A DNA stretch of 64,000 nucleotides from Devosia ginsengisoli. Lineage in GTDB: Bacteria; Pseudomonadota; Alphaproteobacteria; Rhizobiales; Devosiaceae. A program made the translations under genes and the position numbers. The notes under the pieces were generated by a model. That model made no database searches. It worked only from the letters and a program-made list of their open reading frames with translations, and had not been told where the DNA came from. Shown here piece after piece: positions 1-64,000 of the stretch. The stretch is taken from assembly GCF_007859655.1 (NCBI RefSeq), contig NZ_CP042304.1, positions 310,001-374,000 of the forward strand, written 5' to 3'. Positions within the stretch are counted from its first letter, which is position 1. The number at the start of each line of letters is the position of its first letter.

Positions 1-131
1 TGGAGGCGGCACCGATGCGCGATGTCGCCGGCCTGGTCGAGTTCTATCGCAAGTTCTGGGAACAGAACCTCGATCAGCTCGATGCCTATCTCAAGAAACT
101 GCAAACCCCTGAAACCGACAGCAAGAACTGA
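1..131 (+). CDS. ArsR-family transcriptional regulator, C-terminal end (partial)
   Basis: Only the last 42 codons are in the window; the frame begins at base 3 and ends with TGA at 129-131. The visible tail contains EFYRKFWEQNLDQLDAYLKK, a segment typical of the C-terminal helix of ArsR-type winged-helix repressors that are paired with AHSA1/SRPBCC genes. The stop lies 11 bases before the next start codon, with a GAGGAGA ribosome site between, so the two genes form a unit. The DNA-binding helices are outside the window, so the family call rests on the tail and on context; a parallel ArsR/SRPBCC pair lies at 773-1590. Confidence 0.6.
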   Translation, partial: EAAPMRDVAGLVEFYRKFWEQNLDQLDAYLKKLQTPETDSKN

Positions 132-142
132 GGAGATTTCCC

Positions 143-646
143 ATGAACGCCCAGACTTTCCCCAACCCGTTCAAGACCGAACTGCCTGCCACCGAACCTC
201 TCATCATCATGTCGCGCACGTTCGACGCGCCGCTGGCGCTGGTCTGGAAGGTGTGGACCGAAAAGGAGCATGTGGCCTATTGGTTCGGGCCGCGTGAGGA
301 CAATGCGGTCGTCGAATATGACGTGCGGACCGGCGGCAAGTGGCGGGTGATCTCGACCATGAGCGACGGCTCGGAAATCGTGTTTTTCGGCACCTATCTG
401 GCGGTCGAGCCGAAGACGCTGATCCGCAACACTTTCGTGGTGGAAGGCCAGTTCGAGGAAGATCAGCAATTCTACGAGGAGCACCGCTTCGAGGAGCGCG
501 ACGGCAAGACCTATTACCGCTCGGTCAGCAATGTGGACTCTATCGAGTCGCGTGATGCCATCGTGGCGACCGGGATGGAATGGGGCGCCAATGCGAGCAT
601 GGTGAAGTTTGATGAGATATTGGCGCGGCTGAAGGCTGTAAAGTAA
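143..646 (+). CDS. SRPBCC (AHSA1-type START-like) domain protein
   Basis: A 167-residue protein of the AHSA1/SRPBCC fold, a helix-grip hydrophobic-pocket domain. Visible signatures are the early strand MSRTFDAPLALVWKVWTE, the helix-turn region YWFGPR, the GGKWRV strand and the long C-terminal helix (GMEWGANASMVKFDEIL). There is no signal peptide, so it is cytoplasmic. AHSA1 proteins encoded beside ArsR regulators are common in Hyphomicrobiales; their ligand is usually unknown and I see nothing here to name it. The gene sits directly after the ArsR fragment and ends right against a large palindromic repeat. Confidence 0.85.
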   Translation: MNAQTFPNPFKTELPATEPLIIMSRTFDAPLALVWKVWTEKEHVAYWFGPREDNAVVEYDVRTGGKWRVISTMSDGSEIVFFGTYLAVEPKTLIRNTFVVEGQFEEDQQFYEEHRFEERDGKTYYRSVSNVDSIESRDAIVATGMEWGANASMVKFDEILARLKAVK

Positions 647-772
647 GGGGATACCCCCTCCTAGCCTCCCCCTGATAGGGGGAGGAATCCGACCGGTGGG
701 TTTGGCTAGATAGTGCCACAAGCTCGATCTGTTCCTCCCCCTATCAGGGGGAGATTGGGAGGGGGTATCCCC
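647..772. repeat. Large inverted repeat, family B, copy 1
   Basis: The left arm GGGGATACCCCCTCC with CCCCCTGATAGGGGGAGG is matched in inverted orientation by CCTCCCCCTATCAGGGGGAG and GGGAGGGGGTATCCCC about 60 bases later. The element fills the whole gap between two convergent genes. Related copies lie at 16699-16807 and 44004-44125. Confidence 0.85.
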
Positions 773-1246
773 TCAATTCGCGCCTTCGCGGTCCAGAAAC
801 CGGCCCAGATTGTCGAGCAAGATGGCGGTGCCTTCCTTGCGGATGGCGTTGCCGTCTTCGAAGCCGTCGAGATAGGCGCCCATTTCGGTCAGCTTGAGCA
901 GCGTGTGGTCGCCATCGGGGACCAGCTCGAACGTGGCGAGCGACACCGAGATGCGCGTATCGTCCAGGTGCATGTCATAGGTGTAGACGATGCGTTCATC
1001 GGGCACGATGTCCTGATAGATCGCCTTGAAACTGTGCACCGCACCGCCGACCGGACCGCCGACGCTGGTCTCGATGCCGCCGATGCGGAAATCCATGGCG
1101 TGAACATCCTTGTTCCAGGCCTCGGGCGGGGTGAACCATTTCTGCTTGGTGGCCGGATCGGACAATGCCCGGTAGACGCGGGCCGGCGTGGCCTTGTAGC
1201 GGCGCTCCAGGGTGAAGCTGGCGTGAGTGACGGTGCGCTGGGTCAT
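773..1246 (-). CDS. SRPBCC (AHSA1-type) domain protein
   Basis: A 157-residue AHSA1/SRPBCC protein. It carries the family's opening (TLERRYKATPARVYRALSDP), the KWFTPPEAW helix-turn, a central DFRIGG strand and a C-terminal helix with the KEGTAILLDNLGRFL pattern. It is cytoplasmic. Its start overlaps the stop of the upstream ArsR gene by four bases (ATGA), so the two are translationally coupled and form a regulator/effector pair. The pair is the mirror image of the ArsR/SRPBCC pair at 1-646, but the proteins differ clearly in sequence. The ligand is unknown. Confidence 0.85.
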   Translation of the reverse strand: MTQRTVTHASFTLERRYKATPARVYRALSDPATKQKWFTPPEAWNKDVHAMDFRIGGIETSVGGPVGGAVHSFKAIYQDIVPDERIVYTYDMHLDDTRISVSLATFELVPDGDHTLLKLTEMGAYLDGFEDGNAIRKEGTAILLDNLGRFLDREGAN

Positions 1247-1590
1247 GAACGGGGCTCGGGCTCATCTGCGGTTTCGGCGAGGAAGTCGCCAAGGCGGTCG
1301 AGCCGCCGCGACCAGGCGGTGCGGCGGTCGTTGATCCATTGTTCGGCCAGGCTGAGGGTATCGGGCTGGATCTGCACGGTGCGGACGCGGCCGACCTTCT
1401 GCGAGGTGACCAGGCCCGAATTTTCCAGCGCCTGCAAATGCTGCACCACTGCGGGCAGCGACATGGCGAAGGGCTTGGCCAGTTCGCTGACCGAAGCCGG
1501 GCCGCGGCTGAGGCGATCGATCATGGCGCGGCGCGTCGGATCGGCCAGCGCCTGGAACATGAGATCAAGATTGGGCTGTTGGTTAAGCAT
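1243..1590 (-). CDS. ArsR-family winged-helix regulator
   Basis: A compact ArsR/SmtB-like winged-helix protein of 115 residues. The start at 1590 gives MLNQQPNLDLMFQALADPTR, the normal opening of this subfamily; an upstream in-frame start at 1668 would add 26 unlike residues and reach close to the divergent gene. The HTH spans about residues 28-62 (PASVSELAKPFAMSLPAVVQ), followed by the wing (SGLVTSQKVGRVRTVQI). There are no paired Cys metal ligands, so it is not a metal sensor of the ArsR type proper. It is coupled to the downstream SRPBCC gene and probably represses the pair. Confidence 0.85.
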   Translation of the reverse strand: MLNQQPNLDLMFQALADPTRRAMIDRLSRGPASVSELAKPFAMSLPAVVQHLQALENSGLVTSQKVGRVRTVQIQPDTLSLAEQWINDRRTAWSRRLDRLGDFLAETADEPEPRS

Positions 1591-1688
1591 GATATTAAGT
1601 AACAACTGTGGGGCTTTGGTGTCAATGCGCTTGACCTTCCCATTGGGCAATCCGGCAGGGAGGGGCATCGAACCAGAGGAGACGAGTG

Positions 1689-2045
1689 ATGAAAGTTCTG
1701 ATGATTGCCGCGGTCGTGATTGCCGGCCTGGCGACGCCTGCCCTGGCGCAGGACCATTCCGGCCACGGCGCCATGGCGGCAGCGGCCGACAGCGCCGCGA
1801 CCACGGCCTATAAGGAAGCCAATAGCCGCATGCATGCCGACATGGACATTGCCTATACCGGCGACGCGGATGTGGATTTCATCCTCGGCATGATCCCGCA
1901 CCACCAGGGCGCCGTGGACATGGCGCGCGTGGTGCTGGAGCACGGTACCGATCCGGAAGTGAAGGCGCTGGCCGAGGGGGTTATTGCTGCGCAGGAAGAA
2001 GAGATCGCCTGGATGAAGGAATGGTTGGCGAAGAAGGGGTATTGA
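1689..2045 (+). CDS. Exported DUF305 family protein
   Basis: A 118-residue secreted protein. The start at ATG 1689 is preceded by AGAGGAGA; a GTG at 1686 is also in frame. The first 20 residues form a signal peptide ending ALA-QD. The mature part is the DUF305 four-helix domain, with its hallmark [17 protein letters not shown] at about residues 64-80 and a C-terminal [10 protein letters not shown]. It is periplasmic. DUF305 proteins are often encoded near copper-handling genes, as here (cop operon next door on the other strand). The His-rich start of the mature chain (DHSGHG) would fit metal binding, but that is inference. Confidence 0.85.
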
Positions 2046-2065
2046 GCAGGGCTTTCAGTCGACCT

Positions 2066-2312
2066 TCCCTCCCCCTTGTGGGGAGGGATCGAGGGTGGGG
2101 GTGTCGCGCTATCCGCACACATCTCGTTCGCGGATAGCTCGACACCCCCACCCTGCTCGATTCAACGGACTTAGCTGACGCTAAGTCCTATCTCGCTTCC
2201 AGCCATTCGGGCGTAGCCCTCATGGCCTTCTCACCTCAAATCGCTCCACCGGAGCGATTTGCCCTACGGGACGGCTCGAAGCCCCACAAGGGGGAGGGTG
2301 GGGCTGGTGGAC
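2066..2312. repeat. Composite repeat: family A REP arms split by an inserted hairpin region
   Basis: This gap starts with a family A palindrome (CCCTCCCCCTTGTGGGGAGGG, 2068-2089) followed by the AGGGTGGGGGTG tail. The opposite arm (CCACAAGGGGGAGGGTGGGG, near 2283) is displaced by about 130 bases holding two further perfect hairpins: GGACTTAGC/GCTAAGTCC (2168-2189) and AAATCGCTCC/GGAGCGATTT (about 2238-2260). It lies between the convergent DUF305 and copZ genes and has no coding potential. Confidence 0.75.
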
Positions 2313-2326
2313 GTGGGGAGAAGGAC

Positions 2327-2527
2327 CTACGCTGCTTCCGGCGTATACCCCGCTTCGCGGATGGCGGCTTCGCCGGTGGCGCGGTCGCCGGTGAATTCCA
2401 CCTTGTGGGTGGTCAGGTCGACCGAGATATCGGCGCCGGGCAGGGCGTCTTGCAGGGCCTTGCGCACGGTGCCGACGCAGTGGCCGCAGGTCATGTCGTT
2501 GACGGTGAGAATGGTCTTGTCGCTCAT
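2327..2527 (-). CDS. copZ: CopZ-type heavy-metal-associated copper chaperone
   Basis: A 66-residue ferredoxin-like HMA domain. The metal site is MTCGHCVGTVRKAL, with CxxC at residues 14-17 and the expected preceding Met. The start at 2527 gives the usual HMA opening (MSDKTILTVNDMTCGHC); longer in-frame starts would run back into cueR. It would carry Cu(I) in the cytosol and hand it to CopA. It is the last gene of the copA-cueR-copZ unit, two bases after cueR, so it should be induced by copper with the others. Confidence 0.92.
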   Translation of the reverse strand: MSDKTILTVNDMTCGHCVGTVRKALQDALPGADISVDLTTHKVEFTGDRATGEAAIREAGYTPEAA

Positions 2528-2529
2528 AT

Positions 2530-2940
2530 TCAGTGTCCTTTGGTTGTAGGATGCTCGCCGGCAAGGTCGTCGAGTATGGGGCAGTCGGGGCGGTTGTCGC
2601 CGCCGCAGCAATGGGCCAGGTGCTTGAGGGTTTTGACCATCCCCTGCAGTTCGGCAATCTTGGTTTCGAGCGCCGTGATGTGGCTGGTCGCCACATCCTT
2701 GACCTCGGCGCTTGCGCGGGTCTTGTCCTGCCAGAGGCCGAGCAGGGTGGAGGTTTCCTCGACCGAGAAGCCCAAAGTCCGGGCGCGCTTGACGAAGCGG
2801 AGGACGTGGACCTCATCCTCGCCATAGACGCGATAGTTGCTGCCGGTGCGCAGGGGCGCGCGGATCAGGCCGATGGATTCGTAGTAGCGGATCATCTTGG
2901 CCGAGACCCCGGTAGCGCTGGAGGCTTCGCCGATATTCAT
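2530..2940 (-). CDS. cueR: Cu(I)-responsive MerR-family regulator CueR/HmrR
   Basis: A 136-residue MerR-family activator. The N-terminal winged helix reads [20 protein letters not shown], followed by a long dimerisation helix. The C-terminal metal loop has Cys112 and Cys120 ([11 protein letters not shown]), the spacing used by CueR for linear Cu(I) coordination, and Ser77 (RASAEV), the residue that marks sensors of +1 metal ions. It overlaps the copA stop by four bases. It should act on the 19-bp-spacer promoter upstream of copA, making the operon autoregulated. Distinction from gold or silver sensors is not possible from sequence. Confidence 0.93.
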
Positions 2941-5186
2941 GCATTCACTCCTTTCACCATACGCAGGCGTTGCGCATTGCCCACCACGAAGACCGAGCTG
3001 AGCGCCATGGCGCCGGCGCCGATCATCGGGTTGAGCAGGATGCCGAAGGCCGGGAACAGCACGCCTGCCGCCACCGGGATCAGCAGCACATTGTAGCCGA
3101 AGGCCCAGAACAGGTTTTCCCAGATGTTCTTCATCGTGGCGCGGCTCACCGTGAGCGCGTTGAGCACGCCCTTGAGGTCGCCACCCAAGAGGACCACGTC
3201 GGCGCTTTCGATGGCCGCATCGGTGCCGGTGCCGACGGCAATGCCGATATCGGCTTCGGCGAGGGCCGGGGCGTCGTTGATGCCGTCGCCGACATAGGCG
3301 ACCGGGCCGAACTGGCGCAGCGCCTTGAGCGTGGCCACCTTGTCGGCCGGCAGCACTTCGGCGCGGACTTCGTCTATGCCGAGCCGGCGGGCAATGGCCT
3401 GGGCCGTGCGCTGGTTGTCGCCGGAGATCATTGCCGTCTTGAGGCCTATGGCATGCAAGGCATCGATGACCGCCTTGCTGGACGGCTTGATCGTGTCGGC
3501 GACGACGATCGCGGCGGCCAGCTTGCCGTCAATGGCGGCAAAGACCGGGGTCTTGCCCTCATTGGCGAGCCGGTCGATATCAGCGGCAAAGCCGGAGAAA
3601 TCGAGCTGGCCGAGATGGCGCTGCGAGCCGATCGAGACCGAGCGCCCATCGACGCTGGCGGAGACGCCATTGCCGGCATGGGACTGGAAGTCGGTAACCG
3701 CGCCGAGGCTGAGGCCGGCTTGTTCGGCCGCTGCGACGATGGCCGACGCGATCGGGTGTTCGGACTTTGCTTCCACCGCAGCCACCAGAGCCAGCACGTC
3801 GTCATGCGCGAAGCCATCGGCCAGCACGAGGTCGGTGAGGGCCGGCTTGCCTTCAGTCAGCGTGCCCGTCTTGTCGAAGGCCACGACCTTGGCGTCGCGC
3901 AACTGCTGCAGGGCTTCGCTCTTGCGGAACAGCACGCCCAGCTCGGCGGCGCGGCCGGTGCCGACCATGATCGAGGTCGGTACGGCCAGGCCCATGGCAC
4001 AGGGGCAGGCGATGATCAGCACGGCCACGGCATTGACCATGCCGAATATGGACGCCGGCTCCGGCCCCCAGATGGCCCAGACCGCAAAAGTGGCAATGGC
4101 CAGAGCGATGACAGCCGGCACGAACCACAGTGTGATCCTGTCGACCACGCCCTGGATCGGCAGCTTGCCGCCCTGGGCTTCCTCGACCATGCGGATGATC
4201 TGCGCCAGCATCGTGTCGCCGCCCACCTTGGTGGCGCGGAAGCTGAAGCTGCCCGACGTGTTGAGCGTGCCGCCGATGACGGAGGCTCCGACAGTCTTGG
4301 AGACGGGCAGGGGTTCGCCCGAGATCATGGATTCATCGATATGGCTGGCGCCCTCGGTGATTTCGCCATCGACGGCGATCTTCTCGCCGGGGCGGACCAG
4401 GATGATATCGCCGGCCACGACCTGTTCGATGGGCAGTTCCACCGCCTTGCCGTCGCGCTGCACGCGGGCCGTCTTGGCCTGCTCGCGCACCAGCCGCTGG
4501 ATGGCCTCGCCAGTACGGCCCTTGGCCAGGGCCTCGAGCCAGCGGCCGACCAGGATCAGCGTGACGATGACGGCGGCGGCTTCATAATAGATATAGCGCG
4601 TGCCCTCGGGCAGCAGTTGCGGCGCGAAGGTGGCGACGACGGAATAGAGATAGGCCGCGCCCGAGCCGAGGGCGACGAGCGAATTCATCTCCGGCGCACC
4701 GCGCAGCAGGGCCGGAATGCCGATCTTGAAGAAGCGCCAGCCGGGCACGAACAGCACGATGGTGGCGGCGATGAAATAGGCCACCCACAGCACATCCATC
4801 GACACGACGGACATGATCCACATGTGGAAGGGCATGTAGAGATGGCCGCCCATTTCGAGCACAAAAAGCGGCAGGGTGAGAATGCCTGCGATCAGCACGT
4901 CGCGGCGCAGCACGGCGGCGTCCTCGTCGTGGTGCTGGTGGCCGGAATGGTCGTGATGGTGCATTTCGGGCGTCTCGCTGCCCTTGTAGCCGGCCTTTTC
5001 GACCGCCTTGAGCACGGCTTCGCTATCGCCGCCATGCACGGTGGCGCGTTCGGTGGCCAGGTTGACTGACGCCGATGTGACGCCGGGCACCTTGAGCAAT
5101 GACTTCTCGACCCGCGCCACGCAGGAGGCGCAGGTCATGCCGGTAATGTCGATGGAAAGTGGCTTGGTATGGACGTGTTCGTTCAT
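2937..5186 (-). CDS. copA: Cu(+)-exporting P1B-type ATPase CopA
   Basis: A 749-residue inner-membrane copper exporter. One N-terminal HMA domain carries GMTCASC (Cys19, Cys22), followed by a His-rich stretch ([11 protein letters not shown], about 76-87). Eight transmembrane segments follow, with the metal-path CPC in the sixth ([11 protein letters not shown]). The phosphorylation motif is DKTGTLTEG, the nucleotide-binding domain has SEHPIASA, and the hinge is [13 protein letters not shown] in helix 7 and MALSS in helix 8 are the Cu(I)-specific P1B-1 residues, excluding the zinc/cadmium class. It is the first gene of copA-cueR-copZ and reads from the CueR-type promoter just upstream. Confidence 0.95.
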
Positions 5187-5208
5187 GATGTTTCACCTCG
5201 TCCTCAGC

Positions 5209-5239
5209 TATATAAAGGTTCCAATCATGGGAAGGTCAA
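5209..5239 (-). promoter_or_regulatory. CueR-type promoter/operator of copA
   Basis: Read on the minus strand, TTGACC (5239-5234) is followed by exactly 19 bases and then TATATA (5214-5209). The overlong spacer contains an imperfect dyad, ACCTTCC (5236-5230) and GGAACCT (5222-5216), seven bases apart. A 19-bp spacer with an ACCTTCC half-site is the diagnostic architecture of CueR-activated promoters. The inferred transcription start lies about 15-20 bases before the copA ATG. Confidence 0.85.
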
Positions 5240-5280
5240 GGGGCCGTTTGGGTGATTGTTTTGGCTTCGATGCCGCAGTC

Positions 5281-5402
5281 GTCTCCCTCCCCCTTGTGGG
5301 GAGGGATCGAGGGTGGGGGTGAGCCGCGCACACAGGGTTTGCGGAAGGAGCCCCCACCCGACCCCTTCGGGGCCACCCTCCCCACAAGGGGGAGGGAGAG
5401 GA
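5281..5402. repeat. Family A palindromic repeat pair
   Basis: Two facing copies of the family A palindrome: CCCTCCCCCTTGTGGGGAGGG with its GATCGAGGGTGGGGGTGAG tail, then the reverse complement (CCCCCACCCGACC with CTCCCCACAAGGGGGAGGGA). They fill the gap between the copA promoter and the FNR gene. The 130 bases after it (5403-5537) show no further gene; they should hold the FNR promoter, but I cannot place a convincing -35/-10. Confidence 0.85.
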
Positions 5403-5537
5403 TCGCGTATGCGGCGCGGCCAGAGACCTGAAATCGAGCAATTTTGACGCATGCGGCAGGTTGGCGCTGCGACCTTGGCGCAGCTTAAAGCCCTGGCGGG
5501 GCAGGCCTATATCGGGGCGGTCAGGAGACGACATGCC

Positions 5538-6257
5538 ATGCAGCCCGTCCGTAACGACATCCACAATTCCGATCTTCCCGTGCTCTGCCAGAGCTGCGAA
5601 TCCCGCCATCAGGGGATTTGCGGTGCGCTGACATCTGAGCAATTGCTGGCTTTGGCGCGGCATACGCGGCGCGTGCACCATGCGGCCGGCCAGGAATTGC
5701 TGGCCGATGCCGAGCCGATCATCAGCTACGGCAATGTGCTGAGCGGGGTGGTGAAGCTGTCCAAGGTGCTGGAGGATGGGCGGCAGCAGGTGGTGGGGCT
5801 GCAATTTGCGCCGGACCTGCTCGGGCGCCTGTTTGCCAGCGAAAGCCGGGTCACGGCGGAGGCGGCTTCGGATGTGGAATTGTGCATGGTGCCCAAGCCG
5901 GCGCTGGAGGCGCTGGTGCGCGAAAACCCGGCGCTGGAGCATCGCATCATGCTGCAGACCCTGCGTGAGCTCGATGAGGCGCGCGACTGGATGGTGACTT
6001 TGGGCCGCAAGACCGCCGCCGAGAAAGTGGCGAGTTTTCTCTATCTGATCGCGAGTCATATCGACCCAACGCAGGAAGAGGTGACCAGTTTCGACCTGCC
6101 GCTGAGTCGCGCCGATATCGGGGACTTCCTCGGGCTGACCATCGAGACGGTGAGCCGGCAGATCAGCAAGCTCAAGGCCGATGGGGTGATCGAGATCGAG
6201 AATTATCGGCATGTCTCGGTGCCGGACGTGGCGCGGTTACGGGTAAGGTGCGGGTAG
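5538..6257 (+). CDS. fnrN: FNR-type oxygen-sensing regulator (FnrN-like)
   Basis: A 239-residue Crp/Fnr regulator. The start at 5538 has AGGAG ten bases upstream; an in-frame start at 5451 would add 29 non-homologous residues. Cys17, Cys20 and Cys28 (CQSCESRHQGIC) plus a distal Cys116 (DVELCMVP) are the four ligands of an oxygen-labile [4Fe-4S] cluster; the Cx2Cx7C spacing is that of rhizobial FnrN. The cyclic-nucleotide-like barrel is followed by a dimer helix and an HTH whose recognition helix reads TIETVSRQISKL, with the E..SR residues that read TTGAT half-sites. A perfect FNR box lies before cydA, making the bd oxidase its likely local target. Confidence 0.92.
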   Translation: MQPVRNDIHNSDLPVLCQSCESRHQGICGALTSEQLLALARHTRRVHHAAGQELLADAEPIISYGNVLSGVVKLSKVLEDGRQQVVGLQFAPDLLGRLFASESRVTAEAASDVELCMVPKPALEALVRENPALEHRIMLQTLRELDEARDWMVTLGRKTAAEKVASFLYLIASHIDPTQEEVTSFDLPLSRADIGDFLGLTIETVSRQISKLKADGVIEIENYRHVSVPDVARLRVRCG

Positions 6258-6284
6258 GGGCTGCAAGCTCCCCCATACTCCGGC

Positions 6285-6370
6285 CGTCACCCTCGGGCTT
6301 GACCCGAGGGCTCTATACTTGCCGAGCGTTCAGTAAGTGCAGAGCCCTCGGGTCAAGCCCGAGGGTGACG
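6285..6370. repeat. Long perfect-arm palindrome (family D)
   Basis: CGTCACCCTCGGGCTTGACC followed by CGAGGGCTCT is mirrored by AGAGCCCTCGGGTCAAGCCC and GAGGGTGACG after a 20-base loop. It separates the convergent fnrN and cydC genes and could form a strong hairpin on either transcript. A degenerate relative is at 13548-13577. Confidence 0.85.
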
Positions 6371-6400
6371 TGCGGTGGGTGTGGTGGCGCTGCTGTGGAG

Positions 6401-8047
6401 CTAAGCCAGCATCCCATTCCGCAGCGTCAGCACGCGGTTCACGGTGCCATCAGGAATGGTGGCGTGGGTGACGACGATCACTGTCCGGCCCTGCGCGGCC
6501 TGATGCAGGGTTTCGAAAAAGGCCACTTCCGCCGGGCGATCCAGCGCTGCGGTGGGCTCGTCCAGCAGCAGGATTTGGGCTGATGACAGCAGCACGCGGG
6601 CGAGGCAAAGGCGGCGGGCCTGGCCGACCGAGACGGTGCGGCCGCCTTCACCCACCATCGTGTCGAGGCCGGCGGGCAAAGCGCGGACGAAGTCGGCAAT
6701 GCCGGCATCGGCAAGGGCCGCCCATAGGGCATCGTCATCGGCATCCCGGGCGACGCACAGGTTGGCGCGGATCGTGTCGTTGAACAGCGGGCTGTGCTGG
6801 CTGAGTAGGGCCACGCGGGCATGGATATCGGCCTGCAGCAGGGCGGGCAGGGCGGTGCCGCCCAGGGTGATGCGGCCGGCTTGCGGATCGGCGAGGCGCA
6901 GCAGCAGGGTCAGCAGGCTGGATTTGCCGCTGCCGCTGGGGCCGGTAATGGCGATGTGCTCGCCGGGGGTGACGGTGAGGTCGAGACTATCAAGCACGGG
7001 CGGGCCGCCATAGCCGAAGGTGACGTCGGCGAGGACGATGGTGGTATCGGCCGGAACGGGAGCGGGTACGGCTGGGTCGAGGACGGCAGGTGGGGCTTCG
7101 GCGATGGTGGTGAGGCGTTCGGCGGCGGCCATGGCTGTCGTGAGCTTGCCGACGCTGCGGACGATTGTGCTGGTGGCCTCGAAACTGCCTGCCATGGCCA
7201 GCAGCAGGCCGGCGAGCACTGGGCCTTCCACCGCGCCAGCGGCAAAGGCGGTCAGGCCGAGCCAGAGCGAACCGGCCAGCGCCAGCGCCGCGAGGGCCTG
7301 CACGGCGAAGCCGGCAAGCGCGGTCAGGGTCGAGAGGCGCCCCCGGGCAGCGGCAAGATGCTGGCTGGTCGTGGCAAAGCCGGCCTGGGCCGTGCCGAGC
7401 ACGCCGAAGACGGTGAGATCGTCATGGCCCTCGATGCCGTCGAGCACGGCGGCGCGGGCATCGGCGGCGCGGCGGACCACGGCATTGCCGGCGGCGCGGC
7501 TGAGGAGGGTCAGCCCTGACGGAACCACCAGCACGGCGGCGCCGAAGCAGAAGCCGTAGAGCCATGCGGCACCGGGCAGCAGCCAGGCGAGCACGGCGGT
7601 CAAGGCCGCGCCGATGACGAGGGCGGCTGCTATAGGGCCGATGGCGACGAGGAAGGCGGTATCGAGCGCATCGACATCCGAGGTGAGGCGGCTGACCAGA
7701 TCGCCATGGCGCAGGCTGCGATCGGCCAGCGGCAGGCGCGGGAACAGGCGGGCAAACAGCCATCCGCGCAGGCCGGACAGCAGGCGGAGCGTCGCGTCAT
7801 GGCCGCTCAGGCGTTCGCCATAACGCGCGAGGATGCGGATGAAGGAAAAGCCGCGCACCAGCGACGAAGGCACGAACAGGTTGAAGGCGAGGCCCGCCGT
7901 GGTGAGGGCGGCCGAGGTGATGAACCAGCCGGACGTGCCGAGCAGGGCGATACCTGCGGCTAGCGTCACCAGCGAGAGCAGCAGCGCCAGGGTGAAGCCT
8001 TTGGCCTGGCTCAGGAACAGGCTGCGGAAGGCGAGAAGCGCTTTCAT
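6401..8047 (-). CDS. cydC: Thiol reductant ABC exporter subunit CydC
   Basis: A 548-residue half-transporter: six membrane helices (about 1-300) fused to an ABC ATPase. Walker A is GPSGSGKSS and Walker B ILLLDEPTAALD. The signature segment reads VSVGQARRLCLARVLL, so the usual LSGGQ is degenerate, consistent with an asymmetric CydDC heterodimer. With CydD it exports cysteine/glutathione to the periplasm, which is needed for maturation of the bd oxidase. Its start overlaps the cydD stop by four bases, so the two are co-translated. It converges with fnrN. Confidence 0.93.
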   Translation of the reverse strand: MKALLAFRSLFLSQAKGFTLALLLSLVTLAAGIALLGTSGWFITSAALTTAGLAFNLFVPSSLVRGFSFIRILARYGERLSGHDATLRLLSGLRGWLFARLFPRLPLADRSLRHGDLVSRLTSDVDALDTAFLVAIGPIAAALVIGAALTAVLAWLLPGAAWLYGFCFGAAVLVVPSGLTLLSRAAGNAVVRRAADARAAVLDGIEGHDDLTVFGVLGTAQAGFATTSQHLAAARGRLSTLTALAGFAVQALAALALAGSLWLGLTAFAAGAVEGPVLAGLLLAMAGSFEATSTIVRSVGKLTTAMAAAERLTTIAEAPPAVLDPAVPAPVPADTTIVLADVTFGYGGPPVLDSLDLTVTPGEHIAITGPSGSGKSSLLTLLLRLADPQAGRITLGGTALPALLQADIHARVALLSQHSPLFNDTIRANLCVARDADDDALWAALADAGIADFVRALPAGLDTMVGEGGRTVSVGQARRLCLARVLLSSAQILLLDEPTAALDRPAEVAFFETLHQAAQGRTVIVVTHATIPDGTVNRVLTLRNGMLA

Positions 8048-9771
8048 GCGACGCCCTTTCCCTTGCGGGCGAGCAGGGGCGTCGGCAGCAGCGCCTCGCC
8101 GGCAATGCGCCAGGCCCGGTCCATCCGGGCAGCGACATCAAGCGAATGGGTGGCGATGATGAGAGTGCGGCCGCGAGCATAGGATTTGAGGTCGTCGAGG
8201 ACGGCCTGCTCCAGTCCGGCATCGAGATGGGCGGTGGGCTCATCGAGCAGGATGAGGCCGGCGTCGCGCAGATAGATGCGGGCCAGGGCGATGCGCTGCG
8301 CCTGCCCGCCGGAGAGGCCGAGGCCGCCTTCGCCCAGAATCGTATCGAGACCATCGGGCAGGGCATCGGCAAAGGGGGCGATATGGGCGCGTTCGGCGGC
8401 ATGCCTGACATCGCCGGCCGAGGCGCCGGGGCGGGCCAGGGCGATATTGTGGGCGATGGAGCCGGCAAAGATGCGCGGCTTCTGGCCCAGCATGGTGACG
8501 CGGGCCCGCAATTCCGCCTCCGGCCAATCGGCAAGGGGGCGGTGATCCAGTGCGATTCCGCCTTCGTGGAGCCTGAGCCGGGCCACGGCCTCGAGCAGGG
8601 TGGATTTGCCGATGCCGCTGGGGCCGAGCAGGGCGATGTGTTCGCCGGGCGTGATGGTGAGATCGGCATCGGCGAGGATGACGCGGGCGGCGTCGGGCGT
8701 GCGCAGGGTGAGGCCGGTGGCGGTGAGGCCGGCGGGGCCGGTGCTCGGCGTGGGCTTTATGTCGGCGAGGGGGGCGGGCGCTGCGGGCAGCGTGCCGAGC
8801 TGGGCCTCGATTTCGCCAATGGCGGATTTGGCGGCGGCGCGGTCGTGGTAATGCGCGGCGAGCAGGCGCAGGGGATTGTAGACCTCGGGCGCCATCAGCA
8901 GCAGGAAGAGACCGAGTTGCAGCGTCAGCGGGCTGGAGCGCAACTGCAGGTAGTCGATGAAGGTGAGGCCGACATAGAGCGCGATGCCGGCGACGCCGAG
9001 CGCGGCGAAGAATTCGAGCACGGCGGAAGAGAGGAAGGCGATGCGCAGCACGCGCAGGGTGCGGCGGCGCAGTTCGTCACTGGCGGCGACGATGCCTGCC
9101 GTTTCTGCCTCGGCGCGGTCGAACAGCTTGAGCGTAACGATGCCGCGCAGCCGGTCGGCGAAGCGGCCGGTGAGCAGGCTGAGGGCGCGAGCCTGCCTGT
9201 CGGTGGCGATCTGCGCGCCCCAGCCGGCCAAAGCCATGAAGACCGGGATCAATGGTGCGGTGATGAGAAACAGCAGGCCGGCCAACCAGTCGAGCGGCAG
9301 GATGATGGCGCCGAAGGCAATGGGCAGGATGGCGGCCTGGATCATGGCCGGCAGGTAATGCGCGAAAAAGCCGTCCAGCGCTTCCACCTGATCGACAATG
9401 GCGGCCGAGGCGGCGCCCGATTGCGGCTGTTCGGCAGCGCGGGGTGAGCGAGCCAGCAGGTGGGAGAAGAGCGTGGCGCGGAGCTGGGCCTTGATGGCCT
9501 CTGATGCCGCCGTGCCGGCCCGGTCGCCAATGGCGGCGAGGGCGGCGCGGGCGAGCAGCAGCGCGAGGATGAGCAGGATGCCCGGCGTGAGCGTATCCAC
9601 GGCGATACCGGTTTCGATGGCGCCGCCGAGGAGTGCGGCGAGTGTCCAGGCCTGCCAGACGAGGAGGGCGCCGGCCAGGAGGGGGGCGGCGATGGCGAGG
9701 ATGAGCCAGGGGCCGCCGTGATGGCGGAGGCTGGAGAGGGTCCTGGCGTTGTGGCGGTCGGTCTCGGTCAC
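8044..9771 (-). CDS. cydD: Thiol reductant ABC exporter subunit CydD
   Basis: A 575-residue ABC exporter subunit with six membrane helices and a C-terminal ATPase (Walker A GPSGIGKST, signature LGLSGGQAQRIALARI, Walker B LILLDEPTAHLD). I take the GTG at 9771 as start because AGGGAG lies just upstream and the product opens VTETDRHNARTL; an upstream start at 9822 would add 17 residues without homology character. First gene of cydDC, which is transcribed away from cydAB across a 376-base divergent region that contains repeats and the FNR box. Confidence 0.92.
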   Translation of the reverse strand: MTETDRHNARTLSSLRHHGGPWLILAIAAPLLAGALLVWQAWTLAALLGGAIETGIAVDTLTPGILLILALLLARAALAAIGDRAGTAASEAIKAQLRATLFSHLLARSPRAAEQPQSGAASAAIVDQVEALDGFFAHYLPAMIQAAILPIAFGAIILPLDWLAGLLFLITAPLIPVFMALAGWGAQIATDRQARALSLLTGRFADRLRGIVTLKLFDRAEAETAGIVAASDELRRRTLRVLRIAFLSSAVLEFFAALGVAGIALYVGLTFIDYLQLRSSPLTLQLGLFLLLMAPEVYNPLRLLAAHYHDRAAAKSAIGEIEAQLGTLPAAPAPLADIKPTPSTGPAGLTATGLTLRTPDAARVILADADLTITPGEHIALLGPSGIGKSTLLEAVARLRLHEGGIALDHRPLADWPEAELRARVTMLGQKPRIFAGSIAHNIALARPGASAGDVRHAAERAHIAPFADALPDGLDTILGEGGLGLSGGQAQRIALARIYLRDAGLILLDEPTAHLDAGLEQAVLDDLKSYARGRTLIIATHSLDVAARMDRAWRIAGEALLPTPLLARKGKGVA

Positions 9772-9822
9772 GACATCTCCCTCGCGGCCATGTGCGAGAT
9801 ATCGGGGCCAAACCACCCACAC

Positions 9823-9917
9823 CCTTGATCCCTCCCCACAAGGGGGAGGGAGACGATGAACACCGGTGGCTCAGCCTGCGTCTCCCTCCCCTCGATGGGG
9901 AGGGATTGAGGGTGGGG
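9823..9917. repeat. Family A palindromic repeat pair
   Basis: Facing REP copies: CACCCTTGATCCCTCCCCAC with AAGGGGGAGGGA, then CTCCCTCCCCTCGATGGGGA with GGGATTGAGGGTGGGG. It occupies the cydD-proximal half of the divergent cydD-cydA region. Confidence 0.8.
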
Positions 9918-9975
9918 TGAAGTCACACGCGTCGATGCGGCGGTGGGAACTGCGATGGTCACTATGGGCAATCCA

Positions 9976-10018
9976 GTGGCACGACCTCGTGGTTCGACGG
10001 GCTCACCATGAGGTCTAC
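9976..10018. repeat. Family G repeat fragment
   Basis: A single-arm copy of the element built around CCTCGTGGTTCGACGGGCTC and ACCATGAGGTC. Longer copies are at 37280-37412, 55893-55976 and 61367-61455. Confidence 0.75.
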
Positions 10019-10051
10019 TGCGGCAATCTATATCAAGCCCGCCCGAGACCC

Positions 10052-10065
10052 TTGATCTGAATCAA
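10052..10065 (+). promoter_or_regulatory. FNR box upstream of cydA
   Basis: TTGATCTGAATCAA is a perfect TTGAT-N4-ATCAA FNR/FixK half-site pair. Its centre is about 90 bases before the cydA start. A GCATAG hexamer near 10087-10092 would place the start of transcription around 10100, putting the box near -41.5, the class II activator position. It predicts anaerobic or microoxic activation of cydABX by the FNR protein at 5538. Confidence 0.85.
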
Positions 10066-10147
10066 GGCATGGGCAAGTCTGGTGGGGCATAGAGTGCGCA
10101 GTGACGGCGGCGACTCGGGCGCTGCCAAGCATAGAGGCAGTACCGCC

Positions 10148-11752
10148 ATGATCGACATGACTGTTGTCGAACTCTCGCGGTGGCAATTCGCGGCCACCGC
10201 CATGTATCATTTCATCTTCGTGCCGCTGACCATTGGCCTGTCCGTGATGATGGCCATCATGGAAAGCGTCTATGTGATGACCGGTCGCGATGTGTGGCGC
10301 AAGGCGACCCTGTTCTGGGGCACCTTGTTCGGCGTCAACTTCGCCATGGGCGTGGCCACCGGCGTGGTCATGGAATTCCAGTTCGGCATGAACTGGAGCT
10401 ATTACAGCCATTATGTGGGCGACGTGTTCGGCGCGCCGCTGGCCATCGAGGGGCTGATGGCCTTCTTCCTCGAAGCCAGCTTTATCGGGCTGTTCTTCTT
10501 TGGCTGGGACCGGCTGAGCAAGGTGGGTCACCTGGCCGTGACCTGGCTGGTGGCGCTTGGAGCCAATTTCTCGGCTTTGTGGATCCTGATTGCCAATGGC
10601 TGGATGCAGAATCCGGTCGGCTCGAAATTCAACCCCGACACGATGCGCATGGAAGTCACCGACTTCGTGGCGGTGCTGTTCAATCCGGTGGCCCAGGCCA
10701 AGTTCGTGCATACGGTCAGCGCCGGCTATGTCTGCGGCGCGGTGTTCATCTTCGCCATTTCCTGCCTGTTCCTGGTGCGTGGCAAGCATGTGGAACTGGC
10801 CAAGCGCTCCATGGTGGTCGCCGCCAGTTTCGGGCTGGCCTCGGCTTTGTCGGTGGTCGTGCTGGGCGACGAGAGCGGTTATATCGCAACCGAGCACCAG
10901 AAGATGAAGATTGCGGCCATGGAGGCCAGCTATCACACCGAGCCGGCCCCGGCGCCGTGGACCATCTTCGCCATTCCCGGACCCGATGGTGGCGCGCCGA
11001 GCTTTTCCATCCAGGTGCCCTGGGTGGGCGGCCTGATCACCACCCGCTCGCTCAATGAGGAGCTGCCGGGCATCGATGAACTGGTCGAGCATGCGCAGAC
11101 GCGCATTCGCTCGGGCATGGTCGCCTATGATGCGCTGCAGGACATCCGCGCCGATGGCAGCAATGCCGAGGCCCGTGCCGCGTTCGATGAACACTGGGCC
11201 GACCTGGGCTATGGCCTGCTGCTCAAGCGCTATCGCGAGGATGTCGGCAATGCGACCGACGCCGAGATCGCGCAGGCGGCGGCCGATACGGTGCCCGGCG
11301 TGTGGCCGTTGTTCTGGACCTTCCGCATCATGATGGGGCTGGGTTTCTTCTTCATCGGCTTCTTCGCGCTGTGGTTCTATCGCGCCTCGCGCGGATGGCT
11401 CGAGACCAACAAGCCACTGCTGTGGTTCAGCGTGTTCCTGCTGCCTTTGCCGTGGATCGCCATCGAAAGCGGCTGGTTCATCGCCGAATTCGGGCGGCAA
11501 CCTTGGGTGGTGGAGGGCGTGCTGCCCACCTTCTACGCGGCATCGGGCCTTAGCTTCTGGGACCTGGTCATCTCGCTGAGCTTTTTCGTGACGCTTTACT
11601 CGGTCCTGCTGGTCATCATGATCATGCTGATGGTCAAGATCATCAAGGCGGGGCCGCAGGACAAGCTGTTCGCCGAGGACGAGGGCGATGACGCGGACTT
11701 CGTCGTCGCCGCTCTGCCCGCCACGCCTGCCAACAAGGAGCTCGGATCATGA
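10148..11752 (+). CDS. cydA: Cytochrome bd ubiquinol oxidase subunit I
   Basis: A 534-residue membrane protein with nine predicted helices. The start at 10148 gives the usual CydA opening; the His of MYHFIFVPLTIG (His21) is the conserved high-spin haem ligand, while the His of VHTVSAGYV and the Met of FRIMMGLG correspond to the haem b558 ligands. The GRQPWVVEGVLPT motif near the end of the quinol loop is diagnostic of CydA proper, distinct from cyanide-insensitive CioA paralogues. It oxidises quinol and reduces O2 with high affinity. It overlaps cydB by four bases and lies downstream of a perfect FNR box. Confidence 0.95.
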   Translation: MIDMTVVELSRWQFAATAMYHFIFVPLTIGLSVMMAIMESVYVMTGRDVWRKATLFWGTLFGVNFAMGVATGVVMEFQFGMNWSYYSHYVGDVFGAPLAIEGLMAFFLEASFIGLFFFGWDRLSKVGHLAVTWLVALGANFSALWILIANGWMQNPVGSKFNPDTMRMEVTDFVAVLFNPVAQAKFVHTVSAGYVCGAVFIFAISCLFLVRGKHVELAKRSMVVAASFGLASALSVVVLGDESGYIATEHQKMKIAAMEASYHTEPAPAPWTIFAIPGPDGGAPSFSIQVPWVGGLITTRSLNEELPGIDELVEHAQTRIRSGMVAYDALQDIRADGSNAEARAAFDEHWADLGYGLLLKRYREDVGNATDAEIAQAAADTVPGVWPLFWTFRIMMGLGFFFIGFFALWFYRASRGWLETNKPLLWFSVFLLPLPWIAIESGWFIAEFGRQPWVVEGVLPTFYAASGLSFWDLVISLSFFVTLYSVLLVIMIMLMVKIIKAGPQDKLFAEDEGDDADFVVAALPATPANKELGS

Positions 11753-12897
11753 GCACCATTCCGCTGGACTATGAAACGCTGCGCCTCATCTGGTGGTTGT
11801 TGCTGGGCGTGTTGCTGATCGGCTTTGCCATCATGGGCGGGCGCGATCTCGGCGTGGGGACGCTGCTGCCCTTCGCCGCCCGTACCGATGCGGAACGGCG
11901 TGTGCTGCTGAACGTGGTCGGACCCACCTGGGAGGGCAACCAGGTGTGGCTGATCGTGGGGGGCGGGGTGATCTTCGCAGCCTTCCCGCCGCTTTATGCG
12001 GTGAGTTTTTCCGGCTTCTACCTCGCCATGATCGTGATTCTGCTGGCGCTGATCCTGCGGCCGGTCGGCTTCAAATACCGCAGCAAGATCAAGGATGACC
12101 GTTGGCGCGCCACCTGGGACACGGTGCTGTTCATCGGCGGCTTCGTGCCCTCGCTGATCTTCGGGGTGGCGGTGGGCAATGTGCTGCTCGGCGCACCCTT
12201 TCATGTCGATGGCACGATGCGCGCCTTCTATACCGGCAACTTCTTCATGCTGCTGACGCCCTTCGCGCTGCTGTGCGGACTGGTGAGCCTGGGCATGATC
12301 GGGACGCAGGGCGCCGCTGTCATTGCCGGCCGCACCACGGGGCCATTGGCCGAACGGGCGCGCACCTATGGTTCGCTGGCCGGTATCGTGACCATCCTGC
12401 TCTTCGCGCTGGCCGGCGTGTGGATCGCCTTCGGCATCGACGGCTATGCCATTACCAGCACGGTCGACGGCAATGCGGCCATCAATCCGCTGGGCAAGAG
12501 CGTAGAACTGACCCGCGGCGGGTGGCTCGCCAATTACGGGCTCTATCCATGGATGATTGCCGGGCCGGTGCTGGGTTTTGCCGGGTTGGCCGGGGCGGTG
12601 ATCGGGCTGCAGGCGCGGTTGCGGCTGGCGAGCTTGCTGGCGTCGAGCGTGGCCATAACGGGCATTGTCGCCACGGCGGGCCTGTCGCTGTTCCCGTTCC
12701 TGCTGCCATCCTCGACGGTGCCGGAGGCGAGCCTGACCCTGTGGGATGCCTCGTCGAGCCACCTGACGCTGTTCATCATGCTGCTGGTGACCGTGTTCTT
12801 CCTGCCGATCATCCTGCTCTACACCGCCTTCGTGTTCCGCGTGATGCGCGGCACGGTGAGCACCCAGTCGCTCGAAAAGAACCCCAACGCCTATTAG
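11749..12897 (+). CDS. cydB: Cytochrome bd ubiquinol oxidase subunit II
   Basis: A 382-residue polytopic membrane protein, the partner of CydA. Recognisable CydB segments are the first helix and loop (LGVLLIGFAIMGGRDLGVGTLLPF), the GPTWEGNQVWLI motif, RPVGFKYRSK, and a C-terminal helix ending in YTAFVFRVMRG. It has no haem ligands of its own but shapes the proton and oxygen paths. Its ATG overlaps the cydA stop and its own stop is followed nine bases later by cydX, so the three form one transcript ending at the hairpin at 13084. Confidence 0.95.
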   Translation: MSTIPLDYETLRLIWWLLLGVLLIGFAIMGGRDLGVGTLLPFAARTDAERRVLLNVVGPTWEGNQVWLIVGGGVIFAAFPPLYAVSFSGFYLAMIVILLALILRPVGFKYRSKIKDDRWRATWDTVLFIGGFVPSLIFGVAVGNVLLGAPFHVDGTMRAFYTGNFFMLLTPFALLCGLVSLGMIGTQGAAVIAGRTTGPLAERARTYGSLAGIVTILLFALAGVWIAFGIDGYAITSTVDGNAAINPLGKSVELTRGGWLANYGLYPWMIAGPVLGFAGLAGAVIGLQARLRLASLLASSVAITGIVATAGLSLFPFLLPSSTVPEASLTLWDASSSHLTLFIMLLVTVFFLPIILLYTAFVFRVMRGTVSTQSLEKNPNAY

Positions 12898-12906
12898 GAG
12901 ACGCCT

Positions 12907-13032
12907 ATGTGGTATTTTTCTTGGATTCTCGGCCTGGGGCTGGCCTGTTCCTTCGCCATTCTCAACGCCATGTGGTTCGAACTGCGCGAGGACCGGCGCG
13001 TCGCCGAGGAGGCGGAACCGGGTCGGCGCTAG
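12907..13032 (+). CDS. cydX: Cytochrome bd accessory small subunit CydX
   Basis: A 41-residue single-helix protein, MWYFSWILGLGLACSFAILN at residues 1-20, followed by AMWFE and a charged tail rich in Arg and Glu. The MWYF-W-LG-G-A start and the helix length are those of the CydX/CbdX subunit that stabilises the haem site of CydAB. It starts nine bases after cydB with AGGAGACGCCT as ribosome site. It is the last gene of cydABX, directly before a rho-independent terminator. Confidence 0.93.
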   Translation: MWYFSWILGLGLACSFAILNAMWFELREDRRVAEEAEPGRR

Positions 13033-13083
13033 GACTGGCACCCGTTTGGCGCATGGCGATGACCGGATGGTCAAAAATCGGTT

Positions 13084-13114
13084 AAGGTCGCCGCAGTGGC
13101 GACCTTTTCCGTTT
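13084..13114 (+). terminator. Rho-independent terminator of cydABX
   Basis: AAGGTCGCC (13084-13092) and GGCGACCTT (13098-13106) form a perfect nine-base stem with a five-base loop, followed by TTCCGTTTTT. From here to 13300 (about 190 bases) I see no gene; it must hold the promoter of the next small gene. Confidence 0.9.
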
Positions 13115-13300
13115 TTCCTATTGAAATCAGGGTGTTGTGGTATGAGGTGGCCGATGTTGGCGTCTTGCTGGCTGAAGCGTGCCTAAACGGTTTGCCTCTT
13201 TAACGTGCACGTAGTGCATAACGGATGTGCAAAGAGTCCATCTTCTAATCACGACCAGACGACTATAGATATTGGTCATCAAAACGAAGGGGAACCGAAA

Positions 13301-13447
13301 ATGAACATCCGCCAGAAAATCGCACAGTTTGCTCAGTATCAGCGCACCATGCGCGAACTCAGCGCCCTCGATCAGCGTCAGCTGAACGACCTCGGCATCA
13401 CCAAGGGCGACATCAAGAACATCGCTCGCGGCGCACTGGCCCGCTAA
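13301..13447 (+). CDS. DUF1127 small protein
   Basis: A 48-residue basic protein, MNIRQKIAQFAQYQRTMREL at the start and LNDLGITKGDIKNIARGAL near the end. The LSxLxxxxLxDLGI(T/x)xxxI pattern is the DUF1127 signature. Start at 13301 with a GAAGGGGA ribosome site; an in-frame start at 13205 would add 32 unrelated residues. Short DUF1127 proteins of alphaproteobacteria have been linked to RNA binding and to phosphate and carbon metabolism, but the role of this one is unknown. A terminator hairpin follows 33 bases after the stop, so it is monocistronic. Confidence 0.88.
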   Translation: MNIRQKIAQFAQYQRTMRELSALDQRQLNDLGITKGDIKNIARGALAR

Positions 13448-13479
13448 TACCGGTCCAGGCCGATCCAAGACTTGAGATG

Positions 13480-13510
13480 AAGGCGTCCAATCGGGCGCCT
13501 TTTGTCTGTT
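13480..13510 (+). terminator. Rho-independent terminator after DUF1127 gene
   Basis: AAGGCG (13480-13485) pairs with CGCCTT (13496-13501) around a ten-base loop, followed by TTGTCTGTTT. The short stem and T-rich tail suit the small upstream gene. Confidence 0.7.
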
Positions 13511-13547
13511 TGGGATTCGGTTCCTGATACCTTCCCCAACACAGATC

Positions 13548-13577
13548 GTCACCCTCGGGTCAGGCCCTGACGTGACG
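13548..13577. repeat. Degenerate family D palindrome
   Basis: CGTCACCCTCGGGTCAGGCC followed by CTGACGTGACGG resembles a collapsed copy of the 6285-6370 element with the centre deleted. Confidence 0.5.
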
Positions 13578-13603
13578 GCTGGTGGGGGAGATGCTTCCGG
13601 GTC

Positions 13604-13954
13604 TCAATCCGTGATGGTGAAGCGCGTCACGCTGCCGGCGCTCAGGGTCATGCGCTCGTAAGCCTCGCCACCGCCGAATTCGCCGCCGCCGACATCCCAG
13701 CAGCCGGCTGAGAGGGTGAAGCTGCGGGCACCGCCGGGCGGGATCGAGTCGCTGTCGGACAGGCGGTTGAAGCCGTAGGTGAAGTTGTTGCAGTCGGAAA
13801 TGACGATGGCGTCGAGATAGCCATAGCTGCCGTTGACGATGATGAGGGTAGCTGTCGGTTCGCCGGGCCGGATCAGGTCGCCGCCGGTTACGCTGCAGCC
13901 GGCCAGCATTGCGGCCATCGCGGCCGACAGGCCGGCGGCAAGAAGCTTGTTCAT
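13604..13954 (-). CDS. Small secreted lipoprotein of unknown function
   Basis: A 116-residue protein with a lipoprotein signal peptide: basic start MNKLL, hydrophobic stretch, lipobox LAGC with Cys20 as the acylated residue. The mature part is predicted all-beta (TLIIVNGSYGYLDAIVISDC; later SFTLSAGCWDVGG) with two further Cys that could pair. The residue after Cys20 is Ser, so it should be sorted to the outer membrane. I do not recognise the family. It is transcribed alone, downstream of and on the same strand as ybaK, with about 70 bases between. Confidence 0.75.
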   Translation of the reverse strand: MNKLLAAGLSAAMAAMLAGCSVTGGDLIRPGEPTATLIIVNGSYGYLDAIVISDCNNFTYGFNRLSDSDSIPPGGARSFTLSAGCWDVGGGEFGGGEAYERMTLSAGSVTRFTITD

Positions 13955-14025
13955 GAAAATGTCCCTCCAAGGATGGAGGGACCTTAGGACCTGTGGGGGT
14001 GGGCGCTATCCCCGAACAGGGGGGA

Positions 14026-14499
14026 TCAGCGGATGAGGTCGGCCGCCTTGCCGCCCAAAGCCGCAACCAGGTCGTCCGGCTTCATGCGGATCTGCAGGCC
14101 CCGCTGGCCGCCATTGAGGAAGATTTCGTCTTCCAGCGTCGCCAGTTCCTCGACGGCGGTCGGTATCGGCTTTTTCTGGCCGAACGGGCTGATGCCGCCA
14201 ACCTTGTAGCCGGTCAGCCGCTCGGCATCTGCTGGTTTCATCATATGGGCCGACTTGCCGCCGAAGGCCGCGGCGAGCTTTTTCATGTTCACCTCCTCGT
14301 CGGAGGGCACGACGACGCAGACCGGCTTGCCATCGACCTCGGCCATCAGCGTCTTGAGCACGATGGACGGCGAAACCCCCATCGCCTCGGCCGCCTGCAA
14401 CCCGACCCGGTCGGCATCGGGGTCGTAGTCATAGGTGGCGGTGGCAAAGGCGATGCCGGCTTTGGTGAGGGCGAGCGTGGCGGGCGTGGTCTTGGACAT
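14026..14499 (-). CDS. ybaK: Cys-tRNA(Pro)/Cys-tRNA(Cys) deacylase YbaK
   Basis: A 157-residue YbaK/EbsC-type trans-editing deacylase that hydrolyses Cys-tRNA(Pro) in the cytosol. The domain runs through the whole protein: KTLMAEVDGKPVCVVVP (strand with the substrate pocket), the helix with the conserved Lys of MKKLAAAFG, LTGYKVGGISPFGQKKPIPT (the GGxSPFG loop typical of YbaK) and the final EIFLNGGQRGLQI. The start at 14499 matches family length; the in-frame start at 14568 would lie inside a palindromic repeat. Confidence 0.9.
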   Translation of the reverse strand: MSKTTPATLALTKAGIAFATATYDYDPDADRVGLQAAEAMGVSPSIVLKTLMAEVDGKPVCVVVPSDEEVNMKKLAAAFGGKSAHMMKPADAERLTGYKVGGISPFGQKKPIPTAVEELATLEDEIFLNGGQRGLQIRMKPDDLVAALGGKAADLIR

Positions 14500-14540
14500 G
14501 CCGATTCTGCAGCGTGAGGTTGACCCGAAACCTAGCACGG

Positions 14541-14612
14541 CGTCGTTCCCGCGAAAGCGGGAATCCATGCTTCACAGAGGCAGATGGATTCCCGCTTTCG
14601 CGGGAATGACGT
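14541..14612. repeat. Perfect-arm palindrome (family E)
   Basis: CGTCGTTCCCGCGAAAGCGG with GAATCCAT is mirrored by ATGGATTCCCGCTTTCGCGG with GAATGACG after a short loop. Such GTCATTCCCGCGAAAGCGGG elements are widespread in bacterial genomes. It separates ybaK and the next minus-strand gene. Confidence 0.85.
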
Positions 14613-14620
14613 GGTGCGGG

Positions 14621-14800
14621 TTACCGCTGCCGTTTGCCGTCATGCCCCTCGCTGACCCCGATATCGCGCAGCAGATGTGGCGAGGCATGGATCAGGTCGA
14701 TCGTGGTCTGGCGGCGACGATGGGCGGTGCCGAAAAGGCGCGGCATGCTCCAGCGGGGCAGGTGGAAGGCGGCAATCAGCGGTCTGGCAATGGCGTTCAT
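14621..14800 (-). CDS. DUF1127-like small protein
   Basis: A 59-residue protein starting MNAIARPLIAAFHLPRWSMP and ending with HLLRDIGVSEGHDGKRQR. The TIDLIHASPHLLRDIGVSEG segment matches the DUF1127 motif (L....L.DIG), with an N-terminal amphipathic helix as in the 60-80-residue members. The function is unknown. It is divergent from the LysR gene at 14919, a typical regulator/target arrangement, so the LysR protein may control it. The identification rests on one motif, so confidence is moderate. Confidence 0.65.
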   Translation of the reverse strand: MNAIARPLIAAFHLPRWSMPRLFGTAHRRRQTTIDLIHASPHLLRDIGVSEGHDGKRQR

Positions 14801-14918
14801 GGCTATAAACAGCCTTATGGGGCTGCCTTCTGCTTTGTGTTCCATGCCGCTAAAATGGCTGGCAACAGGCCAAAATTCCAACTAAAGCTCGATAATGAGG
14901 CATAAGGAGATTTGATCC

Positions 14919-15806
14919 ATGTCCAGTCTGCCGCCGCTGGCCGCCATTCGCGCCTTCGAGGCTGTGGCGCGACATCTGAGCTTTACCAAAGCCGCTGATG
15001 AGCTGGGCATGACGCAGGCGGCGGTGAGTTATCAGATCAAGATATTGGAGGAGCGCGTGGGGGCGCCGCTGTTCCTGCGCAAGCCGCGGCAGATCGCGCT
15101 GAGCGAGACCGGCGCGCGGCTGGCGCCCGATGTGAACACGGCCTTCGAGACCCTGCGCGACGCCTTCGCCGCCTCACGCGGGCGGGTGGAGGGGCTGCTG
15201 AGCCTGAGCTCGGTGCCGACCTTTGCCAGCCACTGGCTGGCCGCCAATATCGGCCTGTTCCAACTGGCCAACCCTGACATCGCGGTGCGGGTCGAGAGTT
15301 CGGCGCATCTGGTGGATTTTTCCGGCGAGGAATTCGATGCCGGCATCAGGGCGGCCACCAAGCTATCGCCCGGACTGGCCGGGCATCTGCTGCTCAAGGC
15401 GGAATTCGCGCCGATGCTGAGCCCGCGCCTGGTGGAGGAATACCAGGTCCGCGAACCGGCCGACCTGCTGCGCGTGCCGCAGATCACGCCTGACGATCCC
15501 TGGCTCTGTGCCTGGCTGGAACTGGCCGGCGTCGCCATGCCCCTGCGGCCCAGCCGGCCTTTCAGCCGGCTCGGGTCGCAGACGCTGGAGGTCGCGGCGG
15601 CCATTGCCGGGCGTGGCATGGCCATGGTGACGCCGGCCTTTTATGGCGACGAAGTGGCCAGCGGCCGGCTGGTGCAGCCCTTCGACATTCTGGGCTGGGA
15701 CGGCCACGGCTATTATTTCGTCTATCCCGAAGCGCGACGCAACTCGCCCAAGATCAAGGCCTTTCGCGACTGGATCGTGCCGGCCACGGAGTCGCTGCGG
15801 GCCTAG
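14919..15806 (+). CDS. LysR-family regulator, GcvA-like
   Basis: A 295-residue LysR regulator. The HTH (residues 5-65: LAAIRAFEAVARHLSFTKAA, DELGMTQAAVSYQIKILEE) has the F.......SFT.AA..L..TQ.AVS..I pattern of the GcvA/AmpR branch. The effector domain begins near residue 92 (VEGLLSLSSVPTFASHWL) and contains the short acidic loop typical of this branch. The target is not evident; the divergent DUF1127-like gene, 118 bases away, is the best local candidate. Its TAG shares the four bases CTAG with the stop of the convergent downstream regulator. Confidence 0.88.
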   Translation: MSSLPPLAAIRAFEAVARHLSFTKAADELGMTQAAVSYQIKILEERVGAPLFLRKPRQIALSETGARLAPDVNTAFETLRDAFAASRGRVEGLLSLSSVPTFASHWLAANIGLFQLANPDIAVRVESSAHLVDFSGEEFDAGIRAATKLSPGLAGHLLLKAEFAPMLSPRLVEEYQVREPADLLRVPQITPDDPWLCAWLELAGVAMPLRPSRPFSRLGSQTLEVAAAIAGRGMAMVTPAFYGDEVASGRLVQPFDILGWDGHGYYFVYPEARRNSPKIKAFRDWIVPATESLRA

Positions 15807-16679
15807 AATATCGCCTTGTCCCGCGCCACGATCTCGGCCAGGAAATCGGCCACCAGCGCCACGCGGCTGATGCTGCGCAGGTCTTCATGCATGACGGTCC
15901 AGTAGCTGCGGGTCAGCATGTGGGCGGGCAGGACGGGCACGAGGCCGGTGTCGCGGCCGGCCATGAAGGCGTGGAGAATGCCGATGCCGGCGCCGGCGCG
16001 CACCGCCTCGGTCTGGCCCATGGCTGACGACACGGCCAGCGAGGAATGCCAGCCCTTGAGGAATTCGGCGGTGTAGTCGAGCGAAGCCGCATAGAGCAGG
16101 TCTTCGACATAGCCGACGAGGCGGTGGGCGGCGAGATCAGGGAGGCTCGCGGGGGGTGCCGTTGCGGTCGAGATAGGGCTGGGACGCATAGAGGCCGAGG
16201 CGATAGTCGGTGAGCTTGCGGGCGACCAGCCGGCCTTCGCGTGGGCGCTCGAGGGTGACGGCAATATCGGCCTCGCGGCGGGAGAGCGAGAAGGCGCGGG
16301 GGACGGGGACCAGTTCCACGCGCAAGCCCTTGTGGCGCTCGGTGAGTTCGCCCAGGCGCGGGGCGAGGAAGGCGACGCCGAAGCCATCAGGGGCCCCGAC
16401 CCGGACCGTGCCGTCGATGCGACTATCGGCGCCGGCGGATTCGCTGGCCGCCAGCATGGCGCTTTCCATGGCCTCGGCATGGACGAGGAAGCGCTCGCCG
16501 CTGGGTGACAGGTCGGAGCCATTGGTGCGGCGGGTGAACAGCGTGCTGCCCAGGGCGGTTTCGAGTGCGGTGAGGCGCCGGGCGACAGTGGCGTGGTTGA
16601 GGTTCAGGCTGCGGGCGGCGCCGAGAATCTGGCCGCTGCGGGCTACGGCGAGGAAAATGCGGACGTCGTCCCAGTTCAT
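15803..16679 (-). pseudogene. LysR-family regulator, frameshifted by one base in a homopolymer
   Basis: The N-terminal frame (16679-16137) encodes the HTH MNWDDVRIFLAVARSGQILG and most of the effector domain, then ends in TPREPP-stop. The C-terminal frame to 15803 holds SLPDLAAHRLVGYVEDLLYA and the rest. Removing one C from the six-base run at 16151-16156 joins them as NGTPASLPDLAAHRL, and the length (877 bases, 3n+1) fits a single insertion; the restored protein has 291 residues, normal for the family. It is divergent from mmsA and is its probable regulator. Sequencing error is as likely as real inactivation. Confidence 0.85.
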
Positions 16680-16698
16680 TGGAATCTCTTGGGTTTTA

Positions 16699-16807
16699 GG
16701 GGATTACCCCCTCCTGGCCTCCCCTGATAGGGGGAGGAACAGATCGAGCTTGTGGCACGATATTGCCCGACCACCGCGCGGCTCCAGGGGGAGGTTGGGA
16801 GGGATTA
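16699..16807. repeat. Large inverted repeat, family B, copy 2
   Basis: GGGGATTACCCCCTCCTGGC and CCCTGATAGGGGGAGGAAC on the left, with CCAGGGGGAGGTTGGGAGGG on the right. The right arm is shorter than in copies 1 and 3. It lies in the lysR-mmsA divergent region. Confidence 0.75.
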
Positions 16808-16826
16808 TACGGCTATAATTTTCGCA

Positions 16827-16852
16827 CAACAGATACGAAATCTATCGTGTTG
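16827..16852. promoter_or_regulatory. Candidate LysR operator between lysR and mmsA
   Basis: CAACAGATA (16827-16835) and TATCGTGTTG (16843-16852) form an interrupted inverted repeat in the divergent region about 50 bases before mmsA. The size and AT-rich centre fit a LysR site, but the dyad is imperfect. Confidence 0.35.
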
Positions 16853-16901
16853 AACATCACAATTTATAGCGCGATGAGGATATCCCAACAAGGAGAGCCT
16901 C

Positions 16902-18397
16902 ATGCGCACCATTGGCCATTTTATCGACGGCGTCGAAACGACCGGTTCCAGCACGCAGTTTCAGGATGTGTTCAACCCCGCCACCGGCGAGGTGCAGGCG
17001 CGCGTGGCACTGGCGAGCACGGCCGATCTCGATGCGGCTGTCGCTTCGGCGGCCGCGGCGCAGCCAGCATGGGCGGCGACCAATCCCCAAAGACGCGCAA
17101 GAGTGTTCTTCAACTATGTGGCTTTGCTCAACCAGCACATGGATGAACTGGCCGAACTGCTGAGTGCCGAGCATGGCAAGACCTTCGATGATGCCAAGGG
17201 TGACGTGTTGCGCGGGTTGGAAGTGGCCGAATTCGTGGCCGGCGCCCCCATCTGCTGAAGGGAGCTTACACCGAGGGCGCCGGGCCGGGGATAGATATGT
17301 ATTCCATGCGCCAGCCCGTGGGCATTGGCGCGGGGATAACCCCGTTCAACTTCCCGGCCATGATCCCGCTCTGGATGCTGTCGCCGGCCATCGCTTCAGG
17401 CAATGCGTTCATCCTCAAGCCCTCGGAACGCGACCCCTCCGTGCCGGTGCGTCTGGCGCAACTGGCCATTGAGGCCGGGCTGCCCAAGGGTGTGCTCAAT
17501 GTGGTGCAGGGCGGCAAGGAGACGGTGGACGGCATATTGCAGCACGAGGCGATCTCGGCGGTGAGCTTTGTCGGCTCGACCCCGATCGCGCGCTATGTCT
17601 ACGCCACGGCAGCGGCAAATGGTAAGCGGGTTCAGGCCTTTGGTGGCGCCAAGAACCACATGATCATCATGCCCGATGCCGATATGGACAAGGCTGCCGA
17701 TGCGCTGATGGGCTCGGGCTATGGCGCGGCGGGCGAGCGCTGCATGGCGGTCTCGGTGGCCGTGCCGGTGGGCGATGCGACGGCCGACAAGATTATCGCG
17801 GCTTTGCGTCCGCGCATCGAAAAGCTCAAGGTGGGACCGGCGACGGATCGGGCTTCGGAAATGGGACCGCTGATCACCGCGGCGGCCAAGAGCCGTGTGC
17901 TCGGGCTGGTGGATAAAGGCGTGGAGCAGGGCGCCACGCTGGTGGTCGATGGGCGGGATTTCTCTCTGCAGGGCTATGAGAATGGCTTCTTTGTCGGGCC
18001 GTGCCTGTTCGACCATGTGACGACGGATATGGACATCTACAGGGAAGAAATCTTCGGGCCGGTGCTGTCGGTGGTGCGCGCGAAGAACTATGAGGAAGCC
18101 CTTGAGTTGCCGTCGAAAAATCCATACGGCAACGGCGTGGCCATCTTCACCCGCGACGGCGATGCGGCGCGTGATTTCGCCTCGCGGGTCAATGTCGGCA
18201 TGGTGGGGGTGAACGTGCCGGTTCCGGTGCCGGTCGCCTATCACAGCTTTGGCGGCTGGAAGGCGAGTTCGTTCGGGGATTTGAACCAGTATGGCACGGA
18301 TTCCATGCAGTTCTGGACCAAGGTGAAGACGGTGACGACGCGCTGGCCGAGCGGCATCAAGGATGGCGCGGAGTTCCAGTTTCCGACGATGAAATAG
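16902..18397 (+). pseudogene. mmsA: CoA-acylating methylmalonate-semialdehyde dehydrogenase, frameshifted
   Basis: Two adjacent frames encode one enzyme. The first (16902-17258) runs from MRTIGHFIDGVETTGSSTQF to GLEVAEFVAGAP; the second resumes HLLKGAYTEGAG and continues from MYSMRQPVGIGAGITPFNFP to the end at 18397. One missing C in the run at 17245-17249 explains the break; with it the protein has 498 residues, the family length. The catalytic Cys sits in GAAGERCMAVS and the cofactor region in FVGSTPIARY. It converts malonate or methylmalonate semialdehyde to acetyl- or propionyl-CoA in valine, inositol and beta-alanine catabolism. As written it would be inactive; consensus error is likely. 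Confidence 0.9.
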
Positions 18398-18460
18398 CGT
18401 TAGCAGAGGGCCGCTAATGTTAGCGGACTGTTAGCGTTGAGCGGTGGCGGTTGTGTTTCC

Positions 18461-18606
18461 CTTCTCCCCTTGCGGGAGAAGGTGCCCGAAGGGCGGATGA
18501 GGGGTTGGTCCCACGGGCATTGAAGCATGGGCGAGCGCAGCACCCTCACCCGCTAATTTCTTCTGGACGAAGAAATTAGCCCCCTCTCCGCAAGGGGCGA
18601 GGGGTG
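18461..18606. repeat. Inverted repeat pair (family H)
   Basis: CTTCTCCCCTTGCGGGAGAA with GGTGCCCGAAGGGCGGATGA on the left is answered by CACCCTCACCCGCTAATTTC and CCCCCTCTCCGCAAGGGGCG on the right. The right arm carries an inserted hairpin, CTAATTTCTTC/GAAGAAATTAG. It fills the convergent mmsA-rhaI gap. Confidence 0.75.
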
Positions 18607-18627
18607 ACGACTGCGGGTGTTGCGATC

Positions 18628-18665
18628 AAACAAAACGAAAGGCCCGGTGATTGCTCACCGGGCCT
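18628..18665 (-). terminator. Rho-independent terminator of rhaD-rhaI
   Basis: AGGCCCGGTGA (18640-18650) and TCACCGGGCCT (18655-18665) form a perfect 11-base stem with a TTGC loop. On the minus strand the stem is followed by TTCGTTTTGTTT, so it ends the rhaD-rhaI transcript; the CTTTATTT on the other side could also serve mmsA. Confidence 0.9.
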
Positions 18666-18701
18666 CTTTATTTCCAGCGCGGGGAGGTGCGTCGGAAATT
18701 C

Positions 18702-19991
18702 CTAGACGATGCCGCTCGACCCGGCCGCGACCTCGGGGCGGACTTCGGCGACCTTGGCGCGGTAGCCGGAGGCGCGGTAGGTGGCCAGGGGATCGATGGC
18801 GCCGCCCTGTTCCATGCGGGCGGTGGCCAGGATGGGTTCGACATCGGTGCGATAGGCCAGGCGCAAGGCCTGGGTGGCGGCGAGGGCGTCATTGTCCTGC
18901 TGCGCGGCCTTGAGCTCGGTGCGGTCGACCAACAGGGCCTGGGCATAGGCGCGCTGTACATCGGCGGCCGATAGCATCAGGGACTCGATGGGGTCGGTGA
19001 CATTGTGCGACTGGTCGAGCATGTGGGCGGGGTGGAAATCCTTATCGCGACTCTCGGCATCCACCAGCTCGTTGAAAACGAGGAACAGGCGGAACGGATC
19101 GATCGAGCCGGCGTCGAGATCGTCGTCGCCATATTTGCTGTCGTTGAAGTGGAAACCGCCGAGCTTGCCGAACTGGGCGAGGCGGGCGACGATCATCTCG
19201 ATATTGACGTTGGGCGCGTGGTGGCCGAGATCGACCAGGCAATAGGCCTTGTCGCCCAGCTCCTTGGCGATGAGGTAATTGGTGCCCCAATCCTGCACGA
19301 CGGTGGAGTAGAAGGCCGGCTCGTACATCTTGTGTTCGGTATAGATGCGCCAGTCATCGGGCAGGGCGGCATAGATGGATTTCATCGAGTCGAGATAATG
19401 TTCGAACTGGCGGGTGAAATTGACCTGGCCGGGGAAGTTGGAGCCGTCGCCGATCCAGACCGTGAGGGCTTTTGAGCCGATGGTCTGGCCGATCTCGATA
19501 CATTCCAGATTATGCTCGATGGCCTGATTGCGCGTGGCGGCGTCGGCGGCCGAGAGCGAGCCGAACTTGTAGCTCTGGAGCTGGCCGGCTGCGTCGGCGA
19601 AGGTGTTGGAATTCATGGCGTCGAAGCCGAGGTTGAAGCGGCTGGCGGCCTGCTTCAGGCGGTTCGGATCGGCCTTGTCCCACGGGATATGCAGGGAGAC
19701 GGTGCGGGTGGCCTGGGTGAGCTGGGCGATGACGGCGCAATCCTCGATCTTGTCGAAAATGTCGCGCGGCTCGCCCTTGCCTGGGAAGCGGGCAAAACGG
19801 GTGCCGCCGGTGCCGACGCCCCAGGAGGGGACGGCGACGGAGAAGGCGGCAACGCGCGCCTTGATGGCATCGATATCGACGCCGCGGCGGTCGAGACGTT
19901 CGCCGAGGGTGTCGTAGTCGACGTTGAGGTCAGCCACGCGCTTGGCGTTTTCGGCTTCGATGGTGGATTTGTCGATGATTGTTTCGGTCAT
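18702..19991 (-). CDS. rhaI: L-rhamnose isomerase (Pseudomonas/rhizobial type)
   Basis: A 429-residue isomerase converting L-rhamnose to L-rhamnulose in the cytosol. It belongs to the xylose-isomerase-like TIM-barrel family of RhaI, not the enterobacterial RhaA. Family segments include FSVAVPSWGVGTGGTRFARF near residue 50, the metal-site regions YTEHKMYEPAFYSTVVQDWG, VDLGHHAPNVNIE and GGFHFNDSKYGDDDLDAGSI. Start at 19991, preceded by GGAGGAGCCTCACC; an in-frame start at 20045 would fall within a repeat. It follows rhaD in the rhaDI unit and ends at a strong terminator. Confidence 0.95.
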   Translation of the reverse strand: MTETIIDKSTIEAENAKRVADLNVDYDTLGERLDRRGVDIDAIKARVAAFSVAVPSWGVGTGGTRFARFPGKGEPRDIFDKIEDCAVIAQLTQATRTVSLHIPWDKADPNRLKQAASRFNLGFDAMNSNTFADAAGQLQSYKFGSLSAADAATRNQAIEHNLECIEIGQTIGSKALTVWIGDGSNFPGQVNFTRQFEHYLDSMKSIYAALPDDWRIYTEHKMYEPAFYSTVVQDWGTNYLIAKELGDKAYCLVDLGHHAPNVNIEMIVARLAQFGKLGGFHFNDSKYGDDDLDAGSIDPFRLFLVFNELVDAESRDKDFHPAHMLDQSHNVTDPIESLMLSAADVQRAYAQALLVDRTELKAAQQDNDALAATQALRLAYRTDVEPILATARMEQGGAIDPLATYRASGYRAKVAEVRPEVAAGSSGIV

Positions 19992-20021
19992 TGGTGAGGC
20001 TCCTCCCGAGATCGTGGCTCC

Positions 20022-20136
20022 CACCCCCACCCCGACCCTCCCCACAAGGGGGAGGGAGGTCGACTGCCAGCTTGGTGCTAGCGGTTCCTGCGCATCCCTC
20101 CCCCTTGTGGGGAGGGAATGAGGGTGGGGGTGGGTT
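20022..20136. repeat. Family A palindromic repeat pair
   Basis: Facing copies (ACCCTCCCCACAAGGGGGAG and CTCCCCCTTGTGGGGAGGGA) fill the gap between rhaD and rhaI inside their common transcript. Confidence 0.85.
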
Positions 20137-20147
20137 AGGCACTGAAC

Positions 20148-22248
20148 TTACCGCGTAAACGACTGCGCGTTGCCCGCGTCGACGTTAATGATGTTGCCGG
20201 TGGATTTGGCCGAGGCGTCCGAGGCGAAGAAATAGATGGCTTCGGCAATGTCCTCTGGGAAGACCGAGCGCTTGAGCATGGAGCGCTGGCGATACATTTC
20301 CTCCAAGCCATCCTTGTCGGTCTTGTAGGTCGAGGCGCGCTGCTCGAGCCATTCACCGGCCCAGATCTTGGAGCCGCGCAACACAGCGTCGGGATTGACG
20401 ACGTTGACGCGGATCTGCGCTTCGGCGCCTTCGAGGGCGAGGCACCGGGCGAGATGGATTTCGGCGGCCTTGGCGGTGCAATAGGCGGCGGCATTGGGTG
20501 AGGCGGCGAGGCCATTCTTGGAAGCGACGAAGACGACATTGCCGCCGATCTTCTGCTGGCGGAACAGGCGGAAGGCTTCGCGGGAGACGAGGAAATAGCC
20601 GGTGGACAGGATGTCCATATTCTTGTTCCAGAGTTCCAGCGTCGTGTCCTCAATGGGCGCGGAGGAGGCGAGGCCGGCGTTTGACACGAGGATGTCGAGG
20701 CCGCCGAACTCGACTACGGCATGGGCGAAGCCGGCGATGACGGCGGTTTCGCTGGTCACGTTGATATTGACCGGGCGGACGAAGTCGGCTCCGAAAGCCT
20801 GGCTCAGTTCGGCATTGGCCGCGGCCAGGGCGGTCTCATCGATATCGGCGAGAACGACGCAGGCGCCTTCGCGCAGCAGGCGGACGGCGGTGGCCTTGCC
20901 GATGCCGCCGGCACCGCCGGTGACCAGCGCAATCTGGCCGGCGAGGGATTTCGGCTTGGGCATGCGCTGCAGCTTGGCCTCTTCGAGCAGCCAGTATTCG
21001 ATGTCGAAGGCTTCCTGCTCGGGCAGGCCGACATAGGTGGACACGGTCGAGGCGCCGCGCATCACGTTGATGGCGTTGACGTAGAACTCGCCGGAAATGC
21101 GGGCCGTGGCCTTGTCCTTGGCGAAGGTGAACATGCCGACGCCGGGCATGAGATAGACGACGGCATTGGGGTCGCGCACGGCAGGGGAATTGTCGTGTTT
21201 ACAGCGGTCGTAATAGGCCTGGTAGTCGACGCGGTAGGCGGCGATCTGGTCGGCGAGACCGGAGATGACGGCGTCCACGTCAGGGTTGGCGGGATCGAAG
21301 TCGATGACCAGCGGGCGGATCTTGGTGCGCAGGAAATGGTCGGGGCACGAGGTTCCCAACGCAGCAAGAGGCCGAAGATTGTTGGAATTGACGAATTCCA
21401 GCACGGCGGCGCTGTCGTCGAAATGGCCCAGCTTGTGGCTGTCTTCCGAGATGAAGCCGCGAATGCGCGGCATCAGGCGCGCGGCGATGGCGCGGCGTTG
21501 GTCGGATGGCAGGGACTGGACGGCTTCGCCGCCGAAAATGGTCTTGCCCTCAGTCTGCTGCTCGAACCATTCGATGGCCTGGTTGATGATGCCGATAGTG
21601 GTTTCGTAGCATTCCTTGGGCGTGTCGCCCCAGGTGAAGAGGCCATGGGACCTCGAGGATCAGGCCCTTGGCATTGGGGTTTTCCTCGCAGAACTTGCCC
21701 AGCCACAGGCCCAGCTCGAATCCCGGCTTTTTCCAGGGCAGCCAGCCGATCGTGTCGCCGAAGATTTGCTGCGTCAGTTCCTTGCTGTTCTTCGAGGCGG
21801 CGATGGCGATGATGGCGTCGGGATGCATGTGATCGACGAAGGGGCGGTTCACATAGGCATGCAGCGGGGTATCGATGGAGGCGGCGCGCGGGTTGAGGTT
21901 GAAGGTGGCATGGGGCAGGTAGCCCACCATCTCGTCCTCGAATTCGACGCCGCGATAGAGACCCTTCAGGGCGCGCAGCTTGTCCATGTAGAGGGTCGAG
22001 AAGCCATCGAGCTTTATGGAAGCGCTGTCGCCGCCCGAACCCTTGACCCAGAGCACTTCGACCTCCTGGCCGGTCAGCGGGTCCTTCTGCATGATCTTGG
22101 AGGAGGTGTTGCCGCCGCCGTAATTGGTGACGCGCTTGTCCGAGCCGAGCAGGTTGGAGCGATAGACGAGCCGCTCTGGCTCGCTCATGGCGGCCGCCTT
22201 GGCGTCGTCCCAGAGGTTCGCGAGGCGCTTGGGCGCTGATGTGGACAT
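20148..22248 (-). pseudogene. rhaD: Bifunctional rhamnulose-1-phosphate aldolase/short-chain dehydrogenase, frameshifted
   Basis: The N-terminal part (from ATG 22248, GGAGGAG upstream) is a class II aldolase domain with the zinc HMH of VDHMHPDAIIAIA. The C-terminal part is a short-chain dehydrogenase with TGGAGGIGKATA and YCTAKAA (YxxxK). The halves are in different frames: the first drifts after GLILEV at about 21647. Dropping one G from the run 21647-21649 gives LEVHGLFTWGDT and a continuous 699-residue protein, the usual length of the rhizobial fusion. It cleaves rhamnulose-1-phosphate and probably oxidises the lactaldehyde formed. It leads the rhaD-rhaI transcript. Likely a consensus error rather than decay. 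Confidence 0.92.
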
Positions 22249-22306
22249 GAGACTCCTCCAGATATCGTGTTTCGGCAGTTGGTCGCCAATGCCGCCCACC
22301 CACCGT

Positions 22307-22377
22307 GTCATCCCGGCCTGGAGCCGGGATCCATCTTGAGATCTCAGGATGGGCCCCGGCTCAAGGCCGGGGTGACA
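22307..22377. repeat. Palindrome family F, intact copy
   Basis: GTCATCCCGGCCTGGAGCCG with GGATCCATCTTGAGATC is mirrored by CTCAGGATGGGCCCCGGCTC with AAGGCCGGGGTGAC. It lies just upstream of rhaD. An interrupted copy is at 41319-41443. Confidence 0.85.
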
Positions 22378-22460
22378 ATCGAGTTCTGGGCGAGATCAGC
22401 GGTCCAACGGAATTCATATTTCGCCCGGACATGGCCATAGCGCATGCAAGCTGTCAATCA

Positions 22461-22504
22461 GAAACGATCAGAAATGATCATGAGCCAGCCGATATGATCG
22501 TTCG
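22461..22504. promoter_or_regulatory. Candidate RhaR operator between rhaD and rhaR
   Basis: GAAACGATCA (22461-22470) is followed directly by GAAATGATCA (22471-22480), and TGATCGTTCG (22495-22504) repeats the same core inverted. Clustered near-identical decamers in the divergent control region are typical of DeoR-family repressor sites, so this is the likely operator for both rhamnose transcripts. Confidence 0.65.
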
Positions 22505-22537
22505 TGGCGTTTTGGTGATTGACACTGACCGGAATTG

Positions 22538-23374
22538 ATGGAAGCAAATGAGGCAGGGAGAAGTCATTTGCACGAAACCGAACGTCATCGCGTCATATTG
22601 GCCGCCGTGCAGTCGCGGCCCGTCGCGACCGTCGCCGACCTCTGCGAAGTCACCGGCTCGTCGGAAGCGACGATCCGCCGGGATATCGCGGCTTTGCATG
22701 TGCAGGGCCAGTTGCGGCGGGTGCGCGGCGGCGCCGAGGCGCTGACCCCGCCGGCGCAGGGCGGGCTGATGGGCCGGCCCTTCTCGGTGAATGAAACGCT
22801 CAACATTGCGCAGAAGCGGGCCATCGCCCGCATGGCGGCCGAGATGTGCAATGACGGCGAGCCAGTCATCATCAATGGCGGCACCACGACCTACCAGATG
22901 GTGCATCACCTGACGGGCAAGCGGCTGAGTGTCTTCACCAACAGCTTCGGCATTGCCGAATTCCTGATCCACAATTCGCGCAATTCGGTCGTCATTCCCG
23001 GCGGCACGATCTATCGCGAGCAGAATGTCATCCTGTCGCCCTTTGGCGGCGTGGTGGCGAGCCATTTCTACGCCAAGCGCATGTTCATCGGCTGCCAGGG
23101 CATCGGCGCCCATGGGCTGATGGAAGCCGACCCGATGGTCGTGCAGTCCGAACTGGCCCTGATCGGGCAGGCGGATGAGCTGATCGTGCTGGCGGATTCA
23201 TCGAAGTTTTCGGGGAGATCGAGCCTGATCCTGTGCGGGCTCGACCGAATTGCCACTGTCATATCGGACAGCGGCATCCGCGACGAAGACCGCCAAATGC
23301 TGGAAACGGCAGGCGTGCGGCTCATCGTGGCGGACATGACGGCTCAGAGCGACCGGCAAGCAACGGTGGCCTGA
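22538..23374 (+). CDS. rhaR: DeoR-family repressor of rhamnose catabolism
   Basis: A DeoR-family regulator of up to 278 residues. The HTH (HRVILAAVQSRPVATVADLC, EVTGSSEATIRRDIAALHVQ) ends in the family's TIRRDI.L signature, followed by the sugar-phosphate-sensing DeoRC domain with the IINGGTTTYQ motif. ATG 22538 is given here, but TTG 22568 (LHETERHR) has the better ribosome site, AGGGAG, and matches the usual short N-terminus. It heads rhaRSTPQU and is divergent from rhaDI, as in rhizobia where RhaR represses both units. The likely inducer is a rhamnose phosphorylation product. Confidence 0.9.
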   Translation: MEANEAGRSHLHETERHRVILAAVQSRPVATVADLCEVTGSSEATIRRDIAALHVQGQLRRVRGGAEALTPPAQGGLMGRPFSVNETLNIAQKRAIARMAAEMCNDGEPVIINGGTTTYQMVHHLTGKRLSVFTNSFGIAEFLIHNSRNSVVIPGGTIYREQNVILSPFGGVVASHFYAKRMFIGCQGIGAHGLMEADPMVVQSELALIGQADELIVLADSSKFSGRSSLILCGLDRIATVISDSGIRDEDRQMLETAGVRLIVADMTAQSDRQATVA

Positions 23375-23418
23375 GCGACAAGGCTTAAGACCAAACCATC
23401 CCAGGGAGGGATTTTCGC

Positions 23419-24405
23419 ATGAAACTCTTGAAGATACTGGCTGCAACGACAGCCGTCGCAGTTCTGCTCGCCGCGCCCGCCTATGCCCAGACGCGCATCG
23501 CGCTGGTGGTGAAGTCGCTCGGCAACGGCTTCTTCGACGCTGCCAACAAGGGCGCCCAGGAAGCTGCCGCCGAACTCGGCGACGTGGAAGTGATCTATAC
23601 CGGTCCGACCGCCGCCACGGCCGAAGCCCAGATCGAAGTGGTCAATGCGCTGATCGCCCAGCAGGTCGACGCCATTGCCATTTCGGCCAATGACCCCGAC
23701 GCGCTGGTGCCGGCTCTGCAGCGCGCCATGGAACGCGGCATCAAGGTGATTTCCTGGGATTCGGGCGTGGCGCCCGAAGGTCGCCAGCTTCACCTCAACC
23801 CGTCCGATATCGGGCTGATCGGCGAAACCATCATCAAGCTGGCCGCCGACTACCTGCCCGAGGGCGGCGACGTGGCCATTCTCTCGGCTGCGTCGACAGC
23901 GACCAACCAGAATGCCTGGATCGAGGCCGCCAAGGCCGCCATTCCGGAAAAGTTCCCCAATATCAATCTCGTCTCGGTGGTCTATGGCGACGATGACTCG
24001 GTGAAGTCCACCGAAGAGGCCAAGGGCCTGATCGCCTCCTATCCCGATCTCAAGGCCATCATTGCCCCGACCACGGTCGGCGTCGTTGCCGCCGCTCAGG
24101 TGGTGACCGACCAGGGCCTGATCGGCAAGGTCAACGTGACCGGCCTGGCCCTGCCGAGCGAGTTCAAGCAGTTCATCGACAATGGTGCTTCGCAGGCCGT
24201 GGCCCTATGGAACCCGATCGACCTGGGCTATGCGGCCGTGATGCTGGCCAATGACCTGGTCGAAGGCGGGGAAGCCGCGCCCGGCGCATCGCTCTCGATG
24301 GGCCGCATGGGCGAGCTGACGCTGGATGACACCAATGCGGGCGCCATGGCGCCTCCGTTTACCTTCGATGCTAGCAATATCGAAGAGTTTTCGAAGATCT
24401 ATTGA
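23419..24405 (+). CDS. rhaS: Rhamnose ABC transporter, periplasmic binding protein
   Basis: A 328-residue periplasmic protein. The signal peptide ends at about residue 23 (LLAAPAYA-Q). The mature part is a type I periplasmic binding fold (Peripla_BP_4): RIALVVKSLGNGFFDAANKG near the N-terminus, INALIAQQVDAIAISANDPD-like pocket strand at about 75-95, and ISWDSGVAPEGRQ with the sugar-binding Asp. It captures L-rhamnose for RhaT-RhaP-RhaQ. Start at 23419 with GGGAGGGA upstream. A GC-rich hairpin follows immediately after the stop, as is common after genes for abundant binding proteins. Confidence 0.93.
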   Translation: MKLLKILAATTAVAVLLAAPAYAQTRIALVVKSLGNGFFDAANKGAQEAAAELGDVEVIYTGPTAATAEAQIEVVNALIAQQVDAIAISANDPDALVPALQRAMERGIKVISWDSGVAPEGRQLHLNPSDIGLIGETIIKLAADYLPEGGDVAILSAASTATNQNAWIEAAKAAIPEKFPNINLVSVVYGDDDSVKSTEEAKGLIASYPDLKAIIAPTTVGVVAAAQVVTDQGLIGKVNVTGLALPSEFKQFIDNGASQAVALWNPIDLGYAAVMLANDLVEGGEAAPGASLSMGRMGELTLDDTNAGAMAPPFTFDASNIEEFSKIY

Positions 24406-24414
24406 TCTGATTCT

Positions 24415-24438
24415 GACCCGGCGCTTCGGCGCCGGGTC
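24415..24438 (+). promoter_or_regulatory. Intercistronic stem-loop after rhaS
   Basis: GACCCGGCGC (24415-24424), TTCG loop, GCGCCGGGTC (24429-24438): a perfect 10-base stem with a UUCG tetraloop and no T-run. It starts nine bases after the rhaS stop. Such hairpins protect upstream mRNA and raise the amount of binding protein over membrane subunits; partial termination is possible. Confidence 0.7.
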
Positions 24439-24624
24439 TACCCCTCCCTAGCTACGCTATGGCCTGCGGCCAAGCTGCGCTACCCTCCCCTCAAGGGGAG
24501 GGTGAAGCCCGCGTACCTGGCAGGGCTGTGCCGCAGCCCCTGACCTCACCCTCCCCCTTGAGGGGAGGGTAGCGGAGATAGGGCCGATAGGCCCGTAGCG
24601 CAGCTAGGGAGGGGGTAATTCCCC
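24439..24624. repeat. Inverted repeat pair (family C)
   Basis: CCTCCCTAGCTACGCTATGG with GCTACCCTCCCCTCAAGGGG on the left is answered by CCCCTTGAGGGGAGGGTAGC and GTAGCGCAGCTAGGGAGGGG on the right. It occupies the rest of the rhaS-rhaT gap. Confidence 0.8.
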
Positions 24625-24637
24625 CACGAGACATCCA

Positions 24638-26139
<1,502 letters not shown>

Positions 26140-26143
<4 letters not shown>

Positions 26144-27117
26144 ACCGGCTGCTGAAGCATCGGGAAATCTTCCTGTTTCTTGCTATTTTGCTCGTGCTTG
26201 TCCTGGTGACGGCGCGCTTCCCGCGCTTTGCCCAGCCGGGGAACCTGCTGACCATTTTCAATGACACATCCATCCTGATGATGCTGGCTCTGGGGCAGAT
26301 GGCTGTCATCCTGACGCGGTCGATCGACCTGTCCATGGCGTCGAACCTGGCACTGACGGGCATGGTGGTCGCCATGACCAATGCGGCTTTTCCGGGCATA
26401 CCGATCCCGCTGCTGATTGCGGGCTGCGTGGTGGTTGGCGCGGCGCTTGGGGCGTTCAATGGCATTCTGGTGTGGAAGCTCGATATTCCGCCCATCGTGG
26501 TGACCTTGGGCACGCTGACCATTTTTCGCGGGCTGGTCTTCGTGATTTCGGGTGGTGCCTGGGTCAATGCGGCGCAGATGAGCCCTGACTTCATCGGGCT
26601 GCAACGCGCGGTGTTGCTCGGCCTGCCGCTGCTGAGCTGGTTTGCCATCGTGGTGGCCGCGCTGTTCTGGGTGCTGATGACGCGGACGCCGCTGGGGCGG
26701 GCGCTCTATGCGGTCGGCGTCAACCCGACGGCCTCGGTCTATACCGGCATCGATGTGGGCAAGACCAAGTTCTATGCTTTCGTCATCGCCGGGGCGGTGG
26801 CGGGACTGTGCGGGTATCTGTGGATCTCGCGCTATGTGATCGCCTCGGTGGAAGTGGCCGGCGGGTATGAGCTGACCATCATCGCGGCCTGCGTGATCGG
26901 GGGCGTGTCGATTGCCGGGGGCATCGGCAGCGTGGCGGGCGTGCTGCTGGGGGCGATCTTCCTCGGCGTCATCAACAATGCGCTGCCGGTGATCAATATT
27001 TCCCCGTTCTGGCAGATGGCGATTTCGGGCACAGCGATTTTGCTGGCCGTGGTGCTCAATGCGCGCGGCGAGCGGCGCAGGGGGCGGGTGATTTTGAAGA
27101 CGGCGGAGGGGGTGTGA
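26140..27117 (+). CDS. rhaP: Rhamnose ABC transporter permease
   Basis: A 325-residue inner-membrane permease of the BPD_transp_2 (CUT2 sugar) family with about nine helices. Family markers are LALGQMAVILTRSIDLSMAS near residue 50-70, GILVWKLDIPPIVVTLGTLT and the coupling-loop region ALYAVGVNPTASVYTGI. It pairs with RhaQ to form the channel. It overlaps rhaT by four bases. The next operon gene, rhaQ, is separated by 572 bases of repeats and a DUF559 gene, which is unusual for these two normally adjacent permeases. Confidence 0.92.
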
Positions 27118-27132
27118 TGCTGACGATGGCGC

Positions 27133-27288
27133 CATACCCCCACCCTCATTCCCTCCCCACAAGGGGGGAGGGAAGCCTGCTCACCGGCTCTCTTTGTTCA
27201 GAGCAAATCCTGTGCTTCAGTGAGGCAGAGAAGGCGCAGCCTGCGTCTCCCTCCCCCTTGTGGGGAGGGATCAAGGGTGGGGGGTGGT
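27133..27288. repeat. Family A repeat pair on the left of the DUF559 gene
   Basis: CCCCCACCCTCATTCCCTCC with CCACAAGGGGGGAGGGA (from 27138) and, about 80 bases later, CTCCCTCCCCCTTGTGGGGA with GGGATCAAGGGTGGGGGG. The right copy contains the likely GTG start and ribosome site of the following gene. Confidence 0.85.
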
Positions 27289-27693
27289 TTGGGCATTGAG
27301 CGGGCAAGGGAATTGCGCAAGCGGATGCCGGCGCCGGAAGCTAGGCTCTGGAACGCATTGCGCGAACTACGCCCACTTGGCTTTCATTTTCGCCGGCAGG
27401 TTCCCCTGGGGCGGTATTATGCCGACTTCGCCTGCCATGCGCGCCGGCTGGTGGTTGAGGTCGATGGCGATACGCATGGGACTGACGCGGCGGTGAGCCA
27501 TGATGCCCACCGCGACCGATTCATTGCTTCGCAGGGCTATCGCGTCATTCGCATCGGCAATGGCGACGTCATGGGCAATCTCGATGGCGTCCTGACAACA
27601 ATTCTTTCAGCGCTCAACCAACCCCCACCCTCATTCCCTCCCCACAAGGGGGAGGGAAGCCTGGCCGGTGGGTCGGAAGATATTACGTCATGA
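27277..27693 (+). CDS. DUF559 (Vsr/PD-(D/E)XK-like) protein nested in the rhamnose operon
   Basis: About 138 residues from GTG 27277 (TTG 27289 also fits). The core reads ARELRKRMPAPEARLWNALR, then PLGRYYADFACHARRLVVEV with DGDTH and YRVIRIGNGDVMGNLDGV: the DUF559 pattern of a Vsr-like endonuclease fold, with candidate catalytic Asp of YADF and EVDGDTH. The start lies within a family A repeat whose GGGGAGGGA acts as ribosome site, and the C-terminus (PPPSFPPHKGEG) is translated from another copy. Its TGA overlaps the rhaQ ATG, so it keeps translation coupled. It is foreign to rhamnose metabolism and looks inserted together with the repeats. Confidence 0.85.
   Translation: MGGGLGIERARELRKRMPAPEARLWNALRELRPLGFHFRRQVPLGRYYADFACHARRLVVEVDGDTHGTDAAVSHDAHRDRFIASQGYRVIRIGNGDVMGNLDGVLTTILSALNQPPPSFPPHKGEGSLAGGSEDITS
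27622..27662. repeat. Family A repeat on the right of the DUF559 gene
   Basis: CCCCCACCCTCATTCCCTCC followed by CCACAAGGGGGAGGGAAG, in the same orientation as the copy at 27138 and inverted relative to that at 27250. It is translated as the C-terminus of the DUF559 protein. Confidence 0.88.
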
Positions 27694-28685
27694 CCGACAC
27701 CTCCCTCCACCGCAGTCTCCCCGACCGGCTCGACAAGCCGCTAAAATCGGCCGTCCTGAGCTGGGAGAGCCTGCTTGTGCTGGTGGCATTGGGGATTTTC
27801 ATTCTCAATTCCTTCGCTTCGCCCTATTTCCTCAATGCCTGGAGCCTCTCCGATCTCACCTTCAACTTCACCGAGAAGGCACTGATCGCGCTGGCCATGG
27901 CGCTGCTGATCATTTCGGGGGAGATCGACCTGTCGGTGGCGGCGATCATCGCGCTGGCGTCCACAATGATGGGGTTGGCGCTGCAATATGGGGCGGATAC
28001 GCCGGTGCTGGTGGCGGTGGGCGTAGGCGTGGGTATTGCCTGCGGGGCGTTCAACGGGTTCCTGGTGACGGGGCTGAAGCTGCCATCCATCGTGGTGACT
28101 ATCGGCACGATGAGCCTGTTTCGCGGCATTGCCTTCATCATCCTGGGGGACCAGAGCTTCAAGGGCTATCCCAAGAGCTTTTCCTGGTTCGGGCAGGGTT
28201 ATGTCTGGTGGGTGATCTCGTTCGAGCTGGTGCTGTTTCTGGTCTGCGCCGTGATCTATTGGGTGCTGCTGCACCGCACTAATTTCGGGCGGCGCATCTT
28301 CGCTATCGGGAATAACGATGTGGCGGCGCGGTTTTCCGGGGTGCGGGTGGAGCGGATCAAGTTCATCCTGTTCTGCCTGACCGGGCTGATGAGCGGCATG
28401 GCCGCCGTGCTGCTGACGGCGCGGTTGGGGTCGACGCGGCCGTCGATTGCCGAGGGGTTCGAACTGGAGGCCATTACCATGGTGGTGCTGGGCGGGGTGT
28501 CGATCCTGGGCGGGGCAGGGTCCATTCTCGGCGTGGTGCTGGCGGCCCTGATCGTCGGGCTGGTGACGTTCGGGCTGGGGCTGCTCAATGTGCCGGGGAT
28601 CGTGATGACCATTTTCACCGGCTCGCTGCTGATCGTGGTGATCGCGCTGCCGATCCTGTTCCGCATGTGGAGGCAAAGGGCATGA
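27690..28685 (+). CDS. rhaQ: Rhamnose ABC transporter permease
   Basis: A 331-residue CUT2-class permease, paralogous to RhaP. It shows [20 protein letters not shown] (the G-E/S-IDLSV motif), [20 protein letters not shown] and [20 protein letters not shown] as the coupling region. About nine membrane helices. It begins within the stop of the DUF559 gene (ATGA) and overlaps rhaU at its end in the same way, so it depends on translation coming through from upstream. Confidence 0.92.
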
Positions 28686-29014
28686 TCGAGGATGGCGGCT
28701 ACGAGAAACACGCCTTCAAGATGCAGCTCAATCCCGGCATGGCGGAAGAATATCGCAAGCGCCATGACGCGATTTTCCCCGAACTGGTGGACCTGCTGCA
28801 TGAAGCGGGGGTGAAGGACTATTCGATCCATCTGGACGAAGAGACGGGCATTCTGTTCGGCGTGCTGTGGCGGCGCAAGGACCACACGATGGACGATCTG
28901 CCCAACACCGAGGTCATGCAGCGCTGGTGGGCGCATATGGCCGATGTGATGGCGACCAACGCGAAGAACGAGCCGGTCTCCACGGACCTCGTGCCGATGT
29001 TCTGGATGAAGTGA
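28682..29014 (+). CDS. rhaU: L-rhamnose mutarotase
   Basis: A 110-residue dimeric ferredoxin-like enzyme that interconverts alpha- and beta-L-rhamnopyranose, feeding the isomerase. Family features: an N-terminal [20 protein letters not shown] with the catalytic His, [20 protein letters not shown], and the C-terminal [20 protein letters not shown]. Start at 28682 overlaps rhaQ. In the rhizobial operon the next gene would be the kinase rhaK; here the operon ends and a convergent DUF3422 gene follows five bases later. Confidence 0.92.
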
Positions 29015-29018
29015 CGGT

Positions 29019-30278
29019 TCAGCTCTTGGTAGGGAAATGCGCGTTGCGGATGTAGCGCACCATCAGCCACACGCCGAGCAGCACGAAGGGTACCGCGGCG
29101 GACAGGGTCAGCGTCTTGGGCAGGTGCAGTTCCTCAAGCGGGCCGGCGAGGAAATAGCTCAGTATGCCCAGCAGGTAATAGCTGATGGCGATGGTCGAGA
29201 GGCCCTCGACCGTGCGCTGCAGGCGGAACTGGCTGACCGCCGTCTGGGCGATCGTGTCGAGTACGGTCGAATTCTGCACCTGCATGTCGAGGCTGATGCG
29301 GACATTGAGCATGGCGGTGGCGCGCTCGATCTTCTGGGCCAGCACGTTGAGGCGCTTTTCCATGGCCGAGCAGGTGGCCAGGCCCGGATCGACGCGGTTG
29401 CCGACGCCGTGGCTGAGGCTGGAGCCCAGCCCGGTGGGCGTCTCGCGCAGGCCGGCGAGCCGGGCGCGCAGGATGTCGCCATAGGCATGGCTCGCCGCGA
29501 AGCGATAGCCCAGCCGCTCGGAAAACTGCCCGGAGCGGACCGATAGGGCATGGAGGGTCGCCAGGGCGGCTTTGACCGCTTCGAGGCTCTCGGCATCGGA
29601 GAGGGATTCGACCAGTTCCCCCAATTCGATTTCGGCGGCGCGCAGAGCCGGCGACAGCTCGCGGGCCAAGGGTAGGCCGAGCAGGGCCATGATGCGGTAG
29701 GTTTCCACCTCCAGCAGGCGCCTCGTCAGGATGGAGCGGCGCAGGGCGCTGAGCTGGCCCCCGGCGAATTCGTAGCGGATGAACTTGTCCGCATCGGGCA
29801 CGAAATCGGTCATCACCTGGGCGGTGCCATTGTCGATATTGGTCAGGCACAGGCTGGCCTGCGAAAATCCGGCCAAGAGGCGTTCGGGCAGCGTGTCGTC
29901 GCCGGTGACGTCGATGCGCACGGCGCCGATAAGGAAGCTGTCCGCCAGGATATCGATGCCGATGCCATCGGGGAAATTGGTCTTGTCGGTCAGGGCGCTG
30001 CGCCAGGTGACGGTGACGAATTCGGTATGGAATTCCCAGGTGATGTGGCGGCTGCCGATATCGAAACTGTGCTGGCGGTCGGACGGCACGGCGACGCCGG
30101 CCGCAGCGCAGAACGCGGTGAAGTTCTCGAACACCCGGGTCATGGCGCCGGCTTCGGACGGCATGACGAAGATCAGGCGGCGGATGCGCGCCGGCCCGTC
30201 CACGATTTCCACCGGCCTGGCATGGACTTCATCCATGATCGCGCGGCGATAGGGATGGTCGATAAGAGCTTCGGTCAC
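29019..30278 (-). CDS. DUF3422 family membrane-anchored protein
   Basis: A 419-residue protein of the DUF3422 family. The GTG at 30278 (VTEALIDHPYRR) follows AGGA at the right distance; a TTG at 30305 would add nine residues. The N-terminal half has HARPVEIVDGPARIRRLIFV and HITWEFHTEFVTVTW; the middle is mostly helical; two hydrophobic segments near the C-terminus (YYLLGILSYFLAG and LSAAVPFVLLGVWLMVRYI) anchor it in the inner membrane with the bulk in the cytosol. The function is unknown. It is transcribed alone and converges with the rha operon. Confidence 0.85.
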   Translation of the reverse strand: MTEALIDHPYRRAIMDEVHARPVEIVDGPARIRRLIFVMPSEAGAMTRVFENFTAFCAAAGVAVPSDRQHSFDIGSRHITWEFHTEFVTVTWRSALTDKTNFPDGIGIDILADSFLIGAVRIDVTGDDTLPERLLAGFSQASLCLTNIDNGTAQVMTDFVPDADKFIRYEFAGGQLSALRRSILTRRLLEVETYRIMALLGLPLARELSPALRAAEIELGELVESLSDAESLEAVKAALATLHALSVRSGQFSERLGYRFAASHAYGDILRARLAGLRETPTGLGSSLSHGVGNRVDPGLATCSAMEKRLNVLAQKIERATAMLNVRISLDMQVQNSTVLDTIAQTAVSQFRLQRTVEGLSTIAISYYLLGILSYFLAGPLEELHLPKTLTLSAAVPFVLLGVWLMVRYIRNAHFPTKS

Positions 30279-30381
30279 GGATAGTCCTGAATCTGGTATC
30301 GCCAATCAGCGCGCAAAGCCGGCCGGTCGGCAATGCGACATTCGGCCAGACCGGGCCGATAGGGCAGTTATGTCGCAGGGC

Positions 30382-31506
30382 TCAGCGCTCCATCGCGGCA
30401 ATCAGGCTTCGGCCCAGCGCTTCGCCGCTGCCCCTCGGCCAGCAGAGCCAGAAATTCATGTCGTAGCGCGGCCCGAGCGGCAGTTGCCGCAGGTCACCGC
30501 GGATGCGGGCGACCGAGGCTTGTGGCAGGACCGAGACGAAGCCGTGATGCAGGACCAGATTGAGGATGACCGGGATTGAGTCGATCTCGATCAGCCGGAT
30601 AGCGCTGCGTTCGGCCTCGCCGAGATGATCGTCGAGAATGGTATTGATGCGCTGGCGCAGGCCGCTGCGGGCGCTGGGCACAGCCAGCGGCGCAGCGAGC
30701 AGGGCATCGGCAATGCCGTCGCGGCCCTCGGGCACGCCGACCACCGCCAGAGGTGTGCGGCCGACCACCTCGCCATCGAGATCGGCCGGCAGGTGCTCGG
30801 TATCGAGAAAGGCGACGTCGAACAGGCCCGACTTGAGGCCGGCCATGAGATCCTCGGCGGTGGTGGAGCTGAGGAAGAGCGGCGCGCGCGGGCGCTCGGC
30901 CAGCCAGCGGGCGGTCAGATTGGCGAGGAGACGCGCGATCTCGCTTTCATAGCCTAGAGGAATCACCGAGCCGAGCCGGGCCGTGGCGGCGCTCTTGCGG
31001 AAACGGTCTTCCGAAGCGCGGGAGAGGCGATGCCAGGCGGCGAGCAGGCGTTCGGCCGCGGCGGCGATGCGGGCGCCCTCTGATGTGACGATGGAGCCGC
31101 CACTGCCGCGTTGCAGCAGGGGCGCGCCCAGGGCGGCTTCGAGCTGGGCGATCTGGCGGGTGAGCTGGGGCTGGCCGAGATTGAGGCTGCGGGCGGCGCG
31201 GCGGATGCTGCCCTGACTGGCCACCTGGATGAAGCGGCTGAGCGCTTCGAGCTTGGTGGCGTGGCGGGGCGAAATGCTGCGGGCCAGATCGGCCGCCGCC
31301 GCGATATCGGGTTCGAGCCTGATCGCTTCGAGGCTGACGACGAGCCCGGACCCGGCGCGTTCGACCAGCCGAACCGAGACTTCCGCCTCGAACCGCGCTA
31401 TAGATGCGGCAATGGTAGAGGCGGGGCGGCCCAGGGCGCGGGCAGTGGCGCGGATGCTGCGGGTGTGCAGCACGCTATGCATGGCGATGAGGCTAGCCGT
31501 ATCCAT
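30382..31506 (-). CDS. LysR-family regulator with two N-terminal HTH domains
   Basis: A 374-residue protein starting at 31506 (MDTASLIAMHSVLHTRSIRA). A first LysR-like winged helix occupies about residues 7-60 (IRATARALGRPASTIAASIA), and a second, canonical one follows at about 86-146 (LEALSRFIQVASQGSIRRAA, RSLNLGQPQLTRQIAQLEAA). The effector domain (about 170-374) reads LGSVIPLGYESEIARLLANL onward. Ordinary LysR proteins have one HTH and about 300 residues. It is divergent from the lyase at 31610, with a 12-base palindrome between, so it should control the 31610-43140 genes; the effector may be the imported substrate or an early intermediate. Confidence 0.85.
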   Translation of the reverse strand: MDTASLIAMHSVLHTRSIRATARALGRPASTIAASIARFEAEVSVRLVERAGSGLVVSLEAIRLEPDIAAAADLARSISPRHATKLEALSRFIQVASQGSIRRAARSLNLGQPQLTRQIAQLEAALGAPLLQRGSGGSIVTSEGARIAAAAERLLAAWHRLSRASEDRFRKSAATARLGSVIPLGYESEIARLLANLTARWLAERPRAPLFLSSTTAEDLMAGLKSGLFDVAFLDTEHLPADLDGEVVGRTPLAVVGVPEGRDGIADALLAAPLAVPSARSGLRQRINTILDDHLGEAERSAIRLIEIDSIPVILNLVLHHGFVSVLPQASVARIRGDLRQLPLGPRYDMNFWLCWPRGSGEALGRSLIAAMER

Positions 31507-31567
31507 TGCCCACCATTGCAGCAGGCCGGATGGATGCACAGAAAAACCGCATAGCCTGTTCAGTATT

Positions 31568-31579
31568 TGGGATATCCCA
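31568..31579. promoter_or_regulatory. Palindrome in the regulator/lyase divergent region
   Basis: TGGGATATCCCA is a perfect 12-base palindrome, 31 bases before the lyase ATG and 62 before the LysR ATG. It is a candidate operator. GGATATCCCA also occurs just before mmsA (about 16877-16886), beside another LysR gene, which weakens any claim of specificity. Confidence 0.45.
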
Positions 31580-31609
31580 TGTTTCAAATCTATCCAATAG
31601 CGTGAGGGC

Positions 31610-33169
31610 ATGAACCAACAGGCTCCCACCTTGCATGCAGCGCCCATTACCCTCGACGGCAAGCCGCTGAGCTTTGCCGACATGGTGCGGATCGGCTCGC
31701 GGCGCGTGCCGCTGGCCGCCGACGAGGGCGCGATGCGCCGGGTGGCCGAGGCGCGCAAGGTGGTGGAACAGACCATTGCCAACCACCAGCCGGTCTATGG
31801 CTCGACCACCGGCGTGGGCGCCATGAAGGATGTGGAGTGGACGGACGACCAGCTCGACGCCTTCAATATGGGGCTGGTGCGGGCGCACCATTTCGGCACC
31901 GGCGAGGCCTTTTCCAGCGAGACCGTGCGCGTGGCCATGGCCATCAGGGTCAATATGGCGCTGACCGGGCGGGTGGGCTGCACCACGGACCTGGTGGAGG
32001 CCTATCTGTCGCTGCTGTCGGCCGATGTGGTGCCGGTGGTGCGGCGCACCGGCTCGATCGGCTGCGCCGATATCGGGCTGATGGGGCAGATTGGCGCCGT
32101 GTTGACCGGGGCCGGCGAAGCCATGTTCGACAGCCGCCGCCTGCCGGCCGGCGATGCATTGGCCGCAGCGGGGCTGAAGCCCTTCCGGCTGGCGCCGCGC
32201 GATAGCCTGGCCTCGATTTCGACCAATGCGGTGGGCTATGCCGCCGCCGCCAATGCCATCCGCGAGGCGGCCGGCACGGTGCGCGTCATGCTGGCGACGG
32301 GGCTGACCACGGCCGGAGCGCTGGGCGCCTCGCGCGATCCGTGGAAGGCGGTGGCCCATGTGGGCACCGAGCGCGAAGCCGGCGTCGGCGCCTGGCTCTA
32401 TTTCAACGCCATGGGCTGGGACTGGCCCGACGCGACGCATATCCAGGATCCGCTGAGCCTGCGCATGATGAGCCAGGTGTTCGCCACCGGTTTCGAGACG
32501 CTGGTGGCGGCGGGCAAGATATTGCTGGCGGCGACCGGGCGGACCGACGACAATCCCGTGGTTGCCGGCGGGCAGGTACTGACCTCGGGCGGTTCGCTGC
32601 CGCTCGATGTCACGGTGTTTTTGCAGACGGCGCAACTGGGGCTGGCCCATATCGCGCGCAATTCGTTCAATCGCTGCGTGCTGCTGGGCAATGGCGGGCG
32701 GCGGGGACTGCCGGTCAATCTCGTGCCGCCAGGGGCGATTGCCACCGGCTTCGGACCGATCATCAAGCTGGCCGGGGAGCTGTTTGCCCGCGTGCTGACC
32801 ATGACCAATGCCATCTCGCCCATGTCCATGGTGGTGGCCGGGGGCATCGAGGACGAGGCGGCTTTCCTGCCGCTGGTGGTGGAGCGGCTGGAGCGCCAGG
32901 TGCTGGCTTTGCGGCGCCTGGCGGCGCTTGAGGGGATCCTCGCGGCGCAGGCCATGGACATATCGGGCGATGCCCCCGGCAATGTGCCCGGCATCATCTA
33001 TGCGCTGGTGCGGCGCCATGCTGACACATACTGGCAGGACCGCCCGCTATCGGCGGAAGTGGAAGCTGTCGAACAGGCTCTCGCCTCCGATGGCCTGATG
33101 AACGAACTAATTTCCCATTCAACGATTATGGAGTTGGACGAGTTTTTCGCGCTAGGCCCGGTTGCCTAG
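31610..33169 (+). CDS. Aromatic amino acid lyase-like enzyme lacking the MIO triad; probable ergothionase
   Basis: A 519-residue member of the histidine/phenylalanine ammonia-lyase superfamily. Tyr63 (VYGSTTGVGAM) matches the catalytic loop Tyr, and QDPLSLRMMSQV and TDDNPVV mark the fold. Where true ammonia-lyases have GSxGASGDLAP, the Ala-Ser-Gly that cyclises into the MIO cofactor, this protein has GSIGCADIGLMG (residues 148-159), so it cannot form MIO; the Tyr of QDPYSLR is Leu. Ergothionase, which eliminates trimethylamine from ergothioneine to give thiourocanate, is to my knowledge a MIO-free member of this superfamily, and the downstream genes encode the rest of that pathway. A classical HutH role is therefore unlikely. 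Confidence 0.8.
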   Translation: MNQQAPTLHAAPITLDGKPLSFADMVRIGSRRVPLAADEGAMRRVAEARKVVEQTIANHQPVYGSTTGVGAMKDVEWTDDQLDAFNMGLVRAHHFGTGEAFSSETVRVAMAIRVNMALTGRVGCTTDLVEAYLSLLSADVVPVVRRTGSIGCADIGLMGQIGAVLTGAGEAMFDSRRLPAGDALAAAGLKPFRLAPRDSLASISTNAVGYAAAANAIREAAGTVRVMLATGLTTAGALGASRDPWKAVAHVGTEREAGVGAWLYFNAMGWDWPDATHIQDPLSLRMMSQVFATGFETLVAAGKILLAATGRTDDNPVVAGGQVLTSGGSLPLDVTVFLQTAQLGLAHIARNSFNRCVLLGNGGRRGLPVNLVPPGAIATGFGPIIKLAGELFARVLTMTNAISPMSMVVAGGIEDEAAFLPLVVERLERQVLALRRLAALEGILAAQAMDISGDAPGNVPGIIYALVRRHADTYWQDRPLSAEVEAVEQALASDGLMNELISHSTIMELDEFFALGPVA

Positions 33170-33211
33170 CATCTGGAGCCTCGCCCAATTTCGCCAAAGG
33201 GTTACGTTAGG

Positions 33212-33258
33212 GGCATGATCCGGAAAAGGGACTACCGGTTTTCCGACCAGATCATGCC
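33212..33258. repeat. Rhizobial intergenic palindrome
   Basis: GGCATGAT (33212-33219) and ATCATGCC (33251-33258) bracket an inner dyad CCGGAAAA...TTTTCCG. This element, centred on CCGGAAAAG...ACCGGTTTTCCG, recurs in many Rhizobiales genomes. It lies between the lyase and binding-protein genes, 47 bases before the latter. Confidence 0.85.
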
Positions 33259-33304
33259 AGACAGGGACAGCCGGGTTTGGAGCCCGGAGAAAACGGAGAA
33301 ACCA

Positions 33305-34216
33305 ATGCGCCTCACTTCCACGCTGCTGACCGCCGTTGCTGCGCTCGCCATTTCGATGACCGCTGCGAACGCTCAGGTGGTCGTCTCCTCCAAGATCGAC
33401 ACCGAGGGTGGTGTTCTCGGCAACATCATCAAACAGGTGCTTGAATCCAACGACATTCCGGTCGAGGACCGCATCCAGCTGGGCGGCACGCCCATCGTGC
33501 GCGAAGCCATCACCGCGGGCGAAATCGACATCTATCCGGAATATACCGGCAATGCCGCCTTCTTCTTCGAGAAGGCCGATGACCCGCTGTGGAACAATGC
33601 TGAATCGGCCTATGCCGAAGCGGCCAAGCTGGACTTCGAGGCCAACAAGATCGTCTGGCTGACCCCGTCGCCGGCCAACAATACCTGGGCCGTCGCTATC
33701 CGCAACGACGTGGCCGAGGCCAACAGCCTCAATACGTTCAGCGAATTCGGCGCCTGGGTTGCCGGTGGTGGCGAGGTGAAGCTCGCGGCTTCGGCCGAGT
33801 TCGTGAACTCGCCGGCGGCTTTGCCCAAGTTCCAGGAAGTCTATGGCTTCACGCTCTCGCCCGACCAGCTCGTGACCCTCAGTGGTGGCGATACGGCCGC
33901 GACGATTGCCGCGGCGGCCCAGCAGACCAACGGCGTCAACGCCGCCATGGTCTATGGCACCGATGGCGGTATCGCGCCTTCAGGCCTCAAGGTGCTCGAG
34001 GACGACAAGGGCGTGCAGCCGGTCTACCAGCCCGCGCCCATCATCCGCGAGGAAGTGCTGGCGGAATATCCGCAGATCGAGGAACTGCTGAAGCCGGTGT
34101 TTGAAGGTCTGACGCTGGAAGTGCTGCAGGAACTCAATGGCCGGGTGCAGGTGGGTGGCGAAGCCGCGGCTGCCGTGGCGACGGACTATCTGACCCAGGG
34201 TGGGTTTCTGGAGTAG
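33305..34216 (+). CDS. OsmF/YehZ-type (OpuAC) periplasmic betaine-binding protein
   Basis: A 303-residue exported protein. Start at 33305 gives a 24-residue signal peptide (ending MTAANA-Q). The mature protein is an OpuAC/OsmF-class solute receptor: VVVSSKIDTEGGVLGNIIKQ at the N-terminus, LGGTPIVREAITAGEIDIYP with EYTGNA (the GEID.YPEYTG hallmark), and NGVNAAMVYGTDGGI. This class binds quaternary amines such as glycine betaine and choline, and includes the receptor domain of the ergothioneine importer EgtU. With the lyase upstream and the importer genes downstream, a betaine of histidine (ergothioneine or its S-methyl form) is the likely ligand. Confidence 0.85.
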   Translation: MRLTSTLLTAVAALAISMTAANAQVVVSSKIDTEGGVLGNIIKQVLESNDIPVEDRIQLGGTPIVREAITAGEIDIYPEYTGNAAFFFEKADDPLWNNAESAYAEAAKLDFEANKIVWLTPSPANNTWAVAIRNDVAEANSLNTFSEFGAWVAGGGEVKLAASAEFVNSPAALPKFQEVYGFTLSPDQLVTLSGGDTAATIAAAAQQTNGVNAAMVYGTDGGIAPSGLKVLEDDKGVQPVYQPAPIIREEVLAEYPQIEELLKPVFEGLTLEVLQELNGRVQVGGEAAAAVATDYLTQGGFLE

Positions 34217-34240
34217 GTGAATGGGGTGGGGGGCTCCATA

Positions 34241-34368
34241 CCCCCACCCCCTCCCCTCCCCACAAGGGGGAGGGAAGCCTGTCCGGCGCGCTTGAGGACA
34301 TTGTGCCCATTGCGCGTCGCCCCATCGTCTCCCTCCCCCTTGTGGGGAGGGATCAAGGGTGGGGGTGA
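34241..34368. repeat. Family A palindromic repeat pair
   Basis: CCCCCACCCCCTCCCCTCCC with CACAAGGGGGAGGGA and, after 50 bases, CTCCCTCCCCCTTGTGGGGA with GGGATCAAGGGTGGGGGTGA. It fills the gap between the binding-protein and first permease genes. Confidence 0.88.
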
Positions 34369-34398
34369 GCCTCCGCAAACGCGAAGCCCGGAGCCAGC

Positions 34399-35592
34399 AT
34401 GAGCATCGCCGACACCACAACCATCACATCCCGACCAGCCTGGCTGGCGCTCGACAAGCTGGGCGTGCTGATTGCGCTCATCGCGGCGGCGGGGGCGGCT
34501 TTGCCCTTTGCGCTGTTTCGCGCCAATCGCATCGTGCCGGGCGAGGCGCGGAGCCTGCTCGATGCACTGCCGAGTTTTCCGTCGGGCTTTCTTATCGGTG
34601 TGCTGCTGGTGGGTTTCGCCGTGGCTTTGCTGCGCTTTCCCGCTATCGCCAAGCTGGTGACCGGCTTTGTCGTGCTGGGCTTGCTGTTCGTTTTCATCGG
34701 CTGGTCGGCGACATACCTGACGCCGGAGGGGGACACCTTTGCCCGCGTGTCGCCGGGGGCCGGTTTCTGGCTGCTGGTGTTTGCCTTTGCGCTGCTGGTG
34801 ACCGACGCGCTGACGCGGCTGAAACTCAAGCCGCTGGTGCGGATCGGCATCCTGCTGGTGGTGGCGATTGCCGCGGCCGCCCTGTTGTGGAGCGGGGCGT
34901 GGAACGACCTCTCCATTCTCAAGGAATATGCCAATCGCGCGGCGGCTTTCTGGGCCGAGGCGCGGACGCATCTGGCGCTGGCCTTTGGCTCGGTGGCCAT
35001 TGCGACCGTGGTCGGCATTCCCGTGGGCATCCTCTGCTACAAGGTCAAGCCGCTGCGGGCCGGCGTGCTCAATGTGCTCAATATCGTCCAGACCATTCCG
35101 TCGATTGCCCTGTTCGGCCTGCTCATCGCGCCGCTGGCCTGGGTGGCGGCCAATGTGCCCGGCGCGTCGGCCATCGGCATTTCCGGCATTGGCGTAGCGC
35201 CGGCCATGGTGGCCCTGTTCGCCTATTCGCTGCTGCCCATTGTGTCCAACACGGTGGTTGGGCTGCTCAGCGTGTCTCCATCTGCCGTAGATGCCGCCAA
35301 GGGCATGGGCATGACCGGCACGCAGCGCATGACCGGCGTGGAGCTGCCACTCGCCTTTCCGGTCATCCTCACCGGCATCCGCATCGTGCTGGTGCAGAAT
35401 ATCGGGCTGGCCACCATTGCCGCGCTGATCGGCGGCGGCGGCTTCGGCGTCTTCGTGTTCCAGGGGATCGGGCAGACGGCCATGGACCTGGTGCTGCTCG
35501 GCGCGGTGCCGACGGTGGCCTTGGCTTTCGCCGCCGCCGTGGTGCTGGACGCCGCGGTGGAAATGACATCGCGCGGGGGGCGCAGCGCATGA
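34399..35592 (+). CDS. YehY-type ABC importer permease (long form)
   Basis: A 397-residue permease. The C-terminal half (about 190-397) is a BPD_transp_1 domain with LNIVQTIPSIALFGLLIAPL and the coupling motif AAKGMGMTGTQRMTGVELPL; the N-terminal half adds four or five extra helices, as in E. coli YehY. The order binding protein, long permease, ATPase, short permease is exactly that of yehZYXW. It would form the channel with the second permease at 36521. Its stop overlaps the ATPase start by four bases. Confidence 0.88.
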   Translation: MSIADTTTITSRPAWLALDKLGVLIALIAAAGAALPFALFRANRIVPGEARSLLDALPSFPSGFLIGVLLVGFAVALLRFPAIAKLVTGFVVLGLLFVFIGWSATYLTPEGDTFARVSPGAGFWLLVFAFALLVTDALTRLKLKPLVRIGILLVVAIAAAALLWSGAWNDLSILKEYANRAAAFWAEARTHLALAFGSVAIATVVGIPVGILCYKVKPLRAGVLNVLNIVQTIPSIALFGLLIAPLAWVAANVPGASAIGISGIGVAPAMVALFAYSLLPIVSNTVVGLLSVSPSAVDAAKGMGMTGTQRMTGVELPLAFPVILTGIRIVLVQNIGLATIAALIGGGGFGVFVFQGIGQTAMDLVLLGAVPTVALAFAAAVVLDAAVEMTSRGGRSA

Positions 35593-36524
35593 TCGAGATC
35601 GACGACATCACCAAGAGCTATTCCGGCACGGTCGTGGTGGACCATGTGACCCTGACCATCGAGCCGCGCTCCATCTGCGTCATCGTCGGCACGTCGGGCT
35701 CGGGCAAGACCACTTTGCTGCGGATGATCAACAAGCTGGTGGAGCCGACATCGGGCCATATTCGCATCGATGGCGAGGATATATCAGGCATTCCGGCTTA
35801 TGAGCTGCGGCGGCGGATTGGCTATGCCATCCAGGGGCATGGCCTGTTTCCGCATCGCAGTGTGGGGCAGAATGTGGCGACGGTGCCCAAGCTGCTTGGC
35901 TGGGACAGGAAGAAGATCGCCGAGCGGGTCGATGAACTGCTGAGCCTGTTCCAACTCGACCCCGGCGAATTCCGTGACCGGCTGCCGCATGAGCTTTCCG
36001 GCGGCCAGCAGCAGCGCGTCGGCGTGGCGCGGGCGCTGGCGGCTTCACCCAACATCCTGCTGATGGACGAGCCCTATGGCGCGCTCGACCCTGTCATCCG
36101 CGCCAAGGCGCAGGAGGACCTGCTGTCCATCCAGCGCAAGATGGGCACGACCGTCGTGCTGGTGACGCATGACATGGAAGAGGCGATCCATCTCGGCGAC
36201 ACCATCGCCGTGATGGACAAGGGCAAGCTGCTGCAATGCGCCAGGCCCGCAGAGATCATCGCCAATCCGGCGACGCCGTTTGTGGCCGAGCTGATCGGCA
36301 CCAGCGAACGACCGTTCCGGCTGCTGTCGCTGGCGAAAGTAGCCGATCATATCGAGGCGGGCGAGGGGGCGGGTGAGCCGATCGAGGCCGGTGCTTCGCT
36401 GCGTGACGCCTATGCCGAATTGCTGTGGTCGGGCCGGCCGGCTTTGCCGGTGCGGCGGGATGGGCAGATTGTCGGGCAGGTGACGCTGGCCGCGCTGTCG
36501 CGGCTGGCGGCGAGGCCGCAATGA
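35589..36524 (+). CDS. OpuCA/YehX-type ABC importer ATPase
   Basis: A 311-residue ATPase starting MIEIDDITKSYSG at 35589 inside the preceding stop. Walker A is GTSGSGKTT, the Q-loop IGYAIQGHGLFPHRSVGQNV is that of the osmoprotectant class, the signature is LSGGQQQRVGVARAL and Walker B ILLMDEPYGALD. The C-terminal 60 residues resemble one degenerate CBS repeat (SLRDAYAELLWSGRPALPVR), shorter than the tandem CBS of OpuCA, so ionic-strength gating is doubtful. It should drive import through the flanking permeases. Confidence 0.9.
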   Translation: MIEIDDITKSYSGTVVVDHVTLTIEPRSICVIVGTSGSGKTTLLRMINKLVEPTSGHIRIDGEDISGIPAYELRRRIGYAIQGHGLFPHRSVGQNVATVPKLLGWDRKKIAERVDELLSLFQLDPGEFRDRLPHELSGGQQQRVGVARALAASPNILLMDEPYGALDPVIRAKAQEDLLSIQRKMGTTVVLVTHDMEEAIHLGDTIAVMDKGKLLQCARPAEIIANPATPFVAELIGTSERPFRLLSLAKVADHIEAGEGAGEPIEAGASLRDAYAELLWSGRPALPVRRDGQIVGQVTLAALSRLAARPQ

Positions 36525-37273
36525 AGATTGGCAATGTCATCAGACTGGCGGCGCTGGTCGTGCTGGTCTTGTTGCTGGTGCGGCCGGAGCTGTTCTCGGG
36601 CTTTTTCGGGCTATTCACCAAGAACAACCAGCCGGCGATCTACAACCAGGGCAATCTGCTCGATATCACGCTGAACCATCTGGCCATCGTGCTGGCGGCG
36701 ACGGTGGCGTCCACTGTCATCGCGGTGGGGCTGGCCATTATCGTGACGCGGCCGTTTGGCGCCGAATTCCTGCCGCTGTCGCGCTCGCTCGCCAATATCG
36801 GGCAGACCTTTCCGCCGGTGGCGGTGCTGGCGCTGGCCGTGCCCATGCTGGGCTTCGGCACGGCGCCGACTTTGGTGGCCCTGTTCCTCTATGGGCTGCT
36901 GCCGATTTTCGAGAACACGCTGACCGGACTGACCAACCTGCCGCCGGCGGTGACTGACGCCGCCAAGGGCGTGGGCATGACGGGATGGCAGCGACTGCTC
37001 AAGGTGGAACTGCCGCTGGCTTTGCCTGTGATCCTGGCCGGGATACGGCTCTCGGTGGTGATTTCGCTGGCCACCGCGACCATTGGGTCGACCGTGGCGG
37101 CGCGGACGCTGGGCGAGGTGATCATCGCCGGGCTGCTGTCGAGCAATACGGCGTTTGTGCTGCAGGGCGGGCTGATCGTCGGCGTGCTGGCGGTGCTGAT
37201 CTATGACGCGCTGTCGGCGCTGGAACGGTGGCTGATGGCGCGGACCGGGCAATTGGGGAGGACGGCGGCTTGA
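36521..37273 (+). CDS. YehW-type ABC importer permease (short form)
   Basis: A 250-residue permease with about six helices. BPD_transp_1 features: SLANIGQTFPPVAVLALAVP, YGLLPIFENTLTGLTNLPPA and the EAA-like coupling loop DAAKGVGMTGWQRLLKVELP. A loop after the first helix (FTKNNQPAIYNQGNLLDITL) faces the periplasm. It overlaps the ATPase gene by four bases, completing a tightly coupled three-gene block. It heterodimerises with the long permease at 34399 (inference from the yehZYXW parallel). Confidence 0.88.
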   Translation: MKIGNVIRLAALVVLVLLLVRPELFSGFFGLFTKNNQPAIYNQGNLLDITLNHLAIVLAATVASTVIAVGLAIIVTRPFGAEFLPLSRSLANIGQTFPPVAVLALAVPMLGFGTAPTLVALFLYGLLPIFENTLTGLTNLPPAVTDAAKGVGMTGWQRLLKVELPLALPVILAGIRLSVVISLATATIGSTVAARTLGEVIIAGLLSSNTAFVLQGGLIVGVLAVLIYDALSALERWLMARTGQLGRTAA

Positions 37274-37279
37274 CTATTG

Positions 37280-37412
37280 AGTACCCGACCTCGTGGTTCG
37301 AGGCTCGTGAAGAACTCGCACCTCACCATGAGGTCTCCCGGAATACCGCGCTCGCAGTAGCCCTCATGGTGAGGCGCGAGCGCAGCGACCCTCGAACCAC
37401 GAGGGCGTGGCA
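37280..37412. repeat. Inverted repeat (family G), long copy
   Basis: CCTCGTGGTTCGAGGCTCGT with CTCACCATGAGG on the left and CCTCATGGTGAGGCGCGAGC with CCCTCGAACCACGAGGGCGT on the right. It separates the transporter block from the hydantoinase-like gene. Confidence 0.85.
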
Positions 37413-37437
37413 GGACAGTCGTCGGGGGAACTGAAAA

Positions 37438-38796
37438 ATGTCCGATTTCGATCTCGTCCTGTCCGGCACCGTGGTGCTGCCCGATCTGGTGGTGGAGAAC
37501 GGCTATGTGGCCGTGCGCGATGGCAAGGTCGTGCATGTGGGGGAGGGCATTGCGCCCCATGCGCATGAGCGGCATGAACTGGGCAATGCGCTGATCCTGC
37601 CGGGGGCCATCGATGCGCAGACCCATTCGCTGAGCCAGAAGGACCAGGAGGATTTCATCTGGTCGACGCGCTCGGCGGCGGCCGGCGGCGTCACCACCAT
37701 TGTCGACATGCCTTATGATGAGGGGAATCTGGTGTGTTCCGCCGAGGCGGTGCGCAAGAAAGTGGCGCATGCCGAGCCGCAAGCGCGGGTGGATTTCGCG
37801 CTTTATGGCACGATCAACCCTGAAGAGGGCGCCAGCCGGATTGCCGAGCAGGACGAGGCGGGTGTCGCGGCGTTCAAGTTTTCCACTTTTGGAACGGACC
37901 CGGTGCGCTTTCCGCGCATTCCGCCGGCTCTGCTGGAGGAATGCTTTGCCGCCGTGGCCAAGACCGGGCTGACGGCCGGCGTGCATAACGAGGACGACGA
38001 AATGGTCCGTGCCGCCATGGCCAAGGTGAAGGCGGCTGGCATTACCGACTATCGGGCGCATGCGCTGAGCCGGCCGCCGCTGACCGAATTGCTGGCCTCG
38101 TTGCAGATTTATGAGACCGGGGCGCAGACGGGGTGCCCGGCGCATGTGGTGCATTGTTCGCTGGGGCGCGGCTACGAGATCGCGCTGAGCTATCGCGAGC
38201 AGGGCTATGCCGCCACCATCGAGGCCTGCATTCACTACCTCACGTTGGACGAGGAGAACGACGTCGCGCGGCTGGGCGGCAAGGCCAAGATCAATCCGCC
38301 GATCCGGCCGCGGGCCGAGGTGGAAAAGCTGTGGGAGCATGTGCGGGCGGGCAATGTGTCGCTGGTTTCGACCGACCATGTGAGTTGGTCGGAAAACCGC
38401 AAGACCAATCCCGACATGCTGGCCAATGCGTCCGGCGTGCCGGGGCTGGAAGTCATGGTGCCGCTTTTCGTCATGGGGGCGTTGAAGCGGGGAATTTCGC
38501 TGACCTGGGCGGCCAAGCTGATGGCGGAAAATCCGGCGCGGCATTTCCGGCTCGACCATGCCAAGGGCGCGCTGACGCCGGGGCGGGACGCCGATATCGC
38601 GGTGTTGTTTCCCCGGTCCATGCGCTACGACGCGGCGGCGAGCGGGCACAATGTGGTGGGCTGGTCGCCGTATAACGGGATCGAACTGCCCTGGACTGTG
38701 GGGTTGACCTATCTGCGTGGGCGGCAGGTGTTCGACGGGACCAATGTGGCGCAGCCGGGGACGGGGCGGTTTGTGCGGCCGGGGGTGAAGCACTGA
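37438..38796 (+). CDS. Hydantoinase/dihydropyrimidinase-like cyclic amidohydrolase
   Basis: A 452-residue amidohydrolase of the dihydropyrimidinase/allantoinase group. The PGAIDAQTH segment replaces the first His of the usual HxH metal pair by Gln; the other expected features are present: AAFKFSTFG (candidate carbamylated Lys), GVHNEDDE, HVVHCS and LVSTDHVSW (metal Asp and proton relay). It would open a five-membered hydantoin ring; in ergothioneine catabolism this gives N-carbamoylglutamate from hydantoin-5-propionate. It sits immediately before the carbamoyl-hydrolase gene that would use that product. Allantoinase is an alternative, but no other purine gene is nearby. Confidence 0.82.
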   Translation: MSDFDLVLSGTVVLPDLVVENGYVAVRDGKVVHVGEGIAPHAHERHELGNALILPGAIDAQTHSLSQKDQEDFIWSTRSAAAGGVTTIVDMPYDEGNLVCSAEAVRKKVAHAEPQARVDFALYGTINPEEGASRIAEQDEAGVAAFKFSTFGTDPVRFPRIPPALLEECFAAVAKTGLTAGVHNEDDEMVRAAMAKVKAAGITDYRAHALSRPPLTELLASLQIYETGAQTGCPAHVVHCSLGRGYEIALSYREQGYAATIEACIHYLTLDEENDVARLGGKAKINPPIRPRAEVEKLWEHVRAGNVSLVSTDHVSWSENRKTNPDMLANASGVPGLEVMVPLFVMGALKRGISLTWAAKLMAENPARHFRLDHAKGALTPGRDADIAVLFPRSMRYDAAASGHNVVGWSPYNGIELPWTVGLTYLRGRQVFDGTNVAQPGTGRFVRPGVKH

Positions 38797-38810
38797 TGCT
38801 TGGTGCCCAA

Positions 38811-38941
38811 AATACCCCCACCCTCATTCCCTCCCCACAAGGGGGAGGGAAGCCCGGCCGGTGCGATGCTGACATTGTGCCACGGAGCGATCCCCCATCG
38901 TCTCCCTCCCCCTTGTGGGGAGGGATCAAGGGTGGGGGTAT
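38811..38941. repeat. Family A palindromic repeat pair
   Basis: CCCCCACCCTCATTCCCTCC with CCACAAGGGGGAGGGA and, after about 65 bases, CTCCCTCCCCCTTGTGGGGA with GGGATCAAGGGTGGGGGTA. The G-rich tail ends about eight bases before the next ATG and can act as its ribosome site. Confidence 0.88.
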
Positions 38942-38947
38942 CTCGCC

Positions 38948-40201
38948 ATGATCCCCAATTCCCCCATAAGCACCAATCGGATCTCGTCCGATATCGATGC
39001 GCTGGCCCTTATCACTGAGCCGGGGCGGCCTTACACGCGGCGGGCGTTTACGCCGTTGTTTCTCGAAGGCCGCAAGTGGCTGGAACAGGCCATGCGCGAG
39101 GCCGGGGCGGTGACACGGGTGGATGCGGCGGGGAACCTGGTGGGGACCATTCCGGGCAAAAGGCCGGAGCTGGGCACGATCATGCTGGGCTCGCATTCCG
39201 ATACCGTGCCCGATGGCGGGCGGTTCGATGGCATTGCCGGAGTGGTGGTGGCGCTGGAAGTAGCGCGGGCTTTGCGCGACCAGGGCGTGGTGCTGGAGCA
39301 TACGCTCGAAGTGGTGGATTTCCTGGCCGAGGAAGTGTCCATTTTCGGCGTGTCCTGCATCGGTAGCCGCGGCATGAGCGGTACGCGGCCGGCCGAATGG
39401 CTGGCGCGGGAAAGCGATGGGCTAACGCTGGAGCAGGGGATTGCGCAGGTGGGCGGCGACGTGCGCCTGCCGGCGCAGCGCGACGACATCAAGGCGTTTC
39501 TTGAACTGCATATCGAGCAGGGGCCGGTGCTGCAGGATCAGCAACTCGATGTGGGCGTGGTGACGGCAATAGCCGGGATCACGCGGATCGAGATTATCGT
39601 GGACGGACGGGCCGACCATGCGGGGACGACGCCGATGGGGTCGCGCAAGGATGCGCTGACCACGGCGGCGTGGATTGCGCTGGGCGTCGAGGAATTGGGC
39701 AAGGCCCTGGCCAGTGGCGCGGCGCATTTTGCCGCCACTGTGGGCGAATTCGAGATGTCGCCCAATGCGGCCAATGTGGTGCCGGCGCGGGTGCGCATGC
39801 TGATCGATGCGCGGGCGGAACTGCGCGACGACATGGAGCGGTTCGTCGACGAACTCGACAAGGGCGTGGCCGCGATTGCCGAGAAGACCGGCGTGACCGT
39901 GTCGGAGCCGCGCATTGTGTCTGACAATCCACCGACGCCCTGCGATGCCGGGCTGCTCGATGTGCTTGATGCGGCCTGCGACAGCGCGGGCGCAAGGCAT
40001 CGGCGCATGGCGTCGGGGGCGGGGCATGACACGGCGTGGATGGCACGGATTACCAGGGCGGCGATGATCTTCGTGCCCTGCAAGGATGGGCGTAGCCATT
40101 CGGCGGATGAATTCGCCACGACGGAAGATATCGCGCTGGGCGCGGCTGTGCTGCTGGACGCCGTGCGGGCGCTGGATGTGAAATTGCAGGAGACTGGATA
40201 A
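38948..40201 (+). CDS. M20-family N-carbamoyl-amino acid/ureidopropionate amidohydrolase
   Basis: A 417-residue dinuclear-metal hydrolase of the HyuC/AllC/beta-ureidopropionase branch of M20. Metal-site motifs: MLGSHSDTVPDGGRFDGIAG (His and bridging Asp), DFLAEEVSIFG (Glu pair), FLELHIEQGPVLQ (His), and the distal KDGRSHSADEFA. The dimer lid region has RADHAGTTPMGSRKDALTTA. Start at 38948 directly after the repeat tail. It would remove the carbamoyl group from N-carbamoylglutamate, releasing glutamate, CO2 and ammonia as the last pathway step. It overlaps the DUF917 gene by one base. Confidence 0.88.
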   Translation: MIPNSPISTNRISSDIDALALITEPGRPYTRRAFTPLFLEGRKWLEQAMREAGAVTRVDAAGNLVGTIPGKRPELGTIMLGSHSDTVPDGGRFDGIAGVVVALEVARALRDQGVVLEHTLEVVDFLAEEVSIFGVSCIGSRGMSGTRPAEWLARESDGLTLEQGIAQVGGDVRLPAQRDDIKAFLELHIEQGPVLQDQQLDVGVVTAIAGITRIEIIVDGRADHAGTTPMGSRKDALTTAAWIALGVEELGKALASGAAHFAATVGEFEMSPNAANVVPARVRMLIDARAELRDDMERFVDELDKGVAAIAEKTGVTVSEPRIVSDNPPTPCDAGLLDVLDAACDSAGARHRRMASGAGHDTAWMARITRAAMIFVPCKDGRSHSADEFATTEDIALGAAVLLDAVRALDVKLQETG

Positions 40202-41334
40202 TGGGGCGCATTCTCACCGAAAAGGATGTGGAGGCGGCTGTGCGCGGCGGCTCTGTCTATGCGGCGGGCGGTGGCGGCTGGGCCGACCATGGCCGCATGC
40301 TGGGCACGGCGGCGGTGCGCATCGGCCAGCCGGAACTGGTTGATATAGAGGAACTGGACGCGGATGACTGGGTGGCGACGGCGGCCGCCATCGGCGCCCC
40401 GGCTTCGACCACGCCCTGGGAAATGCGCGGGGTGGATTACATCAAGGCCGTGCAATTGTTGCAGGACGCGCTGGGCGAGAAGCTGAGCGGGCTGATGATC
40501 GGGCAGAATGGCAAGTCATCGACGCTGAATGGCTGGCTGCCGGCGGCCGCTTTGGGGCTCAAGGTGGTGGATGCGGTGGGCGATATTCGCGCGCATCCGA
40601 CGGGCGATATGGGGTCCATCGGCATGGCTGGGTCGCCCGAGCAGATGATCCAGACGGCGGTGGGCGGCAATCGGGAAGAGAACCGCTATATCGAACTGGT
40701 GACGCGCGGGGCGACGGCGAAGGTGTCGCCCATTTTGCGCACGGCGGCGGATATGTCGGGCGGGTTTATTGCCTCGTGCCGCAATCCGCTGCGGGCGAGC
40801 TATGTGAAGCAGCATGCGGCTCTGGGCGGAATTTCGCTGGCGCTGAAGCTCGGCGAGGCGATGATCGCGGCCGAGGGCAAGGGGCCGGGCAAGATGATCG
40901 ACGCCATCGTGGAGACGACGGGCGGGGTGATCCTGACCAAGGGCTACATCACGGATATCGACGTGACCTATACCAAGGAGGCGTTCGATATCGGCCGCAT
41001 CACCGTGGGCGAGGGCGATAATGCGACCACGCTGCATGTGATGAACGAATATATGGCGGTGGAGGATGCCGGCGGCACAAGGCTGGCGACTTTTCCCGAT
41101 GTGCTGACCACGCTGGATGCGGCGGGGCAGGCGCTGTCGGTGGGGCAACTGGGGCGTGGCATGTATGTGTTTGTGCTGCATGTTCCCAAGACGGGGATTC
41201 CCCTGAGTTCGAGTGTGCTGGATCCGGCGGTTTATCCATTTGTCGAGGAGCGGATGGGGATTGAGCTGGCGAAATATGCGCTGGAGAGCGTGACGCAAGA
41301 AGCTGGCCCATCCACGGTGTCACCCCGGCCTTGA
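40201..41334 (+). CDS. DUF917 (S-methyl-thiohydantoin desulfurase-like) protein
   Basis: A 377-residue DUF917 protein. The N-terminal SVYAAGGGGWADHGRMLG and ELDADDWVATAAAIGAP, and the central VDAVGDIRAHPTGDMGSIGM, are typical; a smaller beta domain follows (GKMIDAIVETTGGVILTKGY). To my knowledge this family is now linked to desulfuration of S-methyl-thiohydantoins, and ergothioneine catabolism needs a desulfurase between the hydratase and the hydantoinase. By position and by elimination this gene fills that step. Whether H2S or methanethiol is released decides between ergothioneine and its S-methyl form. Its last codons lie in a palindromic repeat. It is cytosolic. Confidence 0.78.
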   Translation: MGRILTEKDVEAAVRGGSVYAAGGGGWADHGRMLGTAAVRIGQPELVDIEELDADDWVATAAAIGAPASTTPWEMRGVDYIKAVQLLQDALGEKLSGLMIGQNGKSSTLNGWLPAAALGLKVVDAVGDIRAHPTGDMGSIGMAGSPEQMIQTAVGGNREENRYIELVTRGATAKVSPILRTAADMSGGFIASCRNPLRASYVKQHAALGGISLALKLGEAMIAAEGKGPGKMIDAIVETTGGVILTKGYITDIDVTYTKEAFDIGRITVGEGDNATTLHVMNEYMAVEDAGGTRLATFPDVLTTLDAAGQALSVGQLGRGMYVFVLHVPKTGIPLSSSVLDPAVYPFVEERMGIELAKYALESVTQEAGPSTVSPRP

Positions 41335-41443
41335 GCCGGGGCCTATCCTGAGATCGACCCGCGGCCGCAAGGTCGATCAGTCAAACACCTTGCGGCAAAA
41401 CAGAAATCTCAAGATGGATCCCGGCTCAAGGCCGGGATGACAT
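41319..41443. repeat. Palindrome family F, copy interrupted by a second palindrome
   Basis: The outer arms (GTCACCCCGGCCTTGAGCCG and CCCGGCTCAAGGCCGGGATG) match the copy at 22307, but the centre GAGATCTC is split by about 50 bases. That insert has its own stem, GCCGCAAGGT (41364-41373) and ACCTTGCGGC (41387-41396). It lies between DUF917 and the urocanase-like gene. Confidence 0.8.
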
Positions 41444-41478
41444 CGAGTGTTTTGTGCCTCCGGAGAAGGAGCCTAAAA

Positions 41479-43140
41479 ATGCCCACACCCAATCCCCGCC
41501 ACCCCAACTTCCCCCATCCCCGGCGGGCCCGAGCTCCGCGCGAAAGGCTGGCGGCAGGAGGCGCTTTGCGGCTGCTGGAGAATGTGCTGGCGGTGGGGGA
41601 GAATCCGGACGAGCTGGTAGTCTATGCGGCGCTGGGCAAGGCGGCACGGAACTGGGCGGCGCATAAGGGGATCGTGGAAGCGCTGTTGGATATGGATGAG
41701 GACCAGACGTTGGTGATCCAGTCGGGTAAGCCGATCGGGCTGCTGAAGACGCATGCCAAGGCGCCGCTGGTGATCATGGCCAATTGCAACATTGTCGGGC
41801 AATGGGCGAAGGCCGAGGTGTTTTATGAGCTGGAGAAAAAGGGGCTGATCTGTTGGGGCGGGCTGACGGCCGGGGCGTGGCAGTATATCGGCTCACAGGG
41901 GGTCATTCAGGGTACGTATGAGATTTTCATGCGCATTGCCGAGAACCGCTTCGGTGGCTCGCTGGCGGGGCGGTTCATCCTGACGGCGGGGCTGGGCGGC
42001 ATGGGCGGGGCGCAGCCGCTGGCCGGGCGCATGGCGGGGGCGGCGATATTGTGTGTCGACATCGATGCCGAACGCGCAAGAAAGCGGCAGGATGTGGGGT
42101 ATCTGGAGGAGATTGCGCCGGACCTCGATACGGCTTTAGCGATGATCGACAAGGCAGTGGCGGAGAAGCGGGCGACGTCCATCGGGCTGGTGGGCAATGC
42201 GGCGGAGATTTATCCCGAGATTGCTAGGCGCGGCATCGTGCCCGACATTGTGACCGACCAGACTTCGGCGCATGATCTTGTTTATGGCTATGTGCCCAAG
42301 GGGATGAGCCTCGATGAGGTGAAGCGCCTGCGGGTCGAGGGGCCGGGGCAGTTGATGGCGGCGAGCCGGGCATCGATCGTCGATCATGTGCGGGCCATGC
42401 TGGCTTTCCAGCAGGCGGGCAGCGAGGTGTTCGACAATGGCAATCTGATCCGCACCCATGCCAAGGCGGGTGGGGTGGAGAATGCCTTCGATATCAAGAT
42501 TTTCACCGAGGCGTATCTGCGGCCGCTGTTTGCGCGGGCGATCGGGCCGTTCCGCTGGATGGCGCTGTCGGGCGACCCTGAGGATATCAGGAAGATCGAC
42601 GACAAATTGCTGGAGATGTTTCCGGACAACCGGATCGTCACCAACTGGATTTCCCTGGCGCGGCAGCATGTGCCGTTTGAGGGGCTGCCGGCTCGGATTG
42701 CCTGGCTGGGGCATGGCGAGCGGTCGGCTTTGGCGCGGGCGGTGAATGCTATGGTGGCCGATGGGACCCTGGCCGGGCCGGTGGCGTTCAGCCGCGACCA
42801 TCTCGATGCCGGGGCCATGGCGCATCCCAATATCATGACCGAGCGGATGAAGGACGGGTCGGACGCCATTGCCGATTGGCCGATCCTCGATGCGATGCTG
42901 CTGTGCTCGTCCATGGCAGACCTGGTGGTGGTCCATTCGGGCGGCGGGGGCTATGCGGGCTATATGACGTCAGCGGGGGTGACGGTGGTGGCCGACGGCA
43001 CGCCGGGGGGCGATGAGCGGCTGGAGCATGCGCTGACCAATGACACGGCGCTGGGCGTGATGCGTTATGCCGATGCGGGGTATGACGAGAGTTTCGAGGA
43101 GATTGCGGCCAAGGGGATTGGGCATATCGCGGTGGGGTGA
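41479..43140 (+). CDS. Urocanase-like enzyme without the active-site Cys; probable thiourocanate hydratase
   Basis: A 553-residue protein of the urocanase (HutU) family. It has WGGLTAGAWQYIGSQG, the NAD-binding TAGLGGMGGAQPLAGRM, DQTSAHDLVYGYVP, GPFRWMALSGDPEDI and SRDHLDAGAMAHPN. In urocanases the signature FQGLPxRICW contains the active-site Cys; here it reads FEGLPARIAWLGHGER, with Ala. The HHGGGVGMG loop is also altered, to VHSGGGGYAGYM. Both changes fit a specialised hydratase acting on thiourocanate, or its S-methyl form, made by the lyase at 31610. Start at 41479 with AAGGAG upstream. It is the last gene of the island. Confidence 0.82.
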   Translation: MPTPNPRHPNFPHPRRARAPRERLAAGGALRLLENVLAVGENPDELVVYAALGKAARNWAAHKGIVEALLDMDEDQTLVIQSGKPIGLLKTHAKAPLVIMANCNIVGQWAKAEVFYELEKKGLICWGGLTAGAWQYIGSQGVIQGTYEIFMRIAENRFGGSLAGRFILTAGLGGMGGAQPLAGRMAGAAILCVDIDAERARKRQDVGYLEEIAPDLDTALAMIDKAVAEKRATSIGLVGNAAEIYPEIARRGIVPDIVTDQTSAHDLVYGYVPKGMSLDEVKRLRVEGPGQLMAASRASIVDHVRAMLAFQQAGSEVFDNGNLIRTHAKAGGVENAFDIKIFTEAYLRPLFARAIGPFRWMALSGDPEDIRKIDDKLLEMFPDNRIVTNWISLARQHVPFEGLPARIAWLGHGERSALARAVNAMVADGTLAGPVAFSRDHLDAGAMAHPNIMTERMKDGSDAIADWPILDAMLLCSSMADLVVVHSGGGGYAGYMTSAGVTVVADGTPGGDERLEHALTNDTALGVMRYADAGYDESFEEIAAKGIGHIAVG

Positions 43141-43160
43141 GGGGTTCAGTGCTTGTGGCT

Positions 43161-43288
43161 TACCCCCACCCTCACTCCCTCCCCACAAGGGGGAGGGAAG
43201 CCTGCTCCGTGGCTAAACCATCATTGGAACACTGACGCGGCCCATGCGCCTCCCTCCCCTTGATGGGGAGGGATTGAGGGTGGGGTGG
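43161..43288. repeat. Family A palindromic repeat pair
   Basis: CCCCCACCCTCACTCCCTCC with CCACAAGGGGGAGGGA and GCCTCCCTCCCCTTGATGGG with GAGGGATTGAGGGTGGGG. It lies between the convergent urocanase-like and receiver-domain genes and may act as a transcription end. Confidence 0.85.
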
Positions 43289-43310
43289 GGCCATAGGCGC
43301 TATTCTGCGA

Positions 43311-43862
43311 TTAGCCCTCGAGCCCCGGATGCCTTGGTTTGCGGCGGTCGGGAAACAGCGGGATGACGTTGTCGGTCGCCCGTCTTGTTGGCACGGGATA
43401 CGGCTTGGGCAGGGGCGCGCGGTTGCGGCGGTCGGGGCCGCGATAGCCTCCGAGGACGCCGACGACGCTGCGGGTGCGCAGGCGGGCCTGGATGCGCTGC
43501 AGCAGGTGGCGCGGCGACATCGGCTTGATGATGACTTCGTCGATCCCGGCACTAATGGCCTGGTGGCGCATGGGCGGGGTGATGGTGCGGGTGAGCGCGA
43601 TGACCGGCACGTCCTGGCTGATCAGGTCATTGTTGAGACGGATCGATTCGACCATTTCATAGGCCGGGCGGCCGTCGCGATCGAAATCGCAGACCAGCAT
43701 ATCGAGCGGGGCGATGCGCATATAGGCGATGAGCTCGATATCGCTTTCGAACTGGCGCACCTTGAGGTGCGAGTCGCCGGCCACCACCATCGCCAGGAGC
43801 GACGACAGCGCAGTATTGGCCGCAATAATGGCAACGACCTTGGTCGGCTCTGACACTGACAT
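43311..43862 (-). CDS. Single-domain response regulator-like protein
   Basis: A 183-residue protein. Residues 1-125 form a receiver-like domain: VVAIIAANTALSSLLAMVVA, DMLVCDFDRDG with the candidate phospho-Asp, VPVIALTRTI with the conserved Thr, and DEVIIKPMSPRHLLQRI with the Lys-Pro. The tail has YRGPDRRNRAPLPK, a basic motif seen in many rhizobial receiver proteins, and no DNA-binding domain. Start at 43862 (GGGGG upstream); a longer in-frame start would read through a terminator and a repeat. The acidic pocket after strand 1 is poor, so phosphorylation is uncertain. No cognate kinase is adjacent. Confidence 0.8.
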   Translation of the reverse strand: MSVSEPTKVVAIIAANTALSSLLAMVVAGDSHLKVRQFESDIELIAYMRIAPLDMLVCDFDRDGRPAYEMVESIRLNNDLISQDVPVIALTRTITPPMRHQAISAGIDEVIIKPMSPRHLLQRIQARLRTRSVVGVLGGYRGPDRRNRAPLPKPYPVPTRRATDNVIPLFPDRRKPRHPGLEG

Positions 43863-43963
43863 CCCCCGGATAGTAAATGAAGCGTTACCATGGGGAAATG
43901 TCGGGAAGAAGAGGCCGGTTCCCGAAATGGATAATGGCTGGGGGAAAATACCGATGCGGGTAT

Positions 43964-43989
43964 GAAAAAGCCCGCCGGAGGGCGGGCTT
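43964..43989 (-). terminator. Rho-independent terminator of the superoxide dismutase gene
   Basis: AAGCCCGCC (43968-43976) and GGCGGGCTT (43981-43989) pair perfectly around GGAG; on the minus strand the stem is followed by TTTCAT with five T in all. It ends minus-strand transcription arriving from sod. Confidence 0.88.
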
Positions 43990-44003
43990 GGATGGAGTCC
44001 TTG

Positions 44004-44125
44004 TGGGTACCCCCTCCTAGCCTCCCCCTGATAGGGGGAGGAACAGATCGGGGATTTGGCACTATGTTGCCCCACCCACTGCGCAGCTCCTCCCCCTATC
44101 AGGGGGAGGTTGGGAGGGGATATCC
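44004..44125. repeat. Large inverted repeat, family B, copy 3
   Basis: GGGTACCCCCTCCTAGCCTC with CCCCTGATAGGGGGAGGAAC on the left; CTCCTCCCCCTATCAGGGGG with AGGTTGGGAGGGGATATCC on the right. It sits between the sod stop and its terminator, so it is transcribed with sod. Confidence 0.85.
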
Positions 44126-44133
44126 GCCAGAAA

Positions 44134-44742
44134 CTAAGCCGTGGCTTCGTCGAACATCAGCTCGACATGGTCCCAGTTCACCAGGTTGTCGAACCAGGCT
44201 TCGAGATATTTCGGGCGGGCATTGCGGTAGTCGATGTAATAGGAGTGCTCCCACACATCGACGCCCAGGATCGGGTGGCCGCCATGGACCAGCGGCGACT
44301 CGCCGTTCGGGGTCTTGGTGACTTCGAGCTTGCCGTTCTTGACGGACAGCCAGGCCCAGCCGGAACCGAACTGGGTTGTGCCGGCATTGATGAAATCGGC
44401 GCGGAACTTGTCGAAGCCGCCCAGGTCGGAGTCGATGGCTGCAGCCAGCTTGCCGGGCAGCTTGTTGCCGCCGCCATTGGGCTTCATCCAGTTCCAGAAG
44501 TGCACGTGGTTGTAGTGCTGGCCGGCATTGTTGAAGAGGCCGGCATTCTTGCCGTAGCTCTCCTTGACGATGTCCTCGAGCGGCAGGATTTCCAGCCCCG
44601 AGCCTTCCAGCAGCTTTTCGCCATTGGTCACGTAAGCCTGGTGGTGCTTGTCGTGATGGAATTCGAGCGTTTCCTTGGACATGTAGGGGCCAAGCGCATC
44701 ATAGGCGTAGGGCAGGGGCGGCAGGGTGAACTTCGTGGACAT
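44134..44742 (-). CDS. sodB: Iron/manganese superoxide dismutase
   Basis: A 202-residue Fe/Mn superoxide dismutase. Metal ligands are His29 (LEFHHDKHHQAYV), the His of FNNAGQHYNHVHFW, and Asp and His of DVWEHSYYIDY. The Gln of NNAGQ corresponds to the Fe-type outer-sphere Gln, but alphaproteobacterial enzymes of this kind often accept either metal. It has no signal peptide and is cytosolic. Start at 44742; the in-frame extension to 44814 has no family character. It lies 72 bases downstream of ptrB on the same strand and ends at the hairpin at 43968. Confidence 0.95.
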   Translation of the reverse strand: MSTKFTLPPLPYAYDALGPYMSKETLEFHHDKHHQAYVTNGEKLLEGSGLEILPLEDIVKESYGKNAGLFNNAGQHYNHVHFWNWMKPNGGGNKLPGKLAAAIDSDLGGFDKFRADFINAGTTQFGSGWAWLSVKNGKLEVTKTPNGESPLVHGGHPILGVDVWEHSYYIDYRNARPKYLEAWFDNLVNWDHVELMFDEATA

Positions 44743-44814
44743 TATGGCCTCCGATTTTGGGATAGACGCTGAGGATAGCGGCCTTGGTATAGGCCGTTTC
44801 GATAGTGGCAACAA

Positions 44815-46911
44815 TCAGTTGGAACCGAACGTTCCTTCCAATCCGACCGCATTGAGCGCAAAGGCATAACACTCGGCGGTTTCCTTGAGGCGGTCGAACC
44901 GCCCCGAGGCGCCGCCATGGCCGGCCCCCATATTGGTCTTGAGGTATAATGGTGCATTGCCGGTCTTGGTTGCGCGCAGCTTTGCCACCCATTTGGCCGG
45001 TTCCCAATAGGTGACGCGCGGATCGGTCAGCCCGGCCAGCGCGAAGATGGGCGGATAGGCTTGTGGCCCGACCTGCTCATAGGGCGCGTAGGCGGCGATG
45101 CGGGCATAATCCTCGGCCGAGGCGAGGGGATTGCCCCATTCGGGCCATTCGGGCGGGGTGAGCGGCAGGGTCTCGTCGAGCATGGTGTTGAGCACGTCGA
45201 CGAAGGGCACTTGGGCGATGATGCCGCCCCAGAGATCGGGGCGCAGATTGGCGATGGCGCCCATCAGCATGCCGCCGGCCGAACCGCCCTGCGCCACGAT
45301 GCGGCCCTTTGATGTGTAGCCCTTGTCGATCAGCATTTCGGCCGCGGCGATGAAATCGGTGAAGGTATTGGTCTTGTGCTCGCGGCGGCCCTCTACATAC
45401 CAGCGATAGCCTTTCTCCATACCGCCGCGAATATGGGCGGTGGCATGGACGAAGCCGCGATCGACCAGTGAGAGGGCGGAGATGGAGAAGGCCGAGGGCA
45501 TGGACATGCCATAGGCACCGTAGCCGTAGAGCAGGGCGGGCGCGGAGCCATCGAGTTTGGTGCCCTTGCGGTAGAGCACGGTGACGGGGACCTGCTCGCC
45601 GTCAGGGGCGGTGGCGAAGAGGCGGCGGGTCTCGTAATCATCGGGGTTGTGACCGGAGGGCACTTCCTGCTCCTTGAGCAGGGTGCGGATGCCGGTTTCG
45701 AGATCCATGTCATAGGTGCGCGACGGGGTGGTCGGCGAGGAATAGGTGAGGCGGAACACCGAGGTGTCGAATTCGTAGCCGACCGACATGCCGAGGGAAT
45801 AGGCTTCCTCGTCGAACCTGACGGTTTCTTCCTTGCCGCTGCGCAGGTCGCGCACGACGATGCGCGGCAGGCCCTCGAAGCGTTCCAGCCGCAGCAGGTG
45901 GTTGCGGATGACAATCGTGTCGAGGATCAGCACGCCCTGCTGGTGCGGGATGAGGTCGGTCCAGTTCTCGGCGCCGGAATTGTCCACCGGGGCGGTGACG
46001 AGCTTGAAGTCCTCGGCGCCATCGGCATTGGTGCGGATGTAGAGGACGCCGTCGCGCTCATCGATATCGTATTCGCGGTCGGTAAGGCGCGGGGCGACGA
46101 GGCGGGGGGTGCCGCCGAGTTCGGCATCAATCAGCCAGCATTCCGAGGTCTGGTGATCGTGGGCATCGATGACGATGAACTTGTCGGAAAGGGTGCGGCC
46201 GACGCCGACGAAGAAGCCGGGGTCTTTCTCTTCGAAGATGATGGGATCGCTGGCCTGATCCGTGCCGATAGTGTGCAGGCGGATGCGGTAGGGCCGGTGG
46301 TTGTCGTCATATTCGGTGTAGTAGATCGCCTTGGAATCGTTGCTCCAGACATAGGAGCCGGCGGTTTGCTCGATGACTTCGGCACTGTCCTTGCCGGTAT
46401 CGAGGTCGCGGATGACGATGTCATAATATTCCGAGCCGGCGCGGTCGGCGGCCCAGGCGAGATAGCGGTGGCTGCGATCGTGCTCGGCCCCGGCAAAGCC
46501 GAAATAGGCGTCGCCGGCTTCCACGTTGCAATCGAGCAGAATGGTTTCGGGGCCGCCATCGCGGGCGGTGCGGACGATGAGGGGATACTGCTTGCCCTCG
46601 AGCATGCGCGAATTATAGGCGAAGGGGCCGTCGGGCGAGGCGATGCCGCTATCGTCCTCTTTGATGCGGCCGCGGATTTCCTTGTAGATCGTGTCCTGCA
46701 GCGCCTTGGTGCGCGTGCCGAATTCGGCCTCGTAGAAGGCGTTTTCGGCTTCGAGATAGGCGCGGATATCGGGGGCCAGCGTCTCGGGCTTCTGCATCAC
46801 CTCCTGCCAATTGTCCGCGCGCAGCCAGTGATAGGGATCGTCGCGCTGGATATTGTGGAAGGTCACTTTATGCGACTTCCTGGCGGCGACGGGGGCGGTG
46901 GGCTTGGTCAT
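44815..46911 (-). CDS. ptrB: Oligopeptidase B (S9 prolyl oligopeptidase family)
   Basis: A 698-residue serine peptidase cleaving small peptides after Lys/Arg in the cytosol. The N-terminal seven-blade propeller begins HNIQRDDPYHWLRADNWQEV; the alpha/beta-hydrolase domain carries the nucleophile in GGSAGGMLMGAIANLRPDLW, the upstream DRGFVHATAHIRGG, and the catalytic His in NMGAGHGGASGRFD. ELGG-like and acidic residues for the P1 basic pocket fit OpdB. I prefer ATG 46911 (MTKPTAPVAARKS); a GTG at 46941 would add ten residues. It precedes sodB on the same strand. Confidence 0.92.
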   Translation of the reverse strand: MTKPTAPVAARKSHKVTFHNIQRDDPYHWLRADNWQEVMQKPETLAPDIRAYLEAENAFYEAEFGTRTKALQDTIYKEIRGRIKEDDSGIASPDGPFAYNSRMLEGKQYPLIVRTARDGGPETILLDCNVEAGDAYFGFAGAEHDRSHRYLAWAADRAGSEYYDIVIRDLDTGKDSAEVIEQTAGSYVWSNDSKAIYYTEYDDNHRPYRIRLHTIGTDQASDPIIFEEKDPGFFVGVGRTLSDKFIVIDAHDHQTSECWLIDAELGGTPRLVAPRLTDREYDIDERDGVLYIRTNADGAEDFKLVTAPVDNSGAENWTDLIPHQQGVLILDTIVIRNHLLRLERFEGLPRIVVRDLRSGKEETVRFDEEAYSLGMSVGYEFDTSVFRLTYSSPTTPSRTYDMDLETGIRTLLKEQEVPSGHNPDDYETRRLFATAPDGEQVPVTVLYRKGTKLDGSAPALLYGYGAYGMSMPSAFSISALSLVDRGFVHATAHIRGGMEKGYRWYVEGRREHKTNTFTDFIAAAEMLIDKGYTSKGRIVAQGGSAGGMLMGAIANLRPDLWGGIIAQVPFVDVLNTMLDETLPLTPPEWPEWGNPLASAEDYARIAAYAPYEQVGPQAYPPIFALAGLTDPRVTYWEPAKWVAKLRATKTGNAPLYLKTNMGAGHGGASGRFDRLKETAECYAFALNAVGLEGTFGSN

Positions 46912-47011
46912 GGCAGGTTCCGTAGAGGCGGGGCTATTCACATAGGACTGTGGGGCGGGGATGGGAAGGGGGGCGTGTTCTCGGCGTTGCTTCTGCTTCC
47001 GTGGCTCCCGT

Positions 47012-47140
47012 CACCCCACCCTCGGTCCCTCCCCATCGAGGGGAGGGAGGCGCATGGGCGATGTCAGTGGTCCAAGTATTGTCTCACGCGCTGCACGGCT
47101 TCCCTCCCCCTTGTGGGGAGGGATTGAGGGTGGGGGTAAG
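47012..47140. repeat. Family A palindromic repeat pair
   Basis: CACCCCACCCTCGGTCCCTC with CCCATCGAGGGGAGGGAGG and CTTCCCTCCCCCTTGTGGGG with AGGGATTGAGGGTGGGGGTA. It lies in the 404-base divergent ptrB-mrpA gap; I see no gene in the rest (46912-47315), which must hold both promoters. Confidence 0.85.
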
Positions 47141-47315
47141 CCACGAGCTCAAACTCAAGGCCTTTGCGTAGGAATGGGTATGGCCTGCGTCCTTCGTTGG
47201 ACAACTGCCTGCGCGGGGCCGTTTTGACTTGTCGCGGGGGGATCATTCGATATGGTCTTGCCGCAAGCCGGCCCACAGAGTCGGTTCCCGGGAGTATTGG
47301 CGGTTGGGGCTGGGT

Positions 47316-49703
47316 ATGGATGCAAGCATAGCGCTGGTGGCGATAGCGCCATTTGTCGCCGCTTTGCTGGCGCCACTCGTTCACCGGGTCGCCAAACCTT
47401 TCGCCGGCTGGGTGCTGGCACTGGTGCCGGGCGGAATATTCCTGTTTCTGCTGATGCTGATCGAAAAGGTGGTATCCGGCGGGGCCATATCGGTGCGCAT
47501 TGGCTGGGTGCCGGCCTATGATCTCGACCTGTCCTTCCTGGTCGACGGGCTGAGCCTCACCTTCGCGCTGACCATTTCGGGCATCGGCACGCTGATCGTG
47601 CTCTATTCCGGCGCCTATCTGAAAGGCCATCCGCATCTCGGGCGGTTCCTTGGCTTCCTGCTGGCCTTTATGGGGGCGATGCTGGGGCTGGTGCTGGCCG
47701 ATAGCATGCTGGCCTTGTTCATGTTCTGGGAGCTGACTTCGGTCACCTCCTTCCTGCTGATCGGCTTCGATCATACGCGGCAGGCGGCGCGCCGGGGCGC
47801 TATCCAGGCATTGGTCATTACCAATATCGGCGGCATGGCGCTGCTGATCGGCGCGATTCTGGTGCATTGGCTCACCGGCCATTGGGAGATGAGCGCGCTG
47901 GGCGACGAGGTGCGCAACAGCGGGCTTTACGGGCTGGTGCTGACGGCTTTCATCGCGGCTGCCTTCACCAAATCGGCGCAGGTGCCACTGCATTTCTGGC
48001 TGCCCAATGCGATGGAAGCGCCGACGCCGGTTTCGGCATTCCTGCATTCGGCGACCATGGTGCAGGGCGGCGTGTATCTTTTGGCGCGCACCACGCCCTG
48101 GCTCGGCGGCACCGAGGCCTGGACGCTGATCCTGGTCTGCTTCGGCGGCGCGACCCTGCTCTGGGGTGGGCTGGGCGCGCTCAGACAGACCGACCTCAAG
48201 CAGATGCTGGCGCAGACGACACTGGCTTCGCTGGGGCTGTCGGTGCTGCTGATCGGGCTGGGGACGGAAGCGGCCATTGCGGCCATGGTGCTCTATTTCG
48301 TGGCGCATGCCTTCTACAAGGCGGGGCTGTTCATGGTGGTCGGCGCCGTGGACCATGAGGCGGGCACGCGCGACATCACCATTCTGGGCGGGCTGGCCGA
48401 CCGCATGCCGCTGACCTTTATCGGCGCGGCCCTGGCGAGCCTGGCCATGATCGGCCTGCCGCTGACCCTGGGCTATTTCGCCAAGGAAGAAATGTATCTC
48501 GGCCTGTTGAGCGGGCAATGGCGCGACATCGCGGTGCTGGTCGTGCTGCTGGCGGGCAATGGCCTGCTGGCGGGCGTGGCCATGCTGGTGCTGGTGCGGC
48601 CTTTCCTCGGGCCGGTGCTGCCGACGCCGAAACTGGCGCATGAGGCGCCCATTGCCATGCTGGCCGGCCCGCTGGTGCTGGGCGCTGCCAGCATCGTTGC
48701 CGCTGTGAGCACCGACTGGCTGGGGCGGACCCTGCTCGAGCCGGGCGCGGGCGCCATTCTCGGGAAGGCGGTGACCAGCCACCTGACGCTCGCCATCAAT
48801 CCGGCCAGCCCCATTTTCTGGCTGTCCATCGCCACCTGGGCTTTGGGCTATCTGGTCTATCGGCAGGCCGCCACGCTGCGCACGCTGCTGCGGCGCTTCG
48901 AGGCCGGGCTGGGCTGGACCGCCGATACCGTGTTCGACGCCGTCATGTTCGGGCTGATCCGTTTTTCGGGTGCGCTGACCCGGCTGCTGCATCACGGCCG
49001 GCTGGAAATCTACCTGGTGACGGTGTTTGCCGGGCTGGCGCTGGCGCTGATCGTGCCGCTGGTGGCGCTCAATGGTTATGACGTGCTGCTGCCGACCGCC
49101 GAGCTGGGCAATTGGGCGGCCAAGCTGAGCTGGCCGCAATTGCAGCCCTATGAATGGGGCGTGATCGCGCTGGCGCTGGTCGGGCTGGGCGCCGTGCTGA
49201 TGGCGAATAACCGGCTGGTGGCCATTCTGGCGCTGGGCATACAGGGCACGTCGGTGGCGCTGATCTTCCTGCTGTTCGGTGCGCCGGACCTGGCCTTCAC
49301 CCAGTTTATGGTGGAAGTGCTGTCGGTGGTGATCCTGGCGCTGGTGATGACGCGGCTGCGGCTGGACGAGCGCGACCAGCGGCCGTTCGAGGACCTAGCG
49401 CGCGACGGCACGCTGGCGCTGGTCTGCGGCGTCGGGGTGAGCCTGCTGCTGATGGTGGTGCTGTCGGGCGTGCTCGATACGCGGCTGTCGGACCTGTTTA
49501 CCGCTACCAGCGTGCCGATCGCCCACGGGCACAATATCGTCAACGTCATCCTCGTCGACTATCGCGGCTTTGATACGCTGGGCGAGATTTCCGTGGTCAT
49601 GGCGGCCGGCATCGCCATCATGGCTTTGCTGCGCAGCCGGGCGAAGCCGGCGGTGCCAAAACCCAAGCCGGCGCCACGTCGGCGCAGGAAGGCGGCGGCA
49701 TGA
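47316..49703 (+). CDS. mrpA: Mrp cation/proton antiporter subunit A
   Basis: A 795-residue polytopic membrane protein related to complex I NuoL. Start at ATG 47316 (MDASIALVAIAPFVAALLAP). The proton-channel core shows FWELTSVTSFLLIGFDHTRQ with the key Glu and YFVAHAFYKAGLFMVVGAVDHEAG with Lys/His residues; the C-terminal 200 residues are the fused MrpA extension (FGAPDLAFTQFMVEVLSVVI). With B-G it forms the multi-subunit Na+(or K+)/H+ antiporter used in alkali and salt tolerance. It overlaps mrpB by four bases. The exact cation cannot be read from sequence. Confidence 0.94.
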   Translation: MDASIALVAIAPFVAALLAPLVHRVAKPFAGWVLALVPGGIFLFLLMLIEKVVSGGAISVRIGWVPAYDLDLSFLVDGLSLTFALTISGIGTLIVLYSGAYLKGHPHLGRFLGFLLAFMGAMLGLVLADSMLALFMFWELTSVTSFLLIGFDHTRQAARRGAIQALVITNIGGMALLIGAILVHWLTGHWEMSALGDEVRNSGLYGLVLTAFIAAAFTKSAQVPLHFWLPNAMEAPTPVSAFLHSATMVQGGVYLLARTTPWLGGTEAWTLILVCFGGATLLWGGLGALRQTDLKQMLAQTTLASLGLSVLLIGLGTEAAIAAMVLYFVAHAFYKAGLFMVVGAVDHEAGTRDITILGGLADRMPLTFIGAALASLAMIGLPLTLGYFAKEEMYLGLLSGQWRDIAVLVVLLAGNGLLAGVAMLVLVRPFLGPVLPTPKLAHEAPIAMLAGPLVLGAASIVAAVSTDWLGRTLLEPGAGAILGKAVTSHLTLAINPASPIFWLSIATWALGYLVYRQAATLRTLLRRFEAGLGWTADTVFDAVMFGLIRFSGALTRLLHHGRLEIYLVTVFAGLALALIVPLVALNGYDVLLPTAELGNWAAKLSWPQLQPYEWGVIALALVGLGAVLMANNRLVAILALGIQGTSVALIFLLFGAPDLAFTQFMVEVLSVVILALVMTRLRLDERDQRPFEDLARDGTLALVCGVGVSLLLMVVLSGVLDTRLSDLFTATSVPIAHGHNIVNVILVDYRGFDTLGEISVVMAAGIAIMALLRSRAKPAVPKPKPAPRRRRKAAA

Positions 49704-50124
49704 ACACGATCATCTTCCGCACTATCGCGCCGCTGATCGTGGCGATCATGCTGATCTTTTCGGTCTATGTCTGCCTGCGCGGCCATAACGAGCCGGGCGG
49801 CGGCTTTATCGGCGGGCTGATTGCCGCCTCTTCCATCGCCATTCTCGGCATGGCCAATGGCGCGGCGGAGACGCGGCGGGCCCTGCGCATCGATCCGCTG
49901 GCCATTGCCGGCTTCGGCGTGTTCATTGCCGGGTTTTCGGGCCTGCTGTCGCTGTTCACCGGCTCGCCCTTCATGACCAGCATCTGGCTCTATCTCGAAC
50001 TGGGGCAGACCACGGTGCCGCTTTCGACGCCGATGGTGTTCGATATCGGGGTCTATTTCGTGGTCTTCGGCACGATCGCAGCCGTGGCGTTGGCGCTCGA
50101 AGGCGACGGCGAGGAGGAGCGCTG

Positions 50125-50125
<1 letters not shown>
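49700..50125 (+). CDS. mrpB: Mrp antiporter subunit B
   Basis: A 141-residue membrane protein with four helices. It opens MNTIIFRTIAPLIVAIMLIF and has the family loop RGHNEPGGGFIGGLIAASSI after helix 1. It carries MnhB/MrpB domain features to the end (VYFVVFGTIAAVALALEGDG). Both ends are coupled: ATGA overlap with mrpA and one-base overlap (TGATG) with mrpC. Confidence 0.93.
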
Positions 50126-50502
<377 letters not shown>

Positions 50503-50503
50503 C

Positions 50504-52062
50504 ATGGTGGAAATGGTGCTGCCCGCAGCAATGATCGAGACCATGACATCAGCTGCCGACTGGGTGGTGGTGCTGCCGCTGGTGCTGTGCCTGATGGGCG
50601 CTGCCGCGACGCTGATGCTGCGCCGGTCGGGTGCCCTGACCTTCGTTTTCACCCTGCTGATCCTGGTCGCCGTCATCGCCTGCGAGGTGACGCTGCTGCT
50701 GCGCGTGCTCGATAGCGGCCCGTTGAGCATGACAATGGGCAAATGGCTGCCGCCCTTCGGCATCAGCTTTGCCGCCGACATTTTCGGCGCCGGTTTTGCG
50801 CTGACTTCGGCGGTGGTGACGCTGATCGTGCTTATTCATGCGCAGGGCGAACGTGGCGCCGAGGACGGTCGCGACGGCTTCCACTCCATGGTGCTGTTAC
50901 TGTTGGCCGGCGTCACCGGCTCCTTCCTCACCGGCGACCTGTTCAACCTCTATGTGTGGTTCGAGGTGATGCTGATCGCCTCGTTCGGCCTGCTCGTGCT
51001 AGGCGGGCGGCCGGCGCAGCTCGATGGCGCGGTGAAGTATGGCTTCATCAATTTCCTCGCCACCACGTTTTCCTGCTAGCGCTGGGCCTGCTCTATGGCC
51101 TGCTCGGCACGCTCAACATGGCCGACATCATGCGGGTGGCGCCTGAGGCCAATCCGGCAGCCATGGCGGGCGTGGCGGCCTTGCTGCTGCTGGCTTTCGG
51201 CATGAAGGCGGCGGCTTTTCCCGTCAATGCCTGGCTGCCGGCTTCGTATCATACGCCGCCGGCCGTGGTGTCGGCGCTGTTTGGCGGGCTGCTGACCAAG
51301 GTGGGTATCTACGCCATGTTGCGGGCGCTGGTGGTGCTGCTGCCTGCCAGCCGCGATCTGCTCGAGCCGGTGTTGGTGGTGATCGCGGTGGCAACGCTGC
51401 TAATCGCACCGCTGGGCGCCATTGCCGAAACCAACCTGCGCCGCGCCATCGGCTTCTTCGTCATCGGGGGCGTTGGCTCGGTGCTGGTCGGCATTGCCCT
51501 GCCATCGCTGGCCGGGGTGAGCGGGGCAGGGCTCTATGTGTTCCACGCCATCCTGACCATGACGGCCTTTTATCTGGTCGCCGGGCTGGTCGAGCGGCGG
51601 ACGGGGCAGAGTGATACACGGCGCATGGGCGGGCTTTATGCCACGACGGCGCCGGTTTCGATCCTGTTCTTCGTGCTGGTGCTGGCGACGGCCGGTGTGC
51701 CGCCCTTCCTCGGCTTCTGGCCTAAGCTGCTGCTGCTGCAGGCGGGGCTGGGTGAAGGCAGTTGGCTGGGCGGGCTGGTGGCGATCGCGCTGCTGGTCAA
51801 TGCGGTGCTGACGCTGATTGCCGGCTCGCGGCTTTGGGCGCATATTTTCTGGCGGCCGGCACCAGAGGGCGCAGCCACGCCAGCATCGGCCTCGGTTGCG
51901 ACCTGGCTCCGCGTCGGCACGGCCGGCGTATTGGTGGGTATCGTGGTTGCGGTGGGCCTGTGGCCCAACGCCATGTTCGAGGTCTTGCGCCTCGGCGCGC
52001 CGGATATGCTCGACCCGTCCCGCTATGTCGCCGCCATCGGTCTTGCAGGAGGCACGCCATGA
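50504..52062 (+). pseudogene. mrpD: Mrp antiporter subunit D (NuoM/N-like), frameshifted in a T run
   Basis: The first frame (50504-51079) reads normally to KYGFINFLATTFSC-stop; the second frame resumes LALGLLYGLLGTLNMADIMR and continues through FGMKAAAFPVNAWLPASYHT, PPAVVSALFGGLLTKVGIYA and FHAILTMTAFYLVAGLVERR to 52062. One missing T in the run 51068-51071 explains the break: the corrected text is TTFFLLALGLLYG, total 519 residues, normal for MrpD. MrpD is a NuoM/N-like proton channel essential for antiport, so a true frameshift would inactivate the whole Mrp complex; a consensus error is more likely since all other subunits are intact. Confidence 0.93.
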
Positions 52063-52538
52063 ATCCGGCCATGACTGTCGTCGTGCTGGCTCTCGTCTGG
52101 GCCGCCATTACCGGCACGTTCAGCGGGCTCAACCTGCTGCTGGGTGGCGCCATCGGCAGTGTCGCCGTGCTGCTGCTGCGCAACAGTCTCGGCCCGGCGC
52201 GCCGTTTCCGGCAGTTGCGCAATGCGGCGTCGCTGGCCGTGCTGTTTCTCTATGAACTTGGGGCGAGCGCGGTGCGGGTGGCCATCGTAGTGCTGACGCC
52301 GGACATGAAAGCGGCCATCAAGCCGGCCATCATCGCCTTTCCGCTGAGCGTGAAATCGGATGCCGAGATTACCCTATTGGCCAATCTCATCACCCTGACG
52401 CCGGGCACGCTGAGCGTCGATGTGAGCGAGGATCGCAGCCTGCTCTATGTGCATGCGCTGAATTTCGGCACCCGCGAGGCGCTGATCGCCGATATTGCCG
52501 GCGGCTTCGAGGCCAAGGTGCGGGAGGTCTATTCATGA
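52059..52538 (+). CDS. mrpE: Mrp antiporter subunit E
   Basis: A 159-residue membrane protein. Start at 52059 with CAGGAGG upstream, overlapping the mrpD stop. Two N-terminal helices are followed by the conserved [20 protein letters not shown] and [20 protein letters not shown] (the LTPGT motif) and a soluble tail. Typical length and motif for MrpE/MnhE. Confidence 0.93.
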
Positions 52539-52831
52539 GCCCGGCCGATGTGCTGTCCGTCGTCACACTGATCGCCCTGGTGATGCTGGGGCTGGCTTTG
52601 CTCATCTCGGTGGTCCGCATCATCATCGGCCCCACCCTGGGCGACCGGGTGCTGGCACTGGACCTGATGACGGTCATCGCCATGGGCTTTGTCGGCACCA
52701 TCGCCATCCGCACCGGACTGATGCTGTACCTCGATATCGCCATCGCCCTGGCGCTGCTGGGCTTTCTCGCCACGGTGGCCTTCGCGCGCTACATCCTGTC
52801 CCGCGCGGCTAGCAGGGGGGATGCGCCATGA
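52535..52831 (+). CDS. mrpF: Mrp antiporter subunit F
   Basis: A 98-residue protein with three helices. The central [20 protein letters not shown] is the MrpF signature with the buried Asp of LDLMT. It overlaps mrpE and mrpG by four bases each, so it is tightly coupled. Confidence 0.93.
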
Positions 52832-53181
52832 TCGAGGCCATCGCCATTTATGCCGGCTGCGTGCTGCTGTTGCTGGGGGCGCTGTTCAGCCTGATCGCTG
52901 CCATCGGCGTGGTCCGGCTGCCCGATCTCTATACTCGCATGCACGCCGCTTCCAAGGCCGGAGCGGTGGGTGGCGGGCTCGTCCTGCTGGCGGTGGCTTT
53001 ACTGTGTTTCGATGTCGGCGTGGGTGTGCGGGCAATAATCGGCTTTGTATTCCTTTTGCTCACCACGCCTGTCTCGGCCCATCTCCTAGCAAGAGCAAGT
53101 TATAGAACCACTGATCAATTACATATGAAAATGGTAGTTGATGAGCTCAAGTCTAAAAGTGGCCCCAATTCTGCCGCATGA
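52828..53181 (+). CDS. mrpG: Mrp antiporter subunit G
   Basis: A 117-residue protein, last of the operon. MrpG features: [20 protein letters not shown] and [20 protein letters not shown], then [16 protein letters not shown] near the end of the membrane part. The hydrophilic C-terminal tail (about 20 residues) is richer in Lys and AT than the rest. Confidence 0.93.
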
Positions 53182-53310
53182 GCGGCCCTATTTGTAACAT
53201 GTTGATTATGGTATATCGGGTTGCGGCCGACAATAAACAGTCATAGGAATGAATCATGGCTGTGACTGCCCCTCGTCGTGGCCTAACAATAATAAATGGA
53301 AGGTTGAAAT

Positions 53311-53733
53311 ATGAGTGACACCGCCGGCGCGGCGACCGGTTACGAGCACGACCTGATCGAGCTCAGTACCGATATCGTCTCAGCCTATGTGAGCCACAAC
53401 TCCGTCAACGTGACTGATCTGCCCAAGCTGATCACTGACGTCCATGGGGCCCTGCGTGCTCTGCAGACTAACGAGGTCCAGGTTCCTGTCGAGGAACTCA
53501 AGCCTGCCGTGCCTGTTCGCAAGTCCGTTGCTGCCGACTACATCATCTGCCTCGAAGACGGCAAGAAGTTCAAGTCGCTGAAGCGTCACCTGCGCACCCA
53601 TTACAATCTCTCGCCGGAAGAATACCGCGAGAAATGGGGCCTGCCCGCCGACTACCCGATGGTTGCCCCCAGCTATTCGGCAACGCGTTCCAAGCTGGCC
53701 AAGGATAATGGCCTGGGTCGCAAGGCCGCCTGA
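53311..53733 (+). CDS. mucR: MucR/Ros-family zinc-finger regulator
   Basis: A 140-residue MucR/Ros protein. The zinc-finger region has [20 protein letters not shown], in which one Cys and two His are plain; residues 78-81 (DYIICLED) give the single Cys typical of Ros-type fingers with a replaced ligand. The N-terminal half ([37 protein letters not shown]) mediates oligomerisation. MucR proteins are nucleoid-like regulators of surface polysaccharide and motility that bind AT-rich DNA. The 129 bases upstream are markedly AT-rich, fitting autoregulation. Start at 53311, ribosome site GGAAGG. Confidence 0.93.
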
Positions 53734-53790
53734 CGCAAATCCCCCCGCTAAGAGACGTCGCGTCCATCCGGACCCCGGCGACAACGACGT

Positions 53791-53822
53791 TCAAACGGTC
53801 GCCCCACGGGGCGGCCGTTTGA
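53791..53822 (+). terminator. Strong hairpin after mucR
   Basis: TCAAACGGTCGCCCC pairs with GGGGCGGCCGTTTGA around AC, with one G-U pair in a 15-base stem. The following TTTGAATTTG is a weak T-tract. It starts 57 bases after the mucR stop and is likely its terminator. Confidence 0.75.
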
Positions 53823-53903
53823 ATTTGTACGGGACTTATCCCCGTAGGCTTTACTCGTTGCAGTATGTAGGAATAAATTCCTTGTTTGCGATGAGGCCTA
53901 CCG

Positions 53904-54278
53904 ATGTACGACTCTCTCTCACCCATGCATACCACGGTTTCCGGCGCCTGGCGGAGCAGGGCGCAATGTGGCTGTGATGCGGTGATAACTTTGGTGGCGC
54001 GGCGGAAAAACGTGCCGATCCGCCTGCTTACTCACAAAAGCCGCAGCCGCCTGCCGGTCGCGCGGGCGCGGCAGTTGGCCATGTATCTCTCTCATATCGT
54101 GCTCGGGCGCAGCCTGCTGGAAATCGCCGAAGCCTTCGGGCGCGATAGGACAACGGTCTCATATGCCTGCGCCGTCATCGAGGACATGCGCGACGATCCG
54201 CGTTTTGATGAGGAGGTGACCGCGCTCGAGCAGCAGATCGAGGCCGATATGGCCGGGGAGGCCGTGCATCATGGCTAA
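53904..54278 (+). CDS. Free-standing DnaA domain IV-like HTH protein
   Basis: A 124-residue protein. Residues about 50-105 (VARARQLAMYLSHIVLGRSL, LEIAEAFGRDRTTVSYACAV) match the C-terminal DNA-binding domain of DnaA; the RDRTTVSYA segment parallels DnaA's RDHTTVLHA signature loop, with His to Arg and LH to SY changes. There is no AAA+ domain, so it is not an initiator. It could bind DnaA-box-like sites or its own promoter. It overlaps the DUF6456 gene by eight bases, a pairing I recall in other Rhizobiales. Alternative downstream starts (ATG 53925) are possible. Confidence 0.82.
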   Translation: MYDSLSPMHTTVSGAWRSRAQCGCDAVITLVARRKNVPIRLLTHKSRSRLPVARARQLAMYLSHIVLGRSLLEIAEAFGRDRTTVSYACAVIEDMRDDPRFDEEVTALEQQIEADMAGEAVHHG

Positions 54279-54765
54279 GACCCGCGATGACGACGTGCTG
54301 GCGCGGCTGGCCGCGCGTGACGCTGCCGGCTCGGCCTTTCTCGCCCCGCATCAACTGGCGGCGGCCGAGCGGCTCGAGCAGTTGATCCGCCGCGCCCAGC
54401 TCGCCCCGCGCGTGACCATGTCCTACAACCCGGCCAGTGTTGGCGGGGCACGGGCGGGCAATAGCGTGGAAACCGCCTCGCAGGGCGCAGCCGATGCGCG
54501 GCTGCGGCTCAGCCGGCTGGCCGGCATGCTGCCCACCGATTGCTGGGGCGTGCTGTTCGATATCTGCGGGCTGGGCAAGGGCCTGCAACTGATCGAAACC
54601 GAGCGGCGCTGGCCCCGGCGCAGCGCCAAGCTGGTACTGCGCATCGGCCTCGACCAGCTAGCGCAGCAATTCGGCCTGTCGGCCCATGCGACCGGCACGG
54701 GGCGTGGCACTGTCGATGGCTGGCTGGAGGCGCGCCTGCCGCTGATTGCTGAGGCGGAGTCTTAA
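54271..54765 (+). CDS. DUF6456 domain protein
   Basis: A 164-residue cytosolic protein. The domain is recognisable by AERLEQLIRRAQLAPRVTMS with YNPASVGG, LAGMLPTDCWGVLFDICGLG and WPRRSAKLVLRIGLDQLAQQ with FGL. The GPDCW..LFDVCG...GL..IE pattern is that of DUF6456, found in Rhizobiales next to DnaA-domain-IV-like genes. No catalytic motif is evident. It is translationally coupled to the preceding HTH gene, so they may act together, for example in control of replication or the cell cycle (inference). Confidence 0.8.
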   Translation: MAKTRDDDVLARLAARDAAGSAFLAPHQLAAAERLEQLIRRAQLAPRVTMSYNPASVGGARAGNSVETASQGAADARLRLSRLAGMLPTDCWGVLFDICGLGKGLQLIETERRWPRRSAKLVLRIGLDQLAQQFGLSAHATGTGRGTVDGWLEARLPLIAEAES

Positions 54766-54817
54766 CTACATCTTGAACGGTAATAACCGGCCGGGCCGCG
54801 GCATGGTAGAAATGGGC

Positions 54818-55885
54818 ATGCGGCAAAAGTTCGTCACCATCCAATACCTGCGCGGGTTCGCGGCCATGCTGGTGCTGGCCTCGCACGCGCTGCTCTATCC
54901 CCTGGTGGACGAGCATCTCGGCTATAGCCGGCTGGGCTGGCTCGGGGTCATCCTGTTCTTCGTGATATCAGGCTTTATCATGGTCGCGGTGACCGGAGAG
55001 GGGCGGTTTTCAGCTTCCGCTTTCCTGCGCCGCCGCTTCATCCGGGTCGTGCCGATGTATTGGGGCGCCACCCTGCTGGCCGCGGCGCTGGCTTTGCTGG
55101 CGCCGCAGGTCTTCAAGACCACGGTCTACGATACCGGCCAGCTCGTGCTGTCGCTGCTCTTCGTGCCCTTCTACAATCCGGTGAGCCACGGCATTCATCC
55201 GCTCTATAAGCTGGGATGGACGCTGAATTACGAAGTCTTCTTCTATGTCTGCTTCGCGCTGCTGGCTTTTCTGGGCGCGCAGTCGCGTGTCGTCTGGCTG
55301 ACCATCGCCTTTACCGTCCTGGCTGTGCTGGGTGCATTGTTGCAGCCCGGACCGGCCATTGCCCAATTCTATACCAGCTTCATGCCGCTGGCCTTCTGCG
55401 CCGGCGCCTGGCTGGGGCTGGCGACTTTGCGCGGACGGCTGGGCACATTATCGCGCTGGGTGATCGGCCTGGCGCTGGTGCTGGGACTGGCGGGGCTGGT
55501 GGAGGGGTTCGTCTTCGACCAGGGCATCATGGAAGACGGCTTCGCCTTTATCGGCTTCGTCACCTTCGCCTCAGCGCTGGTGCTGCTGGCCGTGCATTTC
55601 GAGCCGCGCCTGCCGCGCGTGGCCCTGTTCGAGCATATCGGGGACGCGTCCTACTCGATCTATCTCGTGCATATCTATGAAGTGGCCATTCTGGCCGGGC
55701 TCGCCTTCCGGCTGCTGGACCCCGCCGACCTGTGGGCGGACTATTTCGTCGCTGGTGTGTCGATCATCGGCGGCACGCTGGCCGGCATATTGCTCTGTCG
55801 CTACGTCGAACAGCCGGTCCTGCGCTTCTGCAGCGGCCTGTTCAGCGGCAGCCGGCCCAAAGTGGCGCCTGCACCGGCCGAATAG
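54818..55885 (+). CDS. Acyltransferase family 3 membrane protein (OafA/YrhL-like)
   Basis: A 355-residue membrane protein with about ten helices, starting MRQKFVTIQYLRGFAAMLVL; upstream ATG 54803 and GTG/ATG choices add little. Family markers are the early QYLRGFAAMLVLASHALLYP (catalytic His in helix 1), GVILFFVISGFIM, FLRRRFIRVVPMYWGATLLA and the late DASYSIYLVHIYE. It would transfer acyl groups to extracytoplasmic sugars such as O-antigen, exopolysaccharide or glucans. No glycan cluster is next to it, so the acceptor is unknown. Confidence 0.88.
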   Translation: MRQKFVTIQYLRGFAAMLVLASHALLYPLVDEHLGYSRLGWLGVILFFVISGFIMVAVTGEGRFSASAFLRRRFIRVVPMYWGATLLAAALALLAPQVFKTTVYDTGQLVLSLLFVPFYNPVSHGIHPLYKLGWTLNYEVFFYVCFALLAFLGAQSRVVWLTIAFTVLAVLGALLQPGPAIAQFYTSFMPLAFCAGAWLGLATLRGRLGTLSRWVIGLALVLGLAGLVEGFVFDQGIMEDGFAFIGFVTFASALVLLAVHFEPRLPRVALFEHIGDASYSIYLVHIYEVAILAGLAFRLLDPADLWADYFVAGVSIIGGTLAGILLCRYVEQPVLRFCSGLFSGSRPKVAPAPAE

Positions 55886-55892
55886 ATCGTTC

Positions 55893-55976
55893 AGTCATCC
55901 TGAGCATGTCGAAGGACGAGGTCGTGGCACCGTCTCGCCACGCCCTCGTGGTTCGACAGGCTCACCATGAGGGCTG
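55893..55976. repeat. Inverted repeat (family G)
   Basis: CATCCTGAGCATGTCGAAGG with ACGAGGTCGTGG on the left and CCCTCGTGGTTCGACAGGCT with CACCATGAGGG on the right, between the convergent acyltransferase and sufE genes. Confidence 0.8.
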
Positions 55977-55981
55977 CTGAA

Positions 55982-56407
55982 TTAGCTCAGCGCCTTGCCT
56001 TCGGCCCGGATGCGATTGACCATGGCTACCAGGCCATTGGAGCGTTGCATGCCCAGATGCTCGCTCAGACCGACCTTCCTGAACCAGTCGATGGCATCGG
56101 TTTCAGCGATCTCGGCGGCCGGTCGGCCCGAATAGAGCGCGATGAGGACGGCCACCAGACCCTTGGTGATGATGGCATCGGACTGGCCACGGAAGGTCAT
56201 GATGGCAGATCCGCCCGAACGGTCGACGCTGGACACCAGCCAGACATTGGACACACAGCCCTTGACCTTGTTTTCGGCAGTCTTGTCGGTCTCGGGCATG
56301 TCAGGCAGCGCCTGGCCGAGCTCGATGACGTAATTCAGCCGATCCTCCCAGTCGTCGAGGAAGGAGAGGTTTTCGGCAATGTCCTGGAAGGCTTGGGGCT
56401 CGCTCAT
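55982..56407 (-). CDS. sufE: SufE family sulfur-transfer protein
   Basis: A 141-residue SufE protein. The sulfur acceptor Cys is in KVKGCVSNVWLV (about residue 51). The N-terminus (IAENLSFLDDWEDRLNYVIE) and the C-terminal FRKVGLSEHLGMQRSNGLVA with VNRI match the family closely. It accepts persulfide from SufS and passes it to the Fe-S scaffold. Start at 56407; the suf operon itself is not in the window, which is common for sufE in Rhizobiales. Confidence 0.93.
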   Translation of the reverse strand: MSEPQAFQDIAENLSFLDDWEDRLNYVIELGQALPDMPETDKTAENKVKGCVSNVWLVSSVDRSGGSAIMTFRGQSDAIITKGLVAVLIALYSGRPAAEIAETDAIDWFRKVGLSEHLGMQRSNGLVAMVNRIRAEGKALS

Positions 56408-56476
56408 GGTCGAGTATCTAGTCAAAGCCGCGCGGCATTACCAGAGCCGCCTTGTCGGCGGCTCCGGTGGGAATTG

Positions 56477-56815
56477 TCAGGCCATGACGGCCTGGCGCCC
56501 GGCCGCGGCGTAGGCTGGCGTAGGGCTGTTGCCGTGATAGCGGCGCGGGCGGCGGGTCCGGTCCCGCTTGCTGTCGCGCTTGCGCGGCAGGGGAAAGGCG
56601 GGGCTGTGGTAAAGGGCGACGAGGTCATCGCGCGTGAAAGTCGCGCCGCCAACCTCGAGCATGGCGCCATGCAGGCTCACCGGCGCAGCCTCTTCGAGCG
56701 CGAAACGGATGGCCTGGGCGGCAGTGGCAAAAGTGCGGCTACCCTGCGCCATGGCAGTGTGCCGGTCGCTGCCGAGATAAAGCTCGGCGCGAGCGTGGTA
56801 GTCTTGAAATGTCAT
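56477..56815 (-). CDS. Hypothetical protein downstream of a cold-shock gene
   Basis: A 112-residue protein starting MTFQDYHARAELYLGSDRHT. The central segment TAAQAIRFALEEAAPVSLHG with AMLEVGGATFTRDDLVALY resembles a short conserved rhizobial domain of unknown function. The C-terminal 35 residues are basic and low-complexity (PRKRDSKRDRTRRPRRYHG), suggesting nucleic-acid contact. It lies about 100 bases after the cold-shock gene on the same strand and may share its transcript. Confidence 0.7.
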   Translation of the reverse strand: MTFQDYHARAELYLGSDRHTAMAQGSRTFATAAQAIRFALEEAAPVSLHGAMLEVGGATFTRDDLVALYHSPAFPLPRKRDSKRDRTRRPRRYHGNSPTPAYAAAGRQAVMA

Positions 56816-56883
56816 TATTGTCTCTATGGCCCGGGCCAAGCCGCAGGGCCTTGTCTATGCCTCGGCAATGCCGGAGGCGGCAT

Positions 56884-56907
56884 CCGAGCCCCCGGTGGGG
56901 GGCTCGG
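56884..56907 (-). promoter_or_regulatory. Hairpin between cold-shock gene and the hypothetical gene
   Basis: CCGAGCCCCC (56884-56893) and GGGGGCTCGG (56898-56907) form a perfect 10-base stem with a GGTG loop and no T-run, seven bases after the csp stop. It may stabilise the csp mRNA or reduce read-through. Confidence 0.6.
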
Positions 56908-56914
56908 AGCAGTC

Positions 56915-57124
56915 TTACTTTACGAGCGTCAGGTTCGTCGCCGAAATCTTGCCGTCACGGCCATTTTCGAGCTCATAGGTGACCTTGTCACCTTCATAGA
57001 GCCCGGCAAGGCCGGAACGTTCGACGGCCGACACATGGACGAAAGCGTCCTTGCTGCCGTCTTCGGGCGAGATGAAGCCGAAGCCCTTGGTGGAATTGAA
57101 GAATTTTACGGTGCCGGTAATCAT
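56915..57124 (-). CDS. cspA: Cold-shock domain protein
   Basis: A 69-residue CspA-type single-stranded RNA/DNA-binding protein. RNP1 is KGFGFI and RNP2 is VFVHV-like AFVHVSAVE; the first strand is TGTVKFFNSTKGFGFISPED. Start at 57124. It acts as an RNA chaperone; whether it is cold-induced cannot be told, although the region upstream (57125-57325, about 200 bases without another gene) is long enough for the structured leader such genes often have. Confidence 0.95.
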   Translation of the reverse strand: MITGTVKFFNSTKGFGFISPEDGSKDAFVHVSAVERSGLAGLYEGDKVTYELENGRDGKISATNLTLVK

Positions 57125-57325
57125 GGCTTTATCTTTCAGGTCGTGCCCCGGCCATAGGCCAGACAGCATCATTGCTGCCCGACACATGCCGGGCAGGTCT
57201 AAACGCTCTCAAAAACAGGGGGTGTGACCAAACCGGCGAGCCGGGATCAGATAGCCATGTAGCTCAAACGTATGGGCAACATATAGGCGCACATGGTGCC
57301 GATAGCAAGGCAATGGTGTTTGGCA

Positions 57326-57362
57326 GGAAAAAGCCCCAAGCACGGGGCAGCGTGCTTGGGGC
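57326..57362 (-). terminator. Rho-independent terminator of the DUF5330 gene
   Basis: GCCCCAAGCACG (57333-57344) and CGTGCTTGGGGC (57351-57362) make a perfect 12-base stem with a six-base loop; on the minus strand it is followed by TTTTTCC. It lies 84 bases after the repaired stop of the DUF5330 gene. Confidence 0.92.
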
Positions 57363-57445
57363 CAAGGCCAGGGTTCGCTGGAGTGCGTCGCTTGGGGAAG
57401 TGACGCGAGCCCTGGGGTCTACTGTCGGGGGCTTGCGGCTCCCCG

Positions 57446-57740
57446 TTATCCCGCCCAGTCCGGCCGGGGCCGAGGTATGGGGGGCCAGAACAGCTGTCGG
57501 CGACTCATGCATGGGTGAACCGACGGACGGGGGAGACTGCAGCGCCGCGGCAATGACGGCCTTGCCGCCGGCGCACTGGAAACTGTCGCATTCGATAGCC
57601 TGGATCTGTTCGGCAATGACCTGCTGGCCCGCCGCCATGGCCTGTGCGGACATGGCCTGGGCATCGACGAAATCGACGCCGGGCTTGATCACCATATAGG
57701 CGACAGTCAGCCAGAAAACGGAACGAACGAGCAGAAACAT
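57446..57740 (-). pseudogene. DUF5330-type membrane-anchored protein, frameshifted near its end
   Basis: Starts MFLLVRSVFWLTVAYMVIKP at 57740, a single N-terminal helix followed by AIECDSFQCAGGKAVIAAAL, the Cys-pair region typical of DUF5330. As written, the frame runs on to 57264 and straight through a perfect terminator, giving an implausible tail. Removing one base from the six-G run at 57479-57484 changes the end to VLAPIPRPRPDWAG and a stop at 57446, before the terminator, with a total of 97 residues. The 295-base length (3n+1) fits one inserted base. The role is unknown; the mature part should lie in the periplasm. Confidence 0.72.
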
Positions 57741-58074
57741 TGCTTCTTTCCAGGGCTTTGGCAGGGCCTTCGCGGCCTGCATCACAAACACTAGAACGGC
57801 CGTCTTAAGCGCCGCTGGGACATTTCGATAAAATTTTAGACAAATGCGTCCCATCGTTTTGCTGGAGGGCAACGCCTTGTTTACGCTAACCCGAGAAAGG
57901 ACCGCGCCGGAGCACTTGGACGTCTCTGCGGGCGGCAGGATTTAAGCTCGCCTTTAGCTCTTGGCCGGCAGGGTAGCGGCAACGAGACCTGAGCCATTCA
58001 GGCGTAACCGGTGCCTCCGGAAAACCTGTGGTTTCCAAGGGCATCCATGACTGCTGGCGTCGTGATAGTGAGTA

Positions 58075-59892
58075 ATGCGTATGCGTAGCCTGTTCTCTTT
58101 CGGCGCAAGCGAAGAGATGTCCCTGGCCGTTGCCGGCACCGGCCACCGCCCGGAAATGCTGCGCCGCAAGACGCTGGCCAACAATGCCCGCATTCTGATT
58201 CTGCTGAGCGCCCTGGCCATGCCGTTCGCGGTCTATGGCCTGGTGACCGGCACCGCTTTTCCCTTTGCCGTCGCCGTGCTCGGCCTGGCCGGCGGCATGA
58301 TCACGCTGGCGCTGCATCAGCGCCGGCTGTTCGAGGAAGCCGCGGCCGGGCAGGTCTGCATTCTGCTGGCGCTTGGCTGCATGCTGACCCTGGCCGATCC
58401 GCGCCTGGGCGATGCGGGTCTCGCCATTGCGGCCATCGCGCCGATTCTGGCTTCGCTGGTGGGGCGTGGCCAGTTGCGGCGCCAGAGCTGGGTGCTGCTG
58501 GTGGGCGTGGTCGGGCTGGCCGGGATCAGTGCTGCCTTCGCGGTGCCGGCGATTCCGGTGGGAGCGGGGGCGCTGATGGCCACGGCCATCGTGGCCTTCG
58601 TGACCAGTGTCGGAATTGTTGCGCATACCGCCAACCGCATCAACGCGGCCTATGAAGTCTATGACAAGGCGCAGATGACCGCCTATCGCCACCTGATCGA
58701 GCATGTGCAGGATGGCGTGATGCGCTTTTCCAGCGATGGCGAAATCCTGCTGGCGTCGCGCTCGTCCGAGCAGCTGTTCGGCTGCCGCCGCTATGAATTG
58801 TCGGGCGGGGGCTTGGGCGAGCGCCTGCATGTGCTCGATCGCCCCGCCTATCTGACCGCCTTTGCCGATGCCAACCAGGGCGGCAAGTCGCGGGTGATCG
58901 AGGTGCGGATGCGCCAGGACGATCCGCGCGCCATGAGCAGCGTGCCGCGCTTCATCTGGGTCGAGATCAGCTTTTCGCCGGTGCAGGACGCCGACAATGC
59001 CGGCCTGCGGCATGAAGTCGTGGCTTTGTTCCGCGACATTACCAGCCGCAAGGACAATGAACTGGCCATGGCCGAAGCGCGCCGCACGGCCGAGGAAGCC
59101 TCGGAGGCCAAGTCGCGCTTCCTGGCGACGATCGGGCACGAATTGCGCACGCCGCTCAATGCGGTGGTCGGGTTCTCCGAAATGATGAGCAGCGGCATCG
59201 GGGGCGAGCTGTCGACCACCCATCGTGAATATGCCGGCCTGATCCACCAGAGCGGCAAGCACCTGCTCGAAGTGGTGCGCATGCTGCTCGACATGTCCAA
59301 GATCGAGGCCGGCAAGTTCGAATTGCAGACCGAGCCCTTCGTGGTCGAGGACATGATCGAGCCTTGCCTCAGCATGGTCGAAGCTATGGCGACCAAGCAG
59401 CAGGTGACGCTGGTGACCGATATCGCCAGCCCGCTGCCGGCTTTGGTCGCCGACGAGCGCGCCTGCCGGCAGATCCTGCTGAACCTGTTGTCCAACGCCA
59501 TCAAGTTCAGCCATCCCGGCGGGCAGGTGACGATCAGCCTCAAGCGGCAGGGCCAGAGCCTCAATCTTTCGGTCAGCGACCACGGCGTCGGCATGGCCCC
59601 TGAATCACTGACCCGAATCGGGGAACCCTTCTTCCAGGTGCAGGACGGATTGTCGCGCCGCTATGAGGGGACGGGCCTTGGCCTGTCCATCGTCAAGGGC
59701 CTGGTCGACCTGCATGAGGGCACTTTGCGGGCTATGTCCGAAATTGGGTCAGGGACAACGGTAACTGTTTTGCTGCCTATAAACGGTCCGGCAATAAAGA
59801 CCGACGAAACTGCCGTCGTCACTCCTCTCCGCAAAGAGCCAGCCGCCGCTCCTGTTCATCCATGGCAAGACGAAAAAAGAAAAGCGCAATGA
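58075..59892 (+). CDS. Membrane sensor histidine kinase (DivJ/PleC-like)
   Basis: A 605-residue kinase. Five or six helices occupy residues 35-205; a PAS domain follows (about 210-335: HVQDGVMRFSSDGEILLASR, ending FRDITSRKD). The H-box is FLATIGHELRTPLNAVVGFS with His355; the ATPase has NLLSNAIKFS (N-box), DHGVGMAP and YEGTGLGLSIVKG. The H-box and dimerisation helix resemble alphaproteobacterial cell-cycle kinases, but assignment to DivJ or PleC is inference. It overlaps the next gene by 31 bases and is followed by DUF1491 in the same direction, so it probably leads an operon. Confidence 0.88.
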   Translation: MRMRSLFSFGASEEMSLAVAGTGHRPEMLRRKTLANNARILILLSALAMPFAVYGLVTGTAFPFAVAVLGLAGGMITLALHQRRLFEEAAAGQVCILLALGCMLTLADPRLGDAGLAIAAIAPILASLVGRGQLRRQSWVLLVGVVGLAGISAAFAVPAIPVGAGALMATAIVAFVTSVGIVAHTANRINAAYEVYDKAQMTAYRHLIEHVQDGVMRFSSDGEILLASRSSEQLFGCRRYELSGGGLGERLHVLDRPAYLTAFADANQGGKSRVIEVRMRQDDPRAMSSVPRFIWVEISFSPVQDADNAGLRHEVVALFRDITSRKDNELAMAEARRTAEEASEAKSRFLATIGHELRTPLNAVVGFSEMMSSGIGGELSTTHREYAGLIHQSGKHLLEVVRMLLDMSKIEAGKFELQTEPFVVEDMIEPCLSMVEAMATKQQVTLVTDIASPLPALVADERACRQILLNLLSNAIKFSHPGGQVTISLKRQGQSLNLSVSDHGVGMAPESLTRIGEPFFQVQDGLSRRYEGTGLGLSIVKGLVDLHEGTLRAMSEIGSGTTVTVLLPINGPAIKTDETAVVTPLRKEPAAAPVHPWQDEKRKAQ

Positions 59893-60992
59893 CGGCAACC
59901 ACTTTCACTCGCCTGCCTCTGCTGGCGGGCTCCGCTGTTGCAACCTCGCTGGGCCGGGCCGGCCTGTGGACCATGTCGCGCTATATGCGCGCACCGCTGG
60001 CCTCGACGGGCATGCTGGCGCTGGTCACCATGACCGCCCTGGCAGCGAGCAACGCCCTCTATTTCCAGACTGCGCGGCACCCCGCGCCGCTTTTCGCGCC
60101 GGCCATGGATGTGCCGGTGCCAGAACCGGTCGCGGCCCCCGAGCCCATGCCCGCGCCAGCGCGCGAGACGGCGGTCGTCACCGCGCCGGTGACGCAGGAA
60201 ACCACCGGCAGCGTCGCGGCGCCCGCGCCGGTGATTCCCAATGCGCCTGTCGGCAATAGCGATGCCTTTGCCGTGCAGAAGAAGCTGACCGAACTCGGCC
60301 TGTTCAATGGCACGGTCGATGGCTTCTACGGGCCGATGACGGCCACGGCGATTCGCGCCTTCGAGCAGCGCAACGGCATGACGCCGACCGGCGCGATGAC
60401 GCCTGCGGTGATCGACGCGATTCTTCGTGCCGATGCGGCGGGCAGGGTGCCCGTGGCCCAGGTTGCACCAGTGGTGCAGCAGGCGGCTATCGTGCAGCCC
60501 GCGCCGCAGGTGGTCCAGCCGCAGCCAGTGGCGCAGCCCGACCGGGTCGTGGCGCGCCTGCCGGACCTGTCGCCGGTCGACCAGGCGGTCGATACGATCG
60601 GCAATGCCGCGGCGCAGACCATCGATTCCATCGTGGCCGCCATCGACGATGGCCGCACCACGCCGGCCGCTCCGGCGGTAAAGCCCATTCCGGCCCTGCC
60701 GCTGGCGGCGGTATCCCAGCCCCAGCAGATGCCGGCGCCGGTCCAGGTGGCTTCGCTTGAAGCCATGGCCCCACCCGCAGCGGTGGCACCGGCCAATAAT
60801 GTGCAGCTGGTCAGCCAGATCCAGACGGGGCTGGCGAGCCTGGGCTTCTATCATGGCTCGATCGATGGCCATCCTGGCGACGCCACGGCCAAGGCCATCC
60901 GCGAATTCGAGAATTTTCACAGCTACCGGGTGACCGGGCAGGTCAATCCTGATCTGGTTGGCCTGTTGCGGCAGGCCGGGGCGGCGATCTAA
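59862..60992 (+). CDS. Peptidoglycan-binding protein with two PG_binding_1 domains
   Basis: A 376-residue protein. A basic start (MARRKKKSAM) precedes one membrane helix (ASTGMLALVTMTALAASNAL, about 48-67), so most of it lies in the periplasm. Two PG_binding_1 repeats follow, VQKKLTELGLFNGTVDGFYG at about 141-190 and IQTGLASLGFYHGSIDGHPG at about 320-370, joined by a Pro/Ala/Val/Gln-rich linker. ATG 59889, overlapping the kinase stop as ATGA, is an alternative start. It may tether the envelope or sense the wall; pairing with the kinase suggests a shared cell-envelope or division role (inference). Confidence 0.85.
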   Translation: MARRKKKSAMTATTFTRLPLLAGSAVATSLGRAGLWTMSRYMRAPLASTGMLALVTMTALAASNALYFQTARHPAPLFAPAMDVPVPEPVAAPEPMPAPARETAVVTAPVTQETTGSVAAPAPVIPNAPVGNSDAFAVQKKLTELGLFNGTVDGFYGPMTATAIRAFEQRNGMTPTGAMTPAVIDAILRADAAGRVPVAQVAPVVQQAAIVQPAPQVVQPQPVAQPDRVVARLPDLSPVDQAVDTIGNAAAQTIDSIVAAIDDGRTTPAAPAVKPIPALPLAAVSQPQQMPAPVQVASLEAMAPPAAVAPANNVQLVSQIQTGLASLGFYHGSIDGHPGDATAKAIREFENFHSYRVTGQVNPDLVGLLRQAGAAI

Positions 60993-61030
60993 GCTCCTGC
61001 CATGAACAGCACGACCTTACCGGCCCGCGC

Positions 61031-61366
61031 ATGAGGGCCTTGCGCAGCGATTTGTGGTGCGGCGTTTTCGTTCGCCGCCACAACGATCTCGGCAATATGT
61101 GCGTGGTGTCGCGCCGCGGCGACCCCATTGCCGGACAGGTGTTCATCGAGGTCGATCACCTCGATGGCACGCGCTCGCTGTTCACGCCGGCCCCGATGGC
61201 CAGCCGCCAGGACGATGCCAGCCTGGTGTTCCAGCGCCGCTTCAACCGGGTCGAGCCGCCCAGGGTGACCGAGCGCATCGACCAGGAGGTCAACTTCGAC
61301 CCGGACCTGTGGGTGTTGAGCCTGGATTTGCGCGGGGATGATGTGGGGATCGAGGTGATTCAGTAG
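61031..61366 (+). CDS. DUF1491 family protein
   Basis: A 111-residue cytosolic protein: MRALRSDLWCGVFVRRHNDL at the start, then VSRRGDPIAGQVFIEVDHLD, LVFQRRF and IDQEVNFDPDLWVLSLD. This is the whole DUF1491 domain. The function is unknown. It follows the peptidoglycan-binding gene after 38 bases in the same direction, an order I recall from other Rhizobiales. Confidence 0.85.
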   Translation: MRALRSDLWCGVFVRRHNDLGNMCVVSRRGDPIAGQVFIEVDHLDGTRSLFTPAPMASRQDDASLVFQRRFNRVEPPRVTERIDQEVNFDPDLWVLSLDLRGDDVGIEVIQ

Positions 61367-61455
61367 TCCTCATGGTGAGCCGGTCGAACCATGAGGGCGT
61401 GGCACGATAGCTCCACTCGCTCGACCTCGTGGTTCGACAGGCTCACCATGAGGTC
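61367..61455. repeat. Inverted repeat (family G)
   Basis: CCTCATGGTGAGCCGGTCGA with ACCATGAGGGCGTGGCACGA on the left and CGACCTCGTGGTTCGACAGG with CTCACCATGAGGTC on the right, between the convergent DUF1491 and DUF2336 genes. Confidence 0.82.
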
Positions 61456-61464
61456 TTTGTCGGC

Positions 61465-62646
61465 TCAACTCGCGCGGCGGGCGCCGATGCGGGCCAGGGC
61501 TTCGATGGCCTGGTCGACCACCGGATTGTGGGCCGGGGCCAGCGTATTGGCCGGAGCACGGCGCGGGGCCGCTTCCACGAAGGGCTTGTATTCGGGCTTG
61601 TTGAGCTCGAGCAGGTTCACCTCGCCGCGCCAGGCGCTCATCAGGTAAGCCATTGATTCCGGGGTCACATTGCCGAACAAAGTGGCGAAATCAGCCAGCG
61701 CGCGGGAGCGCTCGCTGTCATGGCTGGTGGCGTGGATCAGCACCTTGAGCCCGTCATAGGCGGTGCAGCCGAAGGCGCGCAGGATGACGAAGAGCGAGGC
61801 GCCGGTGACGTCATGCGCGATCTGGCCGCAACGAACTTCGTCGAGCCCGCTGATCTGGGACAGCAAGCGCGTGACTTCGGGGCGGCGATTTTCGGAGAAG
61901 AGCTTCATCAGCGCCTTGGTCAATTCGGCATTGGCGACGGTGAGCTGTTCGATGGTCTTGCTGATCGGCGCCTTGGGCGTTTCGCGATGGGCAAAGGCCT
62001 GGATGACCTTGACCCGGTCGATATCGGAAAGATCGAAGAAAGCCGGGGCCAGCAGGGCGGCGTCGAAGTCGCTGCGCTTGGCCAGCGACTCGGCGACCAT
62101 GTGGTCCATCTGCGCCGAGCGGGCCAGGGCGCTGAGATAGGCGCCGCGCGGCACGATCGCCGTATTGGCGGCGAGGGCCCGGTAAACCTTGCGCGAATTC
62201 ATCTGGAACAGCTTGGCCAGCACGACATTGGTGAGGTCGGCGCGGGCGGCAATGGTGGCGGCGCCCGGCACGTCATAGCGGGCGATAATGTCGAGCATGG
62301 TGGGCTCGGAAAGCTCGACGGCGCCGGACAGGAACTGGTTGAGGTCTTCCCCGATATTGTCGACCACGAGCTGCTCGAGGGCAGGGGACAGCATTTCGGC
62401 ACGACCCAGTATGGCAGCGCCCTTGGCGCGGGCCTGCGGACCGGCAATGGGGAAGAGCCGGCCGGCCAGCGCTTCGAACTGTTCCATTTCGGGAGCGGTC
62501 GGCTTGCCGCGCCGCGCATAGGCATCGCAGGCTGCGATCAGCAAGGTATTCGTACGATCGACGCCACCCGTCTCGATGAGCAGTTGAAACGTCTCGTAGG
62601 GCTGAAAACCAAGCATATCTGGGGGACCGTCTATCCGGAATCGCAT
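61465..62646 (-). CDS. DUF2336 domain protein
   Basis: A 393-residue, mainly helical protein. The repeat-like segments AEMLSPALEQLVVDNIGEDL, TMLDIIARYDVPGAATIAAR and MVAESLAKRSDFDAALLAPA give the HEAT-like pattern of DUF2336. It has no signal peptide or membrane helix. The start is uncertain: ATG 62646, GTG 62649 and ATG 62616 (MLGFQPYETFQLL) are all in frame and none has a strong ribosome site. The C-terminal 40 residues are Ala/Pro-rich. The function is unknown; it is transcribed alone. Confidence 0.78.
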   Translation of the reverse strand: MRFRIDGPPDMLGFQPYETFQLLIETGGVDRTNTLLIAACDAYARRGKPTAPEMEQFEALAGRLFPIAGPQARAKGAAILGRAEMLSPALEQLVVDNIGEDLNQFLSGAVELSEPTMLDIIARYDVPGAATIAARADLTNVVLAKLFQMNSRKVYRALAANTAIVPRGAYLSALARSAQMDHMVAESLAKRSDFDAALLAPAFFDLSDIDRVKVIQAFAHRETPKAPISKTIEQLTVANAELTKALMKLFSENRRPEVTRLLSQISGLDEVRCGQIAHDVTGASLFVILRAFGCTAYDGLKVLIHATSHDSERSRALADFATLFGNVTPESMAYLMSAWRGEVNLLELNKPEYKPFVEAAPRRAPANTLAPAHNPVVDQAIEALARIGARRAS

Positions 62647-62906
62647 CACATTCGATGCGCATTCACTCTTGCCGCGAATTCGTTAGCAGACTGTTAACCT
62701 TGACGATCTCTTAATGACCCTACGCGAGGGGCGTCGCGCGACTGATTTGCAACGCGAAACCGTGGCCTCCATTGGGAATGGGGGAGCGAGGGAACTGGAG
62801 GCAGGCTTGGGAAAGCTCGTCAAATTCGATCAGCGGGCGAAAGCCGCAAAGGCTGGGGCAACCACGCCCGGCAACGCCCAGATCCTGATTTTCACCGGGG
62901 TACGTT

Positions 62907-63785
62907 ATGAGCGCGGGATTTCGCAGCCGCCAAACACCAGGCTCGATCCTACGCGGCCCAAGCGCAAGCGTGGATAATTTCTTTCGCCTGGCCGGCGCTC
63001 TGGCCCTGGTGGCCGTGCTGGCCGGCTGCGTGGCGCGCCCCGTCGGCGATTTCGGTCGCGCCGCGCCGAGCTGGACCCATGACACGGCCATGCCCGCCGC
63101 CGGCAACTTCATCGCTGGCAATCGCGGCGAGCCGGTTTCGAGCTTCAACAAGACCGACCAGGAAGACGAGATGCATGACCGCGTCTGGCGCTTCCTGGTG
63201 GCTGTTCATGCCAAGGACTGGCAATTTGACGGCGCCGTGGAACTGCAGCGCACGCGCATCGTGCGGCCGCGCGACGAGCGCTTCACCATCGAGCGCTATT
63301 ACAACTGGCTCAAGACCACGCAGTATCAATCCTCGCGCACGCGCTATGCCACGGTGGGGCGGCATGTAACGGCTGATATCGACACGCTGCCCACGACCTT
63401 CACCGCCATCTGCAAGGTGATCGAGATCGACCGGCAGCGCGCCATTGCCTATGGCGGGCTGGGCCACGACCTGCCGCCGCGGCTGGCCGAGGAAGTGGCG
63501 GCGCGGAAATATGAGAATGACGCTTTTATCGACTGGTTCGTGCGGGCGCTGAACTATCGCTATTCGAGCTATGACTATGCGCTCGATAACCTCTTGGTCG
63601 AAACCCCGCATGAGCAATCGCTGGCGGTGGACGAGGCGCTGCGGCGCATGGCGGTGTTCTTGAACCGCGCCAATCGCCGCGATTTCTGTGCGTCACCGGG
63701 CGGGCATCCGGGTGGGGGCGGTGGTGTCGTCATACCGTCACGCTTCCAGAATATCGGCGACACCGAGATTGTGCTGCCGAAATAG
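62907..63785 (+). CDS. Conserved rhizobial lipoprotein of unknown function
   Basis: A 292-residue protein if started at ATG 62907. A GTG at 62970 (VDNFFRLAGALALVAVLAGC) would place a clean 20-residue lipoprotein signal at the N-terminus with lipobox LAGC, and I think it the better start. Conserved segments are RPVGDFGRAAPSWTHD, RVWRFLVAVHAKDWQFDGAV with ELQRTRI and YYNWLKTTQYQSSRTRY; the end is Gly-rich. I recall similar lipoproteins in other Rhizobiales but no function. The upstream gap (62647-62906) has no supportable gene. Confidence 0.75.
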   Translation: MSAGFRSRQTPGSILRGPSASVDNFFRLAGALALVAVLAGCVARPVGDFGRAAPSWTHDTAMPAAGNFIAGNRGEPVSSFNKTDQEDEMHDRVWRFLVAVHAKDWQFDGAVELQRTRIVRPRDERFTIERYYNWLKTTQYQSSRTRYATVGRHVTADIDTLPTTFTAICKVIEIDRQRAIAYGGLGHDLPPRLAEEVAARKYENDAFIDWFVRALNYRYSSYDYALDNLLVETPHEQSLAVDEALRRMAVFLNRANRRDFCASPGGHPGGGGGVVIPSRFQNIGDTEIVLPK

Positions 63786-63806
63786 GGCGGTGACTTGGGG
63801 GTGGGC

Positions 63807-64000
63807 GTGGAGAGAACAGCGAGAACCGGCGCGGCCGGCGAAGTGTTTCTCGCTTTCCTCAAGCTGGGCCTGACCTCGTTCGGCGGGCCGATTGCCCATC
63901 TCGGTTATTTCCGCGACGAGATCGTGGTGCGGCGGCGCTGGCTGGGCGAGGCCGAATATGCCGACCTCGTGGCTTTGTGCCAGTTTCTGCCCGGACCGGC
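63807..64000 (+). CDS. chrA: Chromate transporter ChrA, N-terminal part (runs off the window)
   Basis: The frame from GTG 63807 (VERTARTGAAGEVFLAFLKL; GTG 63801 is also possible) continues open to the window end. GLTSFGGPIAHLGYFRDEIV, RRRWLGEAEYADLVALCQFL and PGP form the first half of a CHR domain; the FGGPxAHxG motif and the FLPGP motif are diagnostic of ChrA. It would export chromate across the inner membrane. Only about 64 residues are visible, so completeness cannot be judged. Confidence 0.88.
   Translation, partial: MERTARTGAAGEVFLAFLKLGLTSFGGPIAHLGYFRDEIVVRRRWLGEAEYADLVALCQFLPGP

What the first reader, a model, noticed from the sequence alone, without database searches (positions are those of the whole stretch)
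30382..43140. Complete candidate island for uptake and catabolism of ergothioneine or S-methyl-ergothioneine
Seen: a MIO-less aromatic lyase homologue, a urocanase homologue without its active-site Cys, a DUF917 protein, a hydantoinase-like enzyme, an M20 carbamoyl-amidohydrolase, a betaine-class ABC importer and a LysR regulator, all contiguous. Known: a five-step bacterial pathway turns ergothioneine into glutamate, trimethylamine, sulfide, CO2 and ammonia, using relatives of the first two histidine-degradation enzymes, a new desulfurase and two hydrolases resembling the last enzymes of uracil catabolism; DUF917 has been linked to S-methyl-thiohydantoin desulfuration. Inferred: the same pathway operates here, with its own importer and regulator in one block. 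The substrate form (free thiol or S-methyl) and the importer-plus-regulator combination are what may be new.
Basis: partly seen in the sequence, partly recalled or inferred. Interest (0 to 1): 0.92.

Follow-up and report, generated by a model that had tools for sequence, protein, structure and literature searches.

The report
Ergothioneine breakdown island with its regulator
A soil bacterium carries a complete, already known set of genes for eating the sulfur-containing fungal compound ergothioneine, and comparison with relatives adds a likely dedicated switch protein, its DNA landing site and a likely uptake system.

Summary
In detail: ten contiguous genes (30382-43140) encode a LysR regulator, a MIO-less aromatic lyase, a four-gene betaine-class ABC importer, a hydantoinase-like amidohydrolase, an M20 hydrolase, a DUF917 protein and a Cys-less urocanase homologue. 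The catabolic part is the known five-step ergothioneine pathway: four of five enzymes pass NCBIfam cut-offs and the S-methyl models are not met, so the substrate is most likely free ergothioneine. That part is not new. The comparison adds regulation. The LysR protein has two LysR-type DNA-binding domains in tandem; in Devosiaceae it was found in 22 of 136 genomes, all 22 ert-positive. TGGGATAT lies upstream of the lyase in 49 of 49 LysR-bearing loci. In five of five rhizobia tested whose ert cluster lacks the LysR gene, a relative lies elsewhere, divergent from the same type of importer, with a related site. Against a dedicated importer: the same operon stands alone in many ert-less Devosiaceae, and linked and unlinked binding proteins interleave on the tree. 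Importer ligand, LysR effector and all enzyme activities are untested.

The parts
30382..31506 (-). LysR-type regulator with two tandem LysR-type winged HTH domains (proposed regulator of the ert genes)
   Evidence: Pfam HTH_1 in two stretches plus LysR_substrate; AF2 model, mean pLDDT 88.4, helix-helix-helix-strand-strand-helix at 3-78 repeated at 86-168; found only in ert-positive Devosiaceae
31558..31579 (+). Proposed operator: GTTC-N9-GATATCCC (31558-31578) with the 12-bp palindrome TGGGATATCCCA (31568-31579)
   Evidence: Core TGGGATAT upstream of ErtA in 49 of 49 LysR-bearing loci; long form 49 hits in 2.44 Mb of loci, all beside LysR, ErtA or binding-protein starts, but only 6 of the 49 LysR-bearing ErtA junctions have it in full; TTTGGGATATNNCA has one exact copy in the genome, this one
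31610..33169 (+). ErtA: ergothionase-like, MIO-less aromatic lyase (ergothioneine to thiourocanate + trimethylamine)
   Evidence: Best solved match is T. denticola ergothionase 6s7j, 175 bits against 125 for histidine ammonia-lyase 1gkj; no MIO Ser and Lys386 kept in 66 of 66 homologues aligned; hutH model far below cut-off
33305..34216 (+). OsmF-type substrate-binding protein
   Evidence: NF049931 495 bits, cut-off 400
34399..35592 (+). ABC permease 1
   Evidence: PF00528; best NCBIfam matches are choline/betaine permeases, below cut-off
35589..36524 (+). ABC ATPase, ProV-like
   Evidence: PF00005; TIGR01186 276 bits, below its cut-off 326.6
36521..37273 (+). ABC permease 2
   Evidence: PF00528
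37438..38796 (+). ErtD: hydantoin-5-propionate amidohydrolase
   Evidence: NF058538 780.4 bits, cut-off 600
38948..40201 (+). ErtE: N-carbamyl-L-glutamate amidohydrolase (M20)
   Evidence: NF058540 587.5 bits, cut-off 520; the plain Zn-hydrolase model NF009531 scores higher, 641.9
40201..41334 (+). ErtC: thiohydantoin desulfurase (DUF917, now S-Me-THD-like)
   Evidence: NF058529 588.4 bits, cut-off 440; S-methyl model 290, cut-off 450, not met
41479..43140 (+). ErtB: thiourocanate hydratase (urocanase homologue, Cys replaced by Ala)
   Evidence: NF058530 1019.4 bits, cut-off 930; S-methyl model 715.1, cut-off 880, not met; RIAWLG

Best explanation
The island takes up and degrades free ergothioneine by the known five-step route. 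An OsmF-type ABC importer brings in ergothioneine (inferred). ErtA eliminates trimethylamine without a MIO cofactor to give thiourocanate; ErtB hydrates it; ErtC removes sulfur; ErtD opens hydantoin-5-propionate; ErtE releases glutamate from N-carbamoyl-glutamate (step names from the family models and the published pathway as recalled; activities inferred). A LysR-type protein with two tandem DNA-binding domains, encoded divergently from ErtA, most likely senses a pathway compound and controls the divergent promoter through the conserved GATATCCC-containing site (inferred from conservation). In some rhizobia a relative of this regulator would control the importer beside it and, from about 120-130 kb away, the ert genes.
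For: Scores over cut-off for ErtB, ErtC, ErtD and ErtE. ErtA best matches T. denticola ergothionase; of 66 complete ErtA homologues aligned, 66 lack the MIO Ser and 66 keep a Lys that ergothionase has and histidine ammonia-lyase lacks. Same gene order ErtA-D-E-C-B in Devosia, Rhizobium, Ensifer and Shinella loci. No second aromatic lyase, no second urocanase-family match and no EgtD match in the 4.48-Mb genome. LysR in 22 of 136 Devosiaceae, all 22 among the 50 ert-positive ones (up to 14 candidates scored per genome). At order level, 20 of 23 LysR-bearing genomes also pass the ErtC cut-off (3 more distant matches set aside) and the other three have ErtD beside LysR. TGGGATAT upstream of ErtA in 49 of 49 LysR-bearing loci, shuffled mean 0.165. 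Rhizobia without LysR beside ErtA keep the site (11 of 11) and the 5 tested all have a LysR relative elsewhere; 6 of 6 Devosia tested without LysR beside ErtA have none. In those 5 rhizobia it is divergent from the importer, with GTTC-N9-GATATCCC between.
Against: No activity, binding or expression was measured. ErtA has no family model of its own in NCBIfam. The importer exists without ert in many Devosiaceae and its ert-linked binding proteins form no clade, so it may serve betaines in general. Of 15 importer-bearing loci without LysR, 14 also lack the core site, and 28 of 50 ert-positive Devosiaceae showed no LysR at the threshold used, so the regulator is dispensable. The long form of the site is complete in only 6 of 49 LysR-bearing ErtA junctions; 26 of 49 have GTTC-N9-GATAT and 49 of 49 GT-N11-GATAT. 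The importer junctions in rhizobia read AAGATATCCC, not TGGGATATCCC. Of 91 relaxed matches, 17 lie away from these starts. The site was defined after looking at these related sequences.
Confidence: 0.8

Rival explanations
1. The importer is a general osmoprotectant (glycine betaine class) transporter that merely sits in the same place; ergothioneine enters by another route.
For: NCBIfam names the binding protein OsmF. Importer binding protein in 44 of 86 Devosiaceae genomes without an ErtB over cut-off. Of 18 unlinked places read, 16 carry the whole four-gene operon without ErtA beside it. Linked and unlinked binding proteins interleave on the tree and one alignment column separates them by my criterion.
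Against: Within 15 kb of ErtB in 37 of 50 ert-positive Devosiaceae; it is the only match of its kind in this genome; in 5 of 5 rhizobia examined it is paired with a relative of the ert regulator and a related site.
Confidence: 0.35
2. The island degrades S-methyl-ergothioneine.
For: The DUF917 relatives include S-methyl-thiohydantoin desulfurases, hence the Pfam name S-Me-THD.
Against: Both S-methyl NCBIfam models are below cut-off while the thiol models pass. ErtB scores 782 bits with 7ned and 568 with 8q9u/8q9v, and shares with 7ned the QTSAHD and HSGGGGYAGYMTSAG stretches that 8q9u lacks; that 8q9u/8q9v are the S-methyl enzyme is recalled.
Confidence: 0.05
3. The substrate is another 2-substituted histidine betaine, such as ergothioneine sulfonate.
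For: A bacterial ergothioneine sulfonate pathway is in print (Yan 2022, title seen only in the reference list of PMC13405746) and would share the trimethylamine-lyase and late hydrolase steps (recalled).
Against: ErtB and ErtC pass the thiourocanate hydratase and thiohydantoin desulfurase cut-offs.
Confidence: 0.08
4. Ordinary histidine degradation (Hut).
For: Same superfamilies; the hutU model TIGR01228 passes its cut-off for ErtB, 664 bits against 375.
Against: MIO Ser and urocanase Cys both absent; thiouroc_hyd scores much higher than hutU; hutH below cut-off, 204 against 539 bits.
Confidence: 0.02

Closest known systems
Five-step bacterial ergothioneine catabolism (Beliaeva, Leisinger and Seebeck 2021, ACS Chem Biol 16:397; title seen in the reference list of PMC9732360)
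   Same: All five enzyme types, thiol branch; NCBIfam names ErtD and ErtE
   Different: Here an importer sits inside the cluster and a tandem-HTH LysR with a conserved site precedes it; the paper itself was not read, so whether it mentions these is not known
Ergothionase of Treponema denticola (6s7j, 6s7q)
   Same: MIO-less aromatic lyase, shared Lys
   Different: Distant (175 bits over about 490 residues)
OsmF/YehZ glycine betaine importers (NF049931; 4nd9, 5teu, 4wep)
   Same: Binding protein passes the OsmF cut-off; operon of binding protein, permease, ATPase, permease
   Different: Often embedded in ert clusters, or paired with a relative of the ert LysR
EgtU ergothioneine importer of Firmicutes (7txk, 7txl; PMC9732360, passages read)
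   Same: Same superfamily of osmoprotectant binding domains, 97-104 bits
   Different: Separate binding protein, not a permease-fused domain; specificity residues not aligned
LysR-type regulators (CbnR, BenM, OxyR)
   Same: C-terminal effector domain and second HTH; best fold matches
   Different: An extra LysR-type winged HTH with linker helix at the N terminus

Membership tests
Five-step ergothioneine catabolic pathway | Thiourocanate hydratase over NCBIfam cut-off | tested here: met
   1019.4 bits, cut-off 930
Five-step ergothioneine catabolic pathway | Thiohydantoin desulfurase over cut-off | tested here: met
   588.4 bits, cut-off 440
Five-step ergothioneine catabolic pathway | ErtD and ErtE over cut-off | tested here: met
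   780.4 (600) and 587.5 (520) bits
Five-step ergothioneine catabolic pathway | MIO-less ergothionase-type lyase | tested here: met
   No MIO Ser and invariant Lys386 in 66 of 66 homologues aligned; best solved match is ergothionase. NCBIfam returned no ergothionase model to test against
Five-step ergothioneine catabolic pathway | Enzyme activities on ergothioneine and intermediates | not testable with these tools
   Needs bench work
S-methyl-ergothioneine branch | S-methyl thiourocanate hydratase and S-methyl thiohydantoin desulfurase over cut-off | tested here: not met
   715.1 against 880 and 290 against 450 bits
OsmF importers | OsmF equivalog cut-off | tested here: met
   495 bits, cut-off 400
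Ergothioneine-specific importers (EgtU) | Permease fused to the binding domain | tested here: not met
   Binding protein and two permeases are separate genes
Ergothioneine-specific importers (EgtU) | Ergothioneine binding | not testable with these tools
   Needs a binding assay
LysR-type regulators | LysR HTH and LysR substrate-binding domain | tested here: met
   PF00126 and PF03466 in 42 of 42 members of alignment A1 at E up to 0.01
Histidine ammonia-lyase | MIO-forming Ser and hutH cut-off | tested here: not met
   GSIGCADIG; 203.8 bits against 539.15

The most novel reading that the evidence does not exclude
Hyphomicrobiales use a dedicated ergothioneine regulator, a LysR-type protein with two tandem DNA-binding domains reading an extended operator around GATATCCC, to co-ordinate an OsmF-type importer that is an ergothioneine importer with the catabolic genes, either in one block (Devosia, Martelella) or in trans from about 120-130 kb away (some Rhizobium).
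Probability: 0.5. Interest if true: 0.55.

Novelty: new member of a known kind. Interest (0 to 1): 0.42.

Why it matters
Ergothioneine is made by fungi and actinobacteria and acquired by plants and animals (start of the abstract of PMC7653990, listing). The pathway for its breakdown is known, but the titles and abstract starts listed by my searches of the held open-access library named no regulator of it and no importer in ergothioneine-degrading Proteobacteria (the 9 papers were not opened). The regulator, site and importer named here can each be tested directly, and the regulator could serve as an ergothioneine-responsive sensor if its effector is confirmed.

Tried and rejected
Ordinary Hut pathway: rejected on missing MIO Ser, missing Cys and family scores. 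S-methyl substrate: rejected on cut-offs. Importer specialised for ergothioneine by sequence: I looked for columns where one residue is in over 80% of 19 ert-linked and under 35% of 18 unlinked binding proteins and found one; a specialised clade is not supported. Trimethylamine assimilation through gamma-glutamylmethylamide synthetase: the type III glutamine synthetase model gives no match over its cut-off; that this model covers that enzyme is recalled, and the fate of trimethylamine is not traced. Sigma-70 promoter scan of 30300-43400: none found, shuffles mean 2.0. Rfam: no match in 28000-46000. Wider regulon in the genome: TTTGGGATATNNCA has one exact match; with one mismatch 4 matches against 6 for the reversed control. 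Literature on tandem-HTH LysR proteins: 458 papers held two of the terms, 20 were listed, none of those titles or abstract starts reports such a protein; passages of PMC5882156 (12 of 16 places) named none. Subscription papers are not held, so priority is not established. EgtU specificity residues were read as passages but not aligned to the window protein.
Full report
What is there. The window lies in a 4.48-Mb single-contig genome. In the scan of named genomes its closest relative is a Devosia ginsengisoli MAG (ErtC 98% identical), so it is taken as a Devosia and its unnamed family group as Devosiaceae. From 30382 to 43140 there are ten genes: a LysR regulator on the minus strand, then on the plus strand ErtA, a four-gene ABC importer (binding protein, permease, ATPase, permease), ErtD, ErtE, ErtC and ErtB. 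The importer sits between ErtA and ErtD.

Which pathway. NCBIfam has curated models for ergothioneine enzymes. ErtB passes thiourocanate hydratase (1019.4 bits, cut-off 930), ErtC thiohydantoin desulfurase (588.4, 440), ErtD NF058538 (780.4, 600) and ErtE NF058540 (587.5, 520; a plain Zn-hydrolase model scores higher, 641.9). The S-methyl models of ErtB and ErtC are not met (715.1 against 880; 290 against 450). ErtA met no ergothionase model; its best solved match is T. denticola ergothionase (175 bits; histidine ammonia-lyase 1gkj 125). Of 75 loci with an ErtA match over at least 70% of its length, 66 complete proteins passed my script's length and stop filters and were aligned; in 66 of 66 the MIO stretch reads GSIGCADIG, GSMGCADIG or GSIGTADIG, with no MIO Ser, and Lys386 is invariant. 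T. denticola ergothionase has Lys at that column and histidine ammonia-lyase does not. ErtB reads RIAWLG where urocanase 1x87 reads RICWLG. The five-step pathway was published in 2021 (title seen as reference 63 in PMC9732360; paper not read). The catabolic part is therefore a new member of a known kind.

The genome. There is one aromatic lyase, one urocanase-family match and one match to the binding protein, all in the island; no EgtD match; no type III glutamine synthetase over cut-off. The organism would thus degrade ergothioneine taken from outside and appears to lack HutH and HutU.

Distribution. The thiohydantoin desulfurase model passes its cut-off in 32 of 397 genomes of the order. One scan of named genomes gave 385 stretches encoding ErtC relatives, of which the best 80 became loci. 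Where the whole cluster is in view the order is ErtA-D-E-C-B in Devosia, Rhizobium, Ensifer, Shinella and others. Among these 80 loci the importer lies between ErtA and ErtD only in Devosia and one Martelella; Rhizobium, Ensifer and Shinella clusters have ErtA next to ErtD.

Importer. Of 136 Devosiaceae genomes, 50 have ErtB over cut-off and 90 have the binding protein at E up to 1e-60. Of the 50, 37 have it within 15 kb of ErtB, 1 far away on the same contig, 8 on another contig and 4 not at all; 44 genomes have it without an ErtB over cut-off, 3 of these with fragmentary ErtB hits. I read 20 places, chosen from those that looked unlinked: 2 (L149, L150) have ErtA beside the binding protein; of the other 18, 16 carry the whole four-gene operon without ErtA beside it. 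Fifteen of those 18 lie in genomes with no ErtB over cut-off. In L145 the operon lies beside a relative (65%) of the gene that borders the island at 29019-30305 (DUF3422 by recall, not scanned), with no LysR or ErtA match. A tree of 19 linked and 18 unlinked binding proteins interleaves the two groups, and one column separates them by my criterion. So the importer looks like an older betaine-class transporter; either the ert genes came to flank it or they were lost around it, more than once.

Regulator. The LysR protein is 374 residues and its relatives in the loci 374-424 by my start choice. Pfam finds HTH_1 in two stretches of the window protein. A profile built from the second HTH finds the N-terminal domain in 42 of 48 relatives at E below 0.01 for a search space of one; 4 more are listed below that and 2 not at all. 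The AlphaFold2 model (42 sequences, mean pLDDT 88.4, pTM 0.59) shows helices 3-15, 18-25, 29-43, two strands and a long helix 59-78, and the same order again at 86-168. The best fold matches are ordinary LysR proteins such as CbnR. In Devosiaceae 22 of 136 genomes have this LysR at E up to 1e-50 (at most 14 candidates scored per genome, so absences are not certain); all 22 are among the 50 ert-positive ones, 21 on the same contig as ErtB within 12 kb and 1 on another contig. At order level 26 of 397 match at E up to 1e-25 (only 4 candidates scored per genome). Setting aside three distant ones (G207, G288, G294, E 2e-27 to 4e-26, themselves beside ErtC or ErtA), 20 of 23 pass the ErtC cut-off, and the other three have ErtD beside LysR. 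Of the 26, I read the 24 new loci: LysR lies beside an ert gene in 18, beside the OsmF binding protein in 5, and in 1 beside a different ABC importer that is followed by ErtD-C-B.

Site. The divergent LysR-ErtA intergenic regions share a motif. TGGGATAT occurs in the 400 bases upstream of ErtA (plus 30 inside) in 49 of 49 loci with LysR beside ErtA; shuffled sequences gave a mean of 0.165 and at most 2. Of 26 loci without LysR beside ErtA, 12 have it: 11 of 11 rhizobial loci and 1 of 15 importer-bearing, Devosia-type loci. This led to a prediction: genomes that keep the site should have the regulator elsewhere. I tested 11 of the 26: 5 of 5 rhizobia have one LysR relative (36-37% identical) elsewhere, 6 of 6 Devosia have none at E up to 1e-20; here all or all but one of the candidates were scored. 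In those 5 rhizobia the gene is divergent from a binding protein-permease-ATPase-permease operon whose binding protein is 65-68% identical to the window's. In 4 of the 5 the contig length shows it to be the ert contig, about 120-130 kb from ErtC if both coordinate systems run the same way. The junction there carries a spaced form shared with the window, GTTC-N9-GATATCCC, but with AAGATATCCC in place of TGGGATATCCC. The spaced form occurs 49 times in 2.44 Mb of fetched sequence (at most 41 distinct places, since 8 hits are repeat fetches), 49 of 49 within 450 bp of the start of LysR, ErtA or the binding protein, against 0.18 expected from base composition. It is not universal: of the 49 LysR-bearing ErtA junctions 6 have it in full, 26 have GTTC-N9-GATAT and 49 have GT-N11-GATAT; of 91 matches to the relaxed GTTC-N9-GATAT, 17 lie away from these starts; among the four regions fetched last, none has the full form. 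The patterns were chosen after seeing the sequences and the loci are related, so these figures are descriptive. In the whole genome the 14-base form TTTGGGATATNNCA is found exactly once, at the island; with one mismatch the reversed control gives more (6 against 4), so no wider regulon is visible.

Judgement. Regulator, site and catabolic genes belong together with good confidence; the importer probably serves ergothioneine here but is not exclusive to ert-bearing genomes. Effector, direction of control and ligand are inferred.

Unexplained. In 16 representative loci ErtA falls into two groups 49-54% identical to each other while ErtB across the same groups is 82-92% identical; for example L060 and L058 share 92% in ErtB and 53% in ErtA. 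This looks like replacement of the first enzyme; why is open.

Noticed in passing
window 37274-37437: Long imperfect palindrome between permease 2 and ErtD (-86 kcal/mol, z -6.4); its piece CCTCACCATGAGG has six matches in the window with up to one mismatch (two of them the two arms here) against 0.15 expected, and exact copies in four other Devosia-group loci: a repeat family that may split the operon.
   Followed up: partly
L042, L058, L060 and relatives: Two ErtA groups 49-54% identical beside 82-92% identical ErtB: likely gene replacement of the lyase.
   Followed up: partly
L198, L199, L200: Variant clusters with the LysR and ErtD (76%), no ErtB or ErtC match at 1e-5 in the 20 kb read, and a distant aromatic lyase (26-27% to ErtA): perhaps a sister pathway for another substrate.
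   Followed up: partly
L201 9749-18309: LysR, then a different ABC importer operon, then ErtD, ErtC, ErtB, with no ErtA match in the region: importer type varies between ert clusters.
   Followed up: no
L042 686-4202: In Rhizobium herbae a carnitine 3-dehydrogenase (over cut-off) and a relative of keto-acid cleavage enzymes (below cut-off) lie beside the ert regulator.
   Followed up: no
window 23419-28685: Upstream neighbour is a sugar-type ABC importer (PF13407, PF00005, PF02653), followed in relatives by a small protein resembling rhamnose mutarotase (name recalled).
   Followed up: no
window 44134-49703: Downstream neighbours look like a superoxide dismutase, a prolyl oligopeptidase-type peptidase and a large Na+/H+ antiporter subunit (read by eye, not scanned).
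   Followed up: no
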